Origin: an uncultured Bacilli bacterium
GTDB taxonomy: Bacteria > Bacillota_I > Bacilli_A > RF39 > UBA660
Assembly: GCA_944351765.1 (NCBI GenBank)
Contig: CALVPR010000010.1
Coordinates: forward strand, 1 to 43,505
Reading direction: 5' to 3'
DNA length: 43,505 nt
In this document: piece after piece, positions 1-43,505 of the stretch
How the letters are laid out: each line of letters starts with the position of its first letter
Position numbering within the stretch: the first letter of the stretch is position 1
Position numbers and translations under genes: made by a program
Notes under the pieces: generated by a model
Seen by the model: only the letters and a program-made list of their open reading frames with translations
The model's database searches: none
Told to the model about the DNA's origin: nothing

Positions 1-1540
1 TCATTAGAAAATCAAGTTATGTATTTTGAAAATTATATTAAATCACAAACAAATTGGATATTTGTGAATGGTTATGTCGATGAGGGAATAAGTGGAACTA
101 GTGTCAATAAACGTGATAATTTTTTAAAAATGATAAATGATGCTAAAAAAGGAATATTTAATTTAATACTAACAAAAGAAATATCGAGATTTTCTAGAAA
201 TACAGTGGATAGTATTCAATATACACAAGAATTATTATCTTATGGTGTAGGTGTATATTTTTTAAATGATAACATAAATACTTTTGATTCGGATTCAGAA
301 CTTCGTTTAACTATCATGTCTAGTATAGCTCAAGATGAAATTAGAAAATTATCTGAAAGGGTTAGATTTGGATATAAAAGAAGTATAGAAAAGGGTGTTG
401 TTCCTGGGAATAATAATTTTTATGGTTATAAAAAGAATAAAGGTAAATTAGTAATTGTAGAGGAAGAGGCAAAACTTATCAGATTAATTTTTAATGAGTA
501 TTCAAAAGGAGAAATGGGTACTCAAAGATTAGGACATTATTTATATAATGAATATAATATTGTCAGTAAGACTGGAAAACCACTTGCTGGAACTGTAATT
601 GGTAGAATAATTAGAAATCCAAAATATAAAGGATATTTTTGTGCTCATAAGGAAACAACAGTTGATTATCATTCGAGAAAAAGAATTAGATTTAAGCCAG
701 ATGAATGGATAGTGTATAAAGATAATGAATCGTGTCCACCAATAGTTTCGGAAGAACTTTGGGATAAATGTAATGAGATATTAAATAAAAATTCAAAAAA
801 TTATCAAACTAAAACTAGAACTAATATGAAGTATGCTTTATCAGGGAAAATAAAATGTTATCATGATGGAGCAACATTTATAAAAGGAGCTTATAAAAAT
901 AAGCGAACAGGTGCCATAAGCAAATATTGGGGATGTTCTAATTATAGAAAATATGGTAGAGAAAAATTAAATGGGTGTAAAACACCAATAATTTACTATG
1001 AGGAGTTATTAGAGATATTTGAAAAGGTAGCAGAAAATATTTTAAATAGTGAAAAAGATATGATGAAAGAAATATATAATTTAGTTCGTGAAACAGAGAG
1101 TAAATCAGATTATTCAAGAGAATTAAACGAGTTAGAGAAAAAAATTGTGGAAATCAAAAATGCTAGGGCAGAATTAATAAATATGAGAGCTAGGAAAGAA
1201 ATTGAAGGTGATGAATATAATGATGCTAGGGAGAAGTATAATAGTGAATTAGCTGTTCTTGAGAAAAAGAAACAGGGCTATTTATCAATGAATACAGAGG
1301 TTGATTATAAATCAAATATTGATACTTTTTTTAAAAAAGTGCATGATATAATATTTGAAGACGATGAAAGTGTATTTAGAATCTTTGGATCTATAATAGA
1401 TACCATATTGGTAGAAAGACTTGAACTAGAAGATGATAATATTCATAAAGTAATGTTGCATTTTAAATTAAATATAGCCTGTTACAATAACAGTAGCCTA
1501 AATTTAGATGACTTTTTACTGCTTTTTAGTAACAGCGAGG
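1..1540 (+). mobile_element. Element 1: right end of an integrated serine-recombinase element (left part outside window)
   Basis: The recombinase gene fills the visible part, and the element ends where codons of a conserved D-Ala-D-Ala carboxypeptidase resume at about 1541. The junction (attR) lies roughly at 1536-1542: the SxN motif expected just before DAMVAMAE is replaced by TAR, so its Asn codon belongs to the missing host 5' part. Base composition rises sharply in G+C at the junction. Element size, cargo and attL cannot be seen. Confidence 0.82.
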
Positions 1541-1608
1541 GATGCAATGGTAGCTATGGCCGAGCGAATTGCCGGAACCGAAGAAGCTTTTGTAGAGCTT
1601 ATGAATAA
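1..1608 (+). CDS. Large serine recombinase, 5' end outside the window
   Basis: The frame is open at base 1 and begins SLENQ, the segment that follows the catalytic YxRxS motif in this family, so the nucleophilic serine lies upstream of the window. Visible are the rest of the resolvase fold (DEGISGT, then SRFSRN), the recombinase domain (about residues 140-260), a zinc ribbon with Cys pairs near residues 285-330 and a long coiled coil (about 365-430). The gene points at the element's right junction, as is usual for these enzymes. Its last 20 or so codons run into host carboxypeptidase DNA in a different frame, so its present C-terminus is an accident of integration. In the excised circle a different stop would be used. 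Confidence 0.9.
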   Translation, partial: SLENQVMYFENYIKSQTNWIFVNGYVDEGISGTSVNKRDNFLKMINDAKKGIFNLILTKEISRFSRNTVDSIQYTQELLSYGVGVYFLNDNINTFDSDSELRLTIMSSIAQDEIRKLSERVRFGYKRSIEKGVVPGNNNFYGYKKNKGKLVIVEEEAKLIRLIFNEYSKGEMGTQRLGHYLYNEYNIVSKTGKPLAGTVIGRIIRNPKYKGYFCAHKETTVDYHSRKRIRFKPDEWIVYKDNESCPPIVSEELWDKCNEILNKNSKNYQTKTRTNMKYALSGKIKCYHDGATFIKGAYKNKRTGAISKYWGCSNYRKYGREKLNGCKTPIIYYEELLEIFEKVAENILNSEKDMMKEIYNLVRETESKSDYSRELNELEKKIVEIKNARAELINMRARKEIEGDEYNDAREKYNSELAVLEKKKQGYLSMNTEVDYKSNIDTFFKKVHDIIFEDDESVFRIFGSIIDTILVERLELEDDNIHKVMLHFKLNIACYNNSSLNLDDFLLLFSNSEGCNGSYGRANCRNRRSFCRAYE

Positions 1609-2332
1609 AAAAGCAAGTGAATTAGGACTAAAAAATACTAATTTTAAAAATTGTACAGGACTAGATGCTGAAAATCATTATTCTAGTGCCAATGATATGG
1701 CCTTAATTGCCAAAGAATTAGTTAAACATGATAAAATACTTGAGTTTTCAGGAACTTATGAAGATTATATAAGAGAAGGAACTGATAAAAGTTTTTGGTT
1801 AGTAAATACCAATAAATTAGTTCGTTTCTATCAAGGCGTAGACGGACTTAAAACAGGATACACTACTACTGCTGGTTACTGTTTAACTGCTACTGCTAAA
1901 AAAGATGGTATGCGTATTATTACAGTTGTTATGAACGAACCTGATTCTGCTACTAGAAATAGTGAAACAACGGCAATGTTAGATTATGGTTTTAATATGT
2001 ATGGTATGGAGCAACTACTAAATAAGGATAATGTTTTAGGTAAAATAAAAGTAGATTTAGGAGAAAAAGAATATGTAGAAGTAGTACCAAAAGAAGAAGT
2101 AAATATATTAAATAATAAAAATAGTGATAAGAGAAATGTAACTTATAAAGTAGAATTAAATAATATAAAGGCACCAATTGCAGCAGGGGATACTGTAGGA
2201 AAAATTAACGTTATTGAAAATAATAAAACAATTATGACAGTTGAAGTAACTGTTAAAGAAAACGTCGATAAAGTCAATATATTTATATCATATTTAAGAA
2301 ATTTAAAAGATATAGTAATTGGTAATATATAA
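1541..2332 (+). pseudogene. dacA: D-alanyl-D-alanine carboxypeptidase, 3' part, interrupted by element 1
   Basis: Peptidase S11 (low-molecular-weight PBP) trims the terminal D-Ala of peptidoglycan stem peptides at the outer membrane face. The visible part starts just after the SxN motif and matches the family through DAMVAMAERIAGTEEAF, the GLDA segment, the KTG box (GLKTGYTT) and a PBP5-type C-terminal domain. The SxxK nucleophile region and signal peptide are missing from the window. The reading frame is clean to the stop, so the gene looks interrupted, not decayed, and should be restored if element 1 excises. An ATG at 1508 opens the same frame inside the element, but it has no credible ribosome site and gives no catalytic domain. 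Whether this is the vegetative dacA or a sporulation paralogue such as dacF or dacB cannot be told. Confidence 0.88.
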
Positions 2333-2366
2333 CTTACTATATCTTTTAAATTTTTAGGTAAATTTA

Positions 2367-2395
2367 TTGACATCTAGTAAAAAAAGTAATAAAAT
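2367..2395 (+). promoter_or_regulatory. Sigma-A promoter for the small ORF at 2427 and possibly rel
   Basis: TTGACA (2367-2372), a 17-base spacer and TAAAAT (2390-2395). The spacer and start region closely resemble the promoter inside element 2 at 17259-17287. Confidence 0.7.
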
Positions 2396-2426
2396 GATAA
2401 AAATTATTATTTGAAAGGGAAGTATT

Positions 2427-2540
2427 ATGAATAAAGTGGTATGTGTAAAAAATAGATATTGTATGTTAATTAGTATAGATAAATTTTGTAATACTATTGT
2501 TTGTTCATGTCTTACTTTAAATTCAAATAATAAATTATAA
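2427..2540 (+). CDS. Short Cys/Asn-containing ORF, possible leader peptide (37 aa)
   Basis: An ATG lies 5-6 bases after GAAAGGGAAG, downstream of a good promoter, and the stop codon abuts a hairpin terminator. The 37-residue product has five Cys and six Asn and ends LTLNSNNKL. I do not recognise it. The promoter, ribosome site and position before a terminator match the 55-residue ORF at 17321, and the peptides share a pattern (aromatic, DK, then CS and LxLN). It may be a leader peptide of an attenuator ahead of the Rel-like gene, or an independent small peptide gene. Confidence 0.5.
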   Translation: MNKVVCVKNRYCMLISIDKFCNTIVCSCLTLNSNNKL

Positions 2541-2586
2541 AAACAGTGATAAGCAACAATTAAGTTTGTATTGTCACTGTTTTTGT
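2540..2586 (+). terminator. Intrinsic terminator or attenuator ahead of rel
   Basis: AAAACAGTGA pairs with TCACTGTTTT around a loop of about 24 bases, followed by a T-rich tail. It sits between the small ORF stop and the Rel ribosome site (GGGAGGT at 2592). Confidence 0.7.
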
Positions 2587-2602
2587 TTATTAGGGAGGTA
2601 TT

Positions 2603-4039
2603 ATGGATAATATAATTTTGAACAATTTAATTCAAAAAATAAGAGAATATAATCCAACTGAAGAAAAAATCATCATGAAAGCATATGAATATGCATATAA
2701 CTTACATAATGGGCAAGTAAGACAAAGTGGAGAACCATATATTATGCATCCACTTAATGTTGCATATATTTTGGCAGATATGCATGCCGATAAGGATACA
2801 ATATGTGCAGGACTATTGCATGATACTTTAGAAGACACTAATATTACAAAAGAAGATATAGCCCATGATTTTAATCAAAATATTGCTAATTTAGTAAATG
2901 GTGTCACCAAAATATCTAAAATGAATTTTTCGTCTAAACATGCTCAAAATATGGCAAATACTAGAAAAATTATTACTAGCATTACTGAAGATGTGAGAAT
3001 AATAATAATAAAGTTAGCAGATCGACTTCATAATATGAGAACATTAGAATTTAAAAGTGAATTTAAACAAAAAGAAAATGCTTTAGAAACAATGGAAATT
3101 TTTGTTCCGCTTGCTTACTATATTGGTGCTTATCGTATTAAAAGTGAATTAGAAGATTTATCATTAAGATATTTAAAACCTGATATGTATAAAAAAATAG
3201 AAGACAGAAAATCTCGACTAGAAGAAGAAAGTAATAAATGCTTACAAGAAATGTTATTTAAAATTCAATCTTTATTAAATGATAAAAATATTCCTAACGA
3301 AATTAAAGTTAGAACTAAAAACATTTATGGTATATATAAAAGATTAAATGAAGGACAAAGATTATTTGATATTCATGATTTGCTATCATTAAAAATTATG
3401 GTAGATGAAGTAGCTAATTGTTATTATGTATTAGGAATGATCCATCAAGAGTACCACCCAATAAATGATAAATTCAAAGATTATATATGTAATCCTAAAA
3501 CTAATATGTACCAATCGTTACATACTACTGTATTTGGACCAGATGATAGATTAGTTCAAACACAAATAAGAACTTTTGATATGGATAAAGTAGCATCTTT
3601 TGGTTTAACTGCTTATTGGGATATTAAAAAAGGTAATGCCAGATATGAAATGCAAAAAGACTTAAAAGGAAAGTTTCAATTTTTTAAATCGTTAACTGAA
3701 ATAAATTCAATGTTTGGAGATAATCAAGAATTTGTTAGTCAAGTAAAAACAGAATTATTTTCTGATAGGATTTATGTTTACACAACTAAAGGAGATATAA
3801 TTGAACTACCTAAAGGTTCTACTCCAATAGATTTTGCTTATAAATTAAGTACAGATATAGGTAATACAATGGTAGGAGCTTTTGTAAACGATGAATATGT
3901 CCCAGTAAATTATTTATTAAAAAATAAAGATAGAGTTAGAATTATTACAGACGAATTATCGTTTGGACCAAGAGAAGGCTGGGAAGATATTGCACATACA
4001 AGTTATGCCAAAAAAATGATAAGAGAAATTAGCAAGTAA
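2603..4039 (+). CDS. rel: Rel/SpoT-like (p)ppGpp hydrolase with degenerate synthetase domain
   Basis: Domain order is HD hydrolase (about residues 25-160), synthetase fold (215-345) and TGS (385-450). The protein stops at 478 residues and so lacks the helical, zinc-finger and ACT regions of full-length Rel (about 730). Hydrolase residues are intact: H49, HDTLEDT (73-79) and KLADRLHN (137-144). The synthetase departs at conserved positions: the catalytic Glu of the ExQIRT motif is Gln319 (QTQIRT), the Arg of DLLAxR is Lys264, and the usual AAHW reads TAYW. I infer a protein that mainly or only degrades (p)ppGpp; synthesis would need another enzyme. ATG follows TTAGGGAGGT. Confidence 0.88.
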   Translation: MDNIILNNLIQKIREYNPTEEKIIMKAYEYAYNLHNGQVRQSGEPYIMHPLNVAYILADMHADKDTICAGLLHDTLEDTNITKEDIAHDFNQNIANLVNGVTKISKMNFSSKHAQNMANTRKIITSITEDVRIIIIKLADRLHNMRTLEFKSEFKQKENALETMEIFVPLAYYIGAYRIKSELEDLSLRYLKPDMYKKIEDRKSRLEEESNKCLQEMLFKIQSLLNDKNIPNEIKVRTKNIYGIYKRLNEGQRLFDIHDLLSLKIMVDEVANCYYVLGMIHQEYHPINDKFKDYICNPKTNMYQSLHTTVFGPDDRLVQTQIRTFDMDKVASFGLTAYWDIKKGNARYEMQKDLKGKFQFFKSLTEINSMFGDNQEFVSQVKTELFSDRIYVYTTKGDIIELPKGSTPIDFAYKLSTDIGNTMVGAFVNDEYVPVNYLLKNKDRVRIITDELSFGPREGWEDIAHTSYAKKMIREISK

Positions 4040-4108
4040 TACTATTCATAAGTATTTATCTTTTTATTAAATTATGCTATTATTAATATGATTAGAAGGA
4101 GGAATAAT

Positions 4109-4477
4109 ATGAAATTTTATAGATGTCCAATATGTGGAAATATTATTACAGTAATTAAAGGGGATATAAAAAGAATTAGATGTTGTGGCAAAGAAATGGA
4201 AGAATTAGTGGCTAATAGTGTTGATGCTGCAGTTGAAAAGCATGTACCTGCAATTGAAAAAAATGGTAACAATATAAAGGTAACTGTTGGTAGCACTATT
4301 CATCCGATGGAAGAAAAACATTATATTGAATGGATTGCAATAGTAAAAGATAATGAAATAAATTTAAAAAAATTAGAACCTAACATGGATCCAATTGTAG
4401 AACTACCTTATATAAATAATTCTACAGTATATGCATATTGCAATATTCATGGATTATGGGAAAATAAATTAGATTAG
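4109..4477 (+). CDS. dfx: Desulfoferrodoxin / superoxide reductase
   Basis: Reduces superoxide to peroxide without making oxygen, a defence typical of anaerobes. Residues 1-37 form the desulforedoxin-type iron site (CPICG, then CCGKEM). The rest is the superoxide reductase domain with iron ligands in EKHVPAIE, HPMEEKHYIEW and CNIHGLW. ATG 4109 follows AAGGAGG; the ATG at 4088 lies upstream of that ribosome site and is not the start. It sits 13 bases before a two-component system and is probably cotranscribed with it, suggesting an oxidative or envelope stress unit. Confidence 0.93.
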   Translation: MKFYRCPICGNIITVIKGDIKRIRCCGKEMEELVANSVDAAVEKHVPAIEKNGNNIKVTVGSTIHPMEEKHYIEWIAIVKDNEINLKKLEPNMDPIVELPYINNSTVYAYCNIHGLWENKLD

Positions 4478-4490
4478 AAGTGATAATAAA

Positions 4491-5183
4491 TTGCGAATAT
4501 TAATAGTTGAAGATGAATTTAAACTTGCTGATATAATAGCAAGCAGATTAAAAAAAGAACATTATACTGTAGATATATCCTTAGATGGCGAAGAAGGATT
4601 ATATAATGCTCTTACTGATATATATGATTTAATTATACTTGATGTAATGTTACCTAAATTAAATGGATTTGAAATATTAAAAGAAATAAAAAATAAAAAT
4701 ATTAATTCTAAAGTAATAATGTTGACCGCTAAAACAATGTTAGAAGATAAACTTACAGGATTTGAAGCTGGAGCAGATGATTATATTACAAAACCATTTC
4801 ATATAGAAGAATTAGTTGCTAGAATAAATGTTCAATTAAGAAAAAAAAGTAGTAAAGCAAATACTGATTATGTTGAATATGCTGATATAAAATTAAATAC
4901 TAAATCATCTACATTAACCTGTACTACTAATAATGAATCTATTGATTTAGTATGTAAAGAATTTTTGTTATTAGAATATTTAATCAATAATTCTACCCAA
5001 ATAGTTCCCAAAGATGTTTTATATGATAAAGTGTGGGGATTAGATACAGAAATAGAATCAAATAATTTAGAAGCATATATATCATTTATAAGAAAAAAAA
5101 TTAATGCAATTGGATCTATTGTTAAGATTAAAGCTATCAGGGGACTTGGGTATAAATTAGAGGTATCAAATGAAGAAACTTAA
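4491..5183 (+). CDS. OmpR/PhoB-family response regulator
   Basis: A receiver domain (residues 1-120, phosphoacceptor D51 in LIILDVMLP, acidic pair at E7-D8, K102 of the KPF motif) precedes a winged-helix DNA-binding domain (about 130-225, ending GLGYKLE). The start is TTG 4491, after AGAAGTGATAA; it begins the receiver strand RILIVEDE directly. The 3' end overlaps the histidine kinase gene by 14 bases. HtrA lies next in line, an arrangement like CssRS-HtrA or CiaRH-HtrA, so control of secretion or envelope stress genes is likely. A TTTAAT direct repeat ahead of htrA is a candidate target. Confidence 0.93.
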   Translation: MRILIVEDEFKLADIIASRLKKEHYTVDISLDGEEGLYNALTDIYDLIILDVMLPKLNGFEILKEIKNKNINSKVIMLTAKTMLEDKLTGFEAGADDYITKPFHIEELVARINVQLRKKSSKANTDYVEYADIKLNTKSSTLTCTTNNESIDLVCKEFLLLEYLINNSTQIVPKDVLYDKVWGLDTEIESNNLEAYISFIRKKINAIGSIVKIKAIRGLGYKLEVSNEET

Positions 5184-6387
5184 AAATAAAACATTTACTA
5201 TTCTATTAATAATATTAACAATATTTATCTTAAGTTTATTAATAATATTTAATGTAGAGTTATATCAAAGAGAATTAAATGATGTAAAAGATAATTTAAG
5301 AGAAATTGAAAATATACATAATAATTATTATATAGTAAATGATAATGTTATTATTGGTGGTAATAATATGAAACCAATATTTATAAATGCTAATGTATAC
5401 GTAATATCTTTTGATAAATTAAATAATATAACAAATATTATAAGCTATACAGATAACGGCTTAAATAATGCCGAAATAATACAGTTAGCTTTGAATTTCA
5501 TAAGTACTAATAAAAAATATGATATAGGAAACTTATATACTGATAGATATGCATATTATTTAACAAATAGAAATAATTTAATAATTATGGATAATACTTT
5601 AATTAATAATAAATTAGGAGATTACTTTAGAATGTCTTTATTAATATTTATATTATTAGAAATAATAATTATATATATATCTAGTCGGATAACCAAATGG
5701 CTAACTAAACCTGTGATAGAATCATTTTCAAAGCAGAAGCAATTTATAGTGGATGCTTCTCATGAATTAAAAACACCCCTTGCTATAATGACTGCAAGTG
5801 CTGAATCTTTAGAATTAGAACCAAAAGAAAAGAAATGGTTAAATAATATAAAAAGTGAAGCAGAGAGAATGAATAAATTAGTAACTGACTTATTAGATTT
5901 AGCTAAATCAGAAAACATTGATAATAAAAGAAATTATAGCATTAATAACTTGTCTAAAATAATAGAGAAAACTACTTTAACGTTTGAAAGCTTAATTTAT
6001 GAAAATAAATTAACAATGGAAAATAATATTGAAGATAATATAATGTTTAATTGTAATTCTGATAAAATAAGAGAGTTATTAGGAATTCTTTTAGATAATG
6101 CTATTAAACATAGTTTAGAAGAATCTAAAATAACAGTTAATTTATATAGTGAAAAAAATAATATTATTTTAGAAGTAAAAAATAGAGGAGAATCTATACC
6201 TAAAGAAGATCAAGGAAAAATATTTGATAGATTTTATCGTGTAGATGAATCAAGAAATAGGAATGATAATAGATATGGTCTTGGTCTTGCTATTGCAAAA
6301 AATATAGTAACAAGTCATAATGGTAAAATATCTGTTAGTTGTAAAAATGGATATACAACATTTAAAGTTATATTTAAACAAGTTTAG
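5170..6387 (+). CDS. Sensor histidine kinase
   Basis: A membrane sensor kinase: one N-terminal transmembrane helix (about residues 9-29), an extracytoplasmic region of about 125 residues with no domain I recognise, a second helix (about 153-173), a HisKA domain with H-box ASHELKTP, and a HATPase_c domain with N-box LLDNAIKHS, the Gly-rich GLGLAIAKN motif and DRFYRVDESR. There is no clear HAMP between helix 2 and the H-box. It partners the overlapping upstream response regulator. Confidence 0.93.
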   Translation: MKKLKNKTFTILLIILTIFILSLLIIFNVELYQRELNDVKDNLREIENIHNNYYIVNDNVIIGGNNMKPIFINANVYVISFDKLNNITNIISYTDNGLNNAEIIQLALNFISTNKKYDIGNLYTDRYAYYLTNRNNLIIMDNTLINNKLGDYFRMSLLIFILLEIIIIYISSRITKWLTKPVIESFSKQKQFIVDASHELKTPLAIMTASAESLELEPKEKKWLNNIKSEAERMNKLVTDLLDLAKSENIDNKRNYSINNLSKIIEKTTLTFESLIYENKLTMENNIEDNIMFNCNSDKIRELLGILLDNAIKHSLEESKITVNLYSEKNNIILEVKNRGESIPKEDQGKIFDRFYRVDESRNRNDNRYGLGLAIAKNIVTSHNGKISVSCKNGYTTFKVIFKQV

Positions 6388-6403
6388 AAATAAATTTGTT
6401 TTT

Positions 6404-6436
6404 TTTAATCTTCATTTAATCTTTCATAAATATAAT
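6404..6436 (+). promoter_or_regulatory. Direct-repeat operator and promoter for htrA
   Basis: TTTAAT (6404-6409), five bases, TTTAAT (6415-6420), then ten bases to a TATAAT -10 box (6431-6436). The hexamer-N5-hexamer layout is the one bound by OmpR-family regulators such as CiaR. No consensus -35 is present, which fits activator dependence. ATTAAATG at 6437-6444 also makes an inverted repeat with CATTTAAT (6413-6420). Confidence 0.55.
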
Positions 6437-6478
6437 ATTAAATGAAAGAAAAAAAATTAAAAAGTTGAGGTGGTATAT

Positions 6479-7777
6479 ATGGAAGAAAAAGAAAATAAGA
6501 AGAAAAATGAAGAGTCTAAAGAAACAATAAATGAAAATTTTAAAGAAGAAAAAGAATTAACAGAGGAAGATAATTTGGATGGTATGAAAGATGAAATAAA
6601 AAAAGCAAATAAAATTAAGAAAAAATCTAATAAAAAGATAATAAAAAAAATTGTTTTAGTTATATTATTAATTATAGTTTGTATCAGTGTTCCTGTAACA
6701 TTATATTGGATTGATAATGGTAATCCATTTGTAAATAAATCAGAATTGCAATTACAATATACAGAAACTAGTGATAATATACCAGATGGTGTTTATATTA
6801 CAGATGTATCAGAAGTTGTCGAAAATGTAATGCCTGCGATTGTTGCTATTACTAATAAAACATTAATTAGTAATGGTTGGTTTGGCCCAGGATATGGACA
6901 AAATCAATATACTGAAGGTGCTGGTTCTGGTATTATTGTAGGTAAGTCTGATACTGAATTATTAATTGTAACAAATTATCATGTTGTAGAAGATGCTAGT
7001 GAACTTACAGTGCAATTTATTAATGATGTAAGTGTTGATGCTTCGGTTAAAGGAGTATCCGAAAGAAAAGATATTGCGGTTATAGCTATAAAATTATCGG
7101 ATATTAATACTGATACTTTAAATAGTATAAAGATTGCTACAATGGGAAACAGTGATGATTTAAAAGTAGGAAATGGTGTTATAGCCATTGGTAATGCTTT
7201 AGGTTATGGTCAATCTGTTACAACTGGTATCGTTAGTGCTTTAGACAGAAAAGTAACTATTGATGATTATACAAATAAAATGATTCAAATAGATGCTGCT
7301 ATTAATGGTGGTAACAGTGGTGGAGCACTTCTTAACAGTAAAGGCGAAGTAGTAGGAATAAACTCTGCTAAATATTCATCAAATGGTAGCAGTGGAGAAG
7401 CAAGTATTGAAGGAATGGGCTTTGCAATACCAATATCTGATGTAAATGAATTAATAACAGATCTTATTAACGGTGAAGAAATAAGTGAAGGTGCTACATT
7501 AGGAATTGAAGGATATATGACAAACCAAGGTTATGGTGTATCTTATAATGTTCCAACAGGATTTTATATAGCTGGTATTACTTCTGGAAGTGCTGCTGAT
7601 AAGGCAGGCCTTGAAATTGGCAATATTATTACTGAAATTGAAGGTGAAAAAGTAGAATCAATAGGTGACATTCGAAATGTTTTATACGATAAAAAAGCAG
7701 GAGATGAAATAACCTTAAAAATAAGTTATGTAAGCGGTAGAGAATACAAAGAAAAGGAGGTAAAAGTGACTTTATAA
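6479..7777 (+). CDS. htrA: HtrA/DegP-like membrane-anchored serine protease
   Basis: A quality-control protease acting outside the membrane. It has a highly charged cytoplasmic N-terminus (about 60 residues), one transmembrane helix (about 58-78), a trypsin-like domain with triad His in TNYHVVED, Asp in RKDIAVIAI and Ser in GGNSGGALLN, and one C-terminal PDZ domain. ATG 6479 follows GAGGTGG; a GTG at 6470 overlaps that ribosome site and is rejected. It follows the two-component system and is probably its target. Confidence 0.94.
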   Translation: MEEKENKKKNEESKETINENFKEEKELTEEDNLDGMKDEIKKANKIKKKSNKKIIKKIVLVILLIIVCISVPVTLYWIDNGNPFVNKSELQLQYTETSDNIPDGVYITDVSEVVENVMPAIVAITNKTLISNGWFGPGYGQNQYTEGAGSGIIVGKSDTELLIVTNYHVVEDASELTVQFINDVSVDASVKGVSERKDIAVIAIKLSDINTDTLNSIKIATMGNSDDLKVGNGVIAIGNALGYGQSVTTGIVSALDRKVTIDDYTNKMIQIDAAINGGNSGGALLNSKGEVVGINSAKYSSNGSSGEASIEGMGFAIPISDVNELITDLINGEEISEGATLGIEGYMTNQGYGVSYNVPTGFYIAGITSGSAADKAGLEIGNIITEIEGEKVESIGDIRNVLYDKKAGDEITLKISYVSGREYKEKEVKVTL

Positions 7778-7793
7778 TAAAAGTTACTTTTTC
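7763..7793 (+). terminator. Terminator of htrA overlapping its stop codon
   Basis: AAAAGTGACTT and AAGTTACTTTT form a stem (with one G-T pair) around the TAA stop, followed by T residues. Confidence 0.5.
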
Positions 7794-7855
7794 TAATATT
7801 CATACTATAAACTCTACTTTTTGCTATATCAAAATTAGTAGATTAAGATAAAAAA

Positions 7856-7882
7856 AATACCTAATTACAGGTATCTTTTTTT
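7856..7882. terminator. Bidirectional terminator between htrA and the coat gene
   Basis: ATACCT-AATTAC-AGGTAT, flanked by an A run on the left and a T run on the right, so it works for both converging genes. Confidence 0.75.
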
Positions 7883-8300
7883 ATAAGCATTCAACGTAAG
7901 TATCATCTAAGCATCTAATAGCACATACACAATTTAAATTAATTGTAAAAAATGAATTAGTTGCTACAAATGGATATGTTGGTTGCAATTCTGTGTTATT
8001 AGCAAGTACTCGGAAAGTTGCACAACATCCATCTAATTTTTCTAAACGAAATACAGTTGAAGTAGTAACTTCTGTTGCACTTTTACTAATTGGCATAGCT
8101 AGTGCTGTACCATTAGAACCACAAGTGTATAAAGTTACAGGTCTTGTATTACAGTAAGCATTACATGATTGACCTAAAAATCCTTTATCACAAGTTTCTA
8201 AACAACTATCGTTTTGACATACGCTTTGTTGTAATAGTAAAATAACTTTAAGAATATCTACAATGCAATTTTCACAAGTATTTTCATTGTTATTACACAT
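7881..8300 (-). CDS. cotZ: Spore coat/exosporium protein, CotY/CotZ family
   Basis: A Cys-rich outer spore coat or crust protein that cross-links by disulfides. The 139-residue product has about 16 Cys, an N-terminal CENCIVDILKVILLLQ segment like the CxxCVxxxLxxI start of CotZ, and the family's closing INLNCVCAIRCL motif (CotZ has VDLSCFCAIQCL). ATG 8300 follows GGGGTGGATTAT on the minus strand; upstream in-frame ATG at 8360 has no ribosome site. A CATATGTTA box just upstream suggests a late mother-cell sigma factor. Confidence 0.87.
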   Translation of the reverse strand: MCNNNENTCENCIVDILKVILLLQQSVCQNDSCLETCDKGFLGQSCNAYCNTRPVTLYTCGSNGTALAMPISKSATEVTTSTVFRLEKLDGCCATFRVLANNTELQPTYPFVATNSFFTINLNCVCAIRCLDDTYVECL

Positions 8301-8328
8301 ATAATCCACCCCTTTTTTATATTCAATA

Positions 8329-8337
8329 TAACATATG
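8329..8337 (-). promoter_or_regulatory. Candidate sigma-E/sigma-K -10 box for the coat gene
   Basis: CATATGTTA on the minus strand fits CATANNNTA. No AC -35 is found at the usual spacing, so support is partial. Confidence 0.35.
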
Positions 8338-8419
8338 TAAAAAAAACAAAAAAAACACAACTAATACCTAATTAAGTATTTTTTTTAGTCATATTTCTTA
8401 TAATTAATTAGGTGATATA

Positions 8420-9781
8420 ATGAAAAAAGATACTTTCTATAAAATAGTCTTATCATTATTTGTAATTATAGTAATTAGTTTATTTATAAATTATAAATTA
8501 TATTTAATTTTTAATAAATATATTTGGTTTATAGCAATAATTATGTTATTTGGGGGTGGCATTTATTTTAGTTACAAATTAAATTTTTTACAACTTAAAA
8601 TATTTAAAATAATAAAATATTTATTTAAAAATAAAAACAGCAAAGGGGATATTAGTACATTTGAATCAGTATCAATGACACTTGCTGCTCAAATAGGAGT
8701 AGGATCTATTGCTGGAGTATCACTTGCTATCTATTTAGGTGGACCTGGTACTATATTTTGGATGTGGATAAGTGGGATTATAACTTCAATTAATAGTTAT
8801 GCTGAAAGTGTTTTAGGAGTTCTTTTTCAAGAAAAAGATTATAATAAAGTATATAAAGGAGGCCCATCATATTATATAAAGAAAGGACTAGGTAGTAGTA
8901 AACTAGCATATTTATATGCATTTTTAATAATAATTTCATATATAGTAGGATTTATTACTATACAGTCTAATACTATTGTAAATGTTACAAGTACATATAT
9001 AGATAAATATCTTGTTTTAATAATATTAGCTATTATAAGTGGATATATTATATTTAAAGATGTAAAAAGTATTGCTAAATTTTCTTCAATTATTGTACCA
9101 ATTATGGGACTTATTTATTTAATTATAGGAGTATTAATTGTTTACAACAATATTGATAAAGTAGGAAGTATGTTATCATTAATAGTTAATTCAGCTTTTA
9201 ATATAAAGTCAGGACTTATTGGCTTTATAACACCGATTATTATAGGTATTCAAAGAGGAATTTTCGCATGTGAAAGTGGAATAGGTACTGCTGCAATAGC
9301 ATCTTCTACAACTAATGAAAAGCCCCAAAAAGAAGGATATATTCAAACTTTAGGAGTTTATTTTACTATATTAGTAATATGTACAATAACAGCTTTTATT
9401 ATATTACTTAGTGATTATCAATCATTAAATATAATTAATCCTAATGGGATTGAAATAACAACACATGCTTTTAATTATCATTTAGGAAGTATTGGTAAAT
9501 ATATATTATCTATAGTCACAATATTATTTGCATATTCAACAATCATATCTGGCTATTATTATGGAGAATCTAGTTTAAAATTTTTAATTAATAACTGTTC
9601 GAAATTATTTTTATTTATCTTTAAAGTTTTAACAATAGTTTTACTATTTATTGGGGGACTGATTACCCCTTCAATTATTTGGAATATAGTTGACTCTTTT
9701 GTAGCATTTCTCGCTATTATTAATATTTATAGTATTTATAAACTTTTTAAATATGTAATAAAAGAATATAAAAATACTTAA
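8420..9781 (+). CDS. AGCS-family amino acid:cation symporter (alanine/glycine type)
   Basis: A polytopic transporter with about eleven hydrophobic segments. Family signatures are visible: LAAQIGVGSIAGVSLAI and GGPGTIFWMW in the N-terminal half, GGPSYYIKKGL, then QRGIFACESGIGTAAIA in the middle. It imports small neutral amino acids with Na+ or H+. At 453 residues it has normal family length. ATG follows TTAGGTGATATA. It diverges from the coat gene. Confidence 0.9.
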   Translation: MKKDTFYKIVLSLFVIIVISLFINYKLYLIFNKYIWFIAIIMLFGGGIYFSYKLNFLQLKIFKIIKYLFKNKNSKGDISTFESVSMTLAAQIGVGSIAGVSLAIYLGGPGTIFWMWISGIITSINSYAESVLGVLFQEKDYNKVYKGGPSYYIKKGLGSSKLAYLYAFLIIISYIVGFITIQSNTIVNVTSTYIDKYLVLIILAIISGYIIFKDVKSIAKFSSIIVPIMGLIYLIIGVLIVYNNIDKVGSMLSLIVNSAFNIKSGLIGFITPIIIGIQRGIFACESGIGTAAIASSTTNEKPQKEGYIQTLGVYFTILVICTITAFIILLSDYQSLNIINPNGIEITTHAFNYHLGSIGKYILSIVTILFAYSTIISGYYYGESSLKFLINNCSKLFLFIFKVLTIVLLFIGGLITPSIIWNIVDSFVAFLAIINIYSIYKLFKYVIKEYKNT

Positions 9782-9810
9782 AATATGATAAAATAAAAGA
9801 GAGGTGAATT

Positions 9811-10539
9811 ATGAAAACAGTATTAGTAACAGGAGCTAGTAGGGGGCTTGGAAGAAGTATTATTATAAAATTTGCAGAAAATAATTATAATGTAGTAATA
9901 AACTACAATAACAGTAAAAAAGAAGCATTAGAATTAGAAAGATATATTAAAGATAATTATCAAGTAGAGGTTCTTACAATTAAGGCAGATGTCGGAAATG
10001 AAATAGAAGTAAAAAACATGTTTAACGAAATAATTAATAAGTTTAACAGCATTGATATAGTAGTTAATAATGCTGGTATTGCTATTGATACTATATTTGA
10101 GGATAAAACGGTAGATAATTTCCATAAAATATTAGATACTAATTTAATAGGAACATTTTTAGTTAGTAAGTATGCTAGTAAATATATGTTAGAAAAAAAA
10201 TATGGAAATATTATAAACATTAGTTCTACTAATGGTATAGATACATATTATCCATATAGTATGGATTATGATGCTTCAAAAGCAGGAATAATTTCATTAA
10301 CGAAAAATTTATCAAAAGAATTGTCACCATACATAAGAGTAAATTGCATTTGTCCGGGATGGATTATAACTGATATGAGCAATAGTTTAGATAAAGAATA
10401 TATGAATAGGGAAATGACAAAAATTAATTTAAAAAGATTTGCAGATCCAATGGAAATTGCTAATGTTGTATATTTCATAGCAAGTGATGATGCTAGTTAT
10501 GTAAATGGTTCTATAATATCAGTAGATGGTGGAAAATAA
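9811..10539 (+). CDS. Short-chain dehydrogenase/reductase, FabG-like
   Basis: NAD(P)-dependent oxidoreductase with the cofactor loop TGASRGLGRS (residues 7-16), NNAG, active-site Ser in INISSTNG, the YxxxK pair (YDASK) and the C-terminal VNGSIISVDGG typical of FabG. There are no other fatty acid synthesis genes nearby, so it may be a general reductase and not the essential 3-oxoacyl-ACP reductase. ATG follows GAGAGGTGAATT; a TGATAAAAT extended -10 box lies just upstream. Confidence 0.88.
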   Translation: MKTVLVTGASRGLGRSIIIKFAENNYNVVINYNNSKKEALELERYIKDNYQVEVLTIKADVGNEIEVKNMFNEIINKFNSIDIVVNNAGIAIDTIFEDKTVDNFHKILDTNLIGTFLVSKYASKYMLEKKYGNIINISSTNGIDTYYPYSMDYDASKAGIISLTKNLSKELSPYIRVNCICPGWIITDMSNSLDKEYMNREMTKINLKRFADPMEIANVVYFIASDDASYVNGSIISVDGGK

Positions 10540-10568
10540 TTGACAAAATAGTATTATGTTTATATAAT
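10540..10568 (+). promoter_or_regulatory. Strong sigma-A promoter
   Basis: TTGACA (10540-10545), 17 bases, TATAAT (10563-10568), directly after the reductase stop codon. It drives the unknown gene at 10590. Confidence 0.85.
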
Positions 10569-10589
10569 ACACAACATGGAGGTAATATT

Positions 10590-11057
10590 ATGGATATTAA
10601 AAATTTATCTATCGAAGAATTGAAAAACTGCATTATTTCAAGAAAAATTATTTTATCTAATGGTGAAGAAAGAAAATTTGATTTAATTGATTTTTATTTG
10701 ATGTCTGAAAAAAAGCCTACATCATTTTTAAGAATGGTAAAGCAGACAACTGATTATTCAGAATTTGTTAGAATTAAAAAGTTTTTTGAAAGATTCTTTG
10801 TTAAAAGACAAGGTTCATTTAAGTTTATTGCGATTGATGATTTATTAAAAATTAGATATAATTATAAAAATTATGAATTGTGTGAACAGGAAAAAGAAAA
10901 GATAGTTTCTTTTCTCGTTAATAACAATATTCCCATAAATGAAGCTACATATTTTTGCGCTGCTAAAAAGTATATTGATGGTGATATTGATATTAATCGT
11001 TCATATAAAGATGAAATAATAGAACCAAAAAAGAAGACAAGAATTAAAAAAATGTAA
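10590..11057 (+). CDS. Hypothetical protein (155 aa)
   Basis: I do not recognise it. It is a soluble, mostly helical, basic protein with a lysine/arginine-rich tail (KKKTRIKKM), no signal peptide and no membrane segment. ATG follows CATGGAGG. It has its own consensus promoter and a palindromic terminator, so it is a single-gene unit expressed in growth. Confidence 0.8.
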   Translation: MDIKNLSIEELKNCIISRKIILSNGEERKFDLIDFYLMSEKKPTSFLRMVKQTTDYSEFVRIKKFFERFFVKRQGSFKFIAIDDLLKIRYNYKNYELCEQEKEKIVSFLVNNNIPINEATYFCAAKKYIDGDIDINRSYKDEIIEPKKKTRIKKM

Positions 11058-11072
11058 AAAGTATGTAAAGAA

Positions 11073-11095
11073 ATCACTATATAGTGATATTTTTA
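11073..11095 (+). terminator. Terminator of the 155-aa gene
   Basis: The perfect 16-base palindrome ATCACTATATAGTGAT is followed by ATTTTT. Confidence 0.75.
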
Positions 11096-11181
11096 AATAG
11101 AAATTCTATCTGGAAATAATATGAGTGCTTAAATATAAGTTTAATTGAAACAATATAAAAGCAATAGACATAGAAATTATC

Positions 11182-11236
11182 GTTAAAATTTATTTTGACT
11201 TTGTTCCTTGATAATATTTTAATATAATGTTATAAT
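11182..11236 (+). promoter_or_regulatory. uppP promoter with upstream palindrome
   Basis: An 18-base near-palindrome GTTAAAATTTATTTTGAC (11182-11199), eight bases, then TTGATA (11208-11213), 17 bases and TATAAT (11231-11236). The same palindrome and the following TTTGTTCC-like bases occur ahead of the metallophosphoesterase promoter at 43402-43457, pointing to a shared regulator. Confidence 0.65.
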
Positions 11237-11259
11237 TTATAAGAGTAAGGAGAATGATT

Positions 11260-12078
11260 ATGAGTATATTTGAAAGTATTATTTTAGGAATTGTGCAAGG
11301 AGTTGGAGAATTTTTACCAATTAGTTCATCAGCACATTTAATTTTAATTAGATTTTTGTTTGGATTCCAAGCAATGGATCCAACTTTTGAAAAGGCATTT
11401 GATGTTGCTCTTCATTTTGGAACATTGATTGCAGTATTATTTGTGTTTTGGGAAGATTGGTTAAAACTATGTAAAGGTGCAATAGATTATACCTTAAAGA
11501 AAAAAGAAAACTTTGAAGGAAAAATGTTTTGGTATTTAGTGGCTGCTACTATACCAGGTGCTATTATTGGATTTACTTGTGAAGATATAATTGATAGTGT
11601 AGTTAGAGGTAATGTATTAATAATAGCTTTATTATTAGCAATAATGGGTGTGTTTATTTTCCTAGGAGACAAATGGGCAGAAAACCATTATCGAATAGAA
11701 ACTGATTATAAACACATGACTTTTAAACAAACATTTTTAATTGGTATGTCACAAGCTCTTGCAATAATTCCAGGATTTTCTAGAAGTGGTACAACTATAC
11801 TTACAGCTAGACTTATGGGTGTATCAAGAGAAGCTGCTGCTAAATTTACATTTCTATTATCAACACCAATTATATTTGGAGCAGCTATTCTAAAGGTAAA
11901 AGACTTATTTATTAGCTTTAATGCTTCAGTAATTGTAGGAATTATTACTTCGGCAATCGTGGGTGTTTTAAGTATCAAATTTTTACTTAAATACATTAAG
12001 AAAAATGATTTTTCAATATTTGCCTATTATAGAGTAATAATAGCTATTATAGTAATTATTAAGTTAATATTGGTATAA
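11260..12078 (+). CDS. uppP: Undecaprenyl-diphosphatase UppP/BacA
   Basis: Integral membrane phosphatase that recycles undecaprenyl pyrophosphate to the monophosphate carrier for wall synthesis; extra copies give bacitracin resistance. Signature motifs are GEFLPISSSAHLIL (with the E..E catalytic region at residues 14-18) and PGFSRSGTTI. About eight membrane segments; 272 residues is normal. ATG 11260 is best placed for AAGGAGA (11247-11253), better than the ATG at 11254. Confidence 0.96.
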   Translation: MSIFESIILGIVQGVGEFLPISSSAHLILIRFLFGFQAMDPTFEKAFDVALHFGTLIAVLFVFWEDWLKLCKGAIDYTLKKKENFEGKMFWYLVAATIPGAIIGFTCEDIIDSVVRGNVLIIALLLAIMGVFIFLGDKWAENHYRIETDYKHMTFKQTFLIGMSQALAIIPGFSRSGTTILTARLMGVSREAAAKFTFLLSTPIIFGAAILKVKDLFISFNASVIVGIITSAIVGVLSIKFLLKYIKKNDFSIFAYYRVIIAIIVIIKLILV

Positions 12079-12103
12079 AAGATAATTTTATTATCTTTTT
12101 TTC
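12077..12103 (+). terminator. Terminator of uppP
   Basis: AAAAGATAAT and ATTATCTTTT form a 10-bp stem with a three-base loop, followed by T residues; it starts at the stop codon. Confidence 0.8.
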
Positions 12104-12118
12104 TTGAATAAAAATATG

Positions 12119-12127
12119 TGGTATAAT
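12119..12127 (+). promoter_or_regulatory. Extended -10 promoter for the ABC exporter operon
   Basis: TGGTATAAT; no clear -35 at the right distance, as is common for extended -10 promoters. Confidence 0.55.
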
Positions 12128-12151
12128 ATAATTAATATGGAGGAAATAGTT

Positions 12152-13051
12152 ATGTTAAAAGTAGAAAATGTTAGTAAATATTATGGAACATTAAAAGCAG
12201 TAGATAATCTTAGTTTTGAAGTTAATGATGGAGAAATATTTGGTTTATTAGGCCTCAATGGAGCAGGTAAAACAACAACATTTAGAATGATTATGTGTTT
12301 AATTGATGATTATACTGGGAAAATTACTTTAGACGGTAAAAAGATTGATTATAATGTTACAGATAAAATTGGTTTTTTAACTGAAGAGCGAAGCTTACTT
12401 ACAAAGATGACTGTTATAGAACAAGTTAAGTTTTACGCAGTATTAAAAGGTATGAAAGAAGAAGAAATAGAAAAAAAATTAGATTATTGGTTAGATAGAT
12501 TTGAAGTGAGTGAATATAAAAATAAAAAAATAAAAGAACTATCTAAAGGTAATCAACAGAAAATACAATTTATTTGTGCAATTATTCATGAACCTAAATT
12601 ACTTATATTAGATGAACCATTTTCAGGACTAGACCCAATTAATGTAGAATTATTTAAAAGTATTATATTAGAATTTAAAGAGAAGGGAACTAGTATTATA
12701 TTTTCTTCTCATAGAATGGAACATGTTGAATTATTCTGTGAAAAACTAGTAGTTTTAGTTAAAGGTAGAAGTGTATTATCAGGATATCTTAAAGATATAA
12801 AAGAAGAATATAAAAAGAAAAATGTTATTGTATGTGGTGATATTGATACAAAAAAAATTAAATCTTTAGATGGAGTAATTGAAGTAATAAAAGAAAATGA
12901 TCAATATATAATTAAAATTAAAGATAATAGTTATGTACCTAAATTATTTAAAGAAATATCTAAATATGATAATATAACTAAGTTTGTAGTAGAAGATGCT
13001 TCTTTAAATGAAATATTTATTGAAAAAGTAGGTGAAGCTTATGAAAAATAA
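12152..13051 (+). CDS. ABC transporter ATP-binding protein (YhaQ/NatA-like)
   Basis: Cytoplasmic ATPase with Walker A GLNGAGKTTT, signature LSKGNQQK, Walker B LLILDEP and H-loop SSHRMEH; the C-terminal extension of about 80 residues matches the NatA/YhaQ subgroup. ATG 12152 follows GGAGG at 12139-12143; an in-frame ATG at 12104 lies before the -10 box and is rejected. It overlaps the permease gene by 11 bases, so the two make one exporter. Confidence 0.92.
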   Translation: MLKVENVSKYYGTLKAVDNLSFEVNDGEIFGLLGLNGAGKTTTFRMIMCLIDDYTGKITLDGKKIDYNVTDKIGFLTEERSLLTKMTVIEQVKFYAVLKGMKEEEIEKKLDYWLDRFEVSEYKNKKIKELSKGNQQKIQFICAIIHEPKLLILDEPFSGLDPINVELFKSIILEFKEKGTSIIFSSHRMEHVELFCEKLVVLVKGRSVLSGYLKDIKEEYKKKNVIVCGDIDTKKIKSLDGVIEVIKENDQYIIKIKDNSYVPKLFKEISKYDNITKFVVEDASLNEIFIEKVGEAYEK

Positions 13052-14357
13052 ATTAAAATATTTAACAAAGATTAGTTTAAATAAAAAGATTAAAACTAAA
13101 TGGTTTGTTATTGCTAATGTATGTTTATTGCTTTTAATAGTGGGATTAGTAAATGCTGATAGTATTATTAAGTTCTTTGGGGGAGATTTTAACAAAGTAA
13201 CAGACATATTAGTTATTGATAATACTAATCAGACTGTATATGATGATATTGAAACTTATTATAGTGAATATTCTAAATATGTAGAAGATATGAGTAAAAC
13301 AGAAATTAGTTTATATGAAGATAGTTTAGAAAAAGCAAAAGAAGAAGTAAAAGAAGATGGTAGTATCTTACTTGTTATAAATGAAGATGATACTAATTTT
13401 ATTAATGCAGAACTAATTGTAAATAATGATGTAGATCCAATTATATCACAATTAATTAGTACATCATTAAATACTGTTAAGACTAATATTGCTCTTAAAC
13501 ACTATAATATATCAGAAAGTATGTTAGCAACAATAGATAGTCCGGTTGTAGTAGAAAAAACTAGTTTAGATAATAGTAAAAGTACTGATGAGATGATGGA
13601 TTTAGTTATGGGAGTAGCTTTTCCAATTATGGTATTACCATTTTTTATGCTTACACTATTTTTAGTACAAATGATAGGGGCTGAAATTAATGAAGAAAAA
13701 ACGACTAGAGGAATGGAAATAATTATTTCTAATGTATCTCCTAGAGTTCATTTCTTCTCAAAATTAATTGCCAGTAATTTATTTGTATTAATACAAGGAG
13801 CTTTATTATTTATAGATGTAGCAATTGCTCTTATAGTAAGAATATTTGTTGGAAATGGAAGTTTAAGTAATTTAGCAGGAGATGTAGATATTTCTGGAAT
13901 TATAAAAAGTTTATCAGAAACAGGATTTATTGATAATTTAGTATATATTATTCCAATTACATTAATTTTAATGATTCTTACATTTATTGCTTACTCATTA
14001 GTTGCAGGTATTCTTGCTTCAATGACTACTAATATCGAAGACTTTCAACAAGTACAAGCTCCAATTATTATAGTAAGTTTAGTAGGATATTATCTATCAA
14101 TGATGGCTGCAATGTTTGATGGATCAATTATAATTAGAATATTATCTTATGTACCATTTATATCAGCTTTATTAGCTCCAGCACTATTAGTATTAGGTCA
14201 AATTGGAATTATTGATATATTAATTGCGTTAGTAATATTAATTGGAACTATATATATATTGTTTAAATATGGTCTTAAAATATATAAAGTAGGAATACTT
14301 AATTATTCATCAAATGGGTTATGGAAGAAGATGTTTAAGGCAGTAAAGGAGAAATGA
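13041..14357 (+). CDS. ABC-2 type exporter permease (YhaP/NatB-like)
   Basis: One N-terminal transmembrane helix (about residues 18-38), a large extracytoplasmic domain (about 40-190) and five to six helices in the C-terminal half. The EINEEKTTRGMEIIISN segment is typical of NatB/YhaP permeases. Relatives export Na+ or unknown substrates; the substrate here is unknown. ATG 13041 follows AGGTGAAGCTT, inside the end of the ATPase gene. A GTG at 13032 overlaps that site and is rejected. Confidence 0.9.
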   Translation: MKNKLKYLTKISLNKKIKTKWFVIANVCLLLLIVGLVNADSIIKFFGGDFNKVTDILVIDNTNQTVYDDIETYYSEYSKYVEDMSKTEISLYEDSLEKAKEEVKEDGSILLVINEDDTNFINAELIVNNDVDPIISQLISTSLNTVKTNIALKHYNISESMLATIDSPVVVEKTSLDNSKSTDEMMDLVMGVAFPIMVLPFFMLTLFLVQMIGAEINEEKTTRGMEIIISNVSPRVHFFSKLIASNLFVLIQGALLFIDVAIALIVRIFVGNGSLSNLAGDVDISGIIKSLSETGFIDNLVYIIPITLILMILTFIAYSLVAGILASMTTNIEDFQQVQAPIIIVSLVGYYLSMMAAMFDGSIIIRILSYVPFISALLAPALLVLGQIGIIDILIALVILIGTIYILFKYGLKIYKVGILNYSSNGLWKKMFKAVKEK

Positions 14358-14361
14358 TAAA

Positions 14362-14715
14362 ATGATGAAAAAATTATTATTAGTATTAGTTATATTTTTA
14401 TTTGGTTGTTCTTCTAGTACTTATCAAACAGTTGATGTAGACACTGTTTATAAAGCATCTTTAGAAGATACAAGTATTATTATTTTGGACGTTAGAGAAA
14501 GTGACGAATATTATCAAGGGCATATTAAAAATGCAATAAATATACCAGTAGAAAATATTGAAACAATTGATTTAGATAAAGATAAAACTATTTATGTTTA
14601 TTGTGCTAGTGGTAATAGAAGTAAAACTGCTACTAATAAACTCATAGACATGGGATATACAAATGTTTATGACATGGGTGGTATAGATAATTATCCTTAT
14701 GAGTTAGAACAATAG
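14362..14715 (+). CDS. Rhodanese-domain lipoprotein
   Basis: A lipoprotein signal (residues 1-16, lipobox LFGC) is followed by a single rhodanese domain: [20 protein letters not shown], active-site Cys in YCASGNRS, and a GG near the C-terminus. It should sit on the outer membrane face and carry out sulfur transfer or thiol redox. It starts four bases after the permease stop and is probably in the same operon. Confidence 0.88.
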
Positions 14716-14728
14716 TTTAGGGGGAGTT

Positions 14729-15730
14729 ATGGACAATAGAATAATAACTAACGAAGAATTAGAAGAAGATAAAATTGAAAATATTAGACCTGAAAGATTA
14801 AGTGAATATATAGGACAAACCGAAGTTAAAGAAAATATTGAAGTATTTATAAAGTCTGCTTTAATTAGAGAAGAAGCACTTGATCATGTACTATTGTATG
14901 GACCACCAGGATTAGGTAAAACAACACTTGCTGCAATTATAGCTAACGAACTTGGAAGTAACTTTAAAACTGCAAGTGGCCCTTCAATCGAAAAAAGTGG
15001 TGATCTAGCAGCAATATTATCAACATTAGAACCAAATGATGTTTTATTTATAGATGAAATACATAGAATGCCTAGATTTATTGAAGAAATATTATATCCA
15101 GCAATGGAAGACTTTACATTAGATATAATTATAGGAGGAGAAGGATCTAGTAGAAGTATTAAAATAGATTTGCCACCTTTTACTTTAGTTGGAGCCACAA
15201 CAAGAGCAGGGGACTTATCTTCTCCGTTAAGAGATAGATTTGGTATTATTTCTAAATTAAATTATTATACCGAAGAAGAACTCACAAAGATTGCCAAAAG
15301 AACTTCTAAAGTATTAAATATAGATATTGATGATGAAGCTAGTGTTGAAGTTGCCAAAAGAAGTAGAGGAACTCCTAGAATATGTAATAGGCTTATTAAA
15401 AGAATTAGAGATTTTGCATTAGTAGAAGGTAAAAGTTGTATTGATATAGATATTACTAACAAGGCTTTAACTAAACTTAAAGTAGATAAATTAGGGCTTG
15501 ATGAGACTGATTATCATTTACTTAGAGCAATAATTGAAAAATTTAATGGAGGACCAGTAGGAATAGATGCCCTTGCTAGTTCAATCGGAGAAGAAGCTAC
15601 TACTATTGAAGATGTGTATGAACCATATTTACTTCAAAATGGTTTTTTAAAAAGAACTAATCGAGGAAGAATGGCTACAGAAAAAGCTTATCAACATTTA
15701 GGGATAAAAAGACAAGGAACTTTATTTTAA
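14729..15730 (+). CDS. ruvB: Holliday junction branch migration ATPase RuvB
   Basis: AAA+ motor that drives branch migration with RuvA. Seen: [11 protein letters not shown] near the N-terminus, Walker [10 protein letters not shown], Walker B LFIDEIHR, sensor 1 GATTRAG, arginine finger region LRDRFG, and the C-terminal winged helix ending GIKRQGTLF. 333 residues is normal. ATG follows TAGGGGGAGTT. ruvA is not adjacent in the window. ruvB next to TIGR04086 and DUF421 genes matches B. subtilis gene order. Confidence 0.98.
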
Positions 15731-15731
15731 A

Positions 15732-16088
15732 TTAGCTCCTTTTTTTATTTATTCCAATCATACTTCCAAAAGTAGAAGATCCTACAATTATTAAAAAATA
15801 AATAACAGATTTTATATCAAAATCACGTATAACAATCAAATTAATAATAATTAACAATAATATAAAAATTACACTATATTTTATTCCTTCAAGATATCCT
15901 TTTTTATTAGATTTTTTACCTAATAGAAAGGCTCCTACAAATATTGATACAATAACAATTATTAATTTTAATGTATTAGTAATATTACTATTTAATAAAT
16001 TAAAATAATTAAGTAATGTAATTATAAAAGTTCCAACAATAATAATCCCTAATGTGTAAGCATAACTAATTAAATATTTTTTTATCAT
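15732..16088 (-). CDS. yrzE: TIGR04086-family small membrane protein (YrzE-like)
   Basis: A 118-residue protein with four predicted membrane helices and the family's short charged loop (LGKKSNKKGYLEGIKYS), ending in a basic tail. Function unknown. ATG 16088 on the minus strand follows AGGTGATTTTAAT; the longer reading from 16145 has no ribosome site. The assignment rests on topology and on its position between ruvB and a DUF421 gene, as in B. subtilis. Confidence 0.78.
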   Translation of the reverse strand: MIKKYLISYAYTLGIIIVGTFIITLLNYFNLLNSNITNTLKLIIVIVSIFVGAFLLGKKSNKKGYLEGIKYSVIFILLLIIINLIVIRDFDIKSVIYFLIIVGSSTFGSMIGINKKRS

Positions 16089-16164
16089 ATTAAAATCACC
16101 TAATAATTTATATGATATTGTATAAAAAAATAGAATATGTATCATAATTAAATAGGTGATAAAA

Positions 16165-16806
16165 ATGGAATATATAGTTATTTTACTTAGAACAGTAATA
16201 TTTTATTTCTTTATTTTACTATTATATAGAATTATGGGTAAAAGAGAAGTTGGCCAACTTGGAATTATTGATTTAATAGTATCAATCTTAATTGCAGATT
16301 TAGTAGTTATTAGTATTGAAAACTATAATAAATCAATGTTATATACATTAATACCTATTAGTATATTAGCAACACTTCAATTAATATTAGCATTTATTTC
16401 TCTTAAAAAGCCAAAAATCAGAAATTTTTTAGATGGAAATCCTTCAGTTATAATAAAAGATGGAAAAATAAATTATAAAGAAATGGTAAAACAAAAATAT
16501 AATTTAGATGATTTACTAGTTCAAATAAGAGAAAAAGGTTATAGAAATATTGAAGAGATTGAATATGCAATACTTGAAAACAATGGGACATTATCCGTAT
16601 TTAATTATGCCAAAGAAAAAACACCATTACCCCTTCCTTTAATACTTGATAGTAGTATTCAAACAGATACACTAAAACATTTAAAAAAAGATGAAAAATG
16701 GGTTTATAATTTACTACAAAAGAAAAATATTAATATAAATGAAGTATTTTATGCGTTTTATAAAGATAAAAATATATTTATAATAAAAACTAGTGATTTA
16801 GTATAA
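16165..16806 (+). CDS. yrbG: DUF421 membrane protein (YetF/YrbG family)
   Basis: Three N-terminal membrane helices (including YRIMGKREVGQLGIIDLIVSI, the family hallmark) and a C-terminal cytoplasmic DUF421 domain (PSVIIKDGKI, LDDLLVQIREKG, NNGTLSVF). Relatives include spore-associated proteins of unknown function. ATG 16165 follows AGGTGATAAA; the upstream GTG overlaps the ribosome site. Divergent from yrzE. Confidence 0.92.
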   Translation: MEYIVILLRTVIFYFFILLLYRIMGKREVGQLGIIDLIVSILIADLVVISIENYNKSMLYTLIPISILATLQLILAFISLKKPKIRNFLDGNPSVIIKDGKINYKEMVKQKYNLDDLLVQIREKGYRNIEEIEYAILENNGTLSVFNYAKEKTPLPLPLILDSSIQTDTLKHLKKDEKWVYNLLQKKNININEVFYAFYKDKNIFIIKTSDLV

Positions 16807-16813
16807 TTTTGGT

Positions 16814-16841
16814 ACTTTTTTTCTAGTGTTGTCATAGATTA
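16814..16841 (+). promoter_or_regulatory. Candidate sigma-K-type promoter for cotE
   Basis: AC at 16814-16815, 17 bases, CATAGATTA at 16833-16841 (CATANNNTA). The start point would fall close to the GAGGGGTG ribosome site (16846-16853), giving a very short leader. The B. subtilis cotE gene has mother-cell promoters too. Confidence 0.5.
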
Positions 16842-16859
16842 TTGTGAGGGGTGATACAC

Positions 16860-16987
16860 TTGGCAACATTTAAAGAAATAGTTACAAAAGCAGTTGTAGG
16901 TAAGGGGAAAAAGTATTATAAAAATACTTATACTATAAATACTGAAAATACACCTACTACTGTATTAGGGTGTTGGGTAATAAATCA
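16860..16987 (+). pseudogene. cotE: cotE 5' part, interrupted by element 2
   Basis: TTG 16860, six bases after GAGGGGTG, opens a frame matching the N-terminus of the CotE coat morphogenetic protein: FKEIVTKAVVGKGKKY, then TVLGCWVINH. CotE assembles the outer spore coat in the mother cell. After codon 42 (Asn) and the CA core the frame enters element 2 and stops at 17013-17015, so the present product would be a useless 51-residue peptide. Joining at the core to 24117-24530 restores a 179-residue protein with no lost or added codon. Confidence 0.93.
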
Positions 16988-17009
16988 TCACTTGGTCATT
17001 GGTGATAAC
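16986..17009 (+). other. attL of element 2 (core and element-side arm)
   Basis: Core CA at 16986-16987, then a 22-base arm (16988-17009) ending GGTGATAAC. The reverse complement of this arm matches the right-end arm at 24095-24116 at 17 of 22 positions, starting GTTATCACCAA. The host half-site lies to the left in cotE. Confidence 0.85.
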
Positions 17010-17258
17010 CATTAATAATCTAGCAAAAATTGATAATGTTATTTCTGATTTTTATATAATAACTATAAATTATTGGCAGTAATTAAGTTAAATAAAAAAA
17101 TTATTTTGTATAAGTAATAGTGGCAAGAAATAGTAAATATTAAAAATATATCTAACTTCATTAGGATAAAAAATAGCAAAAATCATCTTTTAAAAAATTA
17201 AATATTAATTATTATTTTGGAAAATAATGTCATTTTTTTCTTTTATTATTTTAAAGTA
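17010..17258. other. Noncoding left end of element 2
   Basis: About 250 very AT-rich bases without a credible gene. I see no clear repeat or promoter until TTGACA at 17259. Confidence 0.6.
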
Positions 17259-17287
17259 TTGACACTAAAGTAAAAAAGTATTAAAAT
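17259..17287 (+). promoter_or_regulatory. Sigma-A promoter of the element 2 cargo
   Basis: TTGACA (17259-17264), 17 bases, TAAAAT (17282-17287). The spacer (GTAAAAAAGTAT) and the TTGAAAGG ribosome region that follows resemble those at 2367-2420 ahead of rel. Confidence 0.75.
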
Positions 17288-17320
17288 ATTGAAAAAATAT
17301 TTGAAAGGTGATAATTATTT

Positions 17321-17488
17321 ATGAGTGCTAATGGATTAATATTTAATAATTCTTATATATTAAGTGTTAGAGATAAACATTATACTAACATAGATTATTC
17401 ATGCTCATTTCTTTCTTTAAATAATATTATTAAAATTGGAGACTACAGAGTTTATAAATTTTGTCGCCAATTTTTTTATATTTTTTAG
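17321..17488 (+). CDS. Short ORF, possible leader peptide (55 aa)
   Basis: ATG lies ten bases after AAAGGTG, downstream of a consensus promoter. The product is basic and Asn-rich (six Asn, including NN pairs at residues 9-10 and 34-35), has no hydrophobic signal, and is not a family I know. Its last third overlaps a hairpin and T run (17438-17486), so ribosome movement over it could decide whether that terminator forms. With an asparaginyl-tRNA synthetase in the cargo downstream, Asn-dependent attenuation is possible but unproven. Confidence 0.45.
   Translation: MSANGLIFNNSYILSVRDKHYTNIDYSCSFLSLNNIIKIGDYRVYKFCRQFFYIF
17438..17486 (+). terminator. Candidate attenuator within the leader ORF
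   Basis: GGAGAC (17438-17443) faces GTCGCC (17463-17468) with one mismatch, and an alternative stem pairs 17445-17452 with 17457-17464. T runs follow. Weak to moderate structure. Confidence 0.45.
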
Positions 17489-17576
17489 AGAATGTATGAT
17501 AATATTATTTAAAGAATTTAAAATTTAGAAAATATAACTCAAAAAATATCAATTAATAGAGATAAAGGGTGATTAA

Positions 17577-18152
17577 ATGAATATAGGTATAGATATTGAT
17601 GATACAATAACAAATTCTAGTGATATTTTTGTTAAATATGCAAAAATTTATAATAAAATTCACAATATAGACCATTCAATCAATACTGATGAATTAGATC
17701 AAAGTAAAGCGTTCGGATGGACACAAAAAAATCAAAAAGAATTTGCTTTACAATATTTAAAGATAATACTTCAAGAAGCTTTGCCAAAAGAGAATGTTAT
17801 TGAAGCCATAAAAAAGTTAAAAGAATTAGGTTGTAATATAATATTTATAACAGCCAGAAAGGATACAGAGGTAGATGGAATGTATGCTCTTACTAAACAA
17901 TGGTTAGATGATAATAATATAGAATTCGATAAATTAGTTGTAAATTGTGATAACAAGTTACAAGAATGTATAAATAATAATATTAAATTGTTTATTGATG
18001 ATAACTATTTTACATGTAAGCAGGTCCATGATTCAAAAAAAATTGAAGTCTTATTATATAAAACTAATTATAATAAAAATTATAAAAATTTAGAGTTTGA
18101 AATAGTTGAAAATTGGAATGAAATAATTGAAAAAGTAAGGAGAAAGTTATGA
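17577..18152 (+). CDS. HAD-superfamily 5'(3')-deoxyribonucleotidase-like phosphatase
   Basis: A 191-residue HAD enzyme of the NT5C type. Motif I is DIDDT (D6 nucleophile, D8 acid), motif II FITARKD, and the acidic motif IV FIDDN near residue 142. Family members dephosphorylate nucleotides or small phosphate esters. ATG follows AAAGGGTGATTAA. It is the first enzyme of the cargo operon, and its TGA overlaps the next ATG as ATGA at 18149. In this context a nucleotide or nucleotide-linked intermediate is the likely substrate. Confidence 0.82.
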   Translation: MNIGIDIDDTITNSSDIFVKYAKIYNKIHNIDHSINTDELDQSKAFGWTQKNQKEFALQYLKIILQEALPKENVIEAIKKLKELGCNIIFITARKDTEVDGMYALTKQWLDDNNIEFDKLVVNCDNKLQECINNNIKLFIDDNYFTCKQVHDSKKIEVLLYKTNYNKNYKNLEFEIVENWNEIIEKVRRKL

Positions 18153-18786
18153 AAAAAAATTAAAATATGTTGATGTGAATAATAGAGAAGATTTTCCACC
18201 AGAACCAGAAGGGTTAAGATTCATTTGCTTTTATGGTGGTACAAAAAATTATAGAGGATATTTAGCCCCATCAAATTTATCAAGAGCAGATTTTATGGAA
18301 CAATATCCTGAATACATTCCAGAGCAAAATATACCAGTATATGAAAATAATGGTATTATTTTGAGAGCTGACCCCAAATATCCCTGTCCCGGATTTTATA
18401 TATTGTCTTTAAATAAAACGTATCGAGCTTTTGACTTAATTGATGATGTTACATTTTTAAGATTTGCTTTTATATTAAAAAAAGCTAAAGAAGGAATGAG
18501 AAAAGTATTAAATTTAAATTATGCTCATCTGTTATCAAATGAAAAATCAGATCCATATGTTAATGTGCATTTTTGGTTAGTTCCTGTAAATGGAATAACA
18601 TCTCCAGATTTATTGGATTTTAATGTAAAAGATTATTTAAATAGTTTTGTACCCAAACATGAAATTGATAAAATAATTTCTTACAATAATGCGTTAAGAA
18701 ATTATTTTAAAGAGATAGATTTAGTTGGACAGGATAATGAGCTTACAGAAACCTTAAATAATAGCAAACAATTTAATTTTCAGTAA
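18149..18786 (+). CDS. HIT-like nucleotide-binding protein with a poly(A) frameshift at its start
   Basis: The long frame runs from GTG 18175 (203 residues), but that GTG has no ribosome site. ATG 18149 has an excellent one (AAGGAGAAAGTT) and overlaps the upstream stop. Translation from it reads MKKN and stops, unless the ribosome or polymerase slips by one base in the run of eight A (18152-18159); it then reads MKKKLKYVDV and joins the long frame. Residues 129-136 (counted from the GTG), VNVHFWLVP-like, align with the HIT triad HxHxHxx: the central catalytic His (H132) is kept and the outer two are Asn130 and Trp134. GalT-type and adenylyl-transferring relatives also vary the outer positions. 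Hydrolase, transferase or binding protein cannot be decided. Confidence 0.6.
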
Positions 18787-18814
18787 AAAAAACATTTGGA
18801 CAGGAGTGATTAGG

Positions 18815-19699
18815 ATGCATTTAAATATATTTGTAAGTCAAAAATGTTTTTTATATTGTAAAGGATGCTATAGCTTTTCTAGAATCGAAAAATGCGGACA
18901 ATTTATTTCTACCAAAACATTGGTTTCGTTTCTTAAATTTGCTTATAATAAAGGAATAAATAAAGTTACTTTGTGTGGCGGTGATCCTTTGACACGAAAA
19001 GATATTATAGAGCTTTTAAAACAAATAAAAAGTATTGGGTATTTAATTTCTCTTGATACAGTTGGTACATCTATTATAAAATCAATCAAAAATAATGGAG
19101 AAGTAATAGCAGAAAAAACACCAGCAAAAGAAATAGCACAACTTGTTGATAATATAGGAATTCCTATTGATGGTTCTACAAGTGAAATATTTAAGTTATT
19201 TAGACAATCAAATTCTGATTTATTGTCAGAACAATTAAAAATATGTGAAGAACTTCATAAATATGGTGCTAATATATGTATTAATACTGTTGCTCATAAA
19301 GGGAATTTATGTGATGTATATAATTTAAGTTCTTTAATAAAAAAATTAGATTACATACAAAAGTGGCAAATATTTCAATATGCACCTTTAGGAAAATATG
19401 GAATATTAAATAGAGAAATGTTTGAAATAACAGAAAATGAATTTAATAATTATAAATCTAAAGTATTAAAAGTATTAAAAGATAATGATAAAATTCAGTT
19501 TAAAGATTTTAAGGAAAGAAACAAGGCATATATGTTAATTGATAATTCTGGTAATGCTTGGATACCAGTTTATGATGAAAAATTATTTAGTGACAAAAAT
19601 ATAAAGATAGAAGAAAGAAAGCTAATTGGAAATATAAATAATGTAGATGATTGGGAAAAAATATGTAATTGTTTAAGAAAAGAAGATGATAGAAAATGA
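18815..19699 (+). CDS. Radical SAM enzyme of unknown reaction
   Basis: Canonical cluster motif CX3CX2C at C11, C15 and C18, followed by the SAM-binding GGDPL motif (GGEP type). At 294 residues it has a full radical SAM barrel and no SPASM Cys set, so it probably carries only the one 4Fe-4S cluster. That argues against a typical peptide-maturing SPASM enzyme and leaves a small-molecule or nucleotide substrate open. ATG 18815 follows CAGGAG; the GTG at 18806 overlaps that site. Its TGA overlaps the next ATG, so it is translationally coupled to the synthetase gene. Confidence 0.85.
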   Translation: MHLNIFVSQKCFLYCKGCYSFSRIEKCGQFISTKTLVSFLKFAYNKGINKVTLCGGDPLTRKDIIELLKQIKSIGYLISLDTVGTSIIKSIKNNGEVIAEKTPAKEIAQLVDNIGIPIDGSTSEIFKLFRQSNSDLLSEQLKICEELHKYGANICINTVAHKGNLCDVYNLSSLIKKLDYIQKWQIFQYAPLGKYGILNREMFEITENEFNNYKSKVLKVLKDNDKIQFKDFKERNKAYMLIDNSGNAWIPVYDEKLFSDKNIKIEERKLIGNINNVDDWEKICNCLRKEDDRK

Positions 19700-21090
19700 G
19701 ACATGAAGATATAAAATCAGTTTATAATCAAGAAGAATATATAGGAAAAGAAATAACTGTTTGTGGTTGGGTAAGGACAATTCGTAGGTTAAAAAATATG
19801 TGTTTTGTTGAAATAAACGATGGTACATCATTAAAAAATCTACAGTTAGTTGTTGATAATAATAATCTTGAAAATATGCAGTTTTTTAAGCAATTAAGTG
19901 TTGGTTCTTCAATAGCAGTAAACGGTATTGTTGTAAATTCAATAAATCCAACACAAAAGATAGAATTAGAAGTAAAAAAAGCTCAACTATTAGGAGATTG
20001 TCCAACGGATTATCCTATTCAAAAGAAAAAACAAAATATGGAGTATTTAAGGGAGTATGTACATTTAAGAACGAGAACAAATACTTTTAATGCAGTATTC
20101 AGAGTAAGAAGTGTTTTAGCAAAAGCAATTCATGATTATTTTCAAGAAAATAACTTTATTTATATAAATACCCCAATAATAACAGGAAGCAATTGTGAGG
20201 GGGCTGGAGAAATGTTTAGAGTTACAACTTTAGATATTGATAAAGTTTCTAAAGAAAATTACAATCCCAATATATATGATATGGATTTTTTTGGTAAAAA
20301 AGTAGGTTTAACCATTTCGGGCCAACTTGAAGCAGAGGCTATGGCATGTAGTTTGGGAAAAGTATATACCTTTGGTCCGAGTTTTAGAGCAGAAAATTCA
20401 AATACAAAACGCCATGCTGCTGAGTTTTGGTTAATTGAACCAGAAGTTGCATTTGCAGATTTAAATGACATTATTGTTATTATTAATGATATTGTAAAGT
20501 TTATAATCAATAGGGTATTAGCGGAATGTTCAGAAGAAATTAAGTTTTTTACAAAATTTTATGATAATAGTTTATTTAATAGACTGATAAATGTAGTCGA
20601 AAGTGATTTTGGAATTTTAGATTATACTGATGCAATAAAGTTTTTAGAAAAATCAGATCTTGCTTTTGAATTTCCGGTATATTGGGGATGTGATTTAAAA
20701 AATGAACATCTTAGATATTTAACTGATGTTGTATATAAGAAGCCAATGTATTTAATTAATTATCCCAAAAATTTAAAACCATTTTATATAAAAACAAATG
20801 CTGATGGTAAAACTGTAGCTTCAGCAGATTTATATTTTCCAGGAATAGGAGATATTATTGGAGCATGTCAAAAGGAAGATAATTTTGAATTATTAAATAA
20901 TAGAATAAAAGAATTAAATATGACTGAAGAAGATTATTACTGGTATATGGATCTTAGAAAATACGGAACAGTACCACATAGTGGATTCGGAATTGGATTA
21001 GAAAGATTAGTTATGTATACAACTGGTATAGATAACATTAGAGATACAATAAGTTTTCCAAGAACTAAATGTAAAAAATTAAAATTGTAA
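19696..21090 (+). CDS. asnS: Asparaginyl-tRNA synthetase paralogue carried by element 2
   Basis: Full-length class IIb synthetase (464 residues): N-terminal OB fold (about 15-110; GWVRTIRRLKN), motif 1 region, TGSNCEGAGEMF, motif 2 FRAENSNTKRHAAEF and motif 3 GFGIGLERLV. These identify the AsnRS branch and keep its catalytic arginines. Two stretches are unusual: the GGSQREER segment of bacterial AsnRS reads GACQKEDN (residues 389-396), and the usual FPRTPG end is FPRTKCKKLKL. Being on a mobile element among modifying enzymes, it may be a resistant copy protecting against an AsnRS inhibitor, or an enzyme that activates Asn/Asp for a biosynthetic step. It could also simply charge tRNA-Asn. Confidence 0.9.
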   Translation: MRHEDIKSVYNQEEYIGKEITVCGWVRTIRRLKNMCFVEINDGTSLKNLQLVVDNNNLENMQFFKQLSVGSSIAVNGIVVNSINPTQKIELEVKKAQLLGDCPTDYPIQKKKQNMEYLREYVHLRTRTNTFNAVFRVRSVLAKAIHDYFQENNFIYINTPIITGSNCEGAGEMFRVTTLDIDKVSKENYNPNIYDMDFFGKKVGLTISGQLEAEAMACSLGKVYTFGPSFRAENSNTKRHAAEFWLIEPEVAFADLNDIIVIINDIVKFIINRVLAECSEEIKFFTKFYDNSLFNRLINVVESDFGILDYTDAIKFLEKSDLAFEFPVYWGCDLKNEHLRYLTDVVYKKPMYLINYPKNLKPFYIKTNADGKTVASADLYFPGIGDIIGACQKEDNFELLNNRIKELNMTEEDYYWYMDLRKYGTVPHSGFGIGLERLVMYTTGIDNIRDTISFPRTKCKKLKL

Positions 21091-21180
21091 AAATTGATTA
21101 AATAACTAAAAATACATGGAAATATAAAAAAATTAATAAGATTTAAAATCATTAATAGAAAAAGGAAAGAAGGTAAAAAT

Positions 21181-21927
21181 ATGAAAATTCAAAAGAAAAT
21201 AATAGCAATTGGGGGAGGAGAAAACGGAAGAATTTTAGAAGATGGGAATTTTGCTCCATATAATACAAAAGAAATAGATGAAGAAATAGTTAAGCTGTCT
21301 AACAAAAAAAATCCAAACTTTTTGTTTATTAATCACGCAATGCAATCTCTCGAAACACAAGAAAGTTATTTTCAAACTATGAAAAAAATATATGGAGATA
21401 AACTTAATTGTTTTTGTGATGATTTAAAAACAACAGAATTAGAAAATAAAGAAAAAGTATGTAAAAAACTTAAATGGGCTGATATTATATATGAAGGCGG
21501 CGGTGACACTGCATATATGATTGATTTATGGAAAAAAACTGGTTTTGACAAATTATTATATAATGCATGGCTTGATGGAAAAGTTATAAGTGGAATTTCT
21601 GCTGGAGCAATGTGTTGGTTTAATTCTGGTAACTCTGACAGTGAAGAAGAATTTACTAATTTGGATTGTTTGGATTGGATTAATTTTTATGTTACTCCCC
21701 ATGCTAATGAAGATGGAAGAATTGAATCTTCTATTAAACATTTAAATGATAAAAAAATAAATGGTATATTTTTATCAAATTGTTGTGCCCTAGAAATAAT
21801 AGATAATAATTATAAGATAATAAAAAGTTCAAATGATGCTTTTGCTTATTTGGCATTTTGGAGGAATAATCAATTATATAAAAAAGAATTACCAGAAAGC
21901 GGAAAAATTGATGACATAAACATGTAA
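21181..21927 (+). CDS. Peptidase E-like serine hydrolase (S51 family)
   Basis: A 248-residue enzyme of the class I glutamine amidotransferase-like fold with Ser nucleophile: GGGENGR near the N-terminus, EGGGDTAYM (105-113), nucleophile elbow GISAGAM (Ser140), and TPHANEDGR. Peptidase E splits Asp-Xaa dipeptides, and relatives include cyanophycinase. In a cluster with an AsnRS paralogue, a role in removing or releasing an aspartyl/asparaginyl group from a compound is attractive but inferred. ATG follows AGAAGG. The gene is 90 bases after asnS and ends at a terminator. Confidence 0.83.
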   Translation: MKIQKKIIAIGGGENGRILEDGNFAPYNTKEIDEEIVKLSNKKNPNFLFINHAMQSLETQESYFQTMKKIYGDKLNCFCDDLKTTELENKEKVCKKLKWADIIYEGGGDTAYMIDLWKKTGFDKLLYNAWLDGKVISGISAGAMCWFNSGNSDSEEEFTNLDCLDWINFYVTPHANEDGRIESSIKHLNDKKINGIFLSNCCALEIIDNNYKIIKSSNDAFAYLAFWRNNQLYKKELPESGKIDDINM

Positions 21928-21954
21928 AAAAATAGAATTTATTTCTATTTTTTT
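21926..21954 (+). terminator. Terminator of the element 2 cargo
   Basis: AAAAAAATAGAA pairs with TTCTATTTTTTT around TTTAT, starting at the stop codon. It separates the cargo from the recombinase unit. Confidence 0.8.
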
Positions 21955-22149
21955 ATTAATTAGTTAATTGGAAATAATGTTTTTATTATTTTGTATTAAT
22001 AATAAATTTATTTTTTATATTATTTAATTATCATTAAATTCTCATCTATTGAAATCGTTTTATGAAAATATTTTAATTTAAATTACACCAATTGTAAAAA
22101 TGCTACAAAAAATATTATAAAAATACTTTTTTAATTTTTAATTTTTAAA

Positions 22150-22176
22150 ATATTTTATTAAAAAAAACATATATTT
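22150..22176 (+). promoter_or_regulatory. Candidate sigma-E-like promoter for the 39-aa ORF and recombinase
   Basis: ATATT (22150-22154), 13 bases, CATATATTT (22168-22176), close to the B. subtilis sigma-E pattern. In DNA this AT-rich chance matches are common. The rest of 21955-22201 shows no gene. Confidence 0.35.
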
Positions 22177-22201
22177 AATTGAATAAGAAAGAGGTGATAA
22201 A

Positions 22202-22321
22202 ATGAACAAAAATTTAAAGATAAATATATTTTATAAAAATGAAGGTAATACAATATTAGAAATTTTAGAGCAAGATTTTAAAGACTTTTTTAATGACTAT
22301 ATAAAAAAACATGTTAAATAA
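22202..22321 (+). CDS. Small protein upstream of the recombinase (39 aa)
   Basis: ATG follows AGAGGTGATAAA, a strong ribosome site. The charged product (starts MNKNLKINIFYK, ends DYIKKHVK) is probably a short strand followed by a helix. Small ORFs often precede large serine recombinases. A recombination directionality factor, as with the 58-residue SprB of phage SPbeta, is one possibility; I see no sequence proof. Confidence 0.6.
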   Translation: MNKNLKINIFYKNEGNTILEILEQDFKDFFNDYIKKHVK

Positions 22322-22333
22322 ATCAATAAATAT

Positions 22334-22402
22334 GGATTCAATTTAGCTAATATTTTTAAAATGATATTTTACACTGTTGGTTATATTTAGCAATTTGAAT
22401 CC
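22334..22402 (+). repeat. Inverted repeat in the recombinase leader
   Basis: GGATTCAATTTAGCTAA (22334-22350) and TTTAGCAATTTGAATCC (22386-22402) are near-perfect inverted copies around 35 bases, ending 18 bases before the recombinase ATG. It could be an operator or an RNA hairpin limiting recombinase expression. Confidence 0.6.
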
Positions 22403-22420
22403 TTCAATAGGGGAGATAAT

Positions 22421-24082
22421 ATGAATTATAATTCTAGTATCGTTAACTTATTACTAAAAAGGTATAAATCTGAAGAAATTGCCAAATATATCAGGCTGTC
22501 ATTAGCTGATGAAATTAAAAAAGATGAAATAAATAAACAAATAGACGAGAGTGAAAGTGTTACCAATCAAAGAAGATTAATGAACGAATTCATTGATCGA
22601 AATGGTAATGTGGGAGAACTTTGTAAAGAGTTTATTGATGATGGTGTTAGTGGAACTAATTTTGATAGACCGGGATGGAACAAGCTACAAGAAGAAATGG
22701 AATCCGGAAAAATTAAAGTAGTAATTACTAAAAATTTATCAAGACTGGGAAGAAGTAATTTTGAATGTAGTTATTTTTTGGATTATTATTTTCCAGAAAA
22801 CAATATACGATACATTGCTATTCAAGAACAAATAGATACTTTTAATAATGAAAATTCAAATAACGAATATGCTGCACTTAACAATTTTATTAATGAAAAA
22901 TATTCTAGAGACTTATCAAAAAACATTAAAAGAGTCTATCGTATTAAACAACAAGCGGGAGAATACATGGGTGGAAGACCTGTATACGGTTATATAAAAG
23001 ACCCAAACGACAAACATAAATTAATAATTGATGAAGAAGCATCAAAAGTGGTAAAAAGAATATTTGAACTTTATTTACAATTGCATTCTCAAAGCGGAGT
23101 TATGAAAATTCTAACTAAAGAAAAAATTCCCATACCTGAAGTATATAAACAAACAAGAAGAGGAATTAAAGTAAAGAATCCTTATGATTGGAATTATCAT
23201 ACAGTTAGAAATATTTTAAGAAATCAAATGTATATTGGAGATATGGTTCAAAATGTCCATATAAAAAAAAGTTTTAGAGAGAAAAAAATTATTAAAACTT
23301 CTAAAGAAGATTGGATAATCGTTGAAGGTACTCACGAACCAATTATTGATAAAGATACTTTTTATAGAGTTCAAAATTTATTAGATGCTAATTATAGACA
23401 ACCTACAAAACCTTATGAAAGAATTTTTGGAGGTATAATGTATTGCCACGAATGTGGCCATAAAATAGGTGTTGGTAATCCTAAAAAAAACAGTGGACCT
23501 AAAGGAAAACAATATCTTTATACCTATTGTAATTATTATAGAAAGAATAGTTCTTATAATAAATGCACTCCTCACACTATAAACTACAATAATTTAGAGT
23601 ATGAATTATTATCAATTATTACTTCTATATGTAATAAGTATATAACTTTAATAGGATATGATGATATTGTAAATAATAGGAAAAAAACGTTAAATACTTA
23701 TATAGATGATTTAGAAAAAAAGATGAGCAGATTAGAAATTGATATTAAGGGTATTGATTTAAAAATTGAAAAGTTGTATATGGATAGATTAGATGACATT
23801 ATTACTCCTGATACATATAAAAAATTAACAGACAAATTTGAAGAACAAAAAAAGTCAAAGCAAAAAGAATTTGATGAGTTGAAAATAAGTATAGAAGAAT
23901 ATAAAAATAACAATCCTATTGAACAACTTTTAGAAACTAAAACTATTGTAAAAGAATATTTAAAAACTAGAAAAAAAACACCTAGAGAACTTATATTAAA
24001 AATTGTTGATAAAATAGAAATTCACAAAGATAAAAATATCGATTTATATTTTAAATTAAAGCAACTGAATGAAGTTGTTTAA
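22421..24082 (+). CDS. Large serine recombinase of element 2
   Basis: Catalyses integration and, with a helper, excision of element 2. Catalytic motif YIRLS with Ser27, DDGVSGTNFDRPG and the LSRLGRS helix make the resolvase domain (about 20-170). A recombinase domain (about 185-300), a zinc ribbon (CHECGHKIG, later Cys pair near residues 368 and 385) and a long coiled coil (about 425-510) follow. 553 residues is normal. ATG follows AGGGGAGATAAT. It stops 12 bases before the attR arm and points outward at the junction. Confidence 0.95.
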   Translation: MNYNSSIVNLLLKRYKSEEIAKYIRLSLADEIKKDEINKQIDESESVTNQRRLMNEFIDRNGNVGELCKEFIDDGVSGTNFDRPGWNKLQEEMESGKIKVVITKNLSRLGRSNFECSYFLDYYFPENNIRYIAIQEQIDTFNNENSNNEYAALNNFINEKYSRDLSKNIKRVYRIKQQAGEYMGGRPVYGYIKDPNDKHKLIIDEEASKVVKRIFELYLQLHSQSGVMKILTKEKIPIPEVYKQTRRGIKVKNPYDWNYHTVRNILRNQMYIGDMVQNVHIKKSFREKKIIKTSKEDWIIVEGTHEPIIDKDTFYRVQNLLDANYRQPTKPYERIFGGIMYCHECGHKIGVGNPKKNSGPKGKQYLYTYCNYYRKNSSYNKCTPHTINYNNLEYELLSIITSICNKYITLIGYDDIVNNRKKTLNTYIDDLEKKMSRLEIDIKGIDLKIEKLYMDRLDDIITPDTYKKLTDKFEEQKKSKQKEFDELKISIEEYKNNNPIEQLLETKTIVKEYLKTRKKTPRELILKIVDKIEIHKDKNIDLYFKLKQLNEVV

Positions 24083-24094
24083 AAAAGCAAAAAA

Positions 24095-24118
24095 GTTATC
24101 ACCAAAAACCATGACACA
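24095..24118 (+). other. attR of element 2 (element-side arm and core)
   Basis: A 22-base arm starting GTTATCACCAA (24095-24116), then core CA (24117-24118); the cotE half-site follows. Joined to the left arm in the circle it gives an attP of 22 + 2 + 22 bases. Confidence 0.85.
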
Positions 24119-24530
24119 TAATTTTAAAGGGTTCGAAGAAAATGATAAAATTGTTATAACAGGTAGTTTTGATGTAAATATTTGGTATTCTTATGATAAT
24201 GATACTAAAACTACTGTTATAACAAAAACAATTGATTACAGGGAAGTAGTTAATGTTTCTACAAGAGCAAATAGTGATACTACTAATAGAGATATTATTG
24301 TAAGAAGTCTAAAGCAACCTAGTTGTGTTAATGCCAAAGAAAATGGAAATTCTATTGAATTTGACATCGAAAAAGAATTAGGAATAGAAATAGTCGGAGA
24401 TACCAAAGTTAAAATTGCAATTGAAGATGATGAAGAACCATGGGATATTATTCCCGATGATAATTTATCAAATGAAGTAGAAAAAGAAATTGGTAACAGT
24501 GTAAAAGAAGATTATTTAGATAAAAAATAG
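24117..24530 (+). pseudogene. cotE: cotE 3' part, interrupted by element 2
   Basis: Encodes the main part of CotE: GSFDVNIWYSYDNDTKT (B. subtilis GYYDINVWYSYADNTKT), a KQPSC segment, EIVGDTKVKIAIED and an acidic tail. No in-frame stop or frameshift is present. An in-frame ATG at 24069 inside the recombinase gene opens this frame but adds element-coded residues and has no matching N-terminal coat sequence. The last 19 bases overlap the converging phosphodiesterase gene. Confidence 0.93.
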
Positions 24531-25204
24531 TCTTCTTTTATATTAGCAATATAATAAATTTTATTATAATTATTTATTTTATTTTTAATATTATTAAATT
24601 CTTTATAATTATTTATAGTCCAAACAAATACTTCTTTATTTCGATTAATTAAACTATTAATAATGGTATTATTTATAAGATTATCATATAAAACATAAAA
24701 ATTATATCTATAAGATTTAATATTATTAGTTAAATAAATTAACCCAATATTAAAGTTAACATTATTATTTTTTATAATATTTAATATTTCTTTATTAAAA
24801 GACATTAAATATATTTTTTGGGTTTTGTATTTATCTAATATATCTAGTAGTATTTTGCTAAATAATTTACTATTATTACTTACTTTTATTTCTATTAAGA
24901 ATAGTTTATTGGTGTTTATTTCTAATATTTTTTCTAAAGTAGGAATTGTTTGATAAAAGTTTTTACTTCCAAAATTATATTTCTGTAATTCTTTTAAAGT
25001 CATATTTTCTACTATACCAATTCCATTACTTGTCCTATTAATAGTTTTATCATGAATAATAACTATTTTATTGTCTTTAGTTAATCTAATATCAAATTCA
25101 ACCCCATATATATTTTTGTTATTAAAAGCATTAAATATGGCTAAATAAGTATTCTCTTTGATTTTACTATTGTATATACCCCGGTGGGCAATTATTTTAT
25201 CCAT
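24512..25204 (-). CDS. ugpQ: Glycerophosphodiester phosphodiesterase
   Basis: GDPD-family TIM barrel that hydrolyses glycerophosphodiesters to glycerol-3-phosphate. Seen: AHRG at the N-terminus, the metal-binding EFDIRLTKD, IIHDKTINRT, and LIEIK. There is no signal peptide, so it is cytoplasmic. ATG 25204 on the minus strand follows GGTGAAATCT; a start at 25216 would precede the ribosome site. 230 residues is normal. Confidence 0.92.
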   Translation of the reverse strand: MDKIIAHRGIYNSKIKENTYLAIFNAFNNKNIYGVEFDIRLTKDNKIVIIHDKTINRTSNGIGIVENMTLKELQKYNFGSKNFYQTIPTLEKILEINTNKLFLIEIKVSNNSKLFSKILLDILDKYKTQKIYLMSFNKEILNIIKNNNVNFNIGLIYLTNNIKSYRYNFYVLYDNLINNTIINSLINRNKEVFVWTINNYKEFNNIKNKINNYNKIYYIANIKEDYFLSK

Positions 25205-25272
25205 AGATTTCACCATTTAATTATATTGTATTAATATATTAATTATGTTAAAATTATAATAGGTGATAATAA

Positions 25273-27033
25273 GTGTTGGGTAAGATAATTAGTATTGATA
25301 ATAATAAAGTAATTGTAAAGTTAGACATAAATGTATATGAAACAAATAATTTAATGGGTAAAAATGTTGTATTTAAAGACAATAATGTATCAGTAATCGG
25401 AGAAATAATATCTGTAAATAATAATGTCATGACTGTATCTTTACTTGGGGAAATTCAAGAAGATAAGTTTATATATGGAGATATTACAAAACCTTCATTT
25501 AATTCTAAATGTAGACTTATTACTAATAAAGAATTAGATGTTATCTTTAATAATAATGCTGATAACAATATGATTATAGGTAAATCTTTTATATATAATG
25601 ACTATGATATAAAGTTAGATATAAATACTTTCTTTTCTAATCATTTTGCTATATTAGGTAATACTGGATCCGGAAAAAGTTATAGCGTTGCTAAAATAAT
25701 TCAATCAATATTTTATAATTATAAATATTTGCCATTTAGAACTAATATATTTTTGTTTGATGCTTATGGAGAATATCAACAAGCATTTAGTAAAATAGGG
25801 GAAACTAACGAAAACATTAATTATAAAGTATATACAACAGATTTAAAAAGTAAAAAATATGATTTATTACAAATACCTTTTTGGTTACTTACATTAGATG
25901 ATATATGTTTGCTTTTAAATGTTGATAATCCTTTACAAATACCTATTATTGAAAAATCATTAAAATTAGTAAGTTATTTTGCAAGAAATGATGAACAGGT
26001 AATAAAACAAAAAAATGATATTATTGCAAGATGTTTATTAGATATAATTTATAGTGGTTCAAAACCAATTGAAATAAGAAATAAAATAATTTCCACTTTA
26101 ACTAAATTTTATACAAATAATATTAATTTAGATTTAAAGTTAACTAAAGGCGGTTGGACTAGAACTTTAAAACAATGTATATTCATTGAGCCTTCGGGAA
26201 AACTTGCAGATATTGAAATAGTTATATCATATTTAGAAAGCTTAACTTCTAATAATTTTGAGTTATCCATGCCTAATGGAGAAATTAAATATACAATTAA
26301 TGATTTTTATAATGCTTTAGAGTTTGCAATAATATCAGAAGGGGCAATTAATAGTAATAATATATTTGAATACAGTAATACACTTAAAATAAGACTTAAT
26401 TCTATTATAAATAGTGACTATGTTAATTACTTTAATTTTAATGAATATATAAGTAAAGAAAATTATATAAAATGGTTATTAACTACTAAAGGCGGTAAAA
26501 AGGCTCAAGTAATCAATTTTAATATTAATTATGTTGATGATAGATTTGCTAAAACACTTGTAAAAATTTATTCCAAATTATTATTTGATTATATAACTAA
26601 ATTAAATAAAAGAGCATCTTTTCCGTTTCATATTATTTTAGAAGAAGCCCATCGTTATGTACAAAATGATAATGATATTAATATATTAGGATACAATATA
26701 TTTGAAAGAATTACTAAAGAAGGAAGAAAATATGGTATACTTCTTGGTTTGATTTCCCAAAGGCCGTCAGAAATTAGTCAAACTGCTTTATCACAATGTA
26801 GTAACTTTCTAATATTTAAAATGTTTCATCCTGCAGACTTAAATATTGTTAAAGACATAATTGCAAGCACTAGTGATAGTTTAAGTGATAAGTTAAAAAC
26901 TTTACATCCCGGAACTTGTATAATGTTTGGTAATGCCTTTAAAATGCCAATAATAGCTAAATTGGATATGCCAAATCCTGAACCATTAAGTAGTAATTGT
27001 AATATAAATGAAACATGGTATATAAAAAATTAA
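25273..27033 (+). CDS. HerA-like DNA-translocating ATPase (DUF87)
   Basis: A 586-residue FtsK/HerA-superfamily ATPase: N-terminal HAS-type beta barrel (about 1-100), Walker A GNTGSGKSYS (about 130-139), Walker B FHIILEEAHR and the C-terminal ISQRPSEIS segment with an arginine-finger-like region. It starts with GTG 25273, well spaced after AGGTGAT. HerA normally works with the NurA nuclease in end resection or with defence nucleases; no such partner adjoins it here. It stands alone between promoter and terminator, so it looks like a core gene of unknown role. Confidence 0.85.
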   Translation: MLGKIISIDNNKVIVKLDINVYETNNLMGKNVVFKDNNVSVIGEIISVNNNVMTVSLLGEIQEDKFIYGDITKPSFNSKCRLITNKELDVIFNNNADNNMIIGKSFIYNDYDIKLDINTFFSNHFAILGNTGSGKSYSVAKIIQSIFYNYKYLPFRTNIFLFDAYGEYQQAFSKIGETNENINYKVYTTDLKSKKYDLLQIPFWLLTLDDICLLLNVDNPLQIPIIEKSLKLVSYFARNDEQVIKQKNDIIARCLLDIIYSGSKPIEIRNKIISTLTKFYTNNINLDLKLTKGGWTRTLKQCIFIEPSGKLADIEIVISYLESLTSNNFELSMPNGEIKYTINDFYNALEFAIISEGAINSNNIFEYSNTLKIRLNSIINSDYVNYFNFNEYISKENYIKWLLTTKGGKKAQVINFNINYVDDRFAKTLVKIYSKLLFDYITKLNKRASFPFHIILEEAHRYVQNDNDINILGYNIFERITKEGRKYGILLGLISQRPSEISQTALSQCSNFLIFKMFHPADLNIVKDIIASTSDSLSDKLKTLHPGTCIMFGNAFKMPIIAKLDMPNPEPLSSNCNINETWYIKN

Positions 27034-27065
27034 ACATAATCTTTAAATGTAGATTATGTTTTTTA
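27033..27065 (+). terminator. Terminator of the HerA-like gene
   Basis: AACATAATCT and AGATTATGTT form a 10-bp stem around eight bases, followed by TTTT. Confidence 0.85.
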
Positions 27066-27148
27066 TGAAAATAAATATTAATATAACATTTACTTTTATA
27101 TAAATTATGATAAAATATATATTGCATATAAATTAATAGGTGATATAT

Positions 27149-28783
27149 ATGAAAGAAGTAAAAATAGAATTAACTGAACTTTGTAATAGATGGTGTAAAC
27201 ACTGTTCTAGTAAAGCAAAAAACACTGATTATAAGTCATTAGATATTGATACAGTTAAAAGAATAATTGATGAATCAAAAGAAATAGAGGCTAAAAGTAT
27301 TGTTTTAACAGGAGGAGAAGCAACACTATATCCAAAATTAGATGAAGTAATTAGTTATGCTAGTAATAACGGACTTGAAATAAAATTATATTCAATGTGT
27401 GATCCTATTTTAGAAAATATCCAACATTTAGGCTATCTAAATACTATTGGTCTTAAGGAAATTATTTATTCTACAACTTATAATCTTACTTTAGATGGAG
27501 TTGTAACACTAGATAAATTAAAAGAATTTTTTCCTTTATTATTAGATAAAACTAATATTAGATTAGGGGTTCATCATGCTATTTTAAAAGATACTGTATA
27601 TGATATAGATGAATTAATTAAACTATTCTTTAGCTTAGATGATACTAAAACAACAAACTTATCTTTCCTTAGATATGTTCCTCATGGAAGAGGTACTAAA
27701 GACTTACTTTTAAATAGAGATGAACTTATATGGTTTAGAAATAAAATGATTGAATATAAAAAAATATATGGAGATAAAATTAGATTAGGTAGTCCTTGGA
27801 ATTTTTTAGGGATTGAAAAAACAGAATGTAGTGCGGCAGAGAAATCTTTAATAGTAGGCTTTGATGGTAATGTTTATCCATGCGATGCGATGAAATACTT
27901 TGATTATTTAGGTAGTGGTGGAAATATATATCATAATTCTTTAAAAGAAATATACAATTCTAAATATTTTAATGATATTAGAACATTTAAAAAATGTAGT
28001 AGTTTAGAATGTTTAGAATGCTCTAATTATGAAATATGCAAAGGTGGATGTTTAGGTCAAAAAATGGTTGCATTTATTAGTCCTGATACTTTAACATTTA
28101 AAAAATATGGAATACTAGCAAGAAGAACTATGAATACCTTCGATACTGAAGAAATTAAGAAAATGAATGGAGAAATGGGTATTGTCGGAGAAATTGGTGA
28201 ACTTATTGATTCGTTTAAAAAATATAAAACCCATAATTTAAATGCTGATAGTAAAAAGAAATTAAAAGAAAATTTAATTATTGAAGTAGGGGATATTGTA
28301 TGGTATTTAGCAGCATCACTATCTAGTTATTATGATATTGATTTTGAAAATATAGGTAAGTACATTCAAAATAGTACTAATAAAGAATTAGAGAGAAAAG
28401 TATTTGATACTCCAATATTACTTCAAAGTATAAAAACAAGAGATCCTGAATGCTTATTAAAATCATCAAGTAATGAAATAGATATTAGTATTTTAGATAA
28501 CAATACTGAAGATTATAACTTTAATAACGAATGGAAAAAACTTGTTTATTATGCTTGTCAAATAATTTATTTAAGTGATAAGGACAAATTAATTGAAACT
28601 ATTACTAATTTACTTCTTACTTTGTCAAGAATTGCTAATATTGAACTTGAAATATCAATGAATGAAGTATTAAAAAGAAATATAGATAAACTAAATAATC
28701 GATATAAACAAGGATATGATAGAGAAGTAGCAAATAAAAGAATTAAATTATTAACTAATTATAAAGAAAGTGAAGCTAAATAA
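27149..28783 (+). CDS. Radical SAM/SPASM enzyme fused to a MazG-like pyrophosphohydrolase domain
   Basis: Residues 1-225 form a radical SAM domain with C12, C16 and C19 (CX3CX2C) and TGGEAT. About 225-320 is a SPASM region (CDAMKY, CLECSNYEICKGGC) that should hold auxiliary iron-sulfur clusters. From about 335 the sequence is MazG-like: EIGELID and EVGDIVWYL give the ExxE and ExxD metal sites, and the end (NIDKLNNRYKQGYDRE) matches MazG-like C-termini; the helix pattern seems to recur after a linker, suggesting two MazG-like halves. Fusion implies a reaction on, or clean-up of, a nucleotide compound. ATG 27149 follows AGGTGATAT. Confidence 0.83.
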   Translation: MKEVKIELTELCNRWCKHCSSKAKNTDYKSLDIDTVKRIIDESKEIEAKSIVLTGGEATLYPKLDEVISYASNNGLEIKLYSMCDPILENIQHLGYLNTIGLKEIIYSTTYNLTLDGVVTLDKLKEFFPLLLDKTNIRLGVHHAILKDTVYDIDELIKLFFSLDDTKTTNLSFLRYVPHGRGTKDLLLNRDELIWFRNKMIEYKKIYGDKIRLGSPWNFLGIEKTECSAAEKSLIVGFDGNVYPCDAMKYFDYLGSGGNIYHNSLKEIYNSKYFNDIRTFKKCSSLECLECSNYEICKGGCLGQKMVAFISPDTLTFKKYGILARRTMNTFDTEEIKKMNGEMGIVGEIGELIDSFKKYKTHNLNADSKKKLKENLIIEVGDIVWYLAASLSSYYDIDFENIGKYIQNSTNKELERKVFDTPILLQSIKTRDPECLLKSSSNEIDISILDNNTEDYNFNNEWKKLVYYACQIIYLSDKDKLIETITNLLLTLSRIANIELEISMNEVLKRNIDKLNNRYKQGYDREVANKRIKLLTNYKESEAK

Positions 28784-28795
28784 AATAATAATAAT

Positions 28796-28831
28796 AAAGT
28801 AAAGTTAATGTAAAATATACTTTCTTTTTTT
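28796..28831 (+). terminator. Weak terminator after the radical SAM-MazG gene
   Basis: AAAGTA pairs with TACTTT, followed by a long T run. Confidence 0.4.
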
Positions 28832-28884
28832 TAGTACTTTAAAAAAAGTTAATTTTATGGTATTCTAATATGGAAGGTGATTTT

Positions 28885-29298
28885 ATGGCATTAAATAGAA
28901 CTAAATCAAGAGAAAAAATTATGATTTTATTATATCAAACTTTATTATACGAAAAAAATAATATTAGTTATGATATAGATGATATGATAATTAATGAATT
29001 AGAAGAACTTAATGAATATATTTATAAAACATTAAAAGAAATTCTAAACAATAAAGATAAACTAATAGAAATTGCTAATAAATACTTAGGTAGCTGGCCA
29101 ATGAATAGATTAGGTTTAACTGATCAATCTATCATTATGTTAGGTATATACGAACTTATGAATACTGATATAGAAGGACCTATTATTATTAATGAAGCAG
29201 TTAATTTATCTAAAAAGTATTCTGATGAACAGGTTAGTAAAATAATTAATGGTGTCCTTGATAATGTATATCATAATGAGGTAAAAGATGGAGAATAA
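28885..29298 (+). CDS. nusB: Transcription antitermination factor NusB
   Basis: All-helical RNA-binding factor for rRNA antitermination. Typical features: RTKSREKIMILLYQ at the N-terminus, GLTDQSIIMLGIYEL, IIINEAVNLSKKYS and a C-terminal INGVLDNV. 137 residues is normal. ATG 28885 follows GGAAGGTGAT; the ATG at 28870 lies within that signal. Overlaps xseA by 11 bases; nusB-xseA-xseB is a common Bacillota order. Confidence 0.97.
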   Translation: MALNRTKSREKIMILLYQTLLYEKNNISYDIDDMIINELEELNEYIYKTLKEILNNKDKLIEIANKYLGSWPMNRLGLTDQSIIMLGIYELMNTDIEGPIIINEAVNLSKKYSDEQVSKIINGVLDNVYHNEVKDGE

Positions 29299-30553
29299 TT
29301 ATATAACAATTACTGAATTATCAAGATATCTAAAAGGTAAATTTGAAAGTGATGAAAACTTAAGAAAAGTTTATATAAAAGGAGAGATATCAAACTTTAA
29401 AGCACATACTAGAGGACATTTTTATTTTACTTTAAAAGATGAAACTTCTAGAATAAGTGCAGTAATGTTTGCATCAAACACTAGAGTTTTAAAATTTACA
29501 CCAGTTGATGGGATGAAAGTATTAGTAACAGGAAGAGTAACTATATATGAAGCAACCGGTGGCTATCAAATATATGTTGAAGATATGCTTGAAGATGGTA
29601 TAGGAAACCTTTATGTAGCATTTGAACAATTAAAAGAGAAATTATCTAAAGAAGGACTTTTTAATAAAGAACATAAAAGACCTATTAGAAGAATTCCTAG
29701 AAAAATAGGTATTGTTACAGCATCAACTGGAGCGGCTATTAGAGATATATTAACTACTATTAAAAGAAGATATCCTGTATGTGAAACAATATTATTTCCT
29801 TCTCTTGTACAAGGAAGTGATGCTGCCCAAGATATTGTCAAAAAAATAGAAATGGCAAATACTTATGATATTGATACATTAATCGTGGGTAGGGGAGGCG
29901 GATCTATTGAAGATTTATGGCCTTTTAATGAAGAAATAGTAGCAAGAGCTATATATAACTCTAAAGTGCCTGTAATTAGTGCTGTAGGTCATGAAGTAGA
30001 TTTCACAATTGCTGATTTTGTTGCAGACTTAAGAGCACCAACTCCAACTGCAGCAGCAGAACTAGCAGTTCCTGATATTAATACAATAATTACATATTTA
30101 GATACTGCTAAAAGTAGAAGTTATAATACTTTATTAAATATAATCGAAAATAATAGATTAAAACTTCATAAACTAGAAGATAGCTTTGTTTTAAAAAGAC
30201 CTACTGCTATATATGAAGTAAAAGAACAAAATTTAGATAATTTAATTGATAAACTTAATAGAATAATAAAAATATTTATTGACAACTCTAAAGTAGAATT
30301 ATTTAAATATCAAAATAGTTATGTATTTAATAATCCCGAAATTATTTATAAATTTAAAAAACAAAATTTAGATAATATTATTAGTAAATTAGAAGTATTA
30401 AATCCAATGAATACTTTAAAAAGAGGATATGCAATAATAAAAAAAGAAGATAATGTAATATCTTCAATAAATAATTTAAATCAAGATGATGAAATTAAAA
30501 TAAATGTATCTGATGGTATAATAGATGCAAAAGTAATTAAAGTAGGAGAATAA
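29288..30553 (+). CDS. xseA: Exodeoxyribonuclease VII large subunit
   Basis: Catalytic subunit degrading single-stranded DNA. N-terminal OB fold (GEISNFKAHTRGHFYFTLKD), catalytic core with IGIVTASTGAAIRD, VGRGGGSIEDLW and SAVGHEVDFTIADFVAD, then coiled coil and the LKRGYAI motif near the end. 421 residues is slightly short but complete. The ribosome site GAGGT lies inside the end of nusB. Confidence 0.97.
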   Translation: MENNYITITELSRYLKGKFESDENLRKVYIKGEISNFKAHTRGHFYFTLKDETSRISAVMFASNTRVLKFTPVDGMKVLVTGRVTIYEATGGYQIYVEDMLEDGIGNLYVAFEQLKEKLSKEGLFNKEHKRPIRRIPRKIGIVTASTGAAIRDILTTIKRRYPVCETILFPSLVQGSDAAQDIVKKIEMANTYDIDTLIVGRGGGSIEDLWPFNEEIVARAIYNSKVPVISAVGHEVDFTIADFVADLRAPTPTAAAELAVPDINTIITYLDTAKSRSYNTLLNIIENNRLKLHKLEDSFVLKRPTAIYEVKEQNLDNLIDKLNRIIKIFIDNSKVELFKYQNSYVFNNPEIIYKFKKQNLDNIISKLEVLNPMNTLKRGYAIIKKEDNVISSINNLNQDDEIKINVSDGIIDAKVIKVGE

Positions 30554-30556
30554 AAT

Positions 30557-30781
30557 ATGAAAGAAAAAGAAATGAAATTTGAAGATAAGATAAGAGAACT
30601 TGAAAAAATAGTAACAGAACTTGAAAATGGAGAAGTAAGTTTAGATGATGCAATTGATAAATATACTATAGCTATGAAACTTGCTAAAGAATGTTCTGAT
30701 AAATTAACTGAAGTATCAGATAAAGTTAATAAAATAATGTTAGAAAATGGTAAATTAGAAGAATTTAATGTAGAAGAATAA
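30557..30781 (+). CDS. xseB: Exodeoxyribonuclease VII small subunit
   Basis: 74-residue helical hairpin that binds the XseA stalk: FEDKIRELEKIVTELENGEVSLDDAI is the family pattern. Starts four bases after xseA, with GGAG ahead of it. Confidence 0.96.
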   Translation: MKEKEMKFEDKIRELEKIVTELENGEVSLDDAIDKYTIAMKLAKECSDKLTEVSDKVNKIMLENGKLEEFNVEE

Positions 30782-30807
30782 ATTCTTCTTTTTCTATAAT
30801 GAAAAAT

Positions 30808-30838
30808 AAAAAAATTAGCAAAAACTAATTTTTTTATA
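30808..30838. terminator. Bidirectional terminator between xseB and the converging gene
   Basis: AAAAAATTAG and CTAATTTTTT around CAAAAA, with A and T runs on the two sides. Confidence 0.8.
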
Positions 30839-31580
30839 ATAATACATATAGTAATACTAAAGAAATAATAACAGACATTATTCCTAATAAACAGTAAGAT
30901 ACATATCCAAGTTGCGTTTCTTCTTTTCTCTTTATATAACTGGTAGGAAGATCTATTTCATCAATAATAATACTTGGATCTACTTCTAAAGTGTCTAATT
31001 CCTCTTGAGGTTTTACTTCTTTTTCATCTTTACCTATAACAAAATTAATATCAGTCATTTCTATTTTATTTAAAGAAATACTTTCGTTATTTGTAATTGT
31101 TATAAGTTGTAAAAAAGTCTTGTATTCACATCTATCTTGATATTTATTTAAAAACCAACTAATAAAACTCTTATATTTTTCATTATTAATTATAATTATT
31201 TTACTCTCTACTGTAATTCCATTTTCTGTAAGTATCATATATGACTTATTAATAATTCCTCCAATAACATTATTTAATTTGTCATAAGTAATATCATTAA
31301 TATTTGTTCTAACATCTTTTAATTCGTCATTTTCAGTAATAGGGATTACCAAACTTATATTGTAACTATCAATTTTACTATATATATCCCTAATTAAAGT
31401 TTTTACATGTTCCAAATTATTTGTATTAATGTTAAAAGACTCATAATCATCTCTTAACTCAATAGAAATATTAGTTTTATTAAATTCTTTACTTGGAACT
31501 GCAATAAAAAATGAAATTGAGCCTTCATTTACTAAATATATTTGATGTTTATCTAAAGACATAAATAATGTTGTATTCAT
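30834..31580 (-). CDS. Hypothetical tail-anchored membrane protein
   Basis: I do not recognise it. 248 residues: a soluble alpha/beta N-terminal part, an acidic linker (about 190-215), and a single C-terminal hydrophobic helix (about 226-247) with almost nothing after it. There is no signal peptide, so the bulk should be cytoplasmic and anchored by the tail. ATG follows GGAAGGGAAG. Confidence 0.8.
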   Translation of the reverse strand: MNTTLFMSLDKHQIYLVNEGSISFFIAVPSKEFNKTNISIELRDDYESFNINTNNLEHVKTLIRDIYSKIDSYNISLVIPITENDELKDVRTNINDITYDKLNNVIGGIINKSYMILTENGITVESKIIIINNEKYKSFISWFLNKYQDRCEYKTFLQLITITNNESISLNKIEMTDINFVIGKDEKEVKPQEELDTLEVDPSIIIDEIDLPTSYIKRKEETQLGYVSYCLLGIMSVIISLVLLYVLL

Positions 31581-31655
31581 ATTTACTTCCCTTCCTATTA
31601 TATAAGTTAATTATATCAAATTATTTTCCACTTGTCATTAATTTTTTTATTAATT

Positions 31656-32396
31656 TTACAGAAACTTTATTAATATAAACAGTATACCTATTACAAAAAA
31701 TATTATTGAAAATCTGTTATAATTATAAGTTTTAACGGTTGGTAATAATTTACATAATGAGATATTTAGCATGATACCTGCTACTATTGCAAATAATATA
31801 CCTATAATAGTATTATTAATAAAATTTTTTAAAAATAAAAATGTTATAAAAGCCCCAAATAATTCTGATATTGCAGATATAAATGTATAAGATAATGCTT
31901 TAAATTTACTTTTAGTTGAATAATATATTGGAACTGATATACTAATACCTTCTGGTATATTATGAAGAGCAATAGCAATAGCTAAACTAATACCTAAAGT
32001 CATATTAGAAGATGCTGTAATAAATGTAATAATACCTTCTGGTATATTATGTAAAATAATTGCTAACATTGAAATTATTCCTACTTTATATAAAGTATTA
32101 TTACTATTATCAGGTAAATAATAATTTAATATCATCGATATTATTATTCCCAATATAATAGATATAATACATAAAATAAGACTTGTAAAATCATTATTAT
32201 TTTCTTTTAATAATAAAAGAGATTCTGGAATTAAATCAGTAATAGAAACAGTAATCATTACTCCTGCTGCAAAACTAAGAGAAGCTACTATTAATTTATT
32301 ATAATTTTTAAATTTAAAAAAAATAAGTAATGTTCCAAGCATTGTAGAAAATGCTGCAAAAGAAGTTAAAATAAATGGAAATAAAAAATTATTCAT
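31656..32396 (-). CDS. ZIP-family metal transporter
   Basis: Eight-helix divalent metal importer or exporter, probably Zn2+. The two metal-site helices carry LHNIPEGI twice (helices IV and V), and the N-terminus has the GTLL..F and AAGVM segments of ZupT-type proteins. The long His-rich loop of eukaryotic ZIPs is absent. ATG 32396 follows TTAGGTGAAACTTT. Confidence 0.93.
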   Translation of the reverse strand: MNNFLFPFILTSFAAFSTMLGTLLIFFKFKNYNKLIVASLSFAAGVMITVSITDLIPESLLLLKENNNDFTSLILCIISIILGIIISMILNYYLPDNSNNTLYKVGIISMLAIILHNIPEGIITFITASSNMTLGISLAIAIALHNIPEGISISVPIYYSTKSKFKALSYTFISAISELFGAFITFLFLKNFINNTIIGILFAIVAGIMLNISLCKLLPTVKTYNYNRFSIIFFVIGILFILIKFL

Positions 32397-32529
32397 AAAG
32401 TTTCACCTAATTAAATATATGTAAAATTTACTAAAAAAATGGTAGTTTTTTTCTCTTATAAATATAATTTTTGGTTGCATTATAATAATGTAGTCTGTGA
32501 ATAAAAAGCTACTAAAAGGAGATGTTTTT

Positions 32530-33525
32530 ATGTTTTTTAAAAAATTAAAAAACAACGTTCTGCTTATTTTAACTGTTTCACTGTTACTACCAACCCAAAT
32601 TCTTGCTTATTCAGAGTATATTATTGCAGGCGGAGAGAATATCGGTATTGAACTTAATTCAAAAGGAATTATTATAGTAGGCACTTATGAAGTAGATGGA
32701 AAAAATCCTGCTAAAGATGCAAATTTACATGTTGGGGATATTATAACTTCCATTAATAATAGTAAAGTAGCAACTATTGAAGAAATGTTAACAGAAATAG
32801 ATAAATTAGGTGATGTAAGTTCTGTAAATATTAATTATTTAAGAGGAAGTAAAACTTATTCTACTACTTTAAATTTAATTAAAGATAGTAATGATGTCTA
32901 TAAAACAGGATTATATGTAAAAGACTCTATAACAGGAGTAGGTACGTTATCATTTATTGATCCTAATACTAAAATATATGGTGCACTAGGACATGAAATA
33001 ATTGAAAAATCTACTGGACAAAAACTAGAAATAAAAGATGGTAAAATATATAACTCAACTGTCACTAGCATAACTCCTAGTGATGATGGTAATCCCGGTG
33101 AAAAAAATGCAAGATATGATTCATCTATAGTTTATGGTGACGTAAAAGAAAATACAAGTTCTGGAATATTTGGAAGTTATACTGATACATTACCAGACAA
33201 AAAACTATATAAAGTAGCAGAACCTTCTCAAGTGAAAACTGGAAGTGCTAAAATCTTTACAGTTTTAAGTGGAGAAGAAGTTAAAGAATATGATATTAAT
33301 ATAATATCTGTTAGTAAAGAAGACAAAGAAACAAAAAATATTCTTTTTGAAATTACTGATTCAGAATTATTAGAAAAAACTGGCGGTATTGTTCAAGGAA
33401 TGAGTGGAAGTCCTATTATTCAGGGTGAATATATTATTGGAGCAGTTACTCATGTAGTAGTAGATAACCCTAAAAGAGGATATGGTATATTTATAGTAAA
33501 TATGTTAGAAGAAGCAGAAAACTAA
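32530..33525 (+). CDS. spoIVB: SpoIVB-like serine peptidase (sigma-K checkpoint protease)
   Basis: In sporulation SpoIVB is secreted by the forespore and triggers pro-sigma-K processing in the mother cell. Signal sequence at about residues 1-24, PDZ domain (about 45-115), and S55 peptidase domain with GALGHEI (His) and the nucleophile motif GMSGSPI near the C-terminus. 331 residues; B. subtilis SpoIVB is longer at the N-terminus. ATG 32530 follows AAAGGAGATG; GTG 32497 precedes that site. Confidence 0.95.
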   Translation: MFFKKLKNNVLLILTVSLLLPTQILAYSEYIIAGGENIGIELNSKGIIIVGTYEVDGKNPAKDANLHVGDIITSINNSKVATIEEMLTEIDKLGDVSSVNINYLRGSKTYSTTLNLIKDSNDVYKTGLYVKDSITGVGTLSFIDPNTKIYGALGHEIIEKSTGQKLEIKDGKIYNSTVTSITPSDDGNPGEKNARYDSSIVYGDVKENTSSGIFGSYTDTLPDKKLYKVAEPSQVKTGSAKIFTVLSGEEVKEYDINIISVSKEDKETKNILFEITDSELLEKTGGIVQGMSGSPIIQGEYIIGAVTHVVVDNPKRGYGIFIVNMLEEAEN

Positions 33526-33540
33526 ATATTTTAAGTTTAT

Positions 33541-33571
33541 AAGACAGGAATTTTAATTCTGTCTTTATTTA
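33541..33571 (+). terminator. Terminator of spoIVB
   Basis: AAGACAG(GA) pairs with (TT)CTGTCTT, followed by a T-rich tail. Confidence 0.7.
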
Positions 33572-33621
33572 CATTTAATATTAAATATGATATATTTAAG
33601 TTGGAAGCAGATGAAATAAAC

Positions 33622-34170
33622 ATGAAAAAATTAGTAAAAGAAAATAATATTAATGACTATATTAAAATAGCTAAAACAGATATATATGTATATATTATTA
33701 TATTAATATTAATATCTTTAATATTATTATTTATATCATATAAAGTAAATTGGTATTATTTAATGATATTTTGTATTGCTTTTCCTTTCACTATCATTAA
33801 TAGAATTCTAACTTATCGTAATTTGAAAAACATAAAAAATTATTTAATAGAAAATAGTTTATTAGATAAAATTGGTAAAATTGTTTTTTGGAATGAAAAA
33901 AATTATTTCTTGACAGATAAATATATAATAACGAGTGAATATAACGTAACTAGACATTATAAATATGATGACATATTAAAAATATCTAAAAGAAAAAATA
34001 CTGTTTTAAATTCAAAGCATAGTTATTTTGAAGAATATTTAATTATTACTTTTAAAGATAAAGAACAAATTGAATTATTAATATGTACAACAGCTTTGGT
34101 TGATGAAAACTTTAAAGATATTACAGAATTTTTGCTTAATAAAAATAAGAATATTATATTTTCAAAATAA
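33622..34170 (+). CDS. Hypothetical membrane protein
   Basis: Two adjacent hydrophobic helices (about residues 20-65) followed by a soluble beta-rich domain of about 100 residues, resembling the layout of small PH-like/YcxB-type membrane proteins; I cannot confirm a family. The start is uncertain: ATG 33622 has GGAAG upstream at a long distance, while TTG 33601 in the same frame has no ribosome site. Confidence 0.65.
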   Translation: MKKLVKENNINDYIKIAKTDIYVYIIILILISLILLFISYKVNWYYLMIFCIAFPFTIINRILTYRNLKNIKNYLIENSLLDKIGKIVFWNEKNYFLTDKYIITSEYNVTRHYKYDDILKISKRKNTVLNSKHSYFEEYLIITFKDKEQIELLICTTALVDENFKDITEFLLNKNKNIIFSK

Positions 34171-34203
34171 AAATAGGAAGATAATAATTAGTCTTCCTAT
34201 TTT
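34171..34203. terminator. Bidirectional terminator
   Basis: AAATAGGAAGA (34171-34181) and TCTTCCTATTT (34192-34202) form an 11-bp stem between two converging genes. Confidence 0.8.
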
Positions 34204-34339
34204 AAATGTATGCAACAATACCTGCTACTACTGATAACACCATTAATAGTAACATAATTATAGCAATAATTTTAGTGCCTAAATTTTTAATTTTCTTTTT
34301 TGTTTTTTTCTTTTTCTTATCTTTATTAACTTCTTTCAT
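34202..34339 (-). CDS. Small basic single-pass membrane protein (45 aa)
   Basis: ATG 34339 on the minus strand follows GAGGTG. The first 18 residues are very rich in Lys (a KDKKKKKTKKK stretch), then comes one hydrophobic helix of about 22 residues to the end. This resembles the small DUF4044-type membrane proteins of Bacillota in size and layout only. It ends in a terminator shared with the converging gene. It is too short for a length cut-off of 60 residues. Confidence 0.7.
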   Translation of the reverse strand: MKEVNKDKKKKKTKKKIKNLGTKIIAIIMLLLMVLSVVAGIVAYI

Positions 34340-34417
34340 GTTACACCTCGTAATCCATTATACAAAATTTTAGTAATAATATCAATACTAATTAAATATA
34401 ATTTAGTGGTGATAACA

Positions 34418-35047
34418 ATGGACAAGAAATTAACAAAGATTAAAAATATTATTTTACCTAGCAAAAAAACTAACTACTTTATAATAACAATTTTGATACT
34501 TGGATTAATATCTGGGTCAGTATTTTTAATGGTATTAAATGAAACTGATAAAACAAGTGTACTTAATCAAATACAAACATTTTTTACAAATATTGATACA
34601 TCTAATATTAACAGTGGACTAGCATTTAAAAATAGTATTATTACTAATATAATATATATTACTTTAATATGGATACTTGGAATGAGCATTGTTGGAATAT
34701 TTATTAATATTTTCTTAGTTTACTTAAAAGGATTCTTATTAGGATTCTCAATTGCTTCTATATTTAGTTGTTATGGCTTTAAAGGTGTAATTGGAGTATT
34801 TATATACATATTCCCACACCAATTATTAAATATCTTTTGTATAATCATATTAGGTATTTATAGTATAATGTTTACAGTAAAATTATTCGAGTATATTATG
34901 GGCAAAAAGAATAATAATATGCGGAACATGCTAAAAAAATATACAATAATTTACATCTTTACTATTATTATTTCATTGTTATCTTCTTTATCAGAATCAT
35001 ATTTATTACCAGCCCTTATGAAATTAGTAATAAAATTATTTATATAA
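34418..35047 (+). CDS. spoIIM: Stage II sporulation protein M
   Basis: Part of the DMP complex (with SpoIID and SpoIIP) that thins septal peptidoglycan and drives engulfment. 209 residues with about five membrane helices; the KGFLLGFSIASI and FIYIFPHQLLNIF segments are typical of SpoIIM. ATG 34418 follows GTGGTGATAACA. No spoIID or spoIIP is in the window. Confidence 0.92.
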   Translation: MDKKLTKIKNIILPSKKTNYFIITILILGLISGSVFLMVLNETDKTSVLNQIQTFFTNIDTSNINSGLAFKNSIITNIIYITLIWILGMSIVGIFINIFLVYLKGFLLGFSIASIFSCYGFKGVIGVFIYIFPHQLLNIFCIIILGIYSIMFTVKLFEYIMGKKNNNMRNMLKKYTIIYIFTIIISLLSSLSESYLLPALMKLVIKLFI

Positions 35048-35048
35048 T

Positions 35049-35068
35049 AACACGTAATGTGTTTTTTT
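35049..35068 (+). terminator. Terminator of spoIIM
   Basis: AACAC-GTAAT-GTGTT followed by T residues. Confidence 0.65.
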
Positions 35069-35112
35069 CTTTGTAAAAATATGATAAAATTATATAGAAC
35101 GAAGGTGTATAT

Positions 35113-36189
35113 ATGAAGAAAGTAGTAATCGGAATATCAGGAGGAGTAGATAGTTCTGTTGCAGCCCTTTTATTAAAAGAACAAGGCTATGATGTAATTG
35201 GATTATTTATGAGAAATTGGGATAGTTCTATTAATAATGATTATTTAGGTAATCCAGATTTAAATAACGATATATGTCCCCAAGAAAAGGATTATAATGA
35301 TGCTTTAGAAGTATGTAAAAAACTAGACATACCTTTACATAGAATTGATTTTGTAAAAGAATATTGGGATTATGTTTTTACTTATTTTCTAGATGAATTA
35401 AAAAAAGGAAGAACTCCTAATCCTGATGTTATGTGTAATAAATATATTAAATTTGATTTATTTGTAAAAGAAGCTAAAAAACTAGGAGCAGATTATATTG
35501 CTACAGGGCATTATGCTAAAGTAATAGATGGACAACTTTACAAAGCAAGTGACAAGAATAAAGATCAAAGTTATTTTCTTGCCTACGTAAATAAAGATGT
35601 ATTTAAAGATGTTATTTTCCCTTTACAGGATTTAACAAAATCAGAAATTAGAAAAATAGCAAGTGATAAAGGGCTTGTAACTGCTAAGAAAAAAGATTCT
35701 ACCGGAATATGTTTTATTGGAGAAAGAAACTTTACAAAATTTTTAGAAAATTACTTACCTAACATACCTGGAAAAATTGTTAATATTGAAACAAACGATG
35801 TAGTAGGGGAGCATATAGGGTTAATGTATTATACTTTAGGGCAGAGAAGGGGACTTAATCTAGGAGGATTTAAAGATAAGTCTTATGTTGCTAAAAAAGA
35901 TTTAGAGAATAATATTTTATATATTGCTACTGGAGACGAAAACAAATATTTATATTCTAAAGAAGCAATAATTGAAGATTTTAACTTCTTAACAGATAAA
36001 AGAATTACTGATTGTACTTGTAAATTTAGATATCGTCAACCTGATATAAAGTGTCATGTTGAGTATTTAAAAAATAATAAAATTAAAGTTACTTATGATA
36101 ATGCTAAAGCTGTAACTCCAGGGCAATTTTGTGTACTATACGATGGTGATTTATGTCTTGGTGGTGGTATTATTGAAAAAGTATTTTAG
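35113..36189 (+). CDS. mnmA: tRNA-specific 2-thiouridylase MnmA
   Basis: Thiolates U34 of Lys, Glu and Gln tRNAs using ATP and a sulfur carrier. PP-loop GISGGVDSS (8-16), catalytic Cys in NPDVMCNKYIKF, second Cys in STGICFIGER, and C-terminal barrel with TPGQFCVLYDG. 358 residues is normal. ATG follows GAAGGTGTATAT. Confidence 0.97.
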   Translation: MKKVVIGISGGVDSSVAALLLKEQGYDVIGLFMRNWDSSINNDYLGNPDLNNDICPQEKDYNDALEVCKKLDIPLHRIDFVKEYWDYVFTYFLDELKKGRTPNPDVMCNKYIKFDLFVKEAKKLGADYIATGHYAKVIDGQLYKASDKNKDQSYFLAYVNKDVFKDVIFPLQDLTKSEIRKIASDKGLVTAKKKDSTGICFIGERNFTKFLENYLPNIPGKIVNIETNDVVGEHIGLMYYTLGQRRGLNLGGFKDKSYVAKKDLENNILYIATGDENKYLYSKEAIIEDFNFLTDKRITDCTCKFRYRQPDIKCHVEYLKNNKIKVTYDNAKAVTPGQFCVLYDGDLCLGGGIIEKVF

Positions 36190-36194
36190 GTTAC

Positions 36195-36222
36195 TTGACA
36201 TAATTTAAATAAATGATAAAAT
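36195..36222 (+). promoter_or_regulatory. Promoter of the XRE regulator
   Basis: TTGACA (36195-36200), 16 bases ending TGA, TAAAAT (36217-36222): a consensus -35 with an extended -10. Confidence 0.75.
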
Positions 36223-36243
36223 ATTAATAGGAGGAATACAATA

Positions 36244-37023
36244 ATGAATGTAGTGGAGAAAATAAATGCAATATTAAAGAAAGCCAATATTTCAAAAGTC
36301 AATTTAGCTAAGTATTTAGGGGTATCTAGACAAATGGTATATAACTATTTGGATGGTGAAGATTTATCTAACGTACCTAATGAAAAGTGTCAATTATTGT
36401 ATAAATTATTAAATGTAAAATCTGAACAAGAGATTATTGATATAGAACTTACAACTGAATATATAGAAGAAGTTGGAAACAAGATATTTACTTCAAAGAA
36501 AGTTACAACTCAAAAAGATGAAATAATTGAATTAAACGGGTTAAAAAAAGAAGAACAAGAGGTTATTAGTGATATTGTATTCATATTAAAAGAAATGTTA
36601 AATGAAGATAAATCAAAAACTTCATTAACTACAATGACTTATTTTTATCATTTTTTACAAGCAATGAGTAATACTAAAGAATTAAAATATATTTTAGGTT
36701 ATGTTTCTAAAGCTGCAGGATATATCAAGCCACTTGATTTTGCCTACGATGAGGAACATCAATATGTTTTTGAAAGTATATTATATTCTGCAATGACATT
36801 ATATTCTAATGGAGGTGCATCAAGAACAAAACTTGCTGAATCACATAAACGTTGGGAAATGGAACTTGCTAGAAAAAATGAAGAAAAATTAAGCCGTACT
36901 CAAGAATTAAATACTGCCAAAGTTATGGCTTTAAAAGAACTTGGATATACCGAAATAAATGAAAAAAATGCAAGTGAAGTATTTGATAAAATTGCTGAAA
37001 TTCAGTCTAGGAATTTATATTAA
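36244..37023 (+). CDS. XRE-family helix-turn-helix regulator with a long helical C-terminal domain
   Basis: Residues 5-60 make a helix-turn-helix (ISKVNLAKYLGVSRQMVYNYLDG). The remaining 200 residues are helical with no enzyme motif I recognise and a conspicuously charged region near 200-235. Targets are unknown. ATG follows GGAGGAATACAATA. It has its own promoter and terminator. Confidence 0.82.
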   Translation: MNVVEKINAILKKANISKVNLAKYLGVSRQMVYNYLDGEDLSNVPNEKCQLLYKLLNVKSEQEIIDIELTTEYIEEVGNKIFTSKKVTTQKDEIIELNGLKKEEQEVISDIVFILKEMLNEDKSKTSLTTMTYFYHFLQAMSNTKELKYILGYVSKAAGYIKPLDFAYDEEHQYVFESILYSAMTLYSNGGASRTKLAESHKRWEMELARKNEEKLSRTQELNTAKVMALKELGYTEINEKNASEVFDKIAEIQSRNLY

Positions 37024-37036
37024 TCCTAGATTTTTT
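37006..37036 (+). terminator. Terminator of the XRE regulator
   Basis: TCTAGGA (37006-37012) and TCCTAGA (37024-37030) followed by TTTTTT; the stop codon lies in the loop. Confidence 0.85.
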
Positions 37037-37450
37037 ATTTATAACTCCCCTATTATTTTTCTTAATTTGAATAGGGGAGTAGGTATTTCTAAAATTTATT
37101 GGCTCTGTATTAATTCGGGAAATAAATTTATGGACAATTATATTACTCAAATATATTACTCAAATTAAAATATAAGCACAATAAAAGGTAATAAAGAATT
37201 AGTTTGCATCTAAAATTAAAATAATAATATAATAATTTAAAAATATTTTAATATAAATATTTATCTTAATCAATTTATAATATTGTAATAATATATATAA
37301 AGAAGATAGTATTATTCATATAAGTATATTTGTTATAAATTATATTAAATATGATTAATTATTTATCTTTTTTCTTCCAAATTATTTAAGTACGATAATG
37401 TATGTTATGTTAAGTTCTATAAAATAGAAGAAATGAATAGAGAGAATATA
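37037..37450. other. Gene-free gap with a GC-rich inverted repeat
   Basis: ACTCCCCTATT (37044-37054) and AATAGGGGAGT (37070-37080) are perfect 11-base inverted copies around 15 bases, without a T run. An 11-base direct repeat ATATTACTCAA occurs at 37140-37150 and 37153-37163. The rest is extremely AT-rich and I see no gene in it. Confidence 0.6.
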
Positions 37451-38809
37451 CTAAAGTAATTTATTTAATAAATTAGTAAATTCTTTTTCTATTTCATTTA
37501 ATCTTTCATTAGTTTTAGCCTCATAACGCATAGTTATATTAGGACCTGTATTAGATGCTCTAACAACAGCAGATCCATCATCAAATAATGCTTTAACACC
37601 ATCTATTGTAAGTATTTTATAATTTTTACTAAGACAATATTCTTTAACTTTATTAATAATATCAAATTTTATTTCATCATTTACTTTCATTTTTAATTCT
37701 TTTGTACTGTAATAAGTATTTATGCCTAGAAGCAATTCTGATACAGTTTTATTAGTTTTAGATAATATTTCAATTAATCTTAACCCAGCATATATTCCAT
37801 CATCATATCCAGGAAATTTATCTCTGAAGAATACATGTCCAGAATACTCTCCAGAAAATGGAAAATTACCTTCTACTGACATAGCTTTAGTATATGAGTT
37901 ACCTGAACGATAACATACTGGCTCAACTCCTAATTTAATTAATTCGTCTTCTAATGCTTTTGAACATTTAATATCAAATAAACATTTCTTATTTTTAACC
38001 TTATTATAAATATCTCGCCATATAATTATCATGTATTTATCAATTTCAACCATATTCCCCTTCTCGTCTACTACCCCTACTCTATCGCCGTCTCCATCAA
38101 AAGCAATACCAACATCAGCATGTGTTTCTAATACTTTTTTCTTTAAATATGCCAAATTTTCTTCTACACAAGGATCAGGATGATGATTAGGGAATTCTGG
38201 ATTAGAATCAGCAAATATAGGAATAAATTCAATATTAGGATTATTAAATACCTCTTTAGCCACTATACTAGTAGTTCCATTACCACAATCATACACCACT
38301 TTTAATTTACGATTACCAAGTTCAATATTTTCCCATAATAACTTTATATATTCGCTCTTTATATCTTTATTAATTATAGTACCATTACCACTTGTAAAAT
38401 TTTTATTAATAATAGTGTCATATAAATTATATACATCTTTACCATAAGCATTATGAATCCCATTATAACTGAATTTAAAACCATTATATTCTTTGGGATT
38501 ATGAGATGCTGTAATCATAACACCACATTTAATATTAAGTAAATCCCATCCATAATAATACATTGGAGTAGTAACTAATCCTAGTCTTACAACATTAACT
38601 CCTGATTCTGTAATACCTTTTACTAAATTTTCTTCAATAATTGGGGAAGATATTCTATTATCATAACCCACTAAAGTTTCTGTTTTACCCATTCTTTTTA
38701 AATTACTACCAAAAGCTCTACCAATTAAGTAAGATACTTCTTCATCAATATCTTCATTATATATACCTCTTATATCATATTCTCTAAACATTAATTTATT
38801 AACTTTCAT
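37451..38809 (-). CDS. manB: Phosphomannomutase/phosphoglucomutase
   Basis: Alpha-D-phosphohexomutase that interconverts hexose 1- and 6-phosphates for cell-surface sugars. Seen: FREYDIRGIY at the N-terminus, active-site phosphoserine in GVMITASHNP, metal loop DGDGDRVG, sugar-binding GEYSGH, and C-terminal phosphate loop RASNTGP. 452 residues. ATG 38809 on the minus strand follows GGAGGATAAA; the ATG at 38821 overlaps it. Sugar preference cannot be settled from motifs. Confidence 0.94.
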   Translation of the reverse strand: MKVNKLMFREYDIRGIYNEDIDEEVSYLIGRAFGSNLKRMGKTETLVGYDNRISSPIIEENLVKGITESGVNVVRLGLVTTPMYYYGWDLLNIKCGVMITASHNPKEYNGFKFSYNGIHNAYGKDVYNLYDTIINKNFTSGNGTIINKDIKSEYIKLLWENIELGNRKLKVVYDCGNGTTSIVAKEVFNNPNIEFIPIFADSNPEFPNHHPDPCVEENLAYLKKKVLETHADVGIAFDGDGDRVGVVDEKGNMVEIDKYMIIIWRDIYNKVKNKKCLFDIKCSKALEDELIKLGVEPVCYRSGNSYTKAMSVEGNFPFSGEYSGHVFFRDKFPGYDDGIYAGLRLIEILSKTNKTVSELLLGINTYYSTKELKMKVNDEIKFDIINKVKEYCLSKNYKILTIDGVKALFDDGSAVVRASNTGPNITMRYEAKTNERLNEIEKEFTNLLNKLL

Positions 38810-38855
38810 TTTATCCTCCATTCTATAAATTAATTATACCATATTTTCTAATATT

Positions 38856-39779
38856 TTAGTTATTATCTTTCTTTTTATATTCCGGATGATATAAATCATA
38901 ATTTTCCCTTAATACTTCTCTACTTATATTTGTATATATTTGAGTAGTAGATAAATTTGAATGTCCTAACATAATTTGTATACTTCGTAAATCTGCTCCA
39001 TTATTAAGTAAATGTGTAGCAAAAGAATGCCTTAACATATGGGGTGTAATAGTTTTATTAATATCTTTTTCTTTTACTATATTATTTAAAATAAACTCAA
39101 ATCCCTGTCTAGTCATTTTTTTACCATGATTATTCAAGAATATATTATCTGTTAAATATTTCTTTTTTAACAAAGGCCGATACTCATTTAAATATAGGCT
39201 TAAATAATAGGCACAAACTTCACCATATGGAACAATTCTTTCTTTGCTACCCTTGCCTATACACCGTACATAATTGTTTTCTAAATCTACATCTTTTAAT
39301 TCTAAAGAACATAATTCGCTTACTCTAAGTCCTGTTGCATACATTAATTCAAGCATTGCTTTATTTCGATAATCAAATGGTGTTTCTAACTTAATATCTA
39401 ATAATAGTTCTACTTCTTCAATTGTTAATGTATTAGGTAATTTTCTATAAAATTTAGGATGCTCTATATTAACTGCAATATCTTTTATATTATGAAATCT
39501 TCCTAAATATTTATGAAATGATTTTATAGATACAATCTTTCTTTCAACAGAAGTTACACTTAATTTATCTTTATCCAATTTTGCTAAATATTTATATATA
39601 TCATCTTTAATAATAGAATTATAATCTTTATTTACATATTCTAAATATTTAATTATATCTAATATATATGAATCAATAGAATTATCAGCCATATGTCTTT
39701 CTGTAAATAAATATATTTGATATTTAGTAAGTATTTCTTTATTTTTATCAATAAGTTTACTTTTATCTATATCTATCAT
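38856..39779 (-). CDS. xerD: Tyrosine recombinase XerD
   Basis: Chromosome dimer resolution recombinase acting at dif with a partner. N-terminal SAM-like core-binding domain (about 10-95), catalytic domain with Arg in ATGLRVSELCSL, HMLRHSFATHLL, GHSNLSTTQIYT and a final Tyr nucleophile. 307 residues. ATG follows TTAGGGTGGAATT. No integrase-type neighbours, and it is far from both elements, so this is the housekeeping enzyme. Confidence 0.93.
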   Translation of the reverse strand: MIDIDKSKLIDKNKEILTKYQIYLFTERHMADNSIDSYILDIIKYLEYVNKDYNSIIKDDIYKYLAKLDKDKLSVTSVERKIVSIKSFHKYLGRFHNIKDIAVNIEHPKFYRKLPNTLTIEEVELLLDIKLETPFDYRNKAMLELMYATGLRVSELCSLELKDVDLENNYVRCIGKGSKERIVPYGEVCAYYLSLYLNEYRPLLKKKYLTDNIFLNNHGKKMTRQGFEFILNNIVKEKDINKTITPHMLRHSFATHLLNNGADLRSIQIMLGHSNLSTTQIYTNISREVLRENYDLYHPEYKKKDNN

Positions 39780-39866
39780 AATTCCACCCTAATTAAATTA
39801 TATCATAATCTAATTTTGTTTACAATTAACTATTATTTTGATAAAATACTAAATGGATGTGATAGA

Positions 39867-41078
39867 ATGAATGAACTTTTAGCAGATAAATTAAGACCTA
39901 CTAAAATAATTGATATTGTCGGTCAAACACATTTAATCGGAGAAAATAAAATCCTAACTAATTGGGTTAATAATAATAAATTATTTTCTATTATTTTATA
40001 TGGAAAACCTGGTATTGGAAAGACTTCTATTGCAGTTACTTTAGTAAATGAATTAAATGTTAAATATCGTATGTTAAATGCTGTTATTAATAATAAAAAA
40101 GACTTTGATACAGTAATTGAAGAAGCTAAAATGTATGGTGGATTAGTTTTAATTATGGATGAAATACATAGATTAAATAAGGATAAACAAGATCTTCTTC
40201 TTCCTTATTTAGAAAATGGTCTTATTGTTTTAATTGGAATGACTACTTCTAATCCTTATCATAGTATTAATCCGGCGATTAGAAGTAGATGCCAGTTATT
40301 AGAACTGCATGATTTAACTAGTGAAGATATTGTTTCTGCTTTAAAAAGTGATAAAATAAAATCTATATTAACTGATATTAATATAGATGAAGAGTGTTAT
40401 AAAATAATTGCTAATGCTAGTGGTTATGATTTAAGGCATGCATATAACTTATTAGAAGTAGCATATTTTACTACTAATGATAAACATATAACTAAAGATG
40501 TACTTAAAAATGTTATTCAAAAAAATAATGTATTTCATGATAAAGATGGTGATGGATATTATAATCTTCTTAGTGCTTTTCAAAAATCTATTCGTGGAAG
40601 TGATCCTAACGCTAGTATTTATTATTTAGGAAGACTAATTGTTGGTGGAGATATAGAAGCAATTTGTAGAAGACTATCTGTTATTGTATACGAAGATATT
40701 GGGCTTGCCAATCCAGATATGGGGCCCAAAGTAGATGCAGCAATTAATTCAGCACTTAGACTAGGATTACCAGAAGCTAGAATTCCTTTGGCAGAAATAG
40801 TAATAGAATTATCTCTTTCCCCTAAATCAAATAGTGCTGAAGCCGCAATAGATAGAGTACTAACTGACATAGAATCAGGAAATACTGGAGATGTTCCCAA
40901 TCACTTACATAATGGCAATCCTGAATATAAGTATCCACATAATTATCCAAATAGTTATGTAAAACAACAATATTTGCCTGATAAAATAAAAGATAAAATT
41001 TACTACATACCAAATCGTAATAAAAATGAACAAGTACTAAAAAACATTATAGATAATTTAAAAAAAACAAAGTATTAA
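39867..41078 (+). CDS. rarA: Replication-associated recombination ATPase RarA/MgsA
   Basis: AAA+ clamp-loader-like ATPase acting at stalled forks. LADKLRPTKIIDIVGQ at the N-terminus, Walker A GKPGIGKTS, Walker B LIMDEIHR, sensor 1 TTSNP, and the C-terminal tetramerisation part with RGSDPNASIYYLGRL and DIGLANP. The first codon is ATG 39867 (MNELLADKLRP); ribosome site is weak (GGATGTGATAGA). The frame upstream, which overlaps xerD, is not coding. Confidence 0.95.
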   Translation: MNELLADKLRPTKIIDIVGQTHLIGENKILTNWVNNNKLFSIILYGKPGIGKTSIAVTLVNELNVKYRMLNAVINNKKDFDTVIEEAKMYGGLVLIMDEIHRLNKDKQDLLLPYLENGLIVLIGMTTSNPYHSINPAIRSRCQLLELHDLTSEDIVSALKSDKIKSILTDINIDEECYKIIANASGYDLRHAYNLLEVAYFTTNDKHITKDVLKNVIQKNNVFHDKDGDGYYNLLSAFQKSIRGSDPNASIYYLGRLIVGGDIEAICRRLSVIVYEDIGLANPDMGPKVDAAINSALRLGLPEARIPLAEIVIELSLSPKSNSAEAAIDRVLTDIESGNTGDVPNHLHNGNPEYKYPHNYPNSYVKQQYLPDKIKDKIYYIPNRNKNEQVLKNIIDNLKKTKY

Positions 41079-41101
41079 AGTTCTTTATACTTTGTTTTTT
41101 T
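41061..41101. terminator. Bidirectional terminator after rarA
   Basis: AAAAAAACAAAGTAT and ATACTTTGTTTTTTT around an 11-base loop. Confidence 0.85.
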
Positions 41102-41824
41102 CATTAATACTTTTCTTTTTCTTATAATTTTATAAATTTCATTTACAATATCTTCTCTACTATCATAGTCAACCTTACCATCATTAAAACCTCTGAAAGT
41201 TTTTTTCTTTATTTCATCTATAGTTACATTTTCATCAAAAATATTAGCAACCTTTTTTTCATACTTATAAAGAGAATTAAGATATTCAATAGTTGTTCTT
41301 ATACTTTTACCATCTTTTATTGTAAATTCTTGATGATCTCTAATTGTATCAAAACAAGGTATTTTTAACAATTTTTCTTTTTCCTCTTTCAAATCAACAA
41401 ATTTTTGATTCAAAAACTCTAATACTTTTTTATTACTAAGTATATCTTTTTTATTATATGGAATGGAAAACATTACATTTTGAAATACAATAAGAGAAAT
41501 TAACATACTTAAAGTAAATATAAAAACATTAAAAAGTGGAATATAAATTGTTAAAGTATTAATAATATTTGTAATAAATGGGACAAATGAAACCAATATT
41601 ACAAATAGCACTAAACCAAAAGATCTTAACTTCTTTTTTTTGTTAGTTAGTTTCCTTTTTTCTATAGTATCTTTTACAATTTCTTCTTCTGCATTTATTT
41701 GTTCTAATAAATTATCAATTTCAGCAACTCTTATTAAATTAAGATTATTAATTTCTAACTTTTTTTCTTCTAAATCACTATATAAAACGACTGTACCATT
41801 TTTACATCCTATTTTTCTATACAT
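41075..41824 (-). CDS. Hypothetical membrane protein
   Basis: Not recognised. About 70 N-terminal residues that include a charged coiled-coil-like stretch, two to three hydrophobic helices (about 68-120), and a charged C-terminal cytoplasmic region of about 125 residues. ATG 41824 on the minus strand follows GGTGGTGGTAGTG and overlaps the end of tcdA, so it is translationally coupled to it. Confidence 0.78.
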   Translation of the reverse strand: MYRKIGCKNGTVVLYSDLEEKKLEINNLNLIRVAEIDNLLEQINAEEEIVKDTIEKRKLTNKKKKLRSFGLVLFVILVSFVPFITNIINTLTIYIPLFNVFIFTLSMLISLIVFQNVMFSIPYNKKDILSNKKVLEFLNQKFVDLKEEKEKLLKIPCFDTIRDHQEFTIKDGKSIRTTIEYLNSLYKYEKKVANIFDENVTIDEIKKKTFRGFNDGKVDYDSREDIVNEIYKIIRKRKVLMKKTKYKEL

Positions 41825-42506
41825 CACTACCACCACCACTAATAATTGATTTTATTATATAACTAGCACACATAATGCCTGCAATTGAAGGAACAAAACT
41901 AATAGATGACACACTTCCTTCTACTTTTTTAGGAATTTCAGTAGAGCTAACAACCATTATTTTTTCTGTAATTTTTTGATCTCTTATAAATTTTCTCATT
42001 AATCTTGCTAATGGATCATAATTTGTCTCTCTAATATCACATATTTTTAATTTAGATGGATCTAATTTATTACCGGTTCCCATACAAGTGATGAATTTAA
42101 TTTTTTTGGTTAAGCATTTTTTTATAATTTCTTTTTTTACACTAACTGTATCACATGCATCTATTAAATAATCAAATTCATTATCAAATATCAAATTTAT
42201 GTTATCAGAATTTATTTTTTCATCAATTATTGTAATATTTACATTTTTATTTATTTCTAAAATTCGATCCTTCATAACAATAGTCTTTTTCTTACCAATA
42301 GTCCTATCAGTAGCAATAATTTGTCTATTCTTATTACTTATATTAACTATATCATAATCAATAATAATAATATTTTCTATGCCCGCTCTTATTAAAGCTT
42401 CGACAGCATGTCCCCCTACTCCACCTAGTCCTATAACGCAAACTTTAGATTTTTGAATTTTTTCTAAATTATCTAAACCGATTAATTTTACTTCTCTATC
42501 AAACAT
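41817..42506 (-). CDS. tcdA: tRNA threonylcarbamoyladenosine dehydratase TcdA (ThiF/E1-like)
   Basis: ATP-dependent enzyme that cyclises t6A37 of tRNA. Rossmann loop GLGGVGGHAVEAL, adenylation residues in NRQI, ACDTVSVK, and family sequences MGTGNKLDPSKL and SSTEIPKK. 229 residues is normal for TcdA and too short for MoeB. It is 12 bases downstream of the metallophosphoesterase in the same operon. Confidence 0.93.
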   Translation of the reverse strand: MFDREVKLIGLDNLEKIQKSKVCVIGLGGVGGHAVEALIRAGIENIIIIDYDIVNISNKNRQIIATDRTIGKKKTIVMKDRILEINKNVNITIIDEKINSDNINLIFDNEFDYLIDACDTVSVKKEIIKKCLTKKIKFITCMGTGNKLDPSKLKICDIRETNYDPLARLMRKFIRDQKITEKIMVVSSTEIPKKVEGSVSSISFVPSIAGIMCASYIIKSIISGGGSDV

Positions 42507-42518
42507 TTTTATCCAAAT

Positions 42519-43373
42519 TTACTTTTTTCTAATTCTTATATATTGCTCTTGAACAGGAAAAAACGGATTGACTGTTTGGCAAATTCCATCAGAAAAAGTT
42601 ACTACTGGAGACAAAACACACCCAGTTAAACTCTTATTAATAAATTTTATTCCACGACAATTATTTAGAAAAAATTTCATATTTGGTCCCACAAAACCTA
42701 CAATTCCCCTATTAGTAGGAATTTTATTTAAGTAAACAGGAACACATCCATTATGTTGATGTCCTGATATAGCTAAATCAGCATTTTCATAAAAAGGGAT
42801 TTGACTTACTACATTTTGATCAAACAAATTATTTGGACTGTGTTGCAAAATAACATTATAAACATCATTAGGTAATTTAGTATCAAAATTTGTATTAACA
42901 TCATGAATATATTTTTCAACATTTTCTTTATCTTTTTCATAGAAATCACTTAAAAAGTTTATACCTGTAAAAGATATTCCTTCTTCTAATATAACCGTTT
43001 CATTATTTAATAAAACAAGTCCTTCAATTTCCGATAATGCTGATATAAACCTTTCGTTTACATTTAATTCCCAACCATTACCATTTCTGGTCATTGTATC
43101 ATGATTACCTAACACACAATAAACTTTAGTAATTCTTGCAAATAGTTTAATATATGCTAACAAAATTCTCCAATCATTTTCTGATATTCCAGAATCATTA
43201 ATTAAATCTCCTAAAATTAATATATAATTAGGCTTATACATTAAATATTTTCTCAATAAAAAGTCCAATCTTTTCGTATCATATTTATTTTTATAGTGAA
43301 TATCAGATATTAATGCTAAATCAATTGATTGCTTATCAATTTTATCACTGTATACATTATATATAGTCTTCAT
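42519..43373 (-). CDS. Calcineurin-like metallophosphoesterase (YkuE-like)
   Basis: Metal-dependent phosphoesterase: motifs DIHYKNK, GDLIND, GNHDT, LQHSP and SGHQHNG give a complete two-metal site. 284 residues. YkuE-type relatives act on lipid or wall substrates, but there is no transmembrane helix or clear export signal here. The substrate is not known. ATG 43373 follows GGGAGGTATTTTT; the ATG at 43388 precedes it. First gene of a three-gene unit. Confidence 0.9.
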   Translation of the reverse strand: MKTIYNVYSDKIDKQSIDLALISDIHYKNKYDTKRLDFLLRKYLMYKPNYILILGDLINDSGISENDWRILLAYIKLFARITKVYCVLGNHDTMTRNGNGWELNVNERFISALSEIEGLVLLNNETVILEEGISFTGINFLSDFYEKDKENVEKYIHDVNTNFDTKLPNDVYNVILQHSPNNLFDQNVVSQIPFYENADLAISGHQHNGCVPVYLNKIPTNRGIVGFVGPNMKFFLNNCRGIKFINKSLTGCVLSPVVTFSDGICQTVNPFFPVQEQYIRIRKK

Positions 43374-43401
43374 AAAAATACCTCCCAAAACATCTGGAAA
43401 T

Positions 43402-43457
43402 ATTTTACTTCATAAAAGCAATTTTGTCAAAGAACAAAAGTCAAAATAAATTTTGAC
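43402..43457 (-). promoter_or_regulatory. Promoter with upstream palindrome for the metallophosphoesterase operon
   Basis: On the minus strand: palindrome GTCAAAATTTATTTTGAC (43457-43440), nine bases, TTGACA (43430-43425), 17 bases, TAAAAT (43407-43402). The same order and nearly the same bases lie ahead of uppP at 11182-11236. Confidence 0.7.
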
Positions 43458-43458
43458 T

Positions 43459-43483
43459 AACTTACCTCACGGTAAGTTTTTTC
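43459..43483 (+). terminator. Terminator-like hairpin at the window's right end
   Basis: AACTTACC-TCAC-GGTAAGTT followed by TTTT on the plus strand. No plus-strand gene ends here, so it may instead serve as an operator or belong to something outside the window. Confidence 0.5.
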
Positions 43484-43505
43484 TACTTCACGGGAATTTA
43501 TATTC

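Follow-up and report, generated by a model that had tools for sequence, protein, structure and literature searches.

Gene content of the locus and of its mobile element

The window, a 43,505-nucleotide stretch of DNA from an uncultured Bacilli bacterium, encodes at positions 17577-21927 an HAD phosphatase, a HIT-fold protein, a radical SAM enzyme, an asparaginyl-tRNA synthetase (AsnRS) and an S51 family peptidase, all on the forward strand (Table 1). Profile and fold matches bear out the families and the shared strand proposed in an initial annotation, and the single promoter-like site ahead of the genes and the terminator behind them were likewise recovered. Of the two ATGA junctions described there, the overlap between the radical SAM and AsnRS genes at 19696 is real, and the one between the HAD and HIT genes at 18149 lies one base out of frame, at a run of eight A. 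Therefore, either the HIT gene starts at GTG 18175, or the run of A is mis-assembled, or it slips.

Table 1. Features of the cassette and of the element that carries it, in window coordinates.
Feature	Position	Strand	Basis or remark
Integrated serine-recombinase element, ~7.1 kb	16986..24117	.	empty sites in five same-genus genomes
Promoter-like site TTGACA-17-TAAAAT	17259..17287	+	consensus scan, 11/12, a match common in AT-rich DNA such as this
Candidate leader peptide ORF, 55 aa	17321..17488	+	ribosome-site-like AAAGGTGAT
Structured leader, probable transcription attenuator	17413..17516	+	RNA fold z -5.9
HAD phosphatase, 5'-nucleotidase-like, DIDDT (DxDxT)	17577..18152	+	weak Pfam/NCBIfam HAD matches, those to Pfam under curated cut-offs
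HIT-fold protein, degenerate triad NVHFW	18157..18786	+	start uncertain: GTG 18175 or out-of-frame ATG 18149
Viperin-like radical SAM, CX3CX2C, core gene	18815..19699	+	PF04055, 5e-13
AsnRS paralogue, class A (E386D, G390A, S391C, R393K)	19696..21090	+	equivalog 5e-180
S51 family peptidase, GISAG nucleophile, conserved His	21181..21927	+	PF03575, 5e-37
AT-rich hairpin terminator	21924..21956	+	RNA fold -11.4 kcal/mol, z -4.9
Large serine recombinase of the element, CcrC/XisF-like	22421..24082	+	NCBIfam CcrC 7e-29, XisF 2e-28, both below cut-off

The proposed location within a mobile element was confirmed by five genomes of the same genus that retain an empty site: their alignment to the window runs up to 16988 and resumes at 24117 with nothing between, which gives the exact edges of the element. 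Both edges share the trinucleotide CAT, the insertion target is a cotE-like gene, and the five enzyme genes are the sole evident cargo. With every open reading frame of the element accounted for, there is no ThiF-like gene and no exporter gene among them. The only ThiF-like reading frame of the window (41817-42506) lies about 18 kb outside the element.

Recurrence of the cassette and its constant core

The five genes also occur together in four other Bacilli genomes (G050, G061, G289 and G293, the last with a contig gap within the set), as the initial annotation would lead one to expect. Because the set recurs in these genomes, within surroundings that differ among them, it is more than a chance assembly. 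The HAD proteins of the other cassettes are 44-50% identical to that of the window, and in G061 and G293 HAD and HIT are fused. Including loci from Clostridia, the HIT and radical SAM genes are adjacent in 10/10 loci. The constant core is thus this pair and not the peptidase, whose gene is missing altogether from G288 and G291. A nucleoside phosphorylase gene adjoins the core in three Clostridia, and an Lsa-like ABC-F ribosome-protection gene does so in G290. None of the cassettes has an exporter, an MccB-like carrier-peptide synthetase or a dedicated ligase, no transporter is common to the other loci, and no tRNA gene was found near the cassettes. In line with the initial annotation, which knew of no named system, we found no described system with this five-gene set in the open-access literature.

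The HIT protein is 69-77% identical across Bacilli and Clostridia and has no Pfam match. Its AlphaFold model (pLDDT 69.6, pTM 0.63) retrieved HIT structures as all of the top 50 Foldseek matches (E 6e-4) and gave a VIA Z of 10.9 over 125 residues; on this model, the protein has the Fhit/Hint/Ap4A-phosphorylase fold. In place of the HxHxH triad it carries an invariant N-V-H-F-W (NxHxW), in which the central His alone is retained. The nearest HIT proteins outside cassettes carry HFHIW (L054). Similarly, the weak matches inspected in other genomes proved to be ordinary HFHIW-type proteins rather than cassette members; one further match, in G049, was left out. No relatives of the HIT protein were found in viral contigs or in plasmids.

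The radical SAM enzyme matches the PADLOC pVip model (3e-22), the only PADLOC match in the cassette, and viperins occupy ranks 1-21 of its Foldseek search (TM about 0.7). The CX3CX2C cysteines, C11/C15/C18, are invariant. The nucleotide-site lysines of viperin, which we take to be those of K-x-N and R-W-K (mouse 220/222 and 245/247), are both replaced, these motifs reading C-x-N and K-W-Q in the cassette; C155 and Q185 are invariant in 9/9 cassette enzymes, and Lys occupies these positions in solved viperins and in four other sequences (L058, L059, L009 and L010). The second motif, R-W-K, is likewise not kept in the E. coli pVip L012. Since both lysines are replaced, the nucleotide used by the cassette enzyme is not predictable. 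Relatives were absent from phages, and plasmids gave matches of 20-27% only.

The peptidase had been called peptidase E. Membership of the S51 family stands, with the GISAG Ser and the His invariant in an alignment of seven cassette members and, judged by alignment and spacing, a third triad position that is probably Asn in most of them, where MccG, of S51 clade V, has the Asp of a Ser-His-Asp triad. Orthology to PepE was rejected, as the protein scores 20.8 bits against a cut-off of 156; the cyanophycinase model gave 38 against 126.6.

Second synthetases with altered active sites

The cassette AsnRS is a full-length class IIb enzyme (PRK03932, 599 bits against a cut-off of 414). It is the second copy in its genome, 46% identical to the other AsnRS, and every genome with the five-gene set (G050, G061, G289 and G293) has a second-copy AsnRS, so that it is nowhere the only one. 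All cassette AsnRSs form one clade (100/100), in which the near-canonical class B is basal and the altered class A arises within. Residues E386, G390 and R393 are invariant in 37/37 reference AsnRSs and are D, A and K in class A. E386D and R393K occur in the window, G050, G061 copy a and G289; G061 copy b and G293 keep the canonical residues. By alignment, the Glu and Arg correspond to T. thermophilus 361 and 368, and the conserved Glu and Arg of AsnRS contact the Asn amide (PMC7387524). Class-B enzymes differ from the references at three to five invariant columns, one within an active-site strand, and judged by sequence look like working AsnRSs. The view of the window enzyme as a protected or dedicated AsnRS therefore holds as far as the second copy is concerned; with its substrate pocket changed, the enzyme is possibly something other than an ordinary protected AsnRS. 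The series from class B to class A looks like a naturally occurring example of a synthetase moving gradually toward another function.

In three Clostridia (G288, G291 and G292) the synthetase linked to the core is instead a second phenylalanyl-tRNA synthetase (PheRS). Its PheT subunit shares 25-29% identity with the housekeeping PheT encoded separately and has lost conserved editing-domain motifs (GQPMHAFD to GLPVVALK, GVMGG to GVCTLK). With a second PheRS accompanying the same core, the system cannot be confined to Asp or Asn, and the aspartyl/asparaginyl specificity first suggested does not hold. Two further Clostridia (G290 and G1037, the latter with a truncated HIT gene) have the core but no additional PheRS, and only one AsnRS is present in G290; thus, as far as AsnRS and PheRS were compared, a second synthetase is not obligatory.

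A candidate attenuator ahead of the first gene

Between promoter and first gene we found a leader reading frame and an attenuator-like hairpin that the initial annotation lacked. An outer, perfect 18-bp stem surrounds a hairpin of terminator type (17432-17480) with a U run behind it, and the whole is probably a transcription attenuator, as judged from RNA folding. The leader reading frame is open, and two other cassettes, L014 and L016, have short reading frames and predicted terminator hairpins in the same position (z -4.6 and -6.0, respectively) and also keep the TTGACA. The leader product only loosely resembles its counterparts there. No T-box or other Rfam element was detected within the cassette; the T-box of L055 belongs to a housekeeping pheST. 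The short upstream reading frame had prompted a RiPP reading, which was dropped as a leading idea because the radical SAM enzyme has no SPASM extension, the leader frame overlaps the terminator-like hairpin, and its product is so loosely conserved.

Interpretation of the cassette

The shared travel of these genes, the same two core enzymes and the spare AsnRS or PheRS together suggest an undescribed system that either produces or neutralizes a nucleotide compound directed against protein synthesis. We tentatively favor, at somewhat less than an even chance, a mobile module for making or remodeling a compound that resembles an aminoacyl-nucleotide and is linked to one particular aminoacyl-tRNA synthetase; the initial interpretation is to that extent partly supported. 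We observe conserved genes, second copies of synthetases, changes in active sites, predicted folds, a mobile element and attenuator-like structures; from these we infer the compound, the substrate and product, which way each reaction runs and what the cassette is for. The viperin-like enzyme would perform radical chemistry on a nucleotide sugar and the HIT-fold protein would break or transfer a nucleotide phosphate bond, the pair supplying the common part of the compound. The exchangeable synthetase would set the amino acid and, by analogy with albomycin, might supply the aminoacyl-adenylate, resist the product, or both. The S51, HAD and, in Clostridia, nucleoside phosphorylase enzymes could serve in trimming or self-immunity (compare MccG/MccH), and a leader-peptide attenuator sensing translation would probably gate expression. 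Counting against this explanation are the absence of S51 from G288 and G291, a HIT triad reduced to its central His, the replacement of both viperin lysines, the lack of an exporter, MccB-like enzyme or ligase, and the core without a second PheRS in G290 and G1037.

A bolder form, which we hold to be rather unlikely, is that such mobile modules make up a class of their own, new to science, whose fixed HIT and viperin-like radical SAM core would be joined to an exchangeable, re-purposed synthetase to build an amino-acid-specific nucleotide effector. Re-purposing would here consist of the altered amino-acid/metal positions in AsnRS and the lost editing motifs in PheRS, and exchanging the synthetase would direct the module to a different branch of translation.

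The main rival, in our judgment unlikely, is a cassette for resistance only that detoxifies an aminoacyl-nucleotide antibiotic from other gut bacteria: S51 would remove the amino acid, HIT would cut the phosphoramide, HAD and nucleoside phosphorylase would clear what remains, the synthetase paralogue would serve as an insensitive copy of the target, and expression would be turned on by the leader attenuator when translation is hit. Indeed, MccG (S51) and MccH (HIT) act in this way on microcin C, no locus has an exporter or precursor gene, the attenuator comes with a leader ORF, and the cassette travels alone on mobile elements. The Lsa-like gene beside the G290 core and the class-B changes at invariant columns, one in an active-site strand as expected of a resistant target, also fit. 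However, every locus has a radical SAM enzyme, with no obvious place in detoxification, and the class-A changes (R to K, E to D) are expected to harm normal Asn activation. Moreover, we know of no antibiotic from such habitats that targets AsnRS or PheRS.

Viperin-type antiphage defense, in which infection would lead the radical SAM enzyme to a modified nucleotide with which the altered synthetase blocks one aminoacylation reaction, is quite improbable. The pVip match, the viperin fold, the compact mobile cargo and the nucleotide enzymes HIT, HAD and nucleoside phosphorylase are consistent with it, but every cassette member has Cys and Gln in place of the two lysines shared by solved and nearby bacterial viperins, there is no nucleotide kinase partner such as pVip loci L012 and L058 have, and the cassette shows zero PADLOC matches beyond pVip. 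A loose collection, with a spare AsnRS for dosage or stress sharing an operon with unrelated metabolic enzymes, is very improbable: each of the five families does occur separately in bacteria and class-B copies resemble working AsnRSs, but this reading is already weakened by recurrence of the set in differing surroundings and is opposed by the HAD-HIT fusions, the HIT-radical SAM pair constant in 10 loci and the PheRS swapped in beside the same core.

If the favored reading of an aminoacyl-nucleotide module is correct, synthetase-linked nucleotide systems would extend to uncultured gut Firmicutes, beyond actinomycete and enterobacterial examples, with the unusual property that one core is paired with two unrelated synthetases, and a viperin-like enzyme would be placed in a context other than chain-terminating nucleotides. 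To our knowledge, few natural inhibitors of AsnRS or PheRS are known, and the NVHFW HIT protein together with the viperin-like radical SAM enzyme offers a search key for compounds acting on either.

Comparison with known systems

The premise that HIT-like hydrolases and peptidases confer immunity to aminoacyl-nucleotides is well founded, as MccG (S51; PMC9239234) and MccH (HIT; PMC7157772) are immunity factors that cleave the aminoacyl-nucleotide. As in microcin C, S51 and HIT enzymes share one locus in the cassette. In contrast, the element (16986-24117) has no ThiF-like MccB, no precursor peptide ending in Asn and no exporter, and the cassette adds a viperin-like radical SAM enzyme, an HAD enzyme and a synthetase paralogue, with a HIT triad of NxHxW.

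The likeness to viperin and prokaryotic viperin (SAND) lies in the nearest solved fold and the CX3CX2C cluster motif; the difference lies in C-x-N and K-W-Q for K-x-N and R-W-K, in the lack of a kinase partner and in the neighboring genes. Viperins turn a nucleoside triphosphate into its 3'-deoxy-3',4'-didehydro form.

Antibiotic-linked resistant synthetase copies are on record (PMC9032320), and in albomycin biosynthesis the SerRS paralogue AbmK supplies seryl-adenylate and resists the product, while the radical SAM enzyme AbmJ is thought to act on the nucleoside sugar (PMC9032320). The cassette likewise holds a second, divergent synthetase, besides the housekeeping copy, and a radical SAM enzyme in one cluster. 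It differs in having AsnRS or PheRS with a HIT-fold core protein where albomycin has SerRS, and in lacking PLP and siderophore genes, a transporter and, in most members, an AbmF-like second synthetase.

The LeuRS of agrocin 84 and the IleRS linked to mupirocin are further antibiotic-linked resistant copies. In these cases too, a second divergent synthetase gene lies beside nucleotide or antibiotic genes; the other genes are not common to them and the cassette, whose core alternates between two unrelated synthetases, AsnRS and PheRS.

A five-enzyme cassette and the element that carries it

The cassette lies in the window, contig C10 of a draft genome (1.29 Mb, 64 contigs), and encodes on the forward strand a HAD phosphatase, a HIT-fold protein, a radical SAM protein (rSAM), an AsnRS and an S51 peptidase. 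The initial annotation called the second gene HIT-like, an assignment that is without Pfam support and yet is backed by the predicted structure (pLDDT 69.6), for which the best 50 Foldseek matches were HIT proteins (50/50) and a second aligner confirmed the fold (Z 10.9). It also described two junctions coupled as ATGA; coupling holds between the rSAM and AsnRS genes, whereas at the HAD/HIT junction the ATG is one base out of the HIT reading frame, the offset lying at an eight-A run. Because homologous cassettes, for example those of G061 and G289 (L014 and L016), have an in-frame start, the offset in the window is attributed to a slip in the assembly, to a slippery start or to initiation at GTG.

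In five genomes of the same genus (L066-L070), alignment to the window runs to 16988 and resumes at 24117 with no gap. The gene uninterrupted at this empty site encodes CotE, an outer spore-coat protein (Pfam 2e-28, 3′ part), with an intact reading frame in L066. Serine-recombinase elements that lie in sporulation genes can undergo excision when the cell sporulates, so that excision may be regulated here as well. Besides the cassette, the insert of ~7.1 kb contains a single small ORF and a CcrC/XisF-related large serine recombinase, which leaves the cassette as the only evident cargo. The G292 cassette is flanked by a relaxase (MobV) on one side and a tyrosine recombinase on the other, and elements of at least two kinds have thus probably carried the cassette.

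Coordinates of the cassette and of other features observed
Feature	Sequence	Position	Remark
Second large serine recombinase	Window start	19-1608	Abuts the next feature; apparently another small recombinase element in a coding gene
D-Ala-D-Ala carboxypeptidase-like gene, 3′ part	Window	1508-2332	
RelA/SpoT-type gene	Window	2603-4039	Similar to those of G050 and G293; ~13 kb upstream of cassette
cotE-like gene, split by the element	Window	16851-16988, 24117-24530	
Cassette	Window	17577-21927 (+)	
HAD/HIT junction	Window	18149-18175	ATG at 18149, candidate GTG start at 18175
HerA-like ATPase, then radical SAM/SPASM protein	Window	25273-28783	Latter apparently fused to MazG-like domain; pair conserved beside the empty site in genomes of the same genus
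Short RelA/SpoT-type gene (HD, synthetase, TGS)	L013 (G050)	304-1743	Directly before cassette
Short RelA/SpoT-type gene (HD, synthetase, TGS)	L022 (G293)	3939-5420	Directly before cassette
Very stable hairpins (z -8.7)	L053 (G291)	13125-13215	Between cassette PheT and HIT
Radical SAM, deoxynucleoside kinase, NudI	L012 (E. coli conjugative plasmid)	7980-9990	Viperin-type locus near a lasso-peptide cluster

A constant core with alternating synthetases

Scanning 84,980 species genomes with a HIT profile returned eight loci, including one repeat each of G050 and G061, and further searches added the G1037 locus. Across these loci the synthetase alternates while the core, comprising the HIT and rSAM genes, is constant. 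Identity to the window proteins is 69-77% for HIT (all intact members), 51-63% for rSAM and 53-59% for S51. Identity is higher for HIT than for rSAM, for S51 or for the housekeeping AsnRSs compared between the same genomes, which fits horizontal spread.

Gene orders of the cassettes
Genome	Order
Window, G050, G289	HAD-HIT-rSAM-AsnRS-S51
G061	HAD::HIT-rSAM-AsnRS-AsnRS-S51
G293	HAD::HIT-rSAM, contig end; AsnRS-S51 at start of another contig
G288	PheS-PheT-HIT-rSAM
G291	HAD2-nucleoside phosphorylase-PheS-PheT-HIT-rSAM
G292	S51-PheS-PheT-HIT-rSAM-nucleoside phosphorylase-HIT2
G290	HIT-rSAM-S51-HAD, then Lsa-like ABC-F gene
G1037	Truncated HIT-rSAM-nucleoside phosphorylase

In addition to the cassette copy, every genome of the AsnRS type encodes a housekeeping AsnRS as a separate gene. 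Likewise, G288, G291 and G292 each encode a housekeeping PheT apart from the cassette PheT, to which it is only 25-29% identical; in the cassette PheT the conserved editing-domain motifs of the housekeeping PheTs have been lost. All six AsnRSs of the cassettes group in a single clade (support 100/100) apart from eight housekeeping AsnRSs. Of the 108 columns that are conserved among 37 reference AsnRSs, the near-canonical class B enzymes (G061 copy b, G293) depart at only 3-5 and the altered class A enzymes (window, G050, G061 copy a, G289) at 13-21; class A is a derived group (99/98), the housekeeping enzymes providing the root inside the clade. G390A is common to all cassette AsnRSs, with E386D and R393K as additional changes of class A, at positions aligned to 361 and 368 in T. 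thermophilus AsnRS. In class IIb synthetases this Glu helps to hold ATP-bound Mg, and this Arg makes contact with the side chain of the amino acid. The AsnRS side-chain contacts listed in a survey are one Glu and one Arg (PMC7387524). The picture suggested by these sequences is of an AsnRS acquired, duplicated, and then altered at its substrate site.

For the rSAM model (pLDDT 79.7) the best 21 PDB matches were all viperin, and the protein matches the PADLOC pVip model (3e-22). In cassette members the viperin motifs K-x-N and R-W-K are replaced by C-x-N and K-W-Q, and the protein, though viperin-like, is thus not to be classed as a ddhCTP synthase. All cassette HIT proteins carry N-V-H-F-W where HFHIW stands in the ordinary HIT proteins nearest to them, thereby keeping the central, catalytic His. 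Separately, same-family genomes (L009, L010, L011) encode a different viperin-like radical SAM protein, 31% identical to that of the window, adjoining NUDIX, GrpB-like and phosphatase-like genes; L009 and L010 keep both viperin motifs.

Leader regions

Upstream of the first gene of the window cassette are a promoter-like site with TTGACA, an ORF of 55 aa and a structured leader (z -5.9) in which a terminator-like hairpin is followed by a U run. The corresponding regions of G061 and G289 align to it, each with TTGACA, a short ORF and, before the HAD gene, a strong terminator hairpin (z -4.6 and -6.0, respectively). From this layout we infer transcription attenuation by a translated leader; a search of the cassette for a T-box found none. 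In the Clostridial version of the cassette, the hairpins of G291 may serve as an attenuator or as a processing site.

Proposed role and relation to known systems

In the albomycin system a synthetase paralogue both feeds the aminoacyl-nucleoside pathway and gives immunity, and the sugar is the presumed target of the cluster's radical SAM enzyme (PMC9032320). For microcin C, S51 and HIT enzymes are immunity factors against aminoacyl-nucleotides (PMC9239234, PMC7157772). The cassette combines the enzyme kinds of both and, given also its alternating synthetase and fixed core, the leading explanation is that the core would make or remodel a nucleotide compound linked to a single synthetase. Because the cassette includes no exporter or peptide carrier, an intracellular role and a pure resistance role are both serious alternatives; the obligatory rSAM and the active-site changes of class A argue for chemistry beyond detoxification. 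Neither a PADLOC system nor an open-access paper describing the five-gene set was found; its parts belong to known families, while their combination, the synthetase swap and the class A AsnRS are new to us. We place the cassette, as a variant not described before, with the synthetase-linked nucleotide systems, and regard a categorically new module as the less likely reading.
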